NCBI RefSeq assembly: GCF_035083965.1
Contig: NC_089722.1
Coordinates: forward strand, 28,418,642-28,482,641
Source: Branchiostoma lanceolatum
Lineage: Eukaryota; Chordata; Leptocardii; Amphioxiformes; Branchiostomatidae
DNA: 64,000 nucleotides
Direction of reading: 5' to 3'
In this document: positions 1 to 64,000 of the stretch, in pieces
How the letters are laid out: each line of letters begins with the position of its first letter
Position numbering within the stretch: position 1 is the stretch's first letter
Made by a program: the position numbers and the translations under genes
The notes under the pieces: generated by a model
What the model was told of the DNA's origin: nothing
Database searches by the model: none
The model's input: the letters and a program-made list of their open reading frames with translations, nothing else

Positions 1-1444
1 GGTGGGGGGGGGGGGGGGGGGGTGGGCTTTTACCGTGTCAAATGGTTACACAAACGACCCAGCACAAAAAGAAGGCCCAAAGAGCTTGCTACTACGGGAG
101 GAAAATGTAGGTTGGGTGGGATAGTACCGAAGAGAGTTCGCTGCAAAAGTCTACATGTAACGTTATATCCTATTCGGAACTCGAGGTGCAGGGATCATCC
201 TTAGCCTGAGTACCAGCCTCCGTAGGTACTCAGGCTAGATCATCCTAGCCTAGAGTCCAGTCTTGTTAGCTTTGGTACGCCCAACGTCGGCTAACTAACG
301 GACGATGGAAGCGGGCCAAAGCTAACAAGGCTGTACTCCAGGCTAGCCTCCACCAGGCTCGATGGCAGAATGTACTCCCTCCGTAGCTAACTCCCTTGGC
401 ACACTATTCACTCTATTACGGCCAATTTCTACTATTTTTCCAGCCATCCGGCGGAGCCTGGTAGAGGCTAGGCGTATACACGAATCATAGAATTCGGCAG
501 AAAAAGGAATAATTAGCCGGTAGAGTCAGTCCACAGTGAAGATCACATTTCGCCCGTTTGTAGCGGAGCCAGCAAATGAAACCCTGGAGTAGTTAGTCTG
601 GTAGTAACTCCAGGCTGGGATCGATGATGTTGTGGAAATCAGGCCATTCAGCTCCTGTGGTATGCTTGAAGTGTTACATACAATAGGAGGGGCTGGGAAT
701 GTCGCGAGGTGTGGCTTTCTGCGTCATGCAGTTGTTATCCGCTGTTCTGCAGGGTGTAAAAATGTAAACATATACAAACACACGGGTCACACATCCCACG
801 TCTAGTTTACGCAAAAATTAGCTAACTCACCCAACTGTAACATTTTCTGTCTCCTGTCTTCCAAGGCCATTAGCCTGACCTATACAACCCTGTTTTTGTA
901 GTAATATTGGTCGTGGTGTTAGACTAGAGTCAGCTTAATCAAGACAACTCAAGTCTCATAATGTATCCTGTGTAACGTTACTTGGTATAATCGTGACACG
1001 TGTAACGTTTCACGTATATATAACAACATTCCTGTTGTAAATTTAAAGTTTTTGAGACTCTTCTCAAAATGAAATGCATTACAGTGCACATTGCAACATT
1101 AAAAAATATTATTTCGTTGTCCGTTGTAAATTATGAACATTTGTAGTCTGATGCCATTTGCATAACTTTGACTTTCGCTGTGAACTTAAGAAAGGTATGA
1201 ACAATTCTTCACGTTTTTTGGGTAAAAAAAACCCCGAATATACTGCTCATGAACAATGAAATTTCACAAATACTGTTGTGTGATTATATGTAGTAAAATA
1301 CCACTGTCGGTAACTTGCACTAACTTTAAACATAGCAAAATACTTCAGAAGTTATGAGCGATATGAACAATAGTGATGTTAACTGTGCATCATATCTTTA
1401 CTGAACATTTCAAATCTAACCTGTTTTCCCATTCTATTCTACAG
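1..1444. other. Intron or upstream flank of the NCF1-like gene; no exon recognised
   Basis: The stretch opens with a G homopolymer. The missing first part of the PX domain must be encoded upstream of position 1445, but I could find no exon for it here, so it probably lies left of the window. Positions 244-350 form an inverted repeat, and about 395-480 resembles the ends of element copies near 34271-34437 and 35279-35460. The rest is AT-rich with no recognisable coding potential. Confidence 0.5.
244..350. repeat. Short inverted-repeat element (MITE-like)
   Basis: The left arm (about 244-274) contains TTGTTAGCTTTGG and the right arm (about 316-348) contains the matching CCAAAGCTAACAAGG, with roughly 30-bp imperfect arms around a 40-bp centre. 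A foldback of this size looks like a non-autonomous DNA transposon. No target-site duplication was identified. Confidence 0.5.
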
Positions 1445-4400
1445 GAAAAACTAACCGAACTGTTCCCAATAGAGACGGGAGTAGTCAGCAAAAAAGACCA
1501 GAAAATTCCTCCCCTACCAAGTAAGTCTTTTGTTTATCATGTTGTGTGTACAAAGCAAGGAGACTTAATTAAAGTTACCGTTGAAGAAAGACCGTATTCG
1601 AAGCGCTTCAAGGAAACTTTGGAAGATTCCGATTGTCTGTTTTCTTAAAATCAAGGAATTTGGAAAGTTAAGATACAACACTCAAGGGTACGGTTGGCAT
1701 AGCCTGGCCTTTACAACTGAATGGTACATATTACACCTGTGTACATAACATTGGCTTCAAGCGCCTCATTAGTCGTAATAGGTTTCAAAAAGATGGTTAC
1801 ACCTATTCCGCCGTACCTCCATTTTCAAGGTGAAGCACAATAACATCCTTATCAATAGGATCTAATCGCTGTTCGGCGAAAACGGGAGGTTTGAACAATG
1901 GCGAGCTTCCTGTTGATCATTGCTTCAAGAGATGAAACGTTCAGTCACAGTGGAAGGTCAGACCACGGGCGCCTTTTGTAAAGTTCTTGGTCAAACGTAT
2001 CAACTTTCGGCGGGGGTGTTTCGGAGAAAGTCTTACTCACCTGAACAGCACATCCGAAGGAGAGGAGGGACAAGTAATTGAGTTGCGCAGTCGATGGAAT
2101 TTTGTATTTATTTTTTCAAGATCGTATACGCATTTTCTTCGGCAATTTTTCAAGTGCCCAGAAAGGTCTAGTTTTCTACTAGGGAGGACAGAATAATGTT
2201 TATGTTTTAAATCTGTCCAAAATTTGTGACGTTTACCATGTTTTACCCTAGTGTGTAATCGACCCTTCAATGATATGGCCCTGCTCATTTGACTGGACTC
2301 ATATTGGGACGGGTTTGAAATCCTGGTGGCAGTTCAATTTTTTGGCTTTACAAGTTTAGATTCTAAAATACCGGAGTTGACAACCCATTTTTTGTACCCA
2401 AACAACCCTGACAACTTCAGCTTTGCAGTAGGGGCAGATGAGACTTGAAATATAAATAAATGTGTTCCGAAGTGATTGTTTTTTCATGGCTTCACCCGGT
2501 GTTCCAACGGAAATTTCATCTACTTGTTCCTCCCCTAATTGAACTTGAGTTGAACTTGGCAGCTCCAGTAAAGAATGCGCTGCACAAACAATATATGTTA
2601 ACAACGGTTAAAAGGAAATAAAGTTCATTTACTGGTTCCTCCCCTAATTGAACTTGAGTTGAACGTGGCAACTCAAGAAAAAAAATGTGCTGCACAAACA
2701 GTATATGAAAACAACGGTTAAAAGGAATGAAAGTTGATTTACTGACTCCTCCCCTAACTGAACTGAACTTGAGTTGAACTTGGCAGCTACAGTAAAGAAT
2801 GTGCTGCGCAAACAAGCGCCCTGACATGGATACTGATAGAGACGTAACATTATACATCGGTGACACTACGGAAAACACAGACTGATAAAAGGTTTTGCTG
2901 ACTGAATATACATGTACCATAAACTTAGTTGTCCATGTAACGTTACATGTAGCATATTCTTATCGTCATACCTGATGATTTTATACATGTATCGTATATT
3001 ATCTACAGAACAAAGATGGTTTGGAAACGAGAAGTTCAAGGTGGCAGAACGAAGACAGACGACAATAGACGAATATTGCCGAAAAGTTGCGATGGCCGAG
3101 CCGAAGATTTCCGAACACGAGGAAGTGCTGTCCTTCTTCGAGGCGCTACCAGAAGACCTGACCCCTCCGCCCCCTGACCCGTATGTTATTCTTAGACTTC
3201 CAGACTTTAACATCTATTCAAGTTTGCATTTTTCTGTTATTTTGATACGTAGGCAACACGTTGTTATAAATCCATATCTAAAACTTCTGTCCAATTTCTT
3301 GTCCTCTAATAGGGAGATGCCGAACAAGACGTACCTGACATTTGAGTCGAAAAACAAACGAGGCAACGGGAAGAAGGAGAAGACAGGTAAGAATCCGGTA
3401 CTCACCCATGTGACGTTGCCGCCATTTTGGTGTCTCATAACCATCCTAAGGGAAATGAACACCGAAAGGACACCACGATGGTGGGCAGTATTTGTCAGCA
3501 CACATATAGAGTTTATTTCATCTTATCTATAATTAGCTCAAGTTTATGCACTCAACTTTTCTCTCTCTTTTTAAAGATTTACATCGCAGCTTACGTTGTA
3601 GAGGTCTTCTCTTTCTGTCTTGAAACGCAAGCGATCACTTTTTCTTTCTTTGGACCCATCGATATTTTAGGACTTCGTCACATTCTCCACTTCTTGACTG
3701 GGACTTCTGAGGAAATAGTCTCTAGTGGTGCGTACTCGTGTCTTCTCTCTCTCTCTCTCTCTCTGCTCCCCCCTCTCTCTCGCCTTTGCCCTGTCTTACA
3801 TTACATCTGTGCATTACATCTTATCATACAAGCTAACCCAAGGTGAAAGCCCATCTGTGTTGGTAGGTGACATGATGGAGGTCTGGGCTGCCATTCCAAC
3901 CAATCAAAACCATCTCACTGGCCTTCTATTTCGTCAGATATACTGACCCATTACCTTCTGTCATGTGAAAACTTGGGCAAATGGTGTCCCAGGAGTTTGT
4001 ACCCGTGATGGGCTCTGATGTAGGTGACATCTTTCACTCCACTCACAAAGTCATACAAGCTAACATCTTCCAGCATCATTCATTCCTATTAACCGTTAGA
4101 TTTGGTTGTTCGCGCAGGAGATGAGATGGAGATCTCGGCGCCCATCCTCCTGGAGACGTACCGAGCGATCGCCACCTTCTCGCCGAGCGGGAAAACTGAG
4201 GTCCGCCTGGAGGAGGGAGCGCACGTGGACGTGGTGGAGAAGAACATGAGCGGTAGGGAACCCACTGTGTATTTGACTATTTTTCTTATAAAACAGTTGA
4301 AATAAAAACAAAATAGAAAGTCATCAGGTATCAGTAGAACAACAAAAGGGTCCGTAGGGCACAAACCTCCGTGAAGTGATTTAGGCGTTTCTCGCGTGGG

Positions 4401-7375
4401 CTAAGGCGTTTGGTACCATCTTTATCAGGAATAACGATTTCTTTAAAACCGGTTTCCATCTATGTCCATACAGCTGCTTATTATAACACTACGAAATAAC
4501 CATGACAGTGGTATAGCCTCTGTTTGGAGAGTAGCTAATGAGTTCCAGGCAGCGAAAGCTGGTGCTGTACAGGCTATCATGAGGCAATCAACATATGGGG
4601 TCTGAGATCAACATGGGAGTGCCGTTCTATAATTTTACGCTACGGTGCCCCACATCGGCAGGCATCATCAGGGCCTCACTGAATGCCGACATGCCAAATA
4701 GCAAACAAATGTATCAAATGGAGATTGAGTTACAGCTGCGCACACACATACCAAGACAGCGGCAATACTCCCGCTGGAGTTGGACCTCCTTCACGGATGT
4801 AATAATGTACAACTGGTTACTTGATCAAAACATTTTTGATAGATTACGTTGTGGTAAAGTTGACATCTTTACCCGTCCAGGCTGGTGGTTGGTGCAGGTG
4901 GACGAGAAACAAGGCTGGTGCCCCGCCTCCTACCTGGAACCTCTGGACCAACCAGAGGAGAGAGACGAGGAACGTCCCAACTGGGAAGGTACGATATAGC
5001 CAATCGAAAGTCGCCAAACAAATGTGACGACGGCCAATCAGTGCAAATTTTGCAAAAGCTGAAGGAATATGAATAACACTAATGCCAGTACTGTGTGTTA
5101 TTTGGATTCATTGAATGTTTCATTTTGAAGAAGGTTTACAGTATGACAAATGTCTATTAGATTTTCTTGTTTCAATCAAAACGGCAATGTAATATTTCAT
5201 GTCCTCTTAGGGGAAGAGTTCCTGACGACCGAACAGTACGAGGCACAGATAGATGATGAGATCGGTTTTGACAAAGGCGTGGTTGTTCACGTGATCCATA
5301 AGCTCCTAGATGGTTGGTGGGTCGTACGGTAAGTACGCACATGATGGTTTGATTATGTGTCCGTTACAAGTTGCTCCTAACATAAACATAGCCTCCTTCA
5401 AATGTTGAAATATCGCCACACTCTTTGAAATTGCAAGTCTGATTGGATTAACGCAAACGTCTTTTTCGGTTGATCTTCACCGACCATACTGACTTCTGTT
5501 TCTACAGGTACAACGACAAAGTAGGTTACGCCCCTTGCGCCTACCTGGAGAAGTACACCAACCCCCACCTGACCCTTAACAAGGCCCGTGCAAGGATAGG
5601 CAGTGACACAACTACCGGCTCCTTCATCAAGAAGCTGCCCCCGAGAAGGTCAGTCATGTTATTTCCAACGAGGAGACACACTCGAAAAAAACTCGAAGAA
5701 AACACTATACATTTTGGGTCTCTGAAACGGCGGACGTAATTCAATAGTTGCAAACCAGTTGGAAAGACGCCAATGATATGTCAAATCCACACAAACACAT
5801 TTAACACTAGAGCTCACTAATATATTCATCCCCCGCCTTTGGTTGCATACACATGCGCAGTACTCGTTCTAAATAGATATCTTTCATTCTACCACCAGGT
5901 CTACTATCCGCAAGAAGAGCACTGCCCACAAAAAAGCACAAAAGCAACGTGACCTGCAGATGTACAGACGCAAGACTCTGGAAGCTTCAAAACGATCAAA
6001 GCTCGGGGCCTCTAAAGGAAGCTCTCAACTCGAGGTGGCAAGGGAGAATTACAAAAGGCTGAGCCAACTTGCTGAGACAGAGGAGTCTGAGAGTGCAGAG
6101 ACGTATATGGACATGACTGGAAGCGCGGCAACCAACACTGACGCGGAGGGATATCTCCTCCCTAGCGACAGCGTGAAGTCGTCCGGTCATACCTACGTGA
6201 ACGAAAGTGTGATCGAGGAAATTTCCGGCAGAAAATCCAACACTTCCAGCACAAGCTCAGCAGAAGACGGGAAAGCCACAGAATCGCGCCACGCCTACGT
6301 CAACGAGGAAGTCCTGGCACAGGGAACTGTCAGCTCGGCTGGCAACATTTATGTCAATGAGGAGAGTCTGCCACAAGCACACGGAGACGAGACTGGCAGC
6401 CCAGCAGACGACGTTTGGACGCCAGCATTCGTGTCACCAGCATCCATGTCATCGAACACGGGCAAAAAGACGAACAATGACCCAACCGACGCATCCGTAT
6501 GGACGCCCGCCTTTGTCGATGAAGAGAAGAGTAAGAAGGAGTTTCCGGCGAACCCAAGTTACATCAACAGCGACACTGTAGCTTCTGCAGCGGGGAAGTC
6601 AAAAGTGAAAAACACGCAGTTTATGAATCTCGGATACGTGCCTGACGCCCCCGTCCCATCTGACTCCTGGAACCCAACAGGACCGAACGCTAACAACAAC
6701 GCCTCGTCCGACCCTGCATACAAAAACATCGACGTACCCAACAACCGTGTGTCTGGGGGAACAACGCGGCCACAGCCCGTGCCAAGTCCCAGAGCTCGTC
6801 GCAACCCCGTTCCGGCACCCCGGGGTACAACCCCAAGTTTGCTGTTGCCAGAGGGAAACAGTGATAGTTCCGGCAGCAACAGTCCCAAGAGCGGCCGTTC
6901 CACGCCTAAGAGTGGCCGATCCAGCCCGAGGAGTGGTCGTCTGAGCCCGGGTATCCCAACCAGACCAACGGCAGCGCAAATAGCAGCAAAGTGCAGTCCG
7001 CAAACCAAACTGAAGATCCTGCAGGCTCAGCAAGCGCCAAGCCCAGACACGTGCGTCGTCAACGACACCAAAGAGCGGGAACCAATCAACGAAGGCCCCA
7101 AGGAGTGTCCCGTGTCACCGTCTTCATCAGATCACGCAGATGCTGCCGTCATCGACCAAATAACGGCCATGATCGGCAAGTCCAGCCCCAACATCAGCCC
7201 CGCTAACCAGAGGAGGAACTACAAGGAGACCGCAGAGCTAGAGGAAAACAGGAAGAGCAAGGTGTCGCTTGTCATCAGCCAAGAGGAAGATGTTAAGGAT
7301 ACAGAGAAGCCTGGAGATGAGAAAAAGACGTCCTTCCGAGTCATTAAGTATGATGGGCCCGCCACTATGGTCTAG
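1445..7375 (+). CDS. NCF1: NCF1/p47phox-like NADPH oxidase organiser, 5' end missing
   Basis: In vertebrates p47phox is the cytosolic organiser that brings p67phox to membrane NOX2 for superoxide production. Exons: 1445-1520, 3009-3180, 3313-3386, 4118-4252, 4881-4988, 5211-5328, 5508-5648, 5899-7375; all phases join, giving 766 residues. Order: rest of the PX domain (FPIETGVVSKKD, RWFGNEKF, EYC), SH3-A (APILLETYRAIATF to GWWLVQV), SH3-B (to LLDGWWVVR), then a basic block beginning PPRRSTIRKK and continuing QMYRRKT. That block matches the p47phox autoinhibitory region, and IPTRPTAAQIAAKC (6953-6994) matches the C-terminal p67phox-binding proline motif and helix. Two SH3 domains plus this block point to NCF1 rather than the four- or five-SH3 SH3PXD2 proteins. 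Oddity: about 340 extra residues lie between the autoinhibitory region and the proline motif, rich in YxN motifs. Orthology is confident; binding functions are inferred. Confidence 0.9.
2513..2812. repeat. Tandem triplication of a ~118-bp unit in an NCF1 intron
   Basis: Three consecutive diverged copies each contain TTCCTCCCCTAATTGAACT or a close variant, then GTTGAACTTGGCAGCT-like sequence and a CTGCACAAACA block. They lie inside the intron between 1520 and 3009 and do not touch the splice sites. Confidence 0.8.
3746..3783. repeat. CT-rich microsatellite
   Basis: A run of TCTCTCTC with interruptions lies in the intron between 3386 and 4118 of the NCF1-like gene. Confidence 0.85.
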
Positions 7376-7981
7376 TGATCTTTGGGGTTAGATGTGCATG
7401 CATACGAAAGTGTCGATGGCTAGGGACGTTCATCTTTGCTGTAAATATCTTATTGGTGCTCCTTCAATTTCGAAGAGCATAGTCGGACGTACAGAATCGT
7501 CACACTTAAAGTGTTACAAGTCTTTACTTGCTGCTTTATTGTTAGATGACTATATGATAAGGAGTGATGCAGATAAATTTCGAAGAAACTGATGTTGATA
7601 GTAAGCGTGCACGCTGGGAAAGTATTCAGAACATAACCTAGAATAGTTTCTAGATTTTTATGGATATGTTGTCAAAGTAGCTTTTTTGAAACGCAAAATC
7701 ATGGCTGTGATGTTTAAACATCAGTGTGAAATTTGTTGAACACCGTATGATACGAATTGTTGTTATTTTTGTATTTCTCTAAGCATTCCAAATACTAGTT
7801 CACAGTTTTCAGCTTATCCTGATGAAGCGCATATCAATGAAGTATAGTGACATTTAAATGACATTAGAATAAGATACTGTACATGAAGAACAAAGAGAAT
7901 ACACTACACGGAAAGAACAATAAGACGGCACTCCTCATCCATATGTGCATATTTCTGCGCGTGTTTGTGCGTGTAACGTTG

Positions 7982-8213
7982 GGCCCTGTCACACCTGTGC
8001 GTATATTCAAGTGCGCATGAGTTCCGCAGTAACATTTTTTTTTGTTTAAGTAAATTTTGCGAGGAGGAAGTTGTTTTCTACTTTGAACCACCATTGAGCA
8101 GTCTAGTTATCAAACCAAAGAAATTACTTAATTAGGCTGCAAACTTAACCTAAACCAAAAACATATTAATACGCAACTCATTCGGGCTTCATACGCACAA
8201 GTGTGACAGGGGC
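7982..8213. mobile_element. MITE, CCTGTCACAC family, copy 1
   Basis: The left end GGCCCTGTCACACCTGTGCG mirrors the right end CGCACAAGTGTGACAGGGGC, giving about 20-bp terminal inverted repeats. The interior contains TTGTTTTCTACTTTGA and ATACGCAACTCAT, both also found in the copy at 35605-35846. It has no coding capacity. Confidence 0.75.
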
Positions 8214-8574
8214 TTTACGTATCACGATGCGTGTATCAAGTAATGTATCGGCATGTGCGTGCTCGTGTGTGTGTTTATGCGCGCCCTAGTGTACGTGTAT
8301 GCTGCGTGTGTGTACAAAATGTATCAATTAAATACACAAATATAGAAAAATATGTGTACATGTTTTAACCGCACATAACGATCATTAACATAAAAGACAT
8401 TCGCAAAGCCAAGAGCAAACCTCTGTGCCAACCAGCACAATAACATAGCGACGACCAATACAGATACGTAACCTTCAATGTGGAGAAGATTGCTCTCGTT
8501 GAATATAACGTTACGTTTTTCGCTGTAAATCTTCTTTACCCTTAAGCTTACTAGAACGTCTCAAGGACGCAAAG

Positions 8575-8708
8575 GCTAATCTCCACGCAGATCTAACGGT
8601 TGCAAAGACCGTATCCAACTGGCAAAAGGAATTTTTATTGCAACCTCGAAACTCCTTTTGCCAGTAGGATACGGTCTTTGCAACCGTTAGATCTGCTTGG
8701 AGATTAGC
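8575..8708. repeat. Near-perfect ~60-bp inverted repeat
   Basis: The left arm runs GCTAATCTCC through GATCTAACGGTTGCAAAG and GGCAAAAGGA; the right arm returns with the complementary order and ends GGAGATTAGC. The AATCTCC/GCAGATC ends are shared with the foldback at 35001-35100, suggesting one transposon family. Confidence 0.75.
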
Positions 8709-9033
8709 AAAGGCAAGTATTCCTTGTAAAGTCACTGTGAGTAAAGTTACACGCTACGCAAAGGCGACTTCTGGCGGTTTCCAGTTATAACTGCAATACA
8801 TCCGAACGTCACAAAGGCCCGTTGAACAAGTTCGACGATCCCATTGATACTTTTCCCTCTATAATATAGTAAACATCCTAGGTTATACGGACATCAAAAG
8901 ATTAAATATGGCTATTGGAATCACTTTTAAGACATGATGTTATGATTATCTGATTTTTATTGCTTATGGTTGTGGAATACAAAAAGGAACGGTGATAATT
9001 TCCCCCTTTTACGTAGTCTTGATAGAATATTCC

Positions 9034-9055
9034 GTTGCCAAGTAAACATAGCAAC
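9034..9055 (+). promoter_or_regulatory. X-box-like RFX site upstream of the ODAD1-like gene
   Basis: GTTGCCAAGTAAAC (9034-9047) matches the RFX X-box pattern (half-site, two-base spacer, half-site) with one mismatch in the second half. A second half-site AGCAAC follows at 9050-9055. RFX factors drive many motile-cilium genes, and this lies just upstream of the inferred non-coding first exon of a ciliary gene. Confidence 0.4.
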
Positions 9056-9099
9056 AGCGTCACGCAGGGTTGCTCCACCGACAGGCTCTTCAGCCAGTT

Positions 9100-9204
9100 T
9101 ACACACACTGCCAAGTGTGCAAAGTAAACAAGACGTAATCTCCATTATTTATCGATTTTATCCGCTCCAAGAGACGGAAGAAGTGTGCCCTTTATATTGA
9201 CACG
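9100..9204 (+). other. Probable non-coding first exon of the ODAD1-like gene
   Basis: A strong donor (CACG followed by GTAAGTACG) sits at 9204/9205. An acceptor (CACTACAG at 10241-10248) lies 23 bases before the start codon at 10272. The 5' boundary is arbitrary because no transcription start could be seen. Confidence 0.35.
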
Positions 9205-10271
9205 GTAAGTACGCTGTATATTCTGGCGTAAGAGGGGCAATTTGCCGTAGAGGATGGCGGGGTTTGGGCGGGGAAATGTAGCGAATTTGCGGGGGGAATT
9301 TTCATGGCCGCTGGTTCTCATATGGTGCGCGGAGACCTGGGACCAGATAAAAACACACCATCATGACCTGCACCTCTCCGTAAGACCTGTACAGATTCCC
9401 TTCTGGGTTTTCCTGGAATAAATTGTAAGAGATTAGCTTCTTAAGTTGTGTAACCTTTCAATTGCGAAGCACCAAAAACCGCTATTAAAAGACTCGTGCC
9501 TCCTGACTCCAAATCATCACGTAAGAAATAACGTTAAATTATTCTAGTGATTTTTTCAAAGGAAGAAGCCTATTAAATAGACGTCGCAAGTATGATACAA
9601 TTTGCCCACCTTCGACAGAAAGACCATAAACCTCCACTGTACAAGCTACATGTACTCCTAATGTGATTTTGATAAACTGACTTGTTGGCTTGTGTCAACT
9701 CGTGTAAACATCGCCCTGAGATAAGCCGATCAACAAACAGGAGAACAAACTTTTAAAGGAACTTCCGTCAGTACTTAACTACTATCGCCAGTATCGGCAC
9801 GTTTTATGGGTTACTACGTGTACTATGTTGATTGATATACATGTACTTACGTATGGATCTTACGTTAACTGTGTTAGGATTGTTGGTGAAGTTGTTACCC
9901 AAAAAATAACCGAATCCTGTCTCTTGGAAGTCGGTTATTTCAATTGAACCGGATTGAAAAAGCAACCACTCTCCTTAAATAATGAAACATAACAATATGT
10001 TACACATTTACAACATTTACACATTTTCTTGGTTTTCAACCCAACATTAATATCACATTACTTGCAAATTTATTAGTATCACTTTTATGAATTGTCATTT
10101 GTAGTCATGCTGTAGAAGGTTGAAATGAAAAGCACATTGGATCATATTAATTTGTATGCACAATCTTCTCAATATTAAAGATTAAGACATTTTGCTTAAA
10201 GGCAACAAATGTCGTCAGTGATTTGAATCTCTCAATCTGACACTACAGGTTGGAAAAACTAGCCAATCAGA

Positions 10272-13200
10272 ATGCATCGTGCAGCAAGCAGACGTTCGGA
10301 GGCGAGTGAGCCCGACATGGACGGGATGGCGGAGAGCGAGCTGTCCAAGTTACAGCGCCAGTACCGCATCATGGAGGGGGACCGTAAGGCGTACTGCGAA
10401 GAATCCCAGAACATCATTCGCAAGCAGAAGTGAGTGCCATCATCATTACAGTAATGTAAAAGCATTACTGTAAATGCAGAAATGTTCACGGTGGTTTTAT
10501 GTTCATGGATTTCACGGTGAACTCTTATTAACTGCAAACTTAAAAGCTGTTCTATTGTGTGACTGTAGTGGTACTATTGTTTCAAACATGAACTGAAAAC
10601 CTCCGCGAACATTCGGTCTCCATTTTCTTCCTACCGCAAAGTTAAATCCCTGCGAACATTTCTGCATTTATAGTATGTTTGCCTGTTGGTTTGATATTAA
10701 GTTATTCTTAACGTTACATCACTTAATGTCACAAGGTAAAAGTTACTCAAGCAACTGGATAGATCTAGGAAATGATTTCCTAAATCTGTACAGTTGCTTG
10801 AGTAACTGTAAGTTAAAGGTGCCCTAAGCAACATTAGGGCACTGAAAGTCACATATTCAAAATCAATCTTTTTCTGATTTCTATCTATAGTAAGTTTAGA
10901 TAACACTATCCCATCGCATATTGACCATCATGGAGCAAAAATGCAATGTCGTTGTGTGGTGGGAACTCATTGAAAATCTGAGCACTTGGATGCCAGCCAT
11001 CATTTCAAATCTTCCGAACATGCACGATTCTGACCGATAAGTCATGAACGCTTCCGAAGAAATAATCACGTGGTCATGGCTCAATGTGCTTGAGCATTGT
11101 GACGTCACGCGGCCGGAAATAACCGAAAATTGTCGACAGAAAACGGTTACGGCTGGATTCTGGGCTGATTTTTGGGGGGACCCAATAAATAAAATACTCC
11201 TTTTGTGGCTTGCTTCTGTGCTGTTTTTAAACGCCCAAAGTCTGAAATAATGATACAGATGTGCTAATATGGGGAAGCAAATGTCATTTTCAACCTCACA
11301 AAACAGAATTGTTTTCCCCAGAATATTTCAAGTTTTACCCCCTGATATCGCTTAGGGCACCTTTAACCTTGCATATCTTATTACCTGGGTGTCTAACCTT
11401 CATCAACACATCATTTAACCTACAACCTGGTACCCTTTTGGGACCAAATTCACATTGATTACCAGATTAGGCAGCAGGAAGAAGGTTAATGTCTTTTGCA
11501 GAACCATTCCACAAATGTAGGCAACAGAAGCGTGCTAGAAATGACCGAACCGACATGCTACTTTAAGCTTTACGCTGTAGGATATCGGCACCCTTATTTC
11601 CCACTGTCTTTTATCATTATGTGACTGCTTGGTTTCTTACTCCCCCTAACTGTATCTCATTGCTGTTTGTCTGTATTATAAAGACCCAGTAAACTCGGTC
11701 AATTTTCAGAAGAAAGCAATAAGGCAGGTGTTCTTTTCAGTATTGAGAACTTGTTGGTATACTTAAGGTACATCAAGGACTTTTTCAAAACCTCCTTGGG
11801 TACTCCAACTCTTCAAATATTCAAGTGATCACCTGATACCTGATATTGTCTCGGTAAGTGGGCACAGAATGGTTGTTAAGAGGGTGTAGGAGTCCTCGTG
11901 TGACCATGTGAACTTCCCGTTCCACAGAGCCATGATTGAAGCTCTCCAGGCGGAGCAGACGGAGATTAAGACAGACCTGACGCTGGCGGAGAGCCGACAG
12001 AACCAGATTAAGGACGGAGACAACACCCACTCCCTGAAGGACCTTGTCGAGAGTAAGGACAGCTACGAGGATCTCATCGCTGAGGAGAAACAGACCATCG
12101 CTGAACTGGATGCAAAGGTACCATTGTGATGTCTTTAACCTTCTCCCTGCCGCCTAACTCTGTAACCAATAGGAAATTGGGTGCCAAACGGCTTCTTCAG
12201 TGTGCTAAAGGTCGAAATAGGATACACTTTTCAGGATAGTCTGCTCTATTGAGTCGATGAAAACAAGTTTTAGCAATGAAGGCAGAATGAGAATTGACAT
12301 CATGGTATTTGCTAAATATATTTAATACAGTTGTAAGAACATATTTTGCTGTTGTACTATTAGCTATTTCTACACCTGCGATGGTAAATGTTATATCCAG
12401 AATTATTACGAAAGGTTACTCGGCTGTTCTGTTGTGATGTTCACTGTTTTTTTTTCCAAACTTGCCTGTAGATTCGATCCATGGAGCGCAAGATTAAGAT
12501 GCAGCATAAGACCATGGGAGGGGTCCACGCATCTCACCAGAGGCACACACAGACACAGAAGATGATTCGGGTGTTGGAGAATAGGCTGCACAAGGTGAGA
12601 CTTAATCTATCTATCGATACCTAATATGTAGTCAGTTTCAAATTTTACTGTATATCTATCTCTAAGCCTTACTCCATATGTGGCCATATTTTACCTCAGT
12701 CACTTTGGAAGCCGTTTCATGATGTAAAATTCATACAAAAACAGTGTTTAGGTCAGAAGACAAGAAAAGGAAAGCTGCTGGTCCAGTTGCCCTGCTGTAT
12801 CATTTGGAAAATGTTGACAGTTCATTTCCTTCGTCTGTCTTCTCCAGGCTACTGTGGAATTCAACGACATGTTGACGGAGAATTCCACGCTGCGAGAGGA
12901 AATCGACCACCTGCGTACGGAGAGAAACGTGTTTGACAACCTGTACAAGAAGTTGTCCAAAGAGCTGAATGAGAAGAAGAAGGAGATGGGAGAGATTATT
13001 GAGCAGTCCACCTCAGCATATGATGCCAGGTAGAGTCTTGTGACAGACTTTTCTTTGTATACTAGTAACATGTTCTAAGGTGACTTTAGTTCTGCAATTT
13101 TTCAAACATCTAAGACATAATATATAGGGATGTCCCTGTAGCTCAAATGGAGGCAACCTCAAAGTTAAGCTCCTGCCTGGTTCCAATTAGTTGCTAAATG

Positions 13201-16200
13201 AGACACCGGTTTAATAGTGAGTTAAGCCCCCGTCACAAATCAAGAAATTAGCTCGGCCGACTTGTCGGCGAGCTCCAAATGGCGATTTTCGGGCGAAGTA
13301 CGACCGACGTCCTGCCGATTCTACGGGCTTCGGGCGAATTTTCGGAGCTCGGCCGACGTTCGCGTGTCACTGGAAGCTGCGCTTAAATTCAGCGAGGCCT
13401 CGGCGACGATTTTTGAACTCGCACAGCTCGTCAACAGTTTGCCCGTAGCTCGCCCGAGCAACGCCCAGCGCTCGGCCAATATTCGGGCGGGCATCCGAGG
13501 ATTTTAGACCCGATTTTTGATCGGTCGGAGGTCGCCCAAACTCTTCGGCCTCGTGCGAGCCTCGCACGGGCCTTGAACAATAATCGGACGACCGTCGTCA
13601 GTGTTCCGGCCGACTCATGAAAAGTAAGGCGTGCTTCGGGCGAGCGTTGTGCAGGTGTTGATGGGAGCTTGGACGGGCCTCGGCCGAACTCCTTCTTGTT
13701 TATAGATAAAAGGAAACGACAGTTTGGTTTAAAACATAAGATGATAAATGATACTGTAATATTAACTAATACGAATTTCAACTTGTCGAAGAATGCTGCC
13801 AAACTTTTCTAATGAAAGACAATTCAATGCAAAGTTAAATTTTCATTCAAAAAAAAAATTATAAATAAAATGTTGACACCGAAGACAATGCTTCTTGTTT
13901 CAATTTGTATATTAATGAACTGGGGCTTGACTTTTGAGGTTTGACTTCACTTCCTGAGTTTTTTCTCCACAAAATGACTAGTTGAAAGTCCACTGAGTCA
14001 TTATAGATCTATGTTTGTCTGCCGAGGCACGCCCAGGCGTCGGCAGGGCGTCGATAGGCTTGTCAACGGTCGGTCGAAGCTCGGACGGCGTTCGCCCGAG
14101 CTTCGGTCGATTTCTATTTGGTGAAAATTTTTGGATCGGGGTTAAACGACTGATCTGTTGACTTTGTGGCTCCTGCACTTGTATTTTGATTGGTCTATAA
14201 CAAAATTCCTCTTTATGTGATTATTTTCAGTGTGCCCACCTACTTCACTTGTGCCCTACAGATTTGCCACAACTCAGAAAGTAAAGTTGGTCCAAATTTG
14301 AGATTGTTACCAGGCCATTTGATCCTGACTTCGTCCGTGTCCAAGAGATGGTACCGTCTTATGTGGGATTTATGATTATTAGCGTTCGACGGACGTCGCC
14401 CGAGCTCTGTTCAATTTGTGACGGGGCAGGTTTTCAGTGAAAAATACGGTCGACGCTCGGGCGAATTTGAAATTCGGCGAGCTTCCGGCGATCTACAAAA
14501 TCGGCAGATGCTCGCATGAATTGTGACGCCGGCTTTAGGACAGCTCGATTGGAGCAGCACCCATCTTTTGGAAGGGCCATAAATGGGGGTCTCGTGTTCA
14601 AGGAGGTGCCTCGAGCATGTTAAAGCCATAAATAAAGGGAAAGGGCTAGCAACCCCTCCCTGTAGAAGCACATATATATCCTGCTTCTATAACAGCAAGG
14701 AAACTTGTTGCCCTATGTTCCACTAGGCACTACAGGTCTGAACGAAGACATTCTACCTGCCTATCATGTCCATGTGTGATTGACTGCTTCGCAGGTGACT
14801 GATGATGTTAACGTCCATGAAACATTAAGATTTTTATCTAACAATTGTCTCTGTCACTGCTTCCTGTAGGGATGAGGCCCAGGCTAAGATGATGGGTCTG
14901 AAGGACCGCAGTGAGAAGGACCTGGCACAGTACAACATGGAGCTGAAGGAGCTCATGCGCATCATCGACCACGACGCCAAACTCAAGCAGTTCATGACCA
15001 TGAAGACCCAGGAGAGGGCTGAGATGCAGGAGGAGGAGGAGCTCAAGGGGAAGAAAAAAGGTGGGCAGAATTTTATTCTTATCTCTTGTTTCACACTGGG
15101 GGTCTCAAAGGCTTGTCCCTTTGTGCTGTGATGGAAATTTGCTTGTGGGGGAGGACAAAAATTTCATCCCGTCCGTCCATGTGGAAGGACAAAAATCTGA
15201 ACTTCATGACATAAAAACACATAATTCTTTGCTAAAATTGCACATCTTTGACCCCCACCCCCAAATTATCGAAACAGTGAGTGGGGCGGACAAGCATTTA
15301 AAGCTGGAGACAGCCCTGGTTTAGACATCAAAAGAACATCTTAAAAGTCTGTAACTTAGGGGCAAGAGATGCGCCATAACTATACAAATGTTGACATTTC
15401 AGAAGAAAGACAGTAAAAGAAAAGAAGGTCTTGCAAGAAATAATACGTCATGATTGACTGTAATGTTGTCAATGGTTTTACATGACTGTTTATTTCTTTT
15501 TGCAGAGGAAGAGAAGCCAGTTGGAGGAGAAGAAACAGTAGAAACATATGAGGCTGCCTTCACGCGAATCAAGGAGGTCACGGGAGAGGAAGACATCGAC
15601 ACTCTTGTCAAGAAGTTCATCGCTACAGAGGACAAGAACTTTGCACTGTTTAATTATGTTAACGAGCTGAATAACGAGGTGGAGCTCCTGCAGGAACAGA
15701 TCCAGGAGATCAAGGATGAGATCGCCAAGTTTAAAGCTCAGGGCATCGAGATGGAGAAACAGAGGAAGGAGATCATGAAAGACCTGGAGGTGGGACGTCT
15801 TCTTGTCTTTCCTCCTGATGTTATGTTCATTTTCCCCATTGAACCTCTATCAAAACATAACATAAAACTAGAAAGGCAATGTGCAAGCAAATACATAATG
15901 TTTATTGACTAAAACACCTTCATATATCTGGTGACCAGCCCCTTCAACCTGTCCTGCCACTTGCTACATTAGGTGTTAGACAATACATGGTGTCTGCTAC
16001 ACATCGGGTTACCACAGTGACAGCCGTCTGGTCCAGGTCTTTGACATTCATTTGGAAGGGAAGAAGAACAAGAAATATTGAAAAAATATGTTACCCTTCT
16101 GTGAAGGTAAACATAATGAGTTTCTAGGAGCTACAACACAGAACAGAAATATTAGGAGGCTTGAAATTTCATCAGTTGGTAAAATGTATAATAAGAAATT

Positions 16201-17796
16201 AACTGTTCTCCTACTCTAAAAATTTCACTCACCAGAATTTTCGACGGAATCATTCGGTCTTCATCAGCTATTTGACCCAAGTGCTGTAGACACGTGTTTC
16301 CCTGCTAACATCTCCGGTCACTTTCACAGGCAAAGGCGACATCATCCACCCAGCAGGCTGACCAACACGAGCAGCAGCAGAAAAGTACCAACAAGATCCT
16401 GGAGCAGCTGAAGGCCGCCGTGGAGTCCGTCTTCACCAAGATCAACTGTGACCGCTCCGTCATCACCGACATGCTGGGGGGCAGCGAGGGAGTCACGGAG
16501 AACAACATGATGCAATACCTGGGTCTGATCGAACAGAAGACTAACGACCTACTACAGATGCAGGCTTTCTTGGAATTGAAGGTGCCCAGAACATTATCTT
16601 TATCAATTTCCTCTATTAAGTTGCAAAAGGATATACAACAACAACAACAACAACAAAATAATGTTTGATATTCATTTGTAAATACAAAATGTCCTGTATG
16701 TAGTTTGGATTGGGTTGGTCTGAGATACAACCTGTCTCAAAGCATGTTTCAAAGCACGTTTACAAGTGAGTCTGCCATGAGATACAATCATCTGCACCCC
16801 TCATTCATTCAATGAACGACAAAGACGCAAAAAGGTCTGGGCTAGGTAGGTTAGGCTTTATGTACAGGCGGCCCAGTGTGTGGGGGGGTAGGGGGTTTGT
16901 GCTTACAAAACTACCTCTGTTAGCTTGGATGTCAGTCAACAGGTGAAGTCTTGGCGCATGGTGCATCTGGGTCACCTAATTAACTTATTTGAGCTCCGCC
17001 CAAATATTCAACATGTGATAGTAACTCTTCTTTTACGTGTGGCCTTCCAGGAGGCTGAACAGAAAGGCGAGGAGACAGGCAGGCCGGCCACCACCACCCT
17101 GGCCATTGGTCCCAGTGTTCCCCCCATCCCTGCCACCATGCTGAACATCGCTGCACCGTCAACTGGGTATGTACACATGTACTTCTGTTGTCTTCACTAA
17201 GAATCACAGGTCATTCTGTCCAGGGATGTAACTGGACAACATACTATTATTATTAGAGAGATAAACATTTGAAATGCAGCCCTTCTGCATTGTACCAAAC
17301 ATACCTGAAAATGTCAGACATTCCTTTTTAGTATGACAACTACTGAAACAGAAATGTGCTCTTGAATCTGATACTTAAACATGGGTGTCAAGTAGCATTA
17401 TTACGTGACTTTAAAATGCACCCCTTCTGTATTGTACCAAACATTCCTGGTGGTAAACCGTATGTTGTTCAAAACACCCCTTGTTAGTATTGACAACTAC
17501 AGAAATGTGCTCTTAGGTCTGATGATTTTAAAAACGCATCAAGTAGCATTGTTACGTGACTTTGTTCCCTCTGGCAATTTTACAGCGATGATTACGAGAG
17601 TGAATCAGAATCGGACGACAACGGTGATTACAACCGACCCATGTCCCAAGACGAACTGAAGGCAAAGGTCATGCGCAGCATCACCAAGAAAGAGCAGGCG
17701 CCAAAGAAGCGTGCAAGCTCGCCAACGGGAGACAAACACGACAAACCGCGCCCGGGAAGCAAGCAGGAAAAAATCAAGAAGCCAACGAAGAGATAA
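10272..17796 (+). CDS. ODAD1: Outer dynein arm docking complex coiled-coil protein (ODAD1/CCDC63-like)
   Basis: ODAD1 (CCDC114), CCDC63 and Chlamydomonas DC2 anchor outer dynein arms to ciliary doublet microtubules. Exons: 10272-10429, 11928-12117, 12472-12594, 12848-13029, 14870-15060, 15506-15789, 16330-16581, 17051-17166, 17586-17796. All phases join to 568 residues, close to the length I recall for CCDC63 and shorter than ODAD1. The protein is almost wholly predicted coiled coil, with MERKIKMQHKTMGGVHASHQ and the NFALFNYVNELNNEVE block as recognisable family segments. It ends with a low-complexity acidic DDYESESESDDNGDY stretch and a basic Lys/Pro tail. The start is the first in-frame ATG after an acceptor. 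I cannot decide between the ODAD1 and CCDC63 paralogues; a pre-duplication gene is likely. Confidence 0.85.
10740..10816. repeat. Short foldback with GTTACTCAAGCAACTGGAT ends
   Basis: GTTACTCAAGCAACTGGAT (from about 10742) is mirrored by CAGTTGCTTGAGTAACTG (to about 10810). The same ends bound the element at 40980-41170, and single ends occur near 21510 and 48740. It lies in intron 1 of the ODAD1-like coding region. Confidence 0.65.
13230..14535. mobile_element. ~1.3-kb GC-rich element with GTCACAA ends in ODAD1 intron 4
   Basis: The element begins CCCCCGTCACAAATC and ends AATTGTGACGCCGGC, forming short terminal inverted repeats; a further GTGACGGGGC end lies near 14418. Both GC-rich flanks (13245-13690 and 14010-14520) are filled with variants of TCGGGCGA / GCTCGGCCGA, separated by an AT-rich centre. 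No coding capacity is seen, so it is probably a nested or composite MITE. Confidence 0.5.
17265..17565. repeat. Diverged ~140-bp tandem duplication in ODAD1 intron 8
   Basis: Two copies share CCCTTCTG.ATTGTACCAAACAT, then TATTGACAACTAC-like sequence, GAAATGTGCTCTT and CAAGTAGCATT.TTACGTGAC in the same order. Confidence 0.7.
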
Positions 17797-18301
17797 ACAA
17801 GAACTGCATGTTTATAGGACCTTTTATTCCTGTGTTTGCCCCACATTTTTTGGTATAGTTGTATCCGTTAGCATGTAACGTTAACCTATGGCACACATTT
17901 GTGGCACACTTTTGTTTGCCCAGGAGCGGAATACTTTGTACTGACATATAATACATTACAACAAACAACCGAAGATATACAGAATACACAACAACTTTTG
18001 TTTCCCAAGAAGAGTACACACATGTAAAAGGCTGTAAATGTATATAACAAAAAAGTTTTTGCATATTTTTAACAGGAGTTCAACAGATTTTAAATGCCAA
18101 ATACACATTTGACTACATGTTACGATGATGCAGCATCAAAGTATACATGTATTTTAACCAAATGCCAGTGATATCTATTTTTGTATTTGCTGACACAGTA
18201 GTCTCCATTATATATGGAGCCAGTGATGAGACTCTTAAAGTGACCATTGAATTCTTCACATGATGTACATTAATGCAAGTCCATTGTTAAGAAAAAGAGT
18301 G

Positions 18302-18307
18302 AATAAA
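18302..18307 (+). terminator. Candidate polyadenylation signal of the ODAD1-like gene
   Basis: AATAAA lies about 500 bases after the stop codon, within AT-rich sequence. It is the first clear hexamer I noticed downstream on this strand. Confidence 0.35.
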
Positions 18308-18837
18308 TTATAAAAGAGCGTGAACATCATAAGGCTCTTTACTGTAATTCATCATATAGATAGTTTCTGGTCAAGTTGAAGAAAATGTTTTGATCAGTTT
18401 CTTGCCTCAAAAAGTAGATCTACATGTATAAGGTTATAATGAGATTACAAATTGTCATTCTTGATAATATTGCAATTTCTTGCAAAAATCTTTGAACCAC
18501 TACATTTACTGGGTTAAACATTTTTTTCACAAAGTAGTCTTCACCGTAGTATCTGTAGAGAAAGTAGACCATTGTTCCAGATGCAAATTTCTAACAGGAG
18601 AAAAAATATTTACCGGATATTTTAATCTGGTAGTATGACAGTATGATGTGATATTTCACATTTCGAGTAATTCACATATTCCACAGTTATAATATTGGAA
18701 ATGTTGCCGCTGCAAGTATGCATATTGATCATAAATATCAAGCATCATATTACCAATCTAGCTGGCAAAATAATTTAATCATGCTCAGGAATTTTCAAAC
18801 TGCCATATCAGCTTATACTACGGTAAAAGTCAGGTAC

Positions 18838-18985
18838 TCATCTTTGAACCTGGGTGGAGTGAGGAAAGTCGTGTTGAGTGCCTTTCCCAAGGGTACAACA
18901 TCGGTGGCATGTCAGGGTAGCCCAGGCCCTACAGGGTCTTGGCCAAACACCCTAACTGTTATGCCAACAATACGTGATCAGTCAC
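18838..18985. mobile_element. SINE-like fragment
   Basis: The segment GCCTTTCCCAAGGGTACAAC followed by ATCGGTGGCATG matches the SINE-like repeat at 40370-40600 (GCCTTTCCCAAGGGCACAAG then ATCGGTGACATG). It lies between the tail-to-tail ODAD1-like and FBXO21 genes. Confidence 0.55.
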
Positions 18986-19519
18986 ATGGTAGCAGTGCAG
19001 AATTTAGTGCTGAAAACCTTTTCTCCTCTTGAGTTGTTATATCAGGCAATAGTATGCTTGCTATAAGATGGAAATTCTCTTTCTTGGAAATTGTGTCAAA
19101 CACTTGCAATTTCCGTTTGTCTTCTGTAACTTGTGTCCTAACTCCTAAGATTAGGAGTCCACGCGCTATAATGAAGCTCTGCATCTATGTGAGTGATCCA
19201 ACCAACAAGCATCACAAGTTAGCTTTGGCTCTAGCTTAAACATTTGACACAATCCAAGAACAGCCCTTAAAGTTTCTACTACAAAACTCCTATGCTTAAA
19301 ATTAGGCTTCTGAAATTAAGGTCATACACAGCATGATGTAAACACCTGAAATATTGTTACTTAATATACATATCACATCGGACCTGCACATTTCAGCATT
19401 GATTGAATAGAAATTATAAACCGGTAGAATGGTACACTCTTCCACTCTTCAGTACAATGCCCCATCCTCTTGCAAGTCAACTGTTGTAACACATTATTCA
19501 TGGAACACTCAGTGATCAG

Positions 19520-22500
19520 CTAAGGTGCTGCTTCTGCGGAGGCGAAGTGCTCGCATGTCATTTCCTCATCGTGCGGATATCTCTTCTTTAGCTCGTTGTT
19601 TGGTATGTAATAGTTTCCTGTGAACTGCTGGAAGAAGCGACCAATTTCTGGGTGGGTGATCTCACACGGATGTTGGTGATGCTCCAGATTCTCTGTGAGG
19701 TATCATACCAGTGTTTTAGACTCAACATTACTACTTAAGCTTGCTATGCTTCTTTGATAGTAATCTACAACATTCTTAAAGCAAAGAAATCATTGAGGTC
19801 TAAAAGCACAAATATCACAGGCCTTCAAAGGAATTTGAACTGATTTTCACATGTCACTACTTGTCACTCACTGATTCATGACATCATGTTAACTGCATTT
19901 GCAAATACTCTATGTGGCATGTGTACAAATTGAACAGAGTTCAAAGGCTGAATGCTATTGCCATCCAGGGCAACAAATTTCTTGAAAAATTTCCATCTTT
20001 ACCTAAAGCTTTTAAGCCTGTACAACAGGTTCAAATTCCAAGAATTTATATGGAATATGTAGTAACTGATGTATAAGACTGCTGGGCGACTAACTAGTGC
20101 AGTGGTTACCCGAGGGAAAATGCAGACTTGAACTACTTTATTGACAATGATCGAAAGAGACAATGGTCTCACAGGGTCTTCATTGGTGTCTGCCATGAAG
20201 GACAAAAAATACTGGAATTGCTTTATCTATGAGTTTTAATACCACTGGAGAATATTTCTCCGGATGTAAAATGATGGTGATGATGTATAAGAACCGTGGA
20301 AAGCGTACCTCGTGCTGCGTATCTGTTGGAACCATCAGCCACCAGCACGTTAAAGAAGGGTTGGTTGGGTCCCTTGGAGAGACTGTGTACGCCCATCTGT
20401 ATCATCCACTCTTCACTCATCTCACACTGGGGGTCCCAGCCATAGATAACACAGTTGTAACTGTACCTGTGGACACAATTTTAGATATTATATTGTCAGT
20501 CCTGTTCAAACAGGTTCCACACTATCTTCTTTCCAGCTCCTGTCCTGCTGTGAGTCAGCTGAGCATAAAAACGTCTGATGTTTAGTGTCTGACTGTAACC
20601 CCATTCACCATATCCTTACTTTTCCCTGTACATCGGGATGTGTTTGAATCCAATTCCATCTGGTTTGTTGGACAGCCTTGGTTGCAGGTCAGTCTGTTCA
20701 ATCTGGAGTTCTATATTACTAGTATATATAATATATAGTGTATTATGTAGAATATATCATTTTTACACTCATTATAGCCGTTTCTCGATGTGCGTGAAGA
20801 TTGACCCGTAGCCACATAAAACAGAACAAACATATGGTATGACAATTGATTCTACCTTCTATGCCTCATGATCATGCCCACAGAGTAGATCACCCCGTCT
20901 GCGTTGAAGTTCTTCTTGTCGTCCCTCCGCTTTTGCTCCACCTAAATCAACAACAAGACGGATTAGTAACATGCTATGACTGGCTTTCCATCTTGAATAC
21001 AAAATATAAATGTGGGGGGGGGGATGCGCAACCTGCTTGACACAGGCAGTAATCATCTTATGTCATACCTGGCTATGGGCTGCGATAACGTTCCATCGAA
21101 TGATTCAAACGTGCTTCGCATACGCTGCTGTCAAAAATTTGTGGAGTGAGGTGGGGTGGGGTATGGGGTTGTTGTGGAACGGAGTGGGGTTGGGTAGGGT
21201 GGTGTGGGGTGAGGGAGGAAAGTCGTGTCACCTTGGGAGGTTCGTCCTTGATTTGTTGCTGCTGTGTGGCCTTGACCATCATGTGACGTATCTGACTGGA
21301 CAGTTCCTCGCCCTCTGGCCGATCTAGCAGCTGCTGTAGATTCTCAAGCACCTTTATTAAGGTCACAAACAAAACGAACAACAAAATAAATGTACATATC
21401 AATTCTTGGTCTAAAACCTGATTCTCCAGTTCTGTCCTTTAGTCACTGACGAAAGATTGTGGATGCTGTCTGAAACGTCGGACAGACGGGGAGTGTTTCA
21501 AAATTTCATCCAGTTGCTTGAGTAACTGTCTTTTGGCGTAACAAAATAAACACAAACCATCATTTACAGGCTTCAAAGTTAAAGGAATAGGTTGGTCAGA
21601 TGGTGACAGATAATGTTCTGAACCATTATGTGACCAAATTCTACATTAACAAACTCTAGTAAAATAAGAAAACATACCGGTGGTGTTCAGCTAAAACAAG
21701 TTATAACTAGAATAAAAATCCCCAAGGCATTGTGCATAAGGAACTGTTGGTATCTTTGACCGAAGCTAAAAATCATATTCTAAGACCTTTGAAGAAAAGG
21801 CTAATCTTGGAGCCTTACCTCTGAAAGGTTGATGTTAAGGTGAAGGTAGACCCTGGCCTGTAGAAGGGCATTCTCAATGTCACCGGGGTTCAGCAGGAGA
21901 GCAAGGTCAAGGTTACTCCTCAGACATACCAAGGAACTGCGGAAGAAGCGGTAAACAGGAAAGTAGCAGGCATACGTCAGTGCAAAGTTTCAAATTGGCT
22001 GCCACGTTCATTGTGACGTCATGACTGGGCAAGTCACCGATTAATGTAATTACCTGGTGGAAAGAATCAAAAGCTGGAGGTATGAAGTTTTGATGGTTCG
22101 ATGTTCAATAACATCCAAAGTGTGAATATTTTGTGAAAATTTCTATGTTATCAAACAACAGTATTATGTTTTATGTAATTTCAGGAAATTCTTAATGTTG
22201 ATGTCATTGGTGTCTTATGCCCTTTAATTATGGTTAATCATATCACAAGTTACTAGTAATGCATGAACGGCAACCTTTGTTTTTTCTGTGTGTACATTCA
22301 CAGCCATGTAGTTACAACAGCAAAAGTACAAACTTATCTTTTCACTTTGTACATTCTTATTAATTCATACACTTTCATTTACAGATCGCAGACACTTTTT
22401 CTCCTTACAAAACTTCTCCTCGCTGAATTTTTCTTACCAATACTAGTCTCCCCCTGATTTATAAGTAGCTTATTGGAATAACGCTTACCTGTCTCCCATT

Positions 22501-25500
22501 TGAGCCTGTCTTCTCCCAATACTGAGGAGATTGTTGACCATTCGGGTAAATACCTGAGTAATACAAATTTACAAGTGGGTGTCAGAGTAGGACATTTGAC
22601 CAAGGGTAAACTATGTAGTTCTAATTCAGACACCCAAAAGATTACATTACAAGAAACAAGGGTGTGCTAAGCATGCAGATTAGACAACTATGAATCAAAG
22701 CAAATATATAAAGGGATGAGTAAACTGCACACCATCTGTGCAGTACAGCAGCACCACCTAGCAGGCTATGTTAGAACTGCAGACAAGCAAACTACACTGC
22801 ATTTTGTCCTATAGTAGTATATTATATGTTCCTCCCCACAAATTGCAGTTTGAAAAAGGAGCAATGGGTACTACAGTTGTATATGAAACAGGTTCACCAA
22901 TCCAAGATGTTAATGCTTGGAACTGCTAGGACAATGATTGTCAAAAGATGCCATAATGTGCAACAAGATACATTGACAAAAACATATATGTATATTTCAC
23001 AGTCAGAATAACATGCATTTGTGTATACAACTCTAAACTTACGGTTTTTGATGACACAGCCTCATAGCAGGAGTCAGGCATCCAGTTGACGCCATGAATG
23101 TCGATAAGGTTGGCACACTCCCTCCTATTTAGGAACCTGCCCTTTCCAAAGGCATCTATGTACATGTAGTCATCTGGGGAGTCACTGGGTAACAAAACAA
23201 AACAACAAGAAAATTTAATCATTTAATAACTTAATTGGACAAGGAGACAATGTAATAAAGTTTGTAAATGCAAGGATCATAGCAAGTTTTTACATTAACA
23301 AGAAATAGTCAAGTGCACGAGTTATCAGCCCAGGATTGATGTGTTCAAAAGATGCGTTTTGCCCCCAGAACTATTATAACAGTAGGGGCATCCTAATTAG
23401 ATAGCTTTAAACAACGCTTGCAGCAGCTATATGTGCAAAAGTTAGGTGTGACAGGTCATTCAGTGTAATACAATTAGCATGTGCTGTGCTGCGCTGCGCT
23501 GCGCACCTGCAAACCCTCTGTGTTGTGCCAAAGGTTTATACTAGGGGTGGGTACCGGTACATAAAATTCAGGTCCGGTCCAGGTCCAGGTCCAGAGGGTC
23601 AGGTCCAGGTCCGGACCTGTACCTGTACCTGATTATAGTAGTGTCGCAGTACATCATATTTTGGAGAGCGAGACACACGTAAAAGTCTCCAAACGTCATG
23701 TCTGGAACGATATAATTTCTTAGGTTTGCACTTTGTCTCAAAATTATAACTATACTCTCCTCGCCGTCTGTTTACTCATCCTTTAAGTGTTTCTAGATAT
23801 GATTCACAGCTAACGTCTTCGAAAACGACTTGTTAAATTTGCTGTTTTGTATTTTCTTAGACTAGTTATGTGGCCGCCTACTGGTAGCCTGGTACTATGA
23901 ATTTTCTAATCGGTCCATAGGTCGGTCCACTGATTTTTTACGGACCTTTTTTTTTGGACCGGTCCATTAAGAAATACCGGTTTTGTACCGGTACACGGTA
24001 CCGGTACCCAGCCCTAGTTTATACGGCTATACATTATACAGTTACAGATCTTGTACGCCATACAGCAGTGACACCATGCAGGTTGTGTTTGAACTGCAGA
24101 CAGTCATAACACAACTAGAGTCTTGTATGTAGTAACAGGAAATAAGAGTTTGTCTACCCGTCGGGCTGATCGTGCCATCTCAACAGAAAGTGGTTTGGGA
24201 AATTGACAGGTTCCAGGTGAACGCCCAGACACTTGGCGATCTCCGCGTACAGGATCGCCATGGTGATGGGAATACCAGCCTTCCTCTCCAACACCTGAGG
24301 ACACAAGGAAAGGGGAGGAGATTATTGAAACACTCATCAAAGACTTAGAAGTCTGTAAAAACACTGTACTTTACATGTATACTAGTCACTATACTATAGG
24401 ACACTACAGTACAGTACATTATAGTATGCTATACATACAACATTTTTTACTATACTTAACTATACTATACACTATGCTATACTATACTATACTATACTAT
24501 ACTACACCATATTATACTACACACCATACTATATTATACACTATGCTATACTATACTTTACTATACTATACTATACTTTACTATACTAAGGAGAGAAGAC
24601 AATACTTCATATTTTTCTTCTCTACATCATCATCATAGTGTTGCCTAACACTTTGTCATTTGTCTTATTAACTGACTTGTAAAAGAAAAAGGCCATGTAT
24701 TTCTGTGGCTTACATAAGGTAGAAATGAGTTCTTGGCATCGTAGTATTCCTCGATGTTGCCTCTGAAGTTCATCTGGTTGTAGAGAACATGGTTGATTCC
24801 CTCCAGCACCTGCCTGCACTCATTTCTAGAAAGCACAGGGGGCGCTGTGATAGAGAAAAAGGAAAACAAGAAGCTTGGGGTTACCTGGTAAGTCGAGAAG
24901 GGCAGGTGCACCTGAGGGAAATATAAACTTCTTTATTAATAGCAGTCTGTATAACGCAAACTCCAGCTGTCCAGGGGTTTATGTCCCCTCCCCGCTAGGG
25001 GGTGACTGGTTACGGTGGGCTGCTATACAAAAGTCATGCTATAAGCGTGATTTAATCAGGCTATCATTAATGGATACTGGCCATTTGCAGTAATGGGACA
25101 AACAGAAAAAATGTAATGGTCATTTTTAGCTGCAAAGATTCATTTTTGTGTGCAGATCTAGATATTTCTTTCTGTTGTCCTTTGGTACAATTTTACTCTC
25201 CATTTTCATCTTCCCACCATAATACTTGGTATCTAACCAATGTTCCCATCAGAGTACCTTGGTATCTAACCAATCAGAGTACCTTGGTATCTAACCAATG
25301 TTCCCATCAGAGTACCTTGGTTCCTGCTGTCCCTGATGACAGCGTGGTCGGTGTTCCTGGTAGAGATGTCTGCTTTCACCCTGTCTACAATCTTGTCTAT
25401 CTGCTGTACCACCGCCTGTACTGTCATGTCCTCAGAGGGATTGTTCCACTGTGCAAACAGCACTGCTCCTATGTAAAGGTAAATGTAAAGCGGTCGAACC

Positions 25501-28500
25501 TCAAACTGAGGACGAAGCATGGCGCTTTTTCGTCAGCTATTAGTGGAATGCAGCCAGAGGCTGTTTCCACAACCTCTGAGCCGCAGAACACAGTGAATCA
25601 TCATCATTAGTGGAATGTGGCTTTGCTAAGGCTCACATATTTTTGGCCAAGCACACTGGGTCACCCCAACCGGGTTGGGTTCTTTTACCTGTGTGTGTAT
25701 GGTCACACATAATGAGTGTACAAAGCCTACAGCCAGGAGTTTGCTACCCCCAGACCCCGGGGAAGACCACCGAAGAAATGGAAAGACTGAATTGTGAAGC
25801 ACACTGGCTTAAACAGTCGGGAAGCAAAGGCAAAGGACAGGACTGCTTGGAGGATCCTCCGGGAAAGCAAGGGGCCAGTTCCTGGCCTGAGCACGTAGGC
25901 AGGTATGGTCACAAAAAACATGTTAGGCCATGTCATTTCAAATTCTTATTCAAGATATAAATCTGGGAAATCAAAGTGAAAGCAGAATCTATGGGAAATC
26001 TGTAACTTAGTTTACACAAGATAGAATGAGCACTACCGGCTTGGTGAAACCTGACTAATTAATCACATTTAAAGTTGACCAATCAGAATCAGGCATTTGC
26101 CTTGGTGCTGACTGACCTTCCAATAAACTCTGCTGCTCCTCAGGCTGTTCCAACACCTGCTGCCACTCCCCCTTCAGGTGTTGGTGCTGCATGTACCTCA
26201 AGACCTTTTCTCCGTAGTATTTCAGAGTCAAGTCCATGTGTTTCCTGTCATTGGTATGTATGGATGTACATGTAACTCACTAACAGGTAACAATATCATA
26301 ATTACACAATAGAATCACATCCTTCATTCATAATGAGTGTCAAGTGAGGGGGAAAGTCTGCAAATCATGCAGTATGAAAATCACATTGTGCCAACAATTA
26401 TCAGAATAATGCAAATTTGAGAATACACAGACCCTGAATAGAATCTAATAAAGCCATACCGTTGTTTTTCATGCAGTAGAACAATCAGTTCATTGAGCAT
26501 TGAGAATGACATCTGTTATTCACAATGAGTGTCAAGTGAGGGGGAAAATCTAAAAATTATGCAGCATGAAAACCACATTGTGCCAACAATCATCAAAATA
26601 ATGAATTTGAGTATATACAGATATAGAGTCTAATATTAGTAATAAAGCCATACCGTTGTTTGCTAACAATTATCAGAATGAGTTTGAGCATACACAGATT
26701 CTAGACAGGATCTAATAATGCGTACCGTTGTTTATCGTGTAGAAGAACCATCAGTTCGTTGAGCACGCTCCGCATCATGCACTCATTCCGTCCCGCCAGC
26801 TCCACGAACGGTGCGAACGCTTCGGACGGCACCTCGTCTTTGTGGTAGAACTGCGGCGAGAACGTGACCAGCAGTTCTCGCACCAGCCTCCCGCACTTGA
26901 ACCGGTTCTGGAACTCCAGCAGCCAGTTGTACTGCTTCTTTGGGCTGTACCGCATTTTCAGGGAGGGCCATCTTGGAAACAAAATTAAAGCAATAATCTT
27001 ATGAGTGTTTTGCTGTATGGCTTTATTTCAGATGTGAATGTTCAACTGTATAATGTTAGATGGCACCTGAAATCAGTAATACTGCCTGGGTGACCTATGC
27101 ATTGCTATGTTGCAATTTTTTCAAAATAAAACGCATTAATACTTGGGTAAAGTACCTGAGCATTTCCATTTCCTTTCAACTATTGAGTATTGTTATACAT
27201 ACTAGTACCCAAAAAGACACAAACACACATAGACTGTTTCAAAAAGCTACATGCCAAAGGATTCATGTAGAAATTGTTCCTTTTTTTTATGTGGCGGTCT
27301 TAGAGTCACGAGCCAGTAAAATTGTGAAATATGATCTTGGGCACTTTGACAGCTTGAAAATACTTTATTTATTTCAATATATTTCCATTGAATAAAATCA
27401 TCTCTTTTCAAAATACAAAATAACATTTGTCAGTTGTAAATGATAAGTCACATGGCCTAACTAAAATATATTGAGCATCTTCTAACTCAAATTACTTGAT
27501 TTGCATTTTGGAAATCTTGTATTCACATCTAAATGTTGCAATGTTATGTGGGCATCGAGTCTCGCTGCTATATACTAGTAGTGTACATGTTGGAAAATAG
27601 CCTAGCTTGAAATGAGGGAACAGTTACTGTAATAAAAAGTCTTTTGTTGCTAGCACTTCACAATGACCTACTAGTATGTCAGTATGTAGCACTCTTCGGA
27701 AAGTGTTCATAGGGATAACTCTGAGTCTGATGTATTTATTACTAGTCTGTAATTGATGTTCTTGCCATTTATATCAGTAACATCAGGCAATCATTCACTT
27801 ACAGTCCATTAACCAAAAGTGGTACATGTATTTTGAATATTTAGCACATGTGAGTTGAATTTCAGTTGATCTAACCTTTAGCAATCACATCACATGTACA
27901 ATATATCACCAAAAACATGTTTGAGAACATGTTTTCTCAATCTAAGACAAACAAAACCTATCAGTCTATAATAGTATAGTGGGATTTTTAAAACCCACAA
28001 AAGTAAGTATATCAAATATATTCATTTTGTTGAAGTACTTAAGTACTGAAATTACAAAATTGTTCATTTTCTTGAAATGTACTGATCAATCCTTCAAGAC
28101 TTCTTCATTTCAATCTTGAGAATTTCTCTGTTGACTCCTTCTGAGTAAACCTTGCAGACTTCACTTTGGAAGACGCCTTCCTTTTGGAGGAATTCTTCAA
28201 ATAACCTGGTCCCCCCTCCCACGCCGAAGTAGTGTGTTTTCGCCGCCAGGTAAACTGTGCCATGTGGGGCGAGTACACTCTTCATCAAGTCATGCAGCTT
28301 CTGATAGGAGTCAGTATTGTAGATTGTCTCGGATGTTAGGATGACATCATACTTATTGTTCGTAGACTCTGATTCCTCCGTCAAAAGTTCTTGAACCCCG
28401 CCCCAGTCCCCTCCAAAAAATCTGCATCTGGCTGCATCAAGACCTGCTCCCGTATTGAGTACAACGTTGGGAATCGTCACATTTTGTAGCACTTCCTCGT

Positions 28501-29654
28501 TGTAGTCTTGGAAATGAATACGTTCCGCTCCTTTGGTGAGCGCGAGGATCCCGGGTAAGCCGGCACCACAGCCTAACTCCAGCACCATCAGGCCAGCCCA
28601 GGAGAGCGCGATCTCGCTGAGGTACTGCACGAGGTCCACAGAACACTCCCAGATTTTCATCCCGCCTTCGTACACACTAGGGATGAGGTCGGACTCTGAC
28701 GTACTTGCTTCTAGGCTCTTGCTTTCAGGAGAGGTTATGTAGGATAATACTTCTCCCCCTTCCAGTCTGAGCTGACTGGTGGTTGCAGGTTGTTGCACTT
28801 CAGAAAAGGACATGGAGATCTCCTTTGCAGGTAAAGGGGGAGGGGGGCACTCTTGGGTACCATGAAGTTCTCCTGTGTTTTGACAGCTACTATCTCCTTC
28901 CTCTCCGTCTTCTTCGGTTATCTGGAAGCCGAATGTGAAGGACATTCTGGTTCTTACGTGATTTCTATCCTGTGAAAAACCTCAGTTCAGCTAGCACCAT
29001 GTGCACGTCCACCCCCGGTACTGAATACTGCGTATACCGGAAGTAAATGCGTGTTGACCTTTGACCTACCTGGTGCTCCGATTTCTTCTCAAGACAGACA
29101 TTAATAATATTCCATCTCATTTATGACCATTTATACTCAGTTATCATATGACATGCAAAAAATGTGAACCTTTTACCCTTAGTCAATTTGCAATATTCTT
29201 AACACCTCGACGTCTCCAAGGAAGGAACGTCGCAACGAAGATCGCATCAAGAAAGACACCAGGAAAGTTTAGATCATCAAATAATTTTCTGCACCAATAT
29301 TCACTACCTCACCTCAACTATATGGATGATGACGTGCCTGGACAGTAGATAAAGCTGCAAATGCCTCTACAAATATGTTATCATTAGGTATTGTGGTTAT
29401 ACGTAACGTTAACTACGTACGTACGTAGACTGTGGGGTCTGATATATGTTATCAGACGTTCAGCGTTATACGTAAGACTATCCCTACCTTTCAAACAACT
29501 TGAGCCTCCAAATTTCCCCGCTTCTTGCGACTGCGTTGAACCTACTGCATGTGTAGCCGAAGTTTAACACGTCATAGTGGTCCAGGACGAGCGAGCGGAG
29601 AACCTGTTCCACTGTTTCATCTGCGAGAGAATTTATCGTCGCACCGGCCGCCAT
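19520..29654 (-). CDS. FBXO21: F-box only protein 21 (SCF substrate adaptor)
   Basis: FBXO21 is an F-box adaptor of SCF ubiquitin ligases. Exons (minus strand): 29488-29654, 26726-26971, 26117-26244, 25316-25468, 24714-24844, 24158-24294, 23043-23184, 22489-22553, 21819-21936, 21232-21351, 20856-20941, 20309-20466, 19520-19692; phases close to 607 residues (human about 628). Domains: F-box (about 9-60, DETVEQVLRSL to WRLKLFERWPSLK); SirB1/transglutaminase-like region (about 235-340, GIPITMAILYAEIAKCLGV, EPVNFPNHFLLRW); C-terminal HspQ/YccV-like domain (about 487-560, YSVGMIMRHR, CVIYGWDPQC, FFNVLVADGSNRYAA). The ATG lies in AAGATGGCGGCC. An identical copy of exon 1 occurs at 32939-33105, next to unique upstream sequence, so either copy could be used. 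METTL18 lies in intron 1. Confidence 0.92.
21110..21230. repeat. GTGGGGT-rich simple sequence
   Basis: Degenerate GGGGT / GTGGGG runs lie immediately beside FBXO21 exon 10 (21232-21351), on its intronic donor side. Confidence 0.7.
21441..21486 (+). other. Hammerhead-ribozyme-like remnant
   Basis: CTGACGA (21446-21452), a partial stem and GAAACGTC (21472-21479) occur in hammerhead order. The preceding AGTCA equals the stem I strand of the copy at 41014-41057, but its partner here has mutated. A CATCCAGTTGCTTGAGTAACTG end follows near 21510, tying it to the same repeat family. An extra A lies between core and stem II. Confidence 0.3.
23542..24016. mobile_element. Non-autonomous hAT-like element with 8-bp target duplication
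   Basis: Ends are TAGGGGTGGGTACCGGTAC and GTACCGGTACCCAGCCCTA, inverted repeats with one mismatch over 19 bases. GTTTATAC flanks both sides (23534-23541 and 24017-24024), an 8-bp target-site duplication typical of hAT transposons. The interior is rich in GGTCCAGGTCC repeats and has no transposase. It sits in an FBXO21 intron. Confidence 0.85.
24400..24590. repeat. TACTATAC-type satellite tract
   Basis: About 190 bases built from TACTATA / TACACTATGC variants in an FBXO21 intron, about 120 bp from exon 5 (24714-24844). Confidence 0.85.
25225..25325. repeat. Tandem copies of the FBXO21 exon 4 donor region
   Basis: AGTACCTTGGTATCTAACCAAT-like units recur, with AGTACCTTGG near 25253, 25277 and at 25311-25320. 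On the minus strand each reads CCAAG/GTACT, the exon 4 donor; only the 25316 junction keeps the exon in phase with exon 5. Confidence 0.7.
26320..26735. repeat. Tandem repeats that include the FBXO21 exon 2 donor
   Basis: A unit containing AATGAGTGTCAAGTGAGGGG, TTGTGCCAACAAT and ending CATACCGTTGTTT is present twice and partly a third time. The last part resembles CGTACCGTTGTTT at 26721-26733, the real exon 2 donor, so the intron carries two extra decoy donors. Confidence 0.7.
28094..28945 (-). CDS. METTL18: Histidine protein methyltransferase 1 homologue
   Basis: METTL18 is an AdoMet-dependent methyltransferase known in human to methylate a histidine of ribosomal protein RPL3. This single uninterrupted frame encodes 283 residues. 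An acidic, poorly conserved N-terminus (about 1-100) is followed by KIWECSVDLVQYL, the cofactor loop VLELGCGAGLPG, HFQDYNEEVLQ (acidic motif), PNVVLN, the catalytic-region DVILTSETIYN and the family signature AAKTHYFGVGGG. The length suits a family member. The gene lies wholly inside intron 1 of FBXO21 on the same strand, so it needs its own promoter or bicistronic processing. It reads as a functional gene with no breaks. Confidence 0.93.
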   Translation of the reverse strand: MSFTFGFQITEEDGEEGDSSCQNTGELHGTQECPPPPLPAKEISMSFSEVQQPATTSQLRLEGGEVLSYITSPESKSLEASTSESDLIPSVYEGGMKIWECSVDLVQYLSEIALSWAGLMVLELGCGAGLPGILALTKGAERIHFQDYNEEVLQNVTIPNVVLNTGAGLDAARCRFFGGDWGGVQELLTEESESTNNKYDVILTSETIYNTDSYQKLHDLMKSVLAPHGTVYLAAKTHYFGVGGGTRLFEEFLQKEGVFQSEVCKVYSEGVNREILKIEMKKS

Positions 29655-29789
29655 CTTGTATGTTTATGTGGACTGTTCCATTTAGTTCGGTTTTGAGGGA
29701 GAGAAAGTTTACGAATTTGAGTAAAAGTTGGGCAGATCAATGGAAGAGCGTGGTTTGCTTGAGTACATGCAAGAGAAATACACACTACA
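29378..29789. repeat. 412-bp direct repeat, copy 1 (FBXO21 exon 1 and flanks)
   Basis: This segment contains FBXO21 exon 1 (29488-29654), its donor and about 135 bp upstream of the ATG. By eye it is identical to 32829-33240. Unique sequence lies to its left and the 696-bp array directly to its right. Confidence 0.9.
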
Positions 29790-32700
29790 CTACCAAGATA
29801 TTTGCTGTAATGTGATTGGTTAAGCCACCTAGGGCATCTTGCACTAATGGCCTATAAAAGCCAGAACACACTGTACTTGTGCTCATTCGAGCCTTGATCC
29901 TTGAGAAAGCCACACACAGGCGAAACATGTCGGTGTGGGCTCGAATAAAGTTCTAAACGGGAACTATACGCGGCTACAGCCTCTTTCTGAAGATGTGGTG
30001 TGAGTGTGTACGGTTGGTTTGAGGTCGCCCACTACTACTGCCTATTGAATTTCCACATTGGAGTCGACTTCGCCGGTGAATCGCTCTGGAGCTCCGGACC
30101 CAGAGGAGATCCTGTACACCAGCCCAAGAACCTTCATCAAGAGAAGAAGCTGGAAGAACATCCGCCGCCAGAAGAGCACAAGCAGACTGCCCCACCATCA
30201 CAGTCCAAGACTGCTACAGCGAGAGAAGAGAGTCTGAAGACGCCGCCACTGTTGCCCAAAGCCTGCAGCGCAGATACGCCAGAGCTTCCTACGACGCCAG
30301 CGCCAGAGACAGCCGTTGCAAAGGCAGAGACAGGCTAGAAGCTACACGGACTCTATTCTTTGTTTACATGTATTGACCTTTGTGACAATTGTAATTGTTC
30401 TAGAACAATAGATGAAGTCATACTGATAGAGGTCAAGTGAGGTCATGTAGTCAGTGCATTTAGAACTGTAGAAAAACAGAGTGCACTACCAAGATATTTG
30501 CTGTAATGTGATTGGTTAAGCCACCTAGGGCATCTTGCACTAATGGCCTATAAAAGCCAGAACACACTGTACTTGTGCTCATTCGAGCCTTGATCCTTGA
30601 GAAAGCCACACACAGGCGAAACATGTCGGTGTGGGCTCGAATAAAGTTCTAAACGGGAACTATACGCGGCTACAGCCTCTTTCTGAAGATGTGGTGTGAG
30701 TGTGTACGGTTGGTTTGAGGTTGCCCACTACTACTGCCTATTGAATTTCCACATTGGAGTCGACTTCGCCGGTGAATCGCTCTGGAGCTCCGGACCCAGA
30801 GGAGATCCTGTACACCAGCCCAAGAACCTTCATCAAGAGAAGAAGCTGGAAGAACATCCGCCGCCAGAAGAGCACAAGCAGACTGCCCCACCATCACAGT
30901 CCAAGACTGCTACAGCGAGAGAAGAGAGTCTGAAGACGCCGCCACTGTTGCCCAAAGCCTGCAGCGCAGATACGCCAGAGCTTCCTACGACGCCAGCGCC
31001 AGAGACAGCCGTTGCAAAGGCAGAGACAGGCTAGAAGCTACACGGACTCTATTCTTTGTTTACATGTATTGACCTTTGTGACAATTGTAATTGTTCTAGA
31101 ACAATAGATGAAGTCATACTGATAGAGGTCAAGTGAGGTCATGTAGTCAGTGCATTTAGAACTGTAGAAAAACAGAGTGCACTACCAAGATATTTGCTGT
31201 AATGTGATTGGTTAAGCCACCTAGGGCATCTTGCACTAATGGCCTATAAAAGCCAGAACACACTGTACTTGTGCTCATTCGAGCCTTGATCCTTGAGAAA
31301 GCCACACACAGGCGAAACATGTCGGTGTGGGCTCGAATAAAGTTCTAAACGGGAACTATACGCGGCTACAGCCTCTTTCTGAAGATGTGGTGTGAGTGTG
31401 TACGGTTGGTTTGAGGTTGCCCACTACTACTGCCTATTGAATTTCCACATTGGAGTCGACTTCGCCGGTGAATCGCTCTGGAGCTCCGGACCCAGAGGAG
31501 ATCCTGTACACCAGCCCAAGAACCTTCATCAAGAGAAGAAGCTGGAAGAACATCCGCCGCCAGAAGAGCACAAGCAGACTGCCCCACCATCACAGTCCAA
31601 GACTGCTACAGCGAGAGAAGAGAGTCTGAAGACGCCGCCACTGTTGCCCAAAGCCTGCAGCGCAGATACGCCAGAGCTTCCTACGACGCCAGCGCCAGAG
31701 ACAGCCGTTGCAAAGGCAGAGACAGGCTAGAAGCTACACGGACTCTATTCTTTGTTTACATGTATTGACCTTTGTGACAATTGTAATTGTTCTAGAACAA
31801 TAGATGAAGTCATACTGATAGAGGTCAAGTGAGGTCATGTAGTCAGTGCATTTAGAACTGTAGAAAAACAGAGTGCACTACCAAGATATTTGCTGTAATG
31901 TGATTGGTTAAGCCACCTAGGGCATCTTGCACTAATGGCCTATAAAAGCCAGAACACACTGTACTTGTGCTCATTCGAGCCTTGATCCTTGAGAAAGCCA
32001 CACACAGGCGAAACATGTCGGTGTGGGCTCGAATAAAGTTCTAAACGGGAACTATACGCGGCTACAGCCTCTTTCTGAAGATGTGGTGTGAGTGTGTACG
32101 GTTGGTTTGAGGTTGCCCACTACTACTGCCTATTGAATTTCCACATTGGAGTCGACTTCGCCGGTGAATCGCTCTGGAGCTCCGGACCCAGAGGAGATCC
32201 TGTACACCAGCCCAAGAACCTTCATCAAGAGAAGAAGCTGGAAGAACATCCGCCGCCAGAAGAGCACAAGCAGACTGCCCCACCATCACAGTCCAAGACT
32301 GCTACAGCGAGAGAAGAGAGTCTGAAGACGCCGCCACTGTTGCCCAAAGCCTGCAGCGCAGATACGCCAGAGCTTCCTACGACGCCAGCGCCAGAGACAG
32401 CCGTTGCAAAGGCAGAGACAGGCTAGAAGCTACACGGACTCTATTCTTTGTTTACATGTATTGACCTTTGTGACAATTGTAATTGTTCTAGAACAATAGA
32501 TGAAGTCATACTGATAGAGGTCAAGTGAGGTCATGTAGTCAGTGCATTTAGAACTGTAGAAAAACAGAGTGCACTACCAAGATATTTGCTGTAATGTGAT
32601 TGGTTAAGCCACCTAGGGCATCTTGCACTAATGGCCTATAAAAGCCAGAACACACTGTACTTGTGCTCATTCGAGCCTTGATCCTTGAGAAAGCCACACA

Positions 32701-32828
32701 CAGGCGAAACATGTCGGTGTGGGCTCGAATAAAGTTCTAAACGGGAACTATACGCGGCTACAGCCTCTTTCTGAAGATGTGGTGTGAGTGTGTACGGTTG
32801 GTTTGAGGTTGCCCACTACTACTGCCTA
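29788..32828 (+). mobile_element. Array of 696-bp repeats: four full copies and one partial
   Basis: Units start at 29788, 30484, 31180, 31876 and 32572; the fifth stops after about 257 bp. I saw one difference between copies: GAGGTCGCCC in unit 1 against GAGGTTGCCC in the others. Each unit has, in order, an inverted CCAAT box (GATTGG), TATAAAA (29863-29869 in unit 1), a hammerhead-like hairpin (29885-29946) and AATAAA (29944-29949). A Pro/Lys/Glu-rich frame without ATG follows (ending LPTTPAPETAVAKAETG). The final partial copy stops about where an LTR-like promoter segment would end, so the array could be LTR-internal-LTR units (a miniature retrotransposon) or retrozyme-like repeats. No reverse transcriptase is present. 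Confidence 0.8.
29885..29946 (+). other. Hammerhead-like hairpin in each 696-bp unit
   Basis: A 9-bp perfect outer stem (ATTCGAGCC with GGCTCGAAT) encloses TTGAGAA, a 3-bp stem GCC/GGC with an ACACACA loop, GAAAC and GTC, the order of a type I hammerhead. The core departs from CTGANGA at two positions, C3 to T and G8 to A, which would still pair with each other. Copies recur 696 bases apart near 30581, 31277, 31973 and 32669. Confidence 0.35.
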
Positions 32829-33240
32829 TTATCATTAGGTATTGTGGTTATACGTAACGTTAACTACGTACGTACGTAGACTGTGGGGTCTGATATATGT
32901 TATCAGACGTTCAGCGTTATACGTAAGACTATCCCTACCTTTCAAACAACTTGAGCCTCCAAATTTCCCCGCTTCTTGCGACTGCGTTGAACCTACTGCA
33001 TGTGTAGCCGAAGTTTAACACGTCATAGTGGTCCAGGACGAGCGAGCGGAGAACCTGTTCCACTGTTTCATCTGCGAGAGAATTTATCGTCGCACCGGCC
33101 GCCATCTTGTATGTTTATGTGGACTGTTCCATTTAGTTCGGTTTTGAGGGAGAGAAAGTTTACGAATTTGAGTAAAAGTTGGGCAGATCAATGGAAGAGC
33201 GTGGTTTGCTTGAGTACATGCAAGAGAAATACACACTACA
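32829..33240. repeat. 412-bp direct repeat, copy 2 (second FBXO21 exon 1)
   Basis: Identical by eye to 29378-29789, offset 3451. It joins the truncated fifth 696-bp unit on the left and unique sequence (AGTCACAATAAACTC) on the right. Confidence 0.9.
32939..33105 (-). other. FBXO21: Duplicate FBXO21 coding exon 1
   Basis: This copy of exon 1 encodes the same 55 residues from ATG (33103-33105) to the same donor. Because unique sequence lies upstream of it, it may be the exon attached to the ancestral distal promoter, leaving the copy at 29488-29654 bypassed or used with an array-derived promoter. It could also be an assembly duplication. Confidence 0.8.
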
Positions 33241-33339
33241 AGTCACAATAAACTCAAAAGCATTGAATATTTGGAAGCATAGTCTTCATTGCATACGTAT
33301 ATACATGTACGTCACCACTGGATCGACAATATTGAATAT

Positions 33340-33570
33340 GAAAATATTAGGCGTTTCAGATGTCATTCCAACATCTTTCACCAGTGATGGATGATAGATG
33401 TTTACCTAAGATCTATGAAACATAGCGACATGCATTCATTTTTGTTTATTTAGAACACAAATATGTACGTCGCTATGTTCCGTACGTCTTAGGTAAACAT
33501 TTATTAATCCGTCACTGATGAAAGATGTTGGAAGGACATCTGAAACGTCTAATACATGTATATTCATATA
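33340..33570. mobile_element. Foldback element with two opposed hammerhead-like motifs
   Basis: The left side (33350-33390) read on the minus strand gives CTGGTGA, AAGATGTTGGAATGACATCT and GAAAC; the right side (33511-33549, plus) gives CTGATGA (33515-33521), a 6-bp AGATGT/ACATCT stem and GAAACGTC. A second inverted pair (ACCTAAGA / TCTTAGGT and ATAGCGAC / GTCGCTAT) lies between them. The right core is intact, but its expected stem I partners are not complementary. Confidence 0.5.
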
Positions 33571-33571
33571 A

Positions 33572-33785
33572 AGATAATTCAAACTCTACACAACTGGATA
33601 CAATTCGGAGATTTAATTCCGGACATTTCGAGTGACATCCATGAACCACTCTTCTTCAGCGTCACTAAAATGATTTTTTTCTTATTTCGTTTTATTTATT
33701 TTAGTGATGGATGTCACTAGAAACGTCCGGAACGATCTCCGAATTTTATCCAGTCGTAGAGTTTGAATTGTCTTTATATATTGTT
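33572..33785. mobile_element. Inverted-repeat element next to the foldback
   Basis: GATAATTCAAACTCTAC and CCGGACATTTCGAGTGACATC on the left are mirrored on the right by GTCACTAGAAACGTCCGG and GTAGAGTTTGAATTGTC. Minus-strand CTGAAGA (33653-33659) and CGAAATGTC (33622-33630) give a third hammerhead-like order, with GAAAT replacing GAAAC. Confidence 0.55.
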
Positions 33786-33960
33786 TACCCGGATGTCTAA
33801 CCTTCATAAACGTATGTGATATATTGATATTGTAATCCAGTGGTATAGATTGAATCTAATTATATTCTTCAATTTCCTGGATGACTAATATTCACATACG
33901 TACAACATGTCTTATATAGGCGAACCCGCGGGGGTTTGAAAACTAGTGGTGCCACCTTAT

Positions 33961-34176
33961 GCTTCAGTCCCATTTCCAATCCGGGGCCCGGACGGGCTGT
34001 TTACTAAAACGAAAAATAAATAAAAAAACATATCAAGAAAATATACAATATATGGTTAGGAGTAATTATTTTACATTTTGTGTCTTTTGTTGCCTTTTAT
34101 ATCATATCTTTCGTTCCAACAAGACCCCACTTGAAGCTGCCCGGCCGGGCCCCGGATTGGAAATCGGACCGAAGCC
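33961..34176. mobile_element. MITE with TTCCAATCCGGGGC ends
   Basis: GCTTCAGTCCCATTTCCAAT then CCGGGGCCCGG at the left is mirrored by CCGGGCCCCGGATTGG then AAATCGGACCGAAGC at the right, imperfect arms of about 35 bp around an AT-rich centre. Confidence 0.7.
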
Positions 34177-34270
34177 AGTACTCTGTGCAAAGCAAACTCC
34201 GCTGTCAGGGGCTGTAATCGTTAATGCGTCCCCGCCAGACGTTGGGCCGGCCACTATAGCGCGATTCAAT

Positions 34271-34437
34271 CAGGCTAGTTTAACCTCTACCAGCTGGCTC
34301 CGTGGATCGCTGAAAGAATAGTAGAAATCGGCCAAATAGAGAGTGGATAGTATGCAGCTAGGCGATATACAGTCGACGTCGGCCAATGGCCGAACTACTA
34401 CTATTTTTCCAGCGATCCGCGAAGCCTGGTAGTCTAT
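34271..34437. mobile_element. MITE with AGTAGAAAT / ACTACTATTTTTCC arms
   Basis: CTACCAGCTGGCTCCGTGGA and AGTAGAAATCGGCC at the left correspond to ACTACTATTTTTCCAGCGAT and AAGCCTGGTAG at the right. Related sequence occurs near 395-480 and at 35279-35460. Confidence 0.6.
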
Positions 34438-35000
34438 CAGACTAGTGCCACCTGTGGGGGGAGGTTCGAATCAGAGCTTGGTTGTGTTTATCTCATTGGA
34501 CTGCGCTAAATTGCGCCAGACATCCGCAAGGTGGCGCTAACTGCCAGTCAGCGCCAATCGGCGCAAATCCTCAAATTACGAATTTCTTTTTTAGTTAACA
34601 AGAAAAATCGAAATTGGCAAACTTTGATGAATGAACAAAATGGCCCGAACGGTGAACACCCTTTTATCACTGCAGTTATTTTTTTGATAAATTGTACATT
34701 GGTTTTTGATTAAGTGCCACCGATTCCAACAAATTTAACTTTTATTGAAACTGATCATGAGAATGTGATATTCCGAGCGTGGCCATTTGTTTGCATTGGC
34801 TCATAATCATCTAAGCTTTACCAAGTTTACGGAAGTGCATCGCACGTCAGTATGACCGCAAGGTTGGTGCAAATTCCTAGTGCAATTTGGTGCGGCCTAG
34901 TGAGATACCCGCGTAAGGAGTCCAGGCAGGTTATTATTGGCGTCTTGCTGCTAAAACTAGTCAGTGGATATCCGAATAAAGTATGAAAATTTATTCTTTT

Positions 35001-35100
35001 CAAATCTCCGAGCAGATCAATCGGTGGCAAAGTAGTATCAAAATGGTACTGGTTGGCCTTTTGATACTGCCTTGCCACCGATAGACCTGCTTGGAGATTT
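35001..35100. repeat. Foldback with AATCTCC..GCAGATC ends
   Basis: AAATCTCCGAGCAGATCAAT then CGGTGGCAA at the left is mirrored by TTGCCACCGATAGACCTGC then TTGGAGATTT at the right. The same end sequence bounds the foldback at 8575-8708. Confidence 0.7.
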
Positions 35101-35278
35101 TTCCACATCGTTAACGCACGTGTGGTATCACAGGCATATACGCAGCGGTTGACACCGTGCCTGAGCGCACGGTGTTTGCAATGCCCGCCAATGGTAAAAC
35201 ACAAAGTACCGAATATAACAATATGCATGGTGTTCAGATCACTGCAGCAGCTGAGCACAGTGAACTAATACTACTCTA

Positions 35279-35460
35279 ACAGGCCCCAGAGGTGGTTGGA
35301 AAGAGTAGAAATTGACCAAATAGACAGATTAACCGGCCGGTGAGTACAGTACAGTAGTAGTAAGTAGTACTATACTCCCGGCCGGCTAACTCCTCTGGCA
35401 TGTTATCTGTCTATTTGGCAAATTTCTACTCTTTACAGCCACATCTGGCAGAGGCTAACT
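35279..35460. mobile_element. MITE with AGAGTAGAAATT arms
   Basis: GGAAAGAGTAGAAATTGACC and AAATAGACAGAT at the left are mirrored by ATCTGTCTATTTGG and AAATTTCTACTCTTTACAGCC at the right. The centre includes a second inverted pair, ACCGGCCGG / CCGGCCGGC. Confidence 0.7.
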
Positions 35461-35604
35461 TAAACGACTTCCAGACCATTAACGTCACGGAGGGGAAAGG
35501 GACCGTGGGTGTCCTGGAAACTGCACGGCCTGTGTCTCTGTGAGGATGAGAAACTGCACGCCGGCGAGAATAACACCTCGATCAGCCATGTGCACACATT
35601 TTAG

Positions 35605-35846
35605 GACCCGTTCACTTCACACTTATGTATACGTATGTTCAAATCCGTATGAGTTGCGTGTCGACATATTTTTCGTTTTGCGGGGAATAAGTTGTTTTCT
35701 ACTTTGACACCGGTGACCGTTGTGTAGCCTGGTTATCGAACCGAAAAAAATACTTCTTCGCGATCGGTCGCAAACTCATCCTAAGAAAACAAGTGTTAAT
35801 ACGCAACTCATACGAACTTGAATATACGCACAAATGTGAACGGGCG
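35605..35846. mobile_element. MITE, CCTGTCACAC-related family, copy 2
   Basis: CCCGTTCACTTCACACTTATG at the left is mirrored by ACAAATGTGAACGGG at the right. The interior TTGTTTTCTACTTTGA and ATACGCAACTCAT match the copy at 7982-8213. Confidence 0.7.
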
Positions 35847-36370
35847 TTAAATGTTAGGAACACACTTACCGTATTGAATGAAACGGTCAATTCACTCATC
35901 AATCCATGTCCGTTTTCATTTTATTTCAGTCTCATCTTAGAGCACTTTCTGCCGCGGCTAGTCGAAACCGTCGTGATCAGTACGAACTTTCATTGCCAAA
36001 ATTTTGAAATTAAATTTGTTCCTTTATTTGTATTCTTAGTTTCAGTTTCAAATGTGTACCAGTTTCATTGACGTCGACATGACGTGTTTGATGAGGTATC
36101 CATGGTTACTTCACATGTTCAGACAGCTGAGTCGGGAGGAAGTTTAAAACAGAGACGTGGCAATGCCCTGAACTTGCCGGTCAGCTTCTTCAAACTGCAG
36201 CATTGGCACCTTTTTTCCAGCTGTAACTAGACTGTGCGCATGCGGCGTATGTAATTCACGTTAATAAAGCAACACATGACAAAGCAGGGTGCAGAACATT
36301 TTGAGATGCACACGGCCCGTTTTGCACACGGTACACACGGTCTCATGATCAAAATCTTCTACTTCAAACG

Positions 36371-36378
36371 GATAAAAA
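36371..36378 (+). promoter_or_regulatory. Possible TATA box of the cystatin-like gene
   Basis: GATAAAAA lies 58 bases upstream of the ATG at 36436, which would leave a very short 5' UTR. It is weak evidence for a core promoter. Confidence 0.3.
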
Positions 36379-36435
36379 GGGCAATCGGAGGGGATCATCG
36401 CTTCAGTCTGCTCTGCTGCATCGTGTGGAAACGAA

Positions 36436-38821
36436 ATGGAGGCAACGCTGAGTATCATTCTTCTTCTCGCAGCTTGTCTTAGCGTCAGAGCAGCGCCACG
36501 CTTCCTCGGGAGCTCCGCCAACGAGACGCATGAGTGGTCCAGCAACGAAGCCCGAGACTTCAACCCATGGGCTGCAGATCTGATCGAGGCAGCCGATGCT
36601 TCAGACCCGCAGACCTACCAGCTCCGGCATACTCTAACCATGGGCGGCACACGGTACGCCATCCTCACAAAGCTGAAGGAAGACGGCAGTTTGGAACATC
36701 AAGCCGCCAAAGCATCGAAGAGCAGTCTCGAGAGCAAGCCCCTAGACCGTCAACCTGACGACTACTCATCGACGGTAAGCCCCTTGGCGGAAGCGAGCAA
36801 ACAACTTCTCATAAAGGAACTCGGGGATGGCATCCAGTACATGGACGAGGAGGCCAGTCTGAACGAGACCCGGCGGGGCCCCGTGTACGACTGCGCTTTC
36901 AAGGTCTGGAACGACTCCTCCACGGCGGACAACGACAAGGTGGTCTACAGGGTGCTGCCGTGCAGACCTTCAGGTGAGTGTGTTGGGTTTATAGCCTGGA
37001 ATCCAGGCTATTGGGTTTAACCTTATAGGCAAGGCTCCACATGCACGTACACGGGACTGAAGGCGCCTTGGTTCTAACATGGACCTCAACATGCAGAAAG
37101 ACTTGATCATGACATACTGCCATCTTCATGTGTGTAACAATTTGTATGTTTCTACTACTACTCGGCAAGTATGCAGGCAGGGCTACTACTAGTATTGATG
37201 GTGCCTTGTGCACTGCCAGTAGTCACTTACCACAGATGTCGACAGAGCAAGGACATTCAATATAGTAGGTCAGAGTGATGTATGTGAGTAAAGTTTAGTA
37301 CCTATAGTTGCATTGGTCTGGTGTAGGTTCTGTTCTTTTGAGATGGCGGTAGTGAAAGTGTGTGTGTGCATTCCAGATTGAAAACCTTTACGGCTACAAC
37401 TACAACGCTATCAGAGCCCTACACATACAGTTTGTTGAATCAACACGCATAAGAAACAGAGTACAGCACACTATGGGAAATGTTCCGTAGCAGACCTTAG
37501 CGTGGTTCAATTTCCCTGATACCGTTTTCTGTCCATGTGCGAACACAGGAAATGTTAAATCTGAAAAGACATATGGTCAGGCTACCCAAGTGACTTCTGT
37601 CGATCGGACTTGTTCTAATCATTAGCCTCCTTTGCATGCTTTCTGGCCGGCGGCGGCGGCGTTTTTTTTTTTTTTGGGAGCGCTGATTTGTGATGTTCAA
37701 CATATCGGGGCCAGATTCTTTTGCTGGAGAAATCAAAATTACCGGCAAAAGAATCTGGCCCCGATATGTTGAAAACTCGTGAAACAGAGCTCCCCCGGAA
37801 TATGAACGCCGGCGCCGACCGAAAGAAGGCTACTCGTTAATTCTACTCATGTTGCAGCGGACACTAGCCTGAATTCAATCAAGCTCCTGTAACCGCTTGC
37901 CGCCCTGTAACCGCATAGCCGGGGAGGGGACAGAAATCCCCGGACAGCAGGAGTTTGCGTTATACAGACTAGCCTATTGCAATATTGTTTTTTTTTATAA
38001 AAAAAAAGATCTAAAAAAAAACTTGCGTCTTTCATTCCATTACAGGAAGGCACAACCTGGCTTCTGATGACAACGAAGAGTACATGACCTGCAAGTTCAC
38101 TATGGACCAAACCCTACGTCAAGCAGTACTGCAGAAAGCGGAACTCTACCTCCCCTGGTTAAACAACAACAAACCTCCTCCCAACGCCAGAAGCACTACA
38201 CAGATGAATCTCACCGGCCACGACGACGACTGGACGGCGCAGAACGGAAACCCCACGGAGAGATCCAGCGACGACGCCTCCGAATTCTCGAGCAATCCTA
38301 CGGACGAAGCCAGTAGCACTGAAACCTTTAAAGATGACAACAGCCAGTTTGTACACAAGGACGCCGACGAAGATCAACGGGCCCCGCCAAAGGCACAACC
38401 ACCTGTCAACAACTGTGTGAAAGAAAGATCGACAGCCAACGACGATGTCCACCGAAAAGCCTCATCTGTAGATGACTCCCCAACGAACAAAGTCGTCCGC
38501 GTCGAGATGTTCCGGCCGCATCGAAAGGTACCCATCCAGTTTGACGCTCAAGCAACGGATGGCCACTGTGGCCGCGCCGTGGACGCGCTGAAGATGGTTC
38601 AACGGTGGCAGAGGCGTCCATTCGACCCATCCAGCATAAAAATCCGCCTGCCAATGGAATGCGGTAAGACGGAGAACTGTATCAACGAACATTGTCTTTC
38701 TCCTGTTTACCTTCTGATCGCTTATACAGAAAAAGTTGGCCATTTGGAACCAGTAACCATGACGCCTGAAGTAATGAAGGGCTTTCTTGACATCATTTTA
38801 AGGCAAAGTGTGTCGGGCTGA
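36436..38821 (+). CDS. Secreted protein: cystatin-like domain plus TGF-beta-propeptide-like region
   Basis: Two exons (36436-36973 and 38046-38821) give 437 residues. Residues 1-20 are a signal peptide (SIILLLAACLSVRAA). PRFLG (21-25), the helix AADLIEAADASD, TLTMGGTRYAILTKL (QxVxG-like loop, glutamine lost) and the pair C153/C176 (YDCAFKVW, VLPC) follow the cystatin/fetuin pattern. Exon 2 begins with CKFTMDQTLRQAVLQKAELYL, very like the F-x-L...AEL-x-L-Y strand of TGF-beta propeptides, then an acidic Ser/Asp-rich insert (about 225-325). VVRVEMFRP, FDAQ, the helix ALKMVQRWQRRP and YLLIAYTEK resemble the remaining propeptide arm. No furin site or cystine-knot ligand follows; it ends at ILRQSVSG. 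N-glycosylation sites are N29, N143, N159 and N234. I recognise no named gene; both domain calls are pattern-based. Confidence 0.75.
37695..37772. repeat. 29-bp perfect-arm hairpin in the cystatin-like gene intron
   Basis: TTCAACATATCGGGGCCAGA then TTCTTTTGC (37695-37723) is mirrored exactly by GCAAAAGAA then TCTGGCCCCGATATGTTGAA (37744-37772), with a 20-base spacer. Confidence 0.85.
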
Positions 38822-39699
38822 TCATACTGCGCCTGCATGAAGTACCAATAAGGATCTACTGTATGTACCTTTGTAACTACACGATGGAATGACAAAACCC
38901 TATAAAATGTATAATACAACGATAAGAAGCCATCACTTACATGTAACAGGCTCTGACTGCCATTGCATTAGCTACCAAAATCACAGGTTTGCTGCTGGGT
39001 AGGTTGATGGAACATATATTATAATATATATATATTAGTCAAGTCCAATGCAATTGTATATATCTAGGACTTCTAATACATAGTGCCTTGTTCCCAACCC
39101 GTTTTTCTAAACTATTGACACGTGGACTCAGACATACGTCCATTTAATAGACTTAGTACTTTTCAGATCGCCTTTTTTCATTCTATTGACTGGTGGACTG
39201 AAAGGTCCACTTAATTAAGCATTGCTTGTACAAACGCATATGTTGCCGTGAAGACAGCTGTAGTAACTTGCCTATAATTTGAAAGAGAGACAATGTAACA
39301 TGCAACATTTGGACCAACTTCTGTCGGGCACAGTGCACCATAAATGTTATGATTTTGTTGCTTAAGTTGAGTTGTCACAAATACAATGCTGCTTGAAATG
39401 TTCGTTATTTGAAGAATACATATCCAAGATGTATAAAACTCTTGAAGTCTTCTTGTCTTTTTTTCAAGTGTCTGAAGCTAGCATACATTAGCTACCCAAG
39501 CTGTGACAGGAAATAGTGAGGTGATGGTGCCAATGAAACTTTCCCTCTCATGTCAGCTAGACTACATAATTATAATGCAACCAAACTTCCTCTAGAACCA
39601 CAAGACCCAACGTAATATGACTTTGTCACATATTCCCACCCAACAAATGCAAAAATGGTACACATGAGAAAGAGACACACAAGATTAACAGTTACTGGT

Positions 39700-39960
39700 C
39701 AATAGCAACACTGCAAGCTGGTCTTGTGCCTAGGGTTGTTGACTTAGTGTTCTGGGTTCGAATCCATAGCCGGTCCTAATGTTGTGCCCTTAGAAAAGGC
39801 ATTTAAAACCTATTTCCTGACAAGTAAGATGAGCCCCTACTTTAGGTTAGGGATGTAAAACCGGAGGCCGTGTTTGAGGATAGCCACACCTCAATCACGT
39901 TTAAGATCCCATCACACATATCGAAAAGAGTAGGAGTCCATCCCGGTTTGAGTGGATCAA
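39700..39960 (+). mobile_element. tRNA-derived SINE-like repeat
   Basis: A polymerase III B box, GGTTCGAATCC, lies at 39755-39765. GTTGTGCCCTTAGAAAAGGCA follows about 15 bases later and corresponds to the post-B-box segment of the copy at 40370-40600. Boundaries are approximate. Confidence 0.6.
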
Positions 39961-40369
39961 ACCTTACAGTCCAGTCTTACTGAGCTTATACTTACTGTAC
40001 AAAACTGGTCCATCATGCCTGAAGGTGGTTTACCATTTGTGCAAAACAAACAAACATTTACATTTGATTTACATGGCTTCATATTAATAATCATAGAATG
40101 TTGGGATTTACTATGACTTAACAAATCTGTAAAAAATTCAATAAGAGGAACCATTTGATAGAGAAATTCTGCTAAAATGATTAGCAAAAGGCTATAACTG
40201 AAAATAAAAAAGGCTAATGTTTGAGGGGAGCACACTTAATAATAATGGTTTTTATTGGTCAGAAATTACCTGTGCAATGGCAGCCTTTTTAGTGCTGAAT
40301 TGGTGCAGGGTTTACAATCACATAATACACACATGGGCAACAGATACATATTTGCTCCACACTTGCAAT

Positions 40370-40600
40370 TTGTGGAACCGTCGCAAGGGTCTGGGTGGCT
40401 GCCATTCGGTGCCACCAGGTGACCTCAATATGACCTTCCCCAACCAAAGTCAGGTGCCCATTCACTCCTGAGTGAAGTGAGGAAAGTCCTGCAAAGTGCC
40501 TTTCCCAAGGGCACAAGATCGGTGACATGACAGGATTCGAACCCGGGACCACTTGACTCGTTACATGACTCTTATCTACAAGAGTGGGCACACCCTGATT
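40370..40600 (-). mobile_element. tRNA-derived SINE-like repeat
   Basis: On the minus strand GGTTCGAATCC (40533-40543) is a B box, followed by TGTCATGTCACCGATCTTGT and GCCCTTGGGAAAGGCA. A plus-strand stretch, CTGAGTGAAGTGAGGAAAGT, also matches the fragment near 18850. Confidence 0.6.
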
Positions 40601-40979
40601 GTGTAGTTCAAACCAATAAGTCCATTTTACACAGCTGGTTCTTTCAAAAGTACAAGTGTTTTGGCCATGCTATACAAACAGGACAAACACAAAATATTCA
40701 CTCAGACTCATTATACCAAATTATTCTGTCAAGTCATTTCATTCTTTAAATTTAATGCCTTACAAGGACAAGATCAAATTACACAGTCATGTATCTGTAT
40801 ATACAAAGTGGAAACAGAATACGTGTATCCCAGACATGTAAGACTAAGATACAACAATAGTCACATAAGAAAGGGGAGCTATACAACAGATAGAATTCTT
40901 TTTATCTGGCAATATTTACAAAAAAAGCTCTTGTACTCCATGGAGGTTTAGTCCTACCATATCAAAGATACGCCAAAAA

Positions 40980-41170
40980 TAGTTACTCAAGCAACTGGAT
41001 AAAATCTTGAAACAGTCAGACGTTTCAGACAGCATTCGCTATCTTGCGTCAGTGACTATGGAAAGATCTGGCAGAACTAGGTTTTATACCGAAACTCTGA
41101 ATAGATATGTTAATGAAGTGAAGACAATTTCAGAAGGTTCAAAATTTTATCCAGTTGCTTGAGTAACTAT
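40980..41170 (-). mobile_element. Foldback element with a near-complete hammerhead-like motif
   Basis: AGTTACTCAAGCAACTGGAT and ATCCAGTTGCTTGAGTAACT bound the element as terminal inverted repeats. On the minus strand AGTCA, CTGACGC (41052-41046), a 7-bp AGATAGC/GCTGTCT stem closed by GAAT, GAAACGTC and TGACT follow in order, so stem I pairs perfectly over 5 bp. The core is wrong at its last base (A9 to C). GGATGTCTAACCTTCATCAA follows at about 41192; the same tail occurs near 11392, 33791 and 48782. Confidence 0.5.
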
Positions 41171-41306
41171 TTTTGACATATCTTATTGCCTGGATGTCTA
41201 ACCTTCATCAACATATCGAAGATGTTTATTAGCAACAGTAGCTAACCTAGGAAAGCAACAAGACATCACTCTAAGAGGGAAACATGCGTATGTACATCTA
41301 TTGATC

Positions 41307-44300
41307 TCAAGCGTCAGAGGTCCATCTTGTCTGTCCATCATCCAAATACTGTAAGTCATCAAACTGTCTGAGATGGAATTTGGTAACTTGGTGACTGCTC
41401 ATCACTTTGATGGCGAAGTAGCCACAGACGACCTCGAAGGAAACAAAGATCGTCATGACGATGTGGATGGCCCGTTCCAACGGTAGGATCACGGTGGCCT
41501 CGTTGAAGAGTATGAAGAAGCTGAGAGGAAACTGGAGGACAATGGTGAGCAGCCAAAACCCAGCCAGCTCTGGAATCTGTTAGACAACAAACAAATGGTT
41601 TCTAACAACAAACACAAAACAGCAAAACAGCCCCGCCCACCCCATCAAAACGTACAAATGCAAAATTAAAACATAAGAATGCAAATATTTGACGGACGTG
41701 CAGTCACTCTCTCATTGGTCGAACCGCTATTAAATTGTGATGGACAGTTCTCACCACACAACGACATCGTATCTTTGCTCCTTTAATGTCGATATGTATA
41801 GTGTTATTGAAACTTACTATGTGTAGGAAGGACTAGAAATTGGAGTTTTCTGATTCAATTTTTGAGCCACATAAAATGCTAGATGGATGCCTTTTATACT
41901 GACTGTATATAATTTTGCATGTGTAGTTTTCAAATTGGAAGTAAAAATTACGCCACAATGCAATTATAGATGTAACTGAAAAAATAAGATTTTTAGCACT
42001 CATATAAATCTGAACCTGAACCTCTGGACCTGAATCCAGACCTCAACCTGAACCTGAGCTTAGGCACATAGCACTACTCATAAAAGTTATCTGTGAACAG
42101 CTTAATCATGTTGGTAGTAATGGTATGTCATTGAAGAATGGGATTCTTTTTAATATACAGTTGTATAAACAACAATTTTGGATCCATCAGCCATGTCTGG
42201 GACAGCATTTTCACTGCGGTATCGGCTTTATGATTATCGTTCATCACTTATGAGCCATTTGGTGAAAGGATCTATTCTCAATATTCAGTGAATTCTATTA
42301 GTTTTATTGTTCTTAATCATGCCACACACTTGTCCTCCAGAGTCAGTGAGTTCTTCACATTTCTCGCAGACTTCGCTTATTCATCAGCCTCACTTGACAG
42401 TCTGTGTAACCGTCAGCAGTCTCTACACAACTAGATTTGCAGATCAGCAGGTACTTTTGGAACAGTGAGTTCACAAAACACATGTGCTATGCCACATTTT
42501 GCCAAATACAAATAAACACAGATGAAATGACACGTACATGTATATGAAGACAAGCCAAAAACTCAAAAACTGTTTGGATCCGTGTTGCCATGGACATGGC
42601 AAACACAAAGGGATAAGAAGAATTACTTTTTCTGACGTGGAACCCGGCATAACACTTTGAGTAATGGATGTCATGTTCAACCTAAACATTTGAAAATAAT
42701 CTCAGGCAGAGACTAAACAAAAGATCATGTTCATCATGCTTGGCTATAAATGAAAAACACAGACAAAGAGCAAACATCCAAAATGCACTGATGTTTTACT
42801 CTATGTTTGCCAAGGTAGATAAACCTTACAGACAGTTGATAAGAGTAGTCAGCATGAAAATATGTTTTGATGATTTAGAATTTCAGACAGAAGCAAATGT
42901 ATCACTAATAATATCCTGTTGAGTCTAGACATCACAGCCTTCAACTTGTCAGACATCCATGAAATAGTTTAATTTAGGAAACGACTTCCACATTTGTATA
43001 ATCTTCCACAGTTGCATAATCTATGCAAGTTGTGAATAATATGTACACCTTTTAGTTAAGCCCCCCCCCCCCCCCTTACTGGACCCGTGGCACGCTGGCG
43101 TCGTCGCTGCGGCCGATCTAATTGACAAAGCACTCAACGAATGTCATTGACAAAAAACGAATCTTTTTAAGCTTTGTGTGTTTTGTTGTCTTTTTGGTCA
43201 TACTTGTACATTTTGAATGATATTCCCATTATAAAGTCAAGGGTAACACAAATCTAGTTTAGGACGCAGCGACACCACCAGGGTGCCACGGGTCCATTGA
43301 GAGGGGGGCTTAACATATGCCACAAGTATGAATTGCATATCGTTTACCACTTTTTCAAAAAATATGCAAGTTAGGCCCTTATTTGCATAATTGGTGTCTG
43401 GTAATCTGCCATCAAAATCAAGACCATAACATGCCTAGGTCTAAAGATACAAAAACCAGAGGTTCTGCTGCAGTACCAAGGTCACACACCAGGGGCCCAA
43501 AATCAACCTTGACCTTTGTCTTGCCAACACCTACCCACATGCCAAATACACGTATCATCACTACTAGTATCCATCCAAAGTTTCTTGAGTTATGCTGACA
43601 ACAAATGTCTGGAAACACAGACAGAACCAAAACAATTTATATATTTATCCATTTTTCATGGAGGTAAAAACCCAACCAGGGTAATTGACCAATTCTCATA
43701 CTGTTAGATTGCAGAGTACTAGTAGTGAGTTCTTCACATTTGACACAGTTTCTCTCAGACTTCACTAACTCATTAGTCTCACTTGACAATCTGTGTAAAC
43801 AACGTCAGCAGTCTCTACACAGCTGGCTTTAATTTGCAGACTACCGGTAACACATATTCTTGGAGTTGGAATAAACACTGTCTGGAAAAGGTGTGTCATT
43901 GGCAAGCTATGGAGTACACACGCCTTTAGCCAGCCAACTCACTGTGAGTTGGCTGGCTATAGGCATGTGTACTCCATAGCTTGCCAACACCTCTGGCAAA
44001 ATCGTGGACAATTTCTGCCATTATTTTCATCCCACAAAGAAGGTCTGGTGGAGACTACCTGCATGTACATTTAGAAAGAAGGCCTACCTTTTCTTGCAGG
44101 TTTCCCAGATAGCCTAAGTACAGCCTTACAATCTCCACTACCACCATCACCACATACACCGTCACTGTGATGAACTTGTAGAACTCATCCAATGATGAAA
44201 ACTGGAGGAAAATATTCATACTATAAGTAATGGAGCTAACATCACTAAGAGAGAGAACAGACTTAATTAAAGTTAATGGCATACATGTATGCAGTAGGGT

Positions 44301-45962
44301 CTTTTAGACATGATGATTTTTGATTTTGTATAATATGATAGTGGAAGATACTTGAGATAATCCAATTCTAAGCAGTTACTTGCAAGATTAGCAACTGTCC
44401 CAGAATAAAACATTGCAAATGGTAGGTCTGTATAAGTGACACAACAATGCAGCAACATGGTAGTTAAATTGATATTGGGGTATATATTTGTAAATTCAAA
44501 AGTAAAAATTCATATAAAAACATCTAAAGCTTAAGCTTGTTACTTAGGTAGTCCTTATCACTAAATCTGGTCTTATGCTGTACACTGGTTAGATACTGTA
44601 CTGATAGGTCTTTAATGATGAAATTATTCTATGCACTTTGATTGAAATATTGAAATCACTAAGGTGTTAACCTTTATAGTACAATGCTAAACTTTCTTCC
44701 AACACCTTAATAACATGTGCCTTTACAATTGCTGATGTCAGGTATCTGTAAAGTCACATGTCAATAAGGTCGCGTGTCTGTAACTCTCGCAAGTTTACGT
44801 TCAGAAGTGACTGGTTAATATTGATCGTGAAGAAGGCACTGTGGTCTTTGAAAATTTGACTGTAGTGTTGGAAGAAAGCTTAAAGCATTGTGCTATGATT
44901 ACTACCAACACAGATGAGGTTCCATGATAATTTGAGTTTACCTTTAGTTGCAACAGCACAATGGCAGTGACGAGCCAGAAGGGGAAGTAACAGACGTTGA
45001 AGTACAGGGCCATCTGCAGTGGCAGGTTGGAGACCAGCTCATTTCCAACTTTAGGGAAGAAAATACCAAAATATCAGTTAGCCTTAGAAGCTATCCTTGT
45101 TAGATTTTGCTGCATCTGTATCTGTATTAGTGTATAGCCGACATAACTGTCCTTTGGCGTAACACGTACACCAGCTTCACAGGGAATCCTGGCAACGCTT
45201 AGTGGAAAATTTAAGAGGACCGACATCCAATCAATCAATCAACCGCAGGCATCAGGGCAAATTCAGGAGAACCGGCAAAATCTAACAGTACATTATTTTG
45301 TTCTTGTATACGTTTTTGGGTACAAGTTCCTTTGTAACACGTACTCGCCGGGCGTCTGGTAGGTAGGCTGCGAACACACCCACAAGACTGGACGCTCACA
45401 CATCAGTTGTGATTTTTGGGCTATCTGGAGTTCGACTTTCTGATATGAAGATTTATCAATAATGCTTAATGATGAATCCAGGACAACAAACAACATGAAT
45501 AAAGCTCGCTATGCCTTACGGAAAAAGGTATAACAGACCCTCATAAAATTCATATGCGATGATGTTGTGATTCGTAGGAAATTTATAATTATAGTTACTT
45601 TGAAATGTACACATAAGCCACTACTGTGACTCACATCAGCAAATTTTGGTGTTTTGATATTTACACAAATCATTTGCCTGAACTCGCATATGGACATAGG
45701 ACAGTGACCCTCCCGTTATGTTTCCCCATGAAAGATTTTCATTGACAGGCGCATCTTCCGGGTAGCGTCCAACTAACTTTACTTCAGAAAATGATTATTT
45801 TGTTTCCATGTAGGACCATAGTCTTCATTTGGATCACCTACTGGACTTAAGCTGGTGGTGCTCTCGCCCTTCCCTAGCCGCCCGTGCCGCAGGAAAGGCG
45901 AACTCGGCAAAAGAAGTGAGTTTTTGTCGCAACTGTGGTGGCAACTGTCCGGCCGCCATCAT
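41307..45962 (-). CDS. TMEM17: Transmembrane protein 17, ciliary transition-zone protein
   Basis: TMEM17 is a four-pass membrane protein of the tectonic-like (MKS) complex at the ciliary transition zone, where it helps gate membrane proteins. Exons (minus): 45842-45962, 44942-45048, 44088-44201, 41307-41576; phases join to 203 residues (human about 198). Family landmarks are LPLQMALYFNVCYFPFWLV (TM1), VEIVRLYLGYLGNLQEKV (TM2 and following loop), PELAGFWLLTIVLQFPLSFF (TM3), LPLERAIHIVMTIFVSFEVV (TM4) and KFHLRQFDDLQ in the tail. Exon 1 uses the donor at 45842/45841; the alternative GT two codons on breaks the frame. The start is the first of two adjacent ATGs. It is divergent from DNTTIP1. Confidence 0.93.
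43055..43314. mobile_element. MITE with GTTAAGCCCCCC ends in a TMEM17 intron
   Basis: GTTAAGCCCCCC..CTGGACCCGTGGCAC at the left is mirrored by GTGCCACGGGTCCATTGAGA then GGGGGGCTTAAC at the right. Inner GGCGTCGTCGCTGCGGCC is partly mirrored by GGACGCAGCGACACC. The C homopolymer arm has probably expanded. Confidence 0.75.
43899..43987. repeat. 44-bp arm palindrome in a TMEM17 intron
   Basis: TTGGCAAGCTATGGAGTACA opens the left arm (43899-43942), and the complementary arm (43944-43987) returns through GTACTCCATAGCTTGCCAA, with a one-base centre and only a few mismatches. Confidence 0.85.
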
Positions 45963-46419
45963 GGAATCTTCGAAATGAACTGCAAAGAAATGTAAAACGG
46001 TACAAGATTAACAAATCATGGATAAATCTTGTTTTGACTAATATGAAAATTTGTCAATAATAACAAACATTGATTATAACCTAAAGTAACTCTCATATAT
46101 CTCTACGGTGTGGTAATAATTTAATAGATGACTCCGACCTTTTTAACGTTATGTTGCCCTCTCATATGGACAATGCCAATCTCATAGATATACGGGAGGG
46201 GGCCCTGTTAAAAACTAAACATCTGATTGTGGATTTATGAATCAGTTAGATATCATACATGATATTGATAGTTATGAAACTGTATACTATATAATCTACT
46301 AATCGTATAGAGTCTATATTTCCTAACTGAGTTTAGTTATCAATGAGTTTTATAGTTATCAATAGTACACTCCACCCCTCCATCTACTAATAGTACACTC
46401 CAAGACGTTATCTGCAAAA
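45963..46419. promoter_or_regulatory. Shared divergent promoter of TMEM17 and DNTTIP1
   Basis: The two genes start head-to-head, with 457 bp between their inferred start codons. Both starts are embedded in ATGGCGG contexts (CATGATGGCGGCCGG and AAAATGGCGGAACC) resembling YY1 sites. No TATA box stands out. Confidence 0.5.
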
Positions 46420-49400
46420 ATGGCGGAACCAAGAAGCCCTCTTGGTATTTACATGGCACAACAACAGTGGGTTCTTCTCTTCTCAATAACTTATAGATAA
46501 TCTTGGTCAGCAAAGTTGGTCTTAGGTTTCTTCTTAAAGATATCTGACAGATATTGGAGTACTGTATGTCCGGAGTGCGTGGAAATGATAATATTTATTT
46601 TTATTCGACAGTGTCTTCTTGTCGTCTGCTAGTTTGATGCTTTCTTTTTCCTTGGTTTTAGTAAGAAAAAGACAACTATTTAAAAAAAAACAGTGGCGGC
46701 ATAACTCAGGACATACGATTAAAAGATAGCCAAATATCCACAAAACGCTGAGTGTTTTACAACATTATTCTACAGTATTTCTGGAGTATTGATAGTAGTA
46801 CACATATATATTTTGAAGGTTGTCTATATCATCATCATCTTATCACTATCATGTCGAATCAGCTCTATTACAGTCCCATAAAAATGATGAATTTTCTAGG
46901 TATGCTGTCACCAATACTACAATGACTCCTCCAAGCTCAGATGTCAATCATTCAGAAGGAAGGCCTGCACTGAAAAGGCAGAAATCAGCGGTCAGTATGG
47001 AATTCTGCTCTTTCGTACAATTCAAGTTCATCCTGAAATTTTCGTAGTATTTCTAAGGTCCTCATCTTTTATGGTCATTTCACCACCACAAACTCAGACT
47101 GGCAAACAGGATATGGTATTCCAATATGTTACTACTGTTGTTTGAACCGGTGCAAAGATACAGAAATTGAGAAAAGATAAATTTTTATTATCATGAATTT
47201 GTATCTGGAATGGACCAAGAAGAACCTAAAAGACAAGTTTACTCACATATTGTTGATTGAGAATGCTGTGTATTTTATAGTTGATAACCATTGTTTTAAG
47301 CGAGACAGGCCACACAAACATGGAACAGCCAATGCTGCTCTAGGTACTAGGATCAGTATGTGTTCTCTTGTCTGATAAAGTAAAACTGTTAGGACCATTA
47401 TAACAAGTGGACATGCCCCTAACACTAGTAACGTTACTCGTTTGTATATTTTGTTCTTCTACTTCCAGACATCGCCAGCTGTAGCCCCACCAGGATATGT
47501 TGTGATCCAGCCTTATGATGCCACATACAAGAACTTTCCCTCTAAAAGGAAGGAAACATCTTATCACTACAGGGGGAGGTATGATCTTCCCTATAACCAC
47601 TTGTTCTTGAGGGTGTCCTTAGCTAAAATATTTTTGTACACTTCTGATGAGTTGATAATTATACCAGAGATTTGTCAATGTGATGGAGAGAGTCTGACAC
47701 AATATGGTTTCTTGCTCCAACTATCGCAATTATGAATATTATTAGTATAAGTGTTTTAGATATGCTGGTGCAATTCTCCTCATTGATTTTATGTGTTGTT
47801 TCTTCATCTTGTACCAACAGAACCATCTCATCTCCTGAAGGGTCCATGGAGCTACTGAGAAAGTGCATGCAGAAACACATCAACAACACCCTGGTAGAGG
47901 CTATAAAACCTTACAAAGAGGTAAAGTATTGATTGTAGGAAAAGAGTAGCACTATACATCAGTATCAGTATCAATGGATATATTATGTACATGTCTTGCA
48001 GATGATGATTTACAGTATTGCAGATGATGATCTAGCTTCCTTCGCAGACTTCCTAGAACGGCGGCTTATATATTGGGGGGGGGGGGGGGGGGGGCATACA
48101 AGGGAGTTATGTAGCCGAGGGAGTTGTGTAGCCGAGGGGTGACCGACGGCGGTCACCCCTCGGCTACACAACTCCCTCGGCTACATAACTCCCTTGTGTG
48201 CCCCCCCCCCCCCAATATATAAGCCGCCGTTCTAGGAAGTCTGCGAAGGAGGCTAATGATGATCATGATTTACAGTAGTTCTTAATGAAATGAGACTGTC
48301 CAGAAATATGTATCTTAAATGATAATGTTTTGCTTTAAACTTTTGTTATGCAGTACATGTGTATCCATTTCTTCAACGATCCACTATCTTGGTCTTGGAT
48401 ATCTATTTTATGTTTTGTTTGTCAAAGGGGGTTTAAAAATTATTTTAAACCTCCTTGTTTTGTCATCTACATGTATACTGTGTTATTCCTATGTTCGGGT
48501 AGAGTAGGCAGTGTCTGTACATACTATGTCGATATGAAAATGATTTATCATTGTATCCTAACCTCTTTTTGAAGCTTTTTGAAAAAGGAGCCCAGAATTG
48601 CAAAGACAATTGTGGGGAGGAGGTAGACCCTGATCGTTTGGTTCGCACTGCTATCAGACACTCACTGGAACAGGTATGTTTTGAAATATGCATTGTGCAA
48701 TCAAGGATTTCATAGAGTATCATTGATACCAAAATCGTATCCAGTTGCTGAGTAATTGCTTTTTGGCATATCTTATTACCTGCATGTCTAACCTTCATTG
48801 ACAATGAGTGAATGACATATCATTGACGCCACCTATCACTTTGTTTGAGAACTGCACCTAACATCCCTTTTGGTGTCTGGGACGTAGGATCACTACATGC
48901 ATATGTTCATGTATGTTTTGTGTCAGCATGGACAAGGATAAGTGTATATTAAGGATATTATCAATAGATTTAAACTATTACTGTTTGGTAGGTTTATTTA
49001 CTGACTCTTTTTTTCCTGTTTGTTTGTTTGTTTTATTTCTGAAGTGTGGCAAGGAGATGTATGGCCCTCTTGACGTATCCCTTGGAAGCAGCAGTGCCAG
49101 CATGTTTAGGGTAAAGTCCACTTAATTATTCCAAGTACAGGTACCAGTTTTTAAAAGTGGCTACCAGTAGGTACCTTGTATACTTCTTGAATCATGCAGC
49201 CCCTATATCATGCAAAGAAAACAATATAGATATATTGTGTATCATCTTGTATGCCTCTGTTTTGTATGGTGAAACCACAAGAGTATAGAGTTGGATGGAG
49301 TAATCTTTTTTAAATTTTCTCTTTTATGATATAATAAGTAACACTTTTGTATGGTTATTTACAGAAAGCTAAACGCTCCCTGTCCAGCAGTGATGGTGGT

Positions 49401-52400
49401 GCACCAGTGACACAAGTGGTCAGGTTCAAAAGGGTACGTGGATCTGCAATGGTAAAGGAAGCTACTCGGGGAATAGGTCTATGCATTGACAAAAATACCA
49501 AACATACAACATTTAGAGAAAAAGTATGCGGAGGCTTCATCCTTAAGTATAATGATCATTAAGCTGTTCTTGTATAGTATACTGGTAACATTTTAAAGAA
49601 TTATGGTTGGTAGCTTAGAATGCAGGGAGAAAGTTCTAGTGACTTCTTTTAGGGACATAAGTAGATTATGCTTCATGTGGCAAGGAGACATGTTTGCAGA
49701 CAAGATTCACAGTACTGGGTACTTACATTTGTGTTTTTGTGTTTGCAGCGAAAAGGCAGACCTCGCATCTATAAGCCAGTGTTCAGTGACAGATCTTATG
49801 GGTATGTTTAAGGAGTTATTATTAGATTCACTTAATTAATAAGAAAACAAGCCATCTGATTATTCAGCAAGCCATGCGTATGTGTTTACCACTTTGATTA
49901 ATCTATAGTATTGGGCAATGTACGGAGATCTAATTTTTCATTCTTTACTTCAGATTTAATGAGATACATGCATGAAGACCGAGGGACAATTCTCAGCTAT
50001 CTGATAAAAATGAATTGATAGTGTTCAAATGTTATGTTCAATACATCATGTTTAATGCATTGACTGAATTGCTTTTGCTGATGCACAAAGCATTTTCTCC
50101 TCTTTTCCTTCATGATGAAAAGCACTGCAGATGTATTTCCATGTTATAGACAAAGATTATATACACGTAGTATAGAAAGATGCTAGCCCAAGCCTGTAGC
50201 ATATTTTTCAGCTACATATTATACAGTGCATGGATATACCTTGCTCCTGCTCTTTGATCTATGCTTTCAAAAGCTTGAATGGCTGTCATGTAACCAACAC
50301 ATTATTTTCTGCTTGCTGCTTATATAAAATATACTGGTAAGTGGCATGTAAGAACACTATTGTGACAACTGTGGCATGCATGCTTTATCATATCATTATG
50401 TTGATATGAAATGGTGTTGATGTACAGCAAGTGTGTTTTCCCCATTTCTTAGGCCCTTTAAGCACAAGAGTACAGGGATTTTGTACGGGATGGGATTTTG
50501 AAAGATAAGCTGTCAGAGAAAGGATAATGCTTAGTGGGACTGGAACAGTGAAGTAACGTCATCCTGTGCCTGTGAAGATCTAGATACACGTCCCTTAAAA
50601 CCTGTCTCTTGACAGACTTGTGTTATGTGTGTTTTATTTTTGGCTGTGATAGATAACATGTAAGTGTGCTTCTATGTGTGTGTACTACAGGCACCTCTAT
50701 TGGGCTGTGTCTAACAAACTATTGCTTTGCTCTGTGAGTAACTTGTAATGTATTCCATGTGAAGATCCAGGTCTGTAAAACAGGAGCCTGTCAGGAAAGA
50801 AGGACCAAAGGTTAGAAATTCATCTGTACAATCTTCTAGCTGGGTTATACTCTCCCAGCTTGCTTTTATGTTGAAAGTCTAATGAACTTACGTGTACTAG
50901 ATGTTAAAATCCTGCCTAATTTTTTTCTACACCTTCTAGTGCAGTTTAATGCCCTTGTGGTTTTCCTGGTCTATCCTACAGCCTGTGTATGGTTCTACAT
51001 CATATTCTGGTAACCGTAGATTGTCCTAATGACAAGATTTAACTTTGAGTAAATATATAATCTCTCTTCTAGTGGGATCCAGAAAGACTGACAACAGAAA
51101 CAAAGTTCATCATGGGATCTCGGGCAAACAGGTAACATCTCATGCATTGGAAGATTATGTTTTAAATAGAATAGTTGGTGACACAAAGTAAAAGTAGATT
51201 TGTAGCTGCAATATTAGTGTTGAAATGTTGCATTTTTCTTTTCTCCAGAGCCATGGGTCTAGGTGCCACAAGAGGAAGACTATACTACAAACATCCAGAC
51301 TTATTCAAGGTATAGTCTGCTTATGATCTCATTACAAACTCTGAACTTTTAGCTTAAGACGCGGATCTTATAGGCAATATGCCTCCTATCCAAACACTAT
51401 GTTATGTTATGTTATGTTATGATTTATGACATGTATAATTTTGCCACTGATATGACCTGGGTGTGTTGACAGCCACTCAAAAGAGTAGGGCAAGTCTACA
51501 TGAGTTCATCAGTTCTGTTGCAGCCAGGCTTTCCTGGCCCTTCTCTTGGCCTCAGCGGCTGCTATTCTCTCAGCTTCAAAAGTTGTGACGCTGGGTAGAC
51601 TCAGTTTGGATGCAAACTACCAACACTTTGTTGCACTGTGATGGTCTGCTCTTTTAGCTGTCGTCTACTTTAACACTGTAACACACCTATTGGTAGTATG
51701 AGTTATGCTAAGAGCTGTAGGTGACAAGAAGATCAAATTATTATAGCCTCTATTTACTACTTTGACTGAAATTGTGTTTTTGTCTTACCTTCGATGCTGT
51801 ATGATACCAGTAGTGATGAACTTAGTAGTATAAAATCACAACGTCTGAAGTTTTGTTTATCTACCCTGACCATTTGATATGTTCAGCAGGAGTGTTATCT
51901 TAAACTTAAACTTGAAGTGTAGTTATACTATGTTGATTGATACATGTTTAAGAAAGTTGTTCAATAATGTAAATATATTCAAAATAATTTATTTCTACAG
52001 TACTCAAGTGACACAGAAGACAAGCAGTGGTTATTTGAACGTCGACACATGCCAGCAACAGGAGGAAAAGTGGTAGGTAGACAAAATTGGCTACACACAG
52101 TGTAGTAACAATGGAGCTATAAGCTACTGGGGTATGTATTTCATCAGAGATATTATCTGCCTTCAAAGAAAACACTGTTTTCTTTCTCACAACAACGCAA
52201 GTTGCCAAGATACCACTTCAAATCATTATTGAGTAGATTGACTTTCAGTTTAAGTACAATTTTCTGTGTGAAAAATATGTTTCCAGTCTACGTGTACCTG
52301 TAATGATAAGTACATGCAAGTTTCTTACTGATTTTTGGGAAAAGATGATGCTCTTTATAATTCTGTACATATCACTAGCAACATAAACAAATAATCATTT

Positions 52401-52918
52401 GAAGGGAGTTATGTTTTAAAAATAGAGGCATCAGCATAGGTCTAACACTTTTTGTTTTACCATTTCAATGCAGGCCTACCTCCTCATTGTAGATGATGTG
52501 TTGGAACTGGCAGAGACAGATGAATACAGGTATCAATTATTGTTTGTATGGGTAGACTATGGACCATTGGAGTATGTAGTAGTGTAATCCAATGTGTGCA
52601 ATCCAAAACCCAATCGCTAAATGGATATCCTGCTGTTCTTATCTAGATTTGAACTTTTAGTCTTCTACATCAAAGTCTTTTTTCTTGAATGTCTTCATAG
52701 TATTCAAATGTAAAGAATAAGACTTCATTTTCTTTCTGTTCTTTAGGAATAACGAGGGCCTCCAACTGGAGCTGTTGGTAGGGTTTCAAGTGCCACCATT
52801 CATGTTGGAGAAGATGAAGGTTTTCATGAGGATGTCCCGGACCGACACATTACGTGAGAGTCCTGCCACTCTGAAGGAAAAGCCTGACCAAGAGATAACC
52901 ACTCAGGAAACCAACTAA
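46420..52918 (+). CDS. DNTTIP1: DNTTIP1-like scaffold of the MiDAC histone deacetylase complex
   Basis: DNTTIP1 dimerises and recruits HDAC1/2 in the mitotic deacetylase complex. Clear exons: 47469-47578, 47821-47920, 48575-48673, 49045-49110, 49365-49433, 49749-49801, 51073-51131, 51249-51309, 52001-52072, 52474-52529, 52747-52918. Landmarks: SMELLRKCMQKHINNTL, then NCKDNCGEEVDPDRLV in the N-terminal dimerisation region; an AT-hook-like RKGRPRIYKP; then WDPERLTTETKFIMGSRANR, RGRLYYKHPDLFKY, ATGGKVAYLLIVDD and MLEKMKVFMRMSR in the conserved C-terminal half. The first part (46420-46444 joined to 46863-46990) is in phase but less certain; ATG 46922 is an alternative. A short exon of length 3n+1 is needed between 49801 and 51073: 50982-51009 and a 43-base segment near 50691 both fit and neither is recognisable. 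Total is about 365 residues. Confidence 0.88.
48033..48255. repeat. Giant near-perfect palindrome in a DNTTIP1 intron
   Basis: The arms are about 110 bases each (48033-48145 and 48150-48255) around a 4-base loop ACGG. They include CTTCCTAGAACGGCGGCTTA, a G run mirrored by a C run, and AGCCGAGGGAGTTGTGTAGC. Apart from the homopolymers and one or two bases the arms match. Confidence 0.9.
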
Positions 52919-53861
52919 GGCACCACTAAGTGTAGTCTATGGATGACATCCTTAGATCATATCTGATTTGAAAGAAAGAATAAAAAGAATTCTAGCTTGT
53001 TTTGAAAAAGGACATTTTTTAGTGTGTGTGACAATAATTTGGACCTCTCATTTCACAGTAGTTTTAAAGGATGGGAATTTCATTGGGAGGGAACAGGCTA
53101 AACTCAGTGTGTGATGTCATCATGTGTCATCCAGACTTCCAAGTTTATGTGGCCCAGGAGTTATTGCTAGACAGAAGAATGTAGTCAAGTTGATATGTGA
53201 ACTGTAGGTATATGTATTTTACATTTTTTGTCATACATATCTTAGGAGGAAAGGGCAAAAATAAGTAGTAGTGGTGCTTGTAGTGGTGAGTGGAAAAATA
53301 TATCTGAACTATTCAACCAACATACCTTTTCCATTACCCATATTTTGGTACTAGCAACCTCCTAGAATATGCGAGTACAAATGCATTATGAAATGAGTCA
53401 ACTACAGTAAAATTCAGCTTTTCTGGGCATACTTTATTATTGATAAATATTTACTGTACATATTATTGATGAAGTTGTCATTTTTCATGACTATTTGAAT
53501 GCATATAGTACAAATTTATCATCATGATACAAAATCTATACAATTGAGAAGTATAAAGAGAGAATATCTCCAACATGCCAAATGCCATATTTGACCACTT
53601 TTGTATTGTCCATATTTTTCACTCTAAATTTGATTACAGCCAGACATACACCTTATTCCTTTGGTTGTCACATTAAAATAAATTGATGTATGAAATTTCA
53701 TGATTGTACAGATTTTCTTGTACCTAATGTGAAAAACATCTAAATCAAGATTGTATCATACAACGTGTAAGATTACAGAATATCATAAAATTCATACTGT
53801 AGCACTATAAAGAAGCAATGCTATTGAGAAGGCATCACACGACAGAAACAACATGCTCCCT

Positions 53862-54083
53862 TAAGCCACACCAATTTAATTTCTTGGTTAACTTTTTTTT
53901 TTAAATCTTAGCATTAAAACAGAAAGCTGGGGTGAAAACTTGCACCTGACCATGTTCACTCCCTGAAACTGTGTGCACCAAAGTACAAACTTTCCTCTGA
54001 GATTCTGTTTTCAGGTTGATTTTCCAATCTAGCATTTTTTCAAAAATTCCATTAACCAAGAAATTAAATTGGTGTGGCCTTAG
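53862..54083. mobile_element. MITE with TAAGCCACACCAAT ends, copy 1
   Basis: TAAGCCACACCAATTTAATT then TCTTGGTTAAC at the left is mirrored by ATTAACCAAGAAATTAAATT then GGTGTGGCCTTA at the right. The interior includes CAAGTACAAACTTTCCTCTG-like sequence shared with copy 2. Confidence 0.85.
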
Positions 54084-54903
54084 CACTTTACATGTGAAGT
54101 TTATGACACCAGGGCACTTTTGAGCCTCCAAGCCCCAAGGTGAAGCAACTTAATAAGAAGGCTTACATTGGTTGTATGTCCTATGGTCCCAGGACCAGTA
54201 TACCCTTTTGACTTAGCTAGCAATGCGTCAAGGAACCCCTTAAAAGTACAGCAATGATTTAGTAACTTCTCAATTCAATAGTTCAGTTCCTAGCTTCCAC
54301 TATGGCAGTGCTCCAATACTCTTTACATTGACATTACTCCCTGAGATTATCATCAGGACTAATATTTTCATATATTATCTATAACACTGAAGTAGCAAAC
54401 ATACTTACATTCCTGCATGTGCACACATACATATGGTACAAGCTTAAGCCAAGGACACAACAAGTAACTTTTGCTCTCTCATAGTCATACAACTTATTGC
54501 ATAGAATTAACTCCTGCAGCTCTCTATTCAACACAGAGCATACCTACATGTAACATGTAAAAGTGCAAAACTGCACGGCAATGCATTACAAACACTAGAA
54601 ATATAGTGTAAGATTATATATAGATATCCTTGTAAAACATTTTAAATCTATATGTACATCTACATGTTTGTTGCAACACATCTTGGGAGTAGTTTCTAAA
54701 GTTGATGACCCCGCAATGTGCATTCTGGGTTTTTGGAAACATTTGATGGGGTACACAAATAACATGATGTCTTTAACAGCCTTGTGAAAATTCTATGTAC
54801 ATACTTCTTCCGCCAATTGAGTTAAGTTTGGCCACAGTGTTAGAATTGGTAACAGTTCTGGCTTAACTACAGAAAAAAGACCCCACCCAAACACTTGAGG
54901 AGG

Positions 54904-55147
54904 TAAGGCCACACCATTCTAATTTCTTGGTTAACGGAATTTAAAAAAATATATGCTAGATTGGAAAATCAGCAGGAAAACAGAATCTCAGAGGAAAGGT
55001 TGTACTTTGGTGCACACAGTCTCAGGGTGTGACTGTGAACAGGGTCAGGTGCAAGTTTTCACCCCAGCCTTCTGTTTTCATGATTTTTTTGGCCAAAATT
55101 AATTTAAAAAAATCCATTAACCAAGAGATTAGATTGGTGAGGCCTAA
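54904..55147. mobile_element. MITE with TAAGGCCACACCAT ends, copy 2 (opposite orientation)
   Basis: The same terminal repeats and interior as 53862-54083 are present, with the interior reversed (CAGAGGAAAGGTTGTACTTTG). A more decayed relative lies near 61735-61860 (GAGGAAAGTCGAGACCTTGG). Confidence 0.85.
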
Positions 55148-55771
55148 AGCCTAAATTTATTGTATAATAAATGAATAAATAAAAAAAGCATAACTGAAAA
55201 CTTTCAGAAACAAGCTGTCAAGTACATGTACCAGTATGATGTCTTATCAACAATGATAATCATAGATCAGTCTCAAACCTAACAGTTGAAAAAAGTAAAG
55301 TAGGACATACAATGTCATACATGTACAATCATACATTGTAAAGAAACAGTTAACAAAATTGCAACTATTTGGTACTAAACTGTATTTCTAAGGTTTACAA
55401 TAAGGTTTACTCTCATGTTAACAACAAGAACTATTGTCACCTTAGGCAGATATGAGAAGGGCTAAAATCCCAATGTGATTCTGGTACTGTGTCTTTCCAT
55501 GAAAAGTCCCTGATAAAAATATAGCTTCTTTCATCTTGGAAAAAAAGGTAGTAATGGGATTTAACCAGAAAAATATGTCACAATGAGAACCAACCAATTG
55601 GAAAGGAAGAAAATGCTCTTGTTGGATATTCGACAAGTGGGGTCAACAATTTATTGCTTGTATACTTTCAATCTCCACAGTTGAATGGAAAAAACCTAGC
55701 CTGTATACCATCCTGGTTAGTTCAATAGTTGTACCTGGGCAAAATCGTTACGTAGTACAAATACACAAGAT

Positions 55772-56449
55772 CTACCACCACTTGAAAGTGAACTCATAGA
55801 ACTGCTTTGGGCAGGACTGCCACGACAACTCTCCGAGCTGGATCCCACACTCTCCCTTCCTCGCATACTCCACGTTGTACCTCCTGTCCTTCAGATCCAC
55901 GGTAATGCTGTCCAAGAGGTCGTTGATCCCGGGCGTGGCGTTCCACGGGCCAAAGCTCGCGCACCACTGATACCTACACGTGTGTAGGTTGTCTGCGTCC
56001 AAGTTTGAGTCTGCCTTGTAAACACAAACCACGGCTTTTGACTCCCGTGCGGCGACTGCCGACTCGCGAGCTGTTTGTATAAGCTTTTCGACATTCTCCT
56101 GATATTCCGGCAAACGGGCAATGAACTCCTGTCTTCCCGTGTGTTCACCAAACAATGGCGGAACGTCTCGCAACAAGGTGCACAGGGCGTCAATGCCAAA
56201 ATAGCGAGCTTCTTTGAATATCTCTGGTGAGAGTTCTGCAGGAGGGAGGTCTTCGTTACGAAGGAAGTCTAGGATGTACCCAAAATGTGTGCCATTGCGG
56301 TCTACAAAATACCTTCCCTCCTTGTCCCTTGTGAGATTGTGTCTTCCGCTGAACATGGCTGCCAGCATGGAGTCTTCGTACTTGCGGAGCGTTCTCAAGC
56401 TCGTCGTGTGGTGGGCTCCGCCAACATTCAGCTCAATCACAGGAGGGAA
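55772..56449 (-). CDS. KCTD7/14-type BTB protein, main exon (first exon not found)
   Basis: KCTD proteins use a T1-type BTB domain to oligomerise, and some act as Cullin-3 adaptors. The exon begins after an acceptor at 56450 with FPPVIELNVGG and encodes 225 residues to the stop. BTB: TLRKYEDSMLAAMFSGRH, EGRYFVDRNGTHFGYILDFL and DLPPAELSPEIFKEARYFGI, closest in memory to KCTD7 with KCTD14 features. The C-terminal half has CASFGPWNATPGINDLLDSI and ends YEFTFKWW, the family ending. The phase is 0, as in the two neighbours, so a short upstream exon must supply the ATG; it could even be the exon at 59182-59202. An internal ATG (56438-56440) would also give a nearly complete protein. Confidence 0.85.
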   Translation of the reverse strand, partial: FPPVIELNVGGAHHTTSLRTLRKYEDSMLAAMFSGRHNLTRDKEGRYFVDRNGTHFGYILDFLRNEDLPPAELSPEIFKEARYFGIDALCTLLRDVPPLFGEHTGRQEFIARLPEYQENVEKLIQTARESAVAARESKAVVCVYKADSNLDADNLHTCRYQWCASFGPWNATPGINDLLDSITVDLKDRRYNVEYARKGECGIQLGELSWQSCPKQFYEFTFKWW

Positions 56450-57601
56450 CTTAGGGAGGGGAGGACAAAGTAAAAAAAAACAAAAAGGAAAAAGATGATT
56501 AACAAAATTTCCAGAAATTCAAAAGCTTCCTAAAGATTTAACTTCTATGAAACCATAAGATAAAAAGAAAGATGCTCCTTTGTATTTAAAGTAAGTTGGA
56601 AATATCACTCAAAATTTGAAGAAAGAAATCTTGTTTCATGAAAATTCATGTCCAGCCATTTTATTGCCAGTAAATCCCAATGTAACATTCCTGCAAAGGT
56701 TGCAGAATGGTTTAATTTGATGCAAAAGTGTAAATCTATATCATTTATATATCCATCCATAACATTTGTAGACGCAGGTAATCAACACAAACAGTTCAAG
56801 CTGAATTTGTTACATGATGACTCGAAAGATGAAAATGGTATCTTGTTTTAAATCTTTTTAGTCGTACATCTCTTCATAATGCACCATATACATTTGTTGT
56901 CTCTGAGAGCACTTTCTTACAAGCTGCATCAACGATTTACTTTTTCTATTTATCTTATTTTATTCATAATTGTTATTTTCCACAAAAATGATGGTAAATC
57001 CAGTAACTCTTCAAACACTAAAGTTCCCAAAAGTTTTGAATTCGTTGAGTCATCTGACATGTACAATTGTATATGAAAACACCAATGGCAAATCTAAATA
57101 ATAAGTGCACAGTATGAAATAGTCTTTGAACCTAGACTGATGATACCTTCAATACATCTACATTTGAATATGTCATTACCATTGTTTACCGTTGTAGGTA
57201 GTACTGGTATATTCTGCATGCATATTTTTCTTGTTTCTGATATGTATATTTGTGTACAGGACACATTTCAATATCATCTATACCATCACTCAATAGAAAC
57301 TGCAGGCAGTATAAACTTCCTGGCACTTAAAAGTTATAACTAATTGCTGATATCAATCTTTCCTTATTCCGAAAGTGACCAATGAAAGTGACCAGTCACC
57401 TCTTGTTCTTACTTTTAGGTATTGCACAAGGTATCGTTGTTACAATATCATGTTCCACAATAGCATACTCTGATGGCTTTGAAGTAAAATCCATTCCATT
57501 TTTAAACATCATAAATCAGTTTACATGTTTTATAAAAGAAGTGCTTGATCTTTAAATAAGATCATTTGTTACTTGATAAAATTGTCCGCTACTGTTCTGT
57601 T
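56450..57601. other. Spacer between KCTD-type exons
   Basis: AT-rich sequence with no recognised exon. It may be intergenic, or an intron if the exon at 55772-56449 is spliced to a distant first exon. Confidence 0.5.
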
Positions 57602-59202
57602 TTACCACAGCTTGAATTGCACATCGTACAAGCTTTTCCCGGGGATGCACCACCCACAGATACACTCCTGTAATGTGTAGTCGATCTCGTATCCCTTCTC
57701 CTCTACGTCGCGAGCAATGCACTGGACGAGTTCCTCCGCTGACCACTCCTGTTCCGAGACGTCAAAGTAGAAATCTGCCTTCTTCTCGATCTTGCAGCGC
57801 GTGAACGGGATCCGATCCTGCTTTTGCGTGCATATGCAGATCCGGATCATGCCGTAGCGAAATCTGGCCAACACCTCGTCGGCTCGCCCCACAGCCAGCG
57901 TTATCATGGAGTCAACATTGTCCCGGTAGTTCGGAATGTAGTCAATAAACTTCTGACGGAACTGTTCACCAATGATAGGCTGCATTCCCTCCAAGCAGCT
58001 CTTCAACTTTTCGATGCCGTAGAACTGGGCTTCCTTGTAAACCTGCTTGACAAGAGCGGCGGGCGGTAGATCGCCGTGGCGAATGAAATCCAGGACGTAC
58101 ACGAAAGGCTTCCCATTCCTGTCGATGAAGTAGCGACCGTCTTTGTCCTTGACAAGGTGGTGCCGACCGCTAAACATGGCGGCGAGCATGGAGTCCTCGT
58201 ACTTACGCAGTGTTGCGAGAGACGTGGTGTAGTGATGGCCACCGATATTCAGTTCCACCACGGCAGGGAACTAAGAGGTGTAGATGAAGATTTCAGTCTT
58301 GTGTACTGTACGTAGTTAGGCTGGGTGTGTGTGGAAAATCAAGGAGTGTAGCTGCGCTCTGATATCACACAGCATGAAATGTGATTATAAAATACATTTT
58401 AGTTTGTATGCACAAAACAAAAACCATGGTTATTTCTGAAATAAAATAAATGTGTCTGATAAATCTGTAGTTGAACGGGTGCTCACAAAAAAGACAGTTG
58501 CCACTTTCTTTCTCTGTTTTGATTACAGCAGCACTTTCTACTTGACCAAAAATCATAGAAATGAGATTATGCAAGCTCCACAGAATATGCACACAAAAGT
58601 TTACCTGTCTCCAATGTGAACACCGGTATCATAGACTTAAGATTCATCCATTCAGCCATTAACTTACAAGAGGATAACCTGTTTTACAATGTGGGTACAA
58701 AAGAGGGCCAGAATAATTTGATAAGCCGCTCCAATTTGTTTCCATACTGGATGTCTGCTACAAATCATTTTAGAAATACATGTAGGTACCTGTGGATTGG
58801 AAGTCAGTTTAATATGGTGGATAATTCATTAGTTTTAAGGTTGAAACACTGACTAGACGTTTATTAGATACATCAGCTTACGGCTCTTGACCTCAAACTA
58901 GCCCCCAGAATATAGATAAACTAGGCTTCTTTTTTTGGGACACTGTGACAGTGCATGAGAGTGCCCCCCTCCCACCAATCGTTCCTAAAAAAACTTAGGA
59001 CCACTTTGGGAAAATTATCGAGAAATTTGCAGTTCCTAGCGTTATTTATACAACAAACAGCATCAAGCTGCAACGAAAAGGCACGTAATAAATCCATCCT
59101 GCCATCAGTTGTTGATTGGAAGGAAGGAAGCGGCTGGGAAGAACGGGTAGAAAGAAAGAAAGCACGGCAGGAAATACCAACCTCTCCATCCGCCGCCATC
59201 AT
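57602..59202 (-). CDS. KCTD7/14-type BTB protein 2
   Basis: The main exon (57602-58270) begins FPAVVELNIGGHHYTTSL and encodes a BTB domain (TLRKYEDSMLAAMFSGRH, DGRYFIDRNGKPFVYVLDF) and the family C-terminal half, ending YDVQFKLW. A candidate first exon, 59182-59202, encodes MMAADGE with a donor GTTGGT in phase 0; its ATG sits in CATGATGGCGGCGG. The total is 229 residues including this exon. The C-terminal half is more diverged than the other two copies: the FGPW motif is replaced by VSEQEW, and several cysteines occur near the end (ECICGWC). Intron 1 (58271-59181) holds no other recognised feature. The first exon is inferred. Confidence 0.8.
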
Positions 59203-59449
59203 GACTGATAACACCAGGTCACATGGTACTCCTGGAATATCACACTATCAAAATAGGGGTGATATAAGATAGAAGTATACATCCATACTATAAAAAGATG
59301 TGGTGATTTCTTATAGAAATATACTGCTTTTACCTATATAGTGCAAAAATCATTCACTAGTACTGGATATGTTGTGAATAGTTGGTGAAAATCTTAACTT
59401 GTTTTCAAAGCCACACACCTATTTACAGTAGTGGGATAGTCCGAAAGAT
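59203..59449. promoter_or_regulatory. Putative divergent promoter between two KCTD-type genes
   Basis: The inferred start codons of the minus-strand gene (59202) and the plus-strand gene (59450) are 247 bp apart, back to back. No TATA box is evident. Confidence 0.35.
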
Positions 59450-60512
59450 ATGGCTGTCATGAACCAGGTGGGTGATTTTGAAGTAGAAAAATATTTTTTG
59501 ACGACTTTGAAGCTTGTGTATTATTGACGTGCATCCAGCTTTAAATTATTATGTCTTTAGCTAATACATTACACTATGGTTATTTATTCCTCTAGAGATC
59601 TCCTTGTTTGATGGCAATTCGACAGTAACTTGATATGCAAGGTGTCATAATTTAAATTTATCATGAGCTGAACAAACTTATGCGATTGTTTTGCTGGCAT
59701 GATTGCAACCACGATACATTGGATGGAAAACAAATATTGATCTAATAGTGCTGGAGTCATGTAACAAATCATTGTATGACATCTCAAGATTCTGCTCTTT
59801 GTTCGTGTAGTTTCCCTCTATCATCAGACTGAATGTCGGAGGCACTCACTTCACCACCGCACTGTCAACACTACGCAAGTATGAGAACTCCATGCTCGCA
59901 GCGATGTTCAGCGGACGCCATCTGGTTGAAATGGACGAGGAAGGACGGTACTTCATAGACAGCGATCCGACGTACTTCCTGCACATCTTGACTTTCCTCC
60001 GCAGGGGGCAGCTCCCTCCCACGGACATTGCACGCGAAGTTGTGAAGGAGGCGCAGTATTATGGGATAGATGCGCTGGTCGAGCAACTAAGTCAGTGTCA
60101 GCCCCTTTTCGGAGAAGTGGTGGGCAGGCAAGAATTTGTCAAACAGGTACCAAACTACAGGAAGAATCTAGAGGAGATGATTTGCATCGCGAAGGAGAAA
60201 GCTTTCGGGAGCCGCGAGACGCGGGTGACGATGCGTGTCTTCAAAGAGCCGCCCGAGACGAGCAGCCCACCCCCGGACTTCGTGACTCTGGAGCACACCT
60301 GTACGTTTGAGTATGCGGTGAGTTTTGGGCCGTGGGATGCCTCGCCTGGAGTTAAAGATTTGGTGGACTGTATCGCACTTGACCTCAAAGAGAGGAGATT
60401 CGATATTCAACACCATAAGAAAGGAGAATGCTACAAGGCTGCCGGTCGACTCGGGGGCAGGAACTTTTGCTGTGAAAGGCAGTTCTTTGAGTTTACTTTC
60501 AAGTGGTGGTAG
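59450..60512 (+). CDS. KCTD7/14-type BTB protein 3
   Basis: The main exon (59811-60512) begins after TTCGTGTAG with FPSIIRLNVGGTHFTTALST and encodes 233 residues. The BTB part has TLRKYENSMLAAMFSGRH, EGRYFIDSDPTYFLHILTFL and QLPPTDIAREVVKEAQYYGI. The C-terminal half has YAVSFGPWDASPGVKDLVD and ends FEFTFKWW. A candidate first exon, 59450-59467, encodes MAVMNQ and ends in phase 0 at GTGGGT; it gives 239 residues in all. Gene structure matches its minus-strand neighbours (short first exon, one large exon starting with FP), so the three are tandem/inverted duplicates. The first exon is inferred from phase and donor only. Confidence 0.82.
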
Positions 60513-63500
60513 CCAATGTTGCAGTAATGTTAGCCACCATATATCGCTCACCTGACAGTAATTAGAAGTATAGAAGTCAAGGATGCTTCAAACCATTTGC
60601 TGACTGATACTCGTGGAAATGACTATGAGAAATCAGTTTGTTCTTGAATCTTGACTGCCCTTAGCAGTGTCTCAATATATATCATATGATCTCAAGTGTA
60701 AGCCATCATAGTTTACTATTGTGGAATAGTTTGTTGTTTCCATGTTTCACATTCCTCTTACTAATTGTAGTGATCATTCCAGTATAAAAAGCTACAGTTA
60801 CAAGTGAAATTTGCCCTTTGTTGCATAATTAAAAGCAAAATGTAGTAACTTCTCAGAAGTGCTTCTCCTATTAAGCACCAATAGGTGGTGTAGATGCACT
60901 GATTTTATGTGAAATTAATTTTACATTGCAATGTATACTGTTCTGTATAAGAGTTTCGTCACCCATGACATCAACTTAAGACGTAAAGACACAGACATGT
61001 TAAACATGTAGAACTGGTACATTAACTTATCAGTAAACAGAACGATATACGGTCATGTACAAGTAATTTTTGATACAAACTTTAACCACAGGAAGAAGCA
61101 AATCATGACAGCCTGAAAAGTTAATCAAATAGTTTTTGACAATGCTTCAGGGGCAAGCCTGATAGTAATAGTATATGTCAGATAGGCAAAAAGTCCAGTT
61201 GATGTTGCTACCTCATGTTGGTCAGTTCTCTTCCCTGTAACTTGTGTGCAAGTAGACCTTACCTTTTCTCAATCCTGACTGCCAAAGTCTAAAAAAACAG
61301 CTAGCATGTAGCTTTCCTTCCCCTTTAATAGTGTAACTTCAATCTCACTCCTTTACCAATTGTCTCATTAACTAAGGAAAGCATGCCTTAATTTGCATAA
61401 TTTTTGCATGATATTAAAATATGTCACACAGGAAATTCTCTTTTAAGAATATGAGTAACCTTACACAGAACATGATGATTCTTACCCTAGACCAATGACT
61501 ACCGTGGTAGCATTTATATAAAGCTTGATGGAGAATGGTATTAAAAGATTTATCAAAATGTCTGGCTAGAGTCATCCTTTGTGATTATATACATTGTAGT
61601 GTGATTGTACTCATCAATAATGCCAGCATCACCTACTAGTATTTATTTTGAGTCAAAGGTAGTTTTTTTAGTAGGCATGTTGTACACGGTATGATCTACA
61701 CACCAATCTAAATTGTTGGTTGTCAGATAGAAGAAAAAATAGACTTGAATTTGAATGAAATAGAACAAGAGGAAAGTCGAGACCTTGGTACACAGTTTTA
61801 GGGAGTGACTATAGTTAGAAGCAAGTTTTCTTCCCAGCCCTCTAAAATCAGACCTTAACTACCCATCCTTTTAAAGGTTTAGTAAAGAAACAAATACAGT
61901 CATGTTAGTGTCTGCACATCAATGAATTTATTAATATACATGTATATACACCTACAAGGTATAACTATGTAATTACAAACCTGATTTCATATATAATACA
62001 TCAATATTTGTGATAAAGAAAGCAAAAACGATGCTCTGTCTGAAAGGGTTGAACAGATTTTCTTGATAAATCTTTATCAGAAAATTATTAAAATAAATAT
62101 TATTTTACATACAAACTTGTGGTAGAATTAATGACAGTAGTATTCACCCATACATATCTGCCTTATACCTGTACCATGAGCACAAAGAAAATTACTGTAT
62201 ATTGGATACATGTAGACTCTATGAAAATGTAAGTATTAGAGTCAAATGGTGGTGATTTGGTCAATGTCGTTATCAGGAAAACAATATGATTAATTTCTGC
62301 CTGGTCAACACATTTACTTGTAACTTCACACAGCTTGGATCACATTGAATACAGAAGAGATGAAGAAATTTGGATATCTTGGACTTAGATATAAAATATT
62401 TTGGACGTCACATTTAAATAACCACATAGGGATATCATACAATTGAAGAGGGAAGCATACTTCAACAAAATCGATATGTAAGGACACCCGCATACTCAAA
62501 CATTAGAAATGATTTTCCAAATTCAACTTGAACAGTGTTGGAAAGAGTAAATGACAAAGAGTTGCTTATACATATTTTAGCAATACATGTATATTCATGA
62601 CCTGTACTGCCATGTTTGGATTGCTAACATTGCGCTGCAAACATAGACACCAGAAAATATGAAGTTGTTTGTTTTTACCCAGAAACTAGAATTACAAGTA
62701 CAGTGGTTGAAGCCCTTAAACCATGAGGAAAACATAACTCTAACAGATGGAATATTCTATCTTTCCATGTTTCTCAAGACCATGTTTCCATGTTTAACAC
62801 ACCATAAAAATTCTCCTTGGGCAGCTGTCATCCAAATGCACGCCAGTCACAACAATGTTAAATGTTTTTTGATTATTGCAAGACAACTCAATTTTACATA
62901 GAAAGTGTACCTGTATTACATGTATATTGATGAACAAGGGTAGTCTTTAATTCCTTTATATTTTCTAAAGAAATACATAATACAAAGTAATTTTTGGGGA
63001 CCAAGTCAAAGAACTACTGCACACATTTATGTTGAAAACGGCCACGAACAGCTTTGAGTAATTTTGACCTTGTCACAGTCCAGCCATGGTCTTGAATGCT
63101 AATATAAAGGACCAAGATTACCACCATTGAAATGCCAACCACATTCTTGTTTTAGTAATATAATCCCATCACACCACCCAGAGGCTTGGCTGAAGTAAAC
63201 ACTGTTATTTTCCCAGCAAAGGTGTCACCTCTGCCAGATTTACTGAGATCTCCAGCAATTTGACTATGACCTCTGGTGACCCTTGGCCTCCTCTTTCACA
63301 AGAGGTATTGAAAGGCAGGCACGGAGTTTAATTAAATTACTCAGTATTAACACAACAATGCCGTCCTGTTGCCAGCGTTTGAAAAGTACAAGGGGGGCAC
63401 AAACGGGAGCGCAGGAAAGCGCCCATTGTCTAGTTGGAAAGTATTCAAGGGGTGGAAGGGCTTCACAAATCTGTCAACACTGTGCAAGATTGAACCCCGC

Positions 63501-64000
63501 CTCCAAGAATCTCTCCCATTGAGTGAGACCTCTCCCATGACATCCAATCACAAATGTACTTCATCATTGTCTGATTGCCAAAAAACACAACAGCATGTCT
63601 ACTGAACAGACTGACTGTATTGTTATGAATACTTACATGTGTACTAGGGGGTAGAGTCAAACAGACGGAGAAAATAGTGAAGTGACTATTTCTATTTTGT
63701 AATGAGGTTCAAGTCTAGTCATCTTTGTACACTTCAAAAGGAAGAGAATGCCAAAATCTGTACAGAGAAATGGATAGTGGACTTAGCACCCTAACATAAT
63801 CCTTCCAAGCATTATGAGAACACTTTGTGTGATAAAACAGGAAACTTCTTGCTTACCATTTGATTATGAGGTAGCTAAAGTCATTACAGCCTCTTGCTAG
63901 TTTGGGAAGAGTTCACAGTACGCTACCTTCTAAGACTACATACATGACATAGCAAGCAAGTTGATACTACATGTATCTGATAATAGAAATATTCTGTTAC
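60513..64000. other. AT-rich spacer, no gene recognised
   Basis: No exon with recognisable protein sequence was found on either strand. A decayed MITE related to 53862-54083 lies near 61735-61860. Short open frames near 62659 and 63283 have no conserved features. The stretch may be intron or regulatory sequence of a gene outside the window. Confidence 0.5.

Follow-up and report, generated by a model that had tools for sequence, protein, structure and literature searches.

A two-exon lancelet gene for a secreted protein with possible likeness to cystatins and to TGF-beta propeptide arms

Introduction

The locus described here raises the question of whether a single gene of the lancelet Branchiostoma lanceolatum encodes a secreted protein in which a cystatin-like domain is followed by a TGF-beta propeptide-like arm, with no growth factor behind it. 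Propeptides are normally made together with their growth factor and act on that factor or on its close relatives. If the proposal is true, a free propeptide-like module encoded by its own gene would add a further class to the extracellular regulators of growth factors, and it would illustrate how exon shuffling gives rise to such regulators. Should the likenesses be accidental, the locus holds one more unannotated secreted orphan gene. The analysis covered a stretch of 64,000 nucleotides, referred to as the window, and all positions are those of the window.

Gene structure

The gene is on the forward strand and has two coding exons, which give 437 codons and a stop codon when spliced. Exon 1 (36436-36973, +; 538 nt) contains codons 1-179 and the first base of codon 180, and exon 2 (38046-38821, +; 776 nt), the last exon found, runs from the rest of codon 180 to the stop codon. 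The two are separated by a phase-1 GT-AG intron (36974-38045, +; CAG/GTGAGT ... TTACAG/G). The 3' end of exon 1 reads TTCAG/GTGAGT, and exon 2 is preceded by CATTCCATTACAG on the acceptor side; its open frame starts approximately 30 nt upstream of the acceptor. The exon coordinates of the preliminary description proved to be exact, and the exons join in frame through this intron. The GC content at codon positions 1, 2, and 3 is 0.59, 0.46, and 0.70 in exon 1 and 0.56, 0.41, and 0.60 in exon 2, a coding-like pattern in both, and that of the intron is 0.45. Upstream of the gene, a TATA-like ATAAAA (36372-36377, +) lies 64 nt before the start codon, and an initiator-like TCAGTCT (36403-36409, +) lies 31 nt downstream of the TATA-like site and 33 nt before the start codon; both are motif matches only.

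A pseudogene, or a faulty gene model linking unrelated exons, would be in keeping with the absence of AATAAA and ATTAAA from the 779 nt after the stop codon, where variants only, such as AATAAG at 38847, are present. However, the consensus donor and acceptor, the frame maintained across both exons, the coding-like GC content by codon position, the core-promoter-like motifs, and the leader described below all speak against this explanation, which is considered to be highly improbable. The case for a real, unannotated two-exon gene for a secreted protein is convincing, and the gene model is sound. A paralogue was not found in the window by tblastn, the best foreign match having an E-value of 0.46.

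Features of the protein

Residues 1-19 form a putative signal peptide (36436-36492, +; SVRA/AP), as judged from sequence reading and hydropathy. The leader is hydrophobic, with a mean Kyte-Doolittle value of 2.57 over residues 4-17. Past the leader, a second membrane-like stretch is absent, the highest 19-residue mean on the same scale being 0.84. The predicted mature protein would have approximately 418 residues. The protein contains four N-glycosylation motifs, and eight cysteines are located past the leader, at positions 153, 176, 195, 303, 354, 385, 391, and 396.

An R-x-[KR]-R furin site is absent from the protein. Two minimal R-x-x-R motifs, from residues 336 and 366, are within the arm-like part and not past its last strand. 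The TGF-beta ligand signature PS00250, scanned over the whole window, matched in none of the six frames. A further exon encoding the ligand was considered and rejected on this result. The preliminary description had claimed one gene, a secreted product, and no ligand, with neither furin site nor cystine knot; these claims are borne out by the splice structure, the hydrophobic leader, the missing R-x-[KR]-R, and the absence of the ligand signature from the window. All motifs it had quoted, namely PRFLG, LTMGG, CAFKVW..VLPC, CKFTMDQTLRQAVLQKAELYL, VVRVEMF, FDAQ, MVQRWQRR, and YLLIAYTEK, are present.

Likeness of exon 2 to propeptide arms

Residues 195-215, CKFTMDQTLRQAVLQKAELYL (38090-38152, +), resemble the region of the first strand in the arms of TGF-beta propeptides, although they were modelled as a helix with low confidence. 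Residues 329-409 (38492-38734, +), which read VVRVEMF...MVQRWQRRP....IKIR...YLLIAYTEK, resemble the remainder of the arm. Cys385, Cys391, and Cys396 precede the last supposed strand. Between these two stretches is a hydrophilic linker of 108 residues rich in D, S, N, P, and T (residues 220-327; 38165-38488, +), which is probably disordered; the preliminary description has to be corrected on this point, as the arm-like elements are split. Among the TGF-beta propeptides (PF00688), the nearest is that of myostatin/GDF8. As compared with the GDF8 sequence, C-x-F...KAELYL, VRVEMF, W-x3-P-x5-I-x-I, and the last hydrophobic stretch are colinear. The lancelet protein differs from these propeptides in lacking a Pfam match, a straitjacket, a canonical furin site, and a ligand signature, and in carrying the linker within the arm.

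The Pfam search gave no family at E<=10 for the whole protein, exon 1, or exon 2, under filters that remove most matches above an E-value of about 0.1 despite this setting. Of four further pieces, the linker-removed exon 2 included, three were blank and one gave a sub-threshold Dumpy match, and neither PF00688 nor PF00031 appeared. The PF00688 library model also misses inhibin alpha at E<=0.01; therefore, home-made profiles were built from vertebrate sequences, one from nine whole propeptides and the other from 16 arms. A search of the PDB by sequence gave no meaningful relative, with one chain at an E-value of 8.3. Neither exon has relatives in viral contigs and exon 2 has none in prokaryotic genome contigs, results that are uninformative on animals.

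With the nine-propeptide profile, the linker-cut exon 2 scored 9.8 bits, a value reached by none of 30,000 shuffles, and the whole exon 2 scored 3.2 bits (41 of 5,000 shuffles as high). With the 16-arm profile, the respective values were 7.0 bits (12 of 30,000) and 5.2 bits (25 of 10,000). It should be mentioned that the cut was picked after inspection of the sequence; 48 other cuts gave 3.6-12.0 bits in the nine-propeptide test and 5.5-10.6 bits in the 16-arm test. The two flanking stretches were also above most shuffles when scored separately with the 16-arm profile: 41 of 30,000 shuffles were as high for the head (residues 186-220) and 61 of 30,000 for the tail (residues 323-437). These shuffle figures are nominal and concern one family, and they would not reach significance across all families. 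The score of 7.0 bits corresponds to an E-value of 0.00025 for one sequence; in a large library, numerous unrelated chains would therefore be expected to score this high. The alignment of exon 2 to the propeptides by hhalign had an E-value of 0.29 uncut and 0.015 after removal of the linker. Among 213 open reading frames of the window, exon 2 ranked second with the nine-propeptide profile (3.7 versus 4.5 bits). With GDF8 alone as the reference, the score of the uncut exon 2 was at chance, being equalled or exceeded by 662 of 5,000 shuffles.

These scores lend weak support to the presence of a propeptide arm in exon 2, as two distinct stretches of it, placed in the correct order, beat their shuffles, but they are far from library-wide significance. 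The same data bear on a different explanation, according to which the product is an orphan, lineage-specific secreted protein, kin to neither family, in which both resemblances are produced by short patterns of strands and helices, by cysteine hairpins, and by chance spacing. This explanation is a real possibility, though short of probable. It is favored by the lack of any Pfam family or meaningful PDB relative, and by the observation that the score of the linker-cut exon 2 was better with SPP24 (24 of 20,000 shuffles as high), which belongs to the other family, than with the expected GDF8 (103 of 20,000). However, the two ordered stretches that beat shuffles are not readily accommodated by it, nor is the intron described next.

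Intron position and the front half

The first exon of human myostatin is reported to have 373 coding bases (PMC8157000, PMC1855920), and residue 153 of myostatin is given as a lysine in exon 2 (PMC1855920). Intron 1 of human myostatin is therefore a phase-1 intron that interrupts codon 125, 28 residues before Lys153. In the lancelet gene, the phase-1 intron splits codon 180, 30 residues before Lys210, which is aligned to Lys153 of myostatin. The spacing from the cysteine to this lysine is 15 in both lancelet exon 2 and human myostatin. The match to myostatin in intron phase and near-position speaks for the arm in exon 2 separately from the profile scores; it was noted post hoc, and myostatin was the one family member checked in print.

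Two coding exons, a phase-1 intron near the place of myostatin intron 1, and an arm-like exon 2 would also be expected if the gene were a ligand-less TGF-beta-family paralogue throughout. In such a protein, the N-terminal prodomain, in diverged form, would be encoded by exon 1 and the arm by exon 2, the resemblance to cystatins would be accidental, and the product would act as a free latency peptide. However, the straitjacket (alpha-1 helix, latency lasso, and alpha-2 helix) was not found in exon 1 by a profile of 12 sequences. The whole exon 1 scored -0.9 bits, with 2,359 of 10,000 shuffles as high, although inhibin alpha, when left out of the profile, also scored just 0.4 bits; for residues 105-179, 7,146 of 10,000 shuffles were as high. 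The model of exon 1 shows a four-stranded sheet in place of the straitjacket. A paralogue of this kind is regarded as rather unlikely.

Likeness of exon 1 to cystatins

At the sequence level, exon 1 bears a weak resemblance to cystatins. LTMGG, taken in the preliminary description as a degenerate QxVxG loop, lacks both the Q and the V and retains the last G alone, and PW is absent at the modelled second loop. With a profile of 10 cystatins, 421 of 20,000 shuffles were as high as the whole exon 1, and residues 20-110 were at chance (6,325 of 20,000). The best-scoring part with the cystatin profiles was residues 105-179, which include the CAFKVW..VLPC pair of the preliminary description and for which 178 and 171 of 20,000 shuffles were as high. 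Reversed residues 20-110, a meaningless control, reached 9.3 bits against a 14-member cystatin model, which indicates that bit scores of this size can arise without homology. The hhalign E-value of exon 1 against cystatins was 0.03, and exon 1 was outside the best six listed when the cystatin profile was run over the 213 open reading frames of the window. Residues 153-176, CAFKVW...VLPC (36892-36963, +), are a cysteine-bounded probable hairpin. A TRH1-like loop of the fetuin/Spp24 type was considered at this place and rejected, as the likeness was at chance. The weak cystatin scores and the high-scoring reversed control add to the points in favor of an orphan protein.

Structure models

In the single-sequence model of exon 1, residues 41-102 (36556-36741, +) form a helix and four strands in a cystatin-like arrangement, with a pLDDT of 55-62 in most ten-residue blocks. 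The GG of LTMGG sits at a hairpin turn, as had been proposed, whereas CAFKVW...VLPC forms two short strands outside the cystatin-like core. The cystatin layout claimed for exon 1 is retained in part: the helix, the strands, and the turn of this low-confidence model would fit it, but the sequence scores are weak and the disulfide pair is not in the modelled core. The modelled arrangement speaks against an orphan protein. Structural comparison of the exon 1 model gave fetuin-B rows among the matches.

Such matches, together with the profile scores of residues 105-179, might be explained if the cystatin part alone were real, namely if the product were a diverged secreted protein of the cystatin superfamily, on a fetuin/Spp24-like plan, with an unrelated long tail. 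However, the model (residues 41-102) and the profiles (residues 105-179) favor different parts of exon 1, with residues 20-110 at chance, and the missing QxVxG and PW and the chance-level TRH1 likeness are against it. This explanation seems unlikely.

The model of exon 2 has a mean pLDDT of 41.7. An arm would be in keeping with its strands at KVVRVEM and PIQFDAQ, followed by a helix in the stretch to QRW and a strand at IKIR. It would not be in keeping with two helices, one at residues 201-220, where the first strand is supposed to be, and one at 389-405, which covers most of the supposed last strand. A structural search with this model gave no relevant match. The model is uninformative, a result that is compatible with an orphan protein. 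For the arm proposed in the preliminary description, the profile scores above shuffles and the myostatin-like intron are therefore set against the absence of a Pfam match and of structural support. A prediction with neither fold was not obtained, but the models are too poor to confirm a fusion of cystatin and propeptide.

Possible function and known systems

Our tentative explanation, to which an unrelated orphan secreted protein is considered an about equally likely alternative, is that the product binds or antagonizes TGF-beta-family factors as a soluble propeptide-like protein without a ligand and with a cystatin-like domain at its front. Exon 2 would be a strongly diverged propeptide arm of this family, split by the disordered linker, and the growth-factor domain would have been lost from, or never been part of, the lancelet gene. 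The small cystatin-like fold of exon 1 (residues 41-102) would occupy the place of the straitjacket, which grips the ligand in propeptides. The arm-like domain might form a disulfide-linked dimer via the cysteine cluster 385/391/396. By analogy with the free GDF11 propeptide, it may bind mature TGF-beta-family factors extracellularly and so hold or block them, and the cystatin-like domain might provide a second binding surface or an anchor for the protein.

The free GDF11 propeptide is reported to inhibit both GDF11 and myostatin (PMC6537384). It is a precedent for the mechanism as a propeptide without ligand; it differs in being derived from a ligand precursor and in being a recognizable propeptide. 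The sheep myostatin splice variant MSV is described as a natural product that retains the N-terminal region of myostatin (256 residues), lacks the receptor-binding part, and antagonizes myostatin (PMC3846833). Its binding was reported for its unique 65-residue C-terminus, so that MSV is only a partial precedent (PMC3846833). In addition, MSV is a splice form of a ligand gene, whereas the lancelet protein would have a gene of its own and another front half.

The cystatin domains of fetuin and Spp24 do not inhibit proteases, and both proteins are reported to bind BMP/TGF-beta family members, which also means that inhibition of cysteine proteases is not universal in the cystatin fold (PMC3753320). 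By analogy, both halves of the lancelet protein could serve one role. The fetuin-B rows in the structural comparison are in line with these proteins; the lancelet protein differs from them in lacking a significant sequence match, QxVxG, PW, and a supported TRH1-like loop.

The gene might even be one dedicated to a ligand-free TGF-beta-family propeptide that originated by exon shuffling at the phase-1 intron, the straitjacket being swapped for the cystatin-like domain, so that a soluble carrier or antagonist would be made independently of any ligand. This reading is doubtful. Lancelets are reported to have high domain recombination, with exon shuffling biased to 1-1 phase exons (PMC4284660); the main text of that article contains neither the word cystatin nor the word TGF. 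In the titles and abstract beginnings covered by the literature search, no protein combining cystatin with propeptide was found, and none of the papers in the collection searched mentions both TGFb_propeptide and cystatin.

Other features of the window

Upstream of the gene, a 696-base sequence is repeated head to tail at 29774-32857; its first 300 bases have five matching copies, which are 92-98% identical to the first. Four units (29991, 30687, 31383, and 32079) share one 115-residue open frame, which has no Pfam family. An exact copy of a 300-base stretch at 29378 is present at 32829. The array may be due to recent tandem duplication or to an assembly effect.

Several other genes were recognized in the window. 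Exons of a likely PX and SH3 adaptor are at 2906-7372 (+), with a weak PX match at 2906-3529 (E 0.0037, below the cut-off) and an SH3-like stretch, seen by eye and without Pfam match, at 4583-4996 (+). An outer dynein arm docking protein (ODAD1_CC) is represented by exons at 14829-16665 (+). A methyltransferase with a Methyltransf_16 domain, presumably METTL18-like, is at 28097-28981 (-). Three adjoining KCTD-type genes (BTB_2 and KCTD_C) are at 55775-56518 (-), 57605-58270 (-), and 59811-60509 (+). Finally, a near-perfect 64-base hairpin at 48082-48213, with arms 98% complementary and a 4-base spacer, is perhaps a small mobile element.
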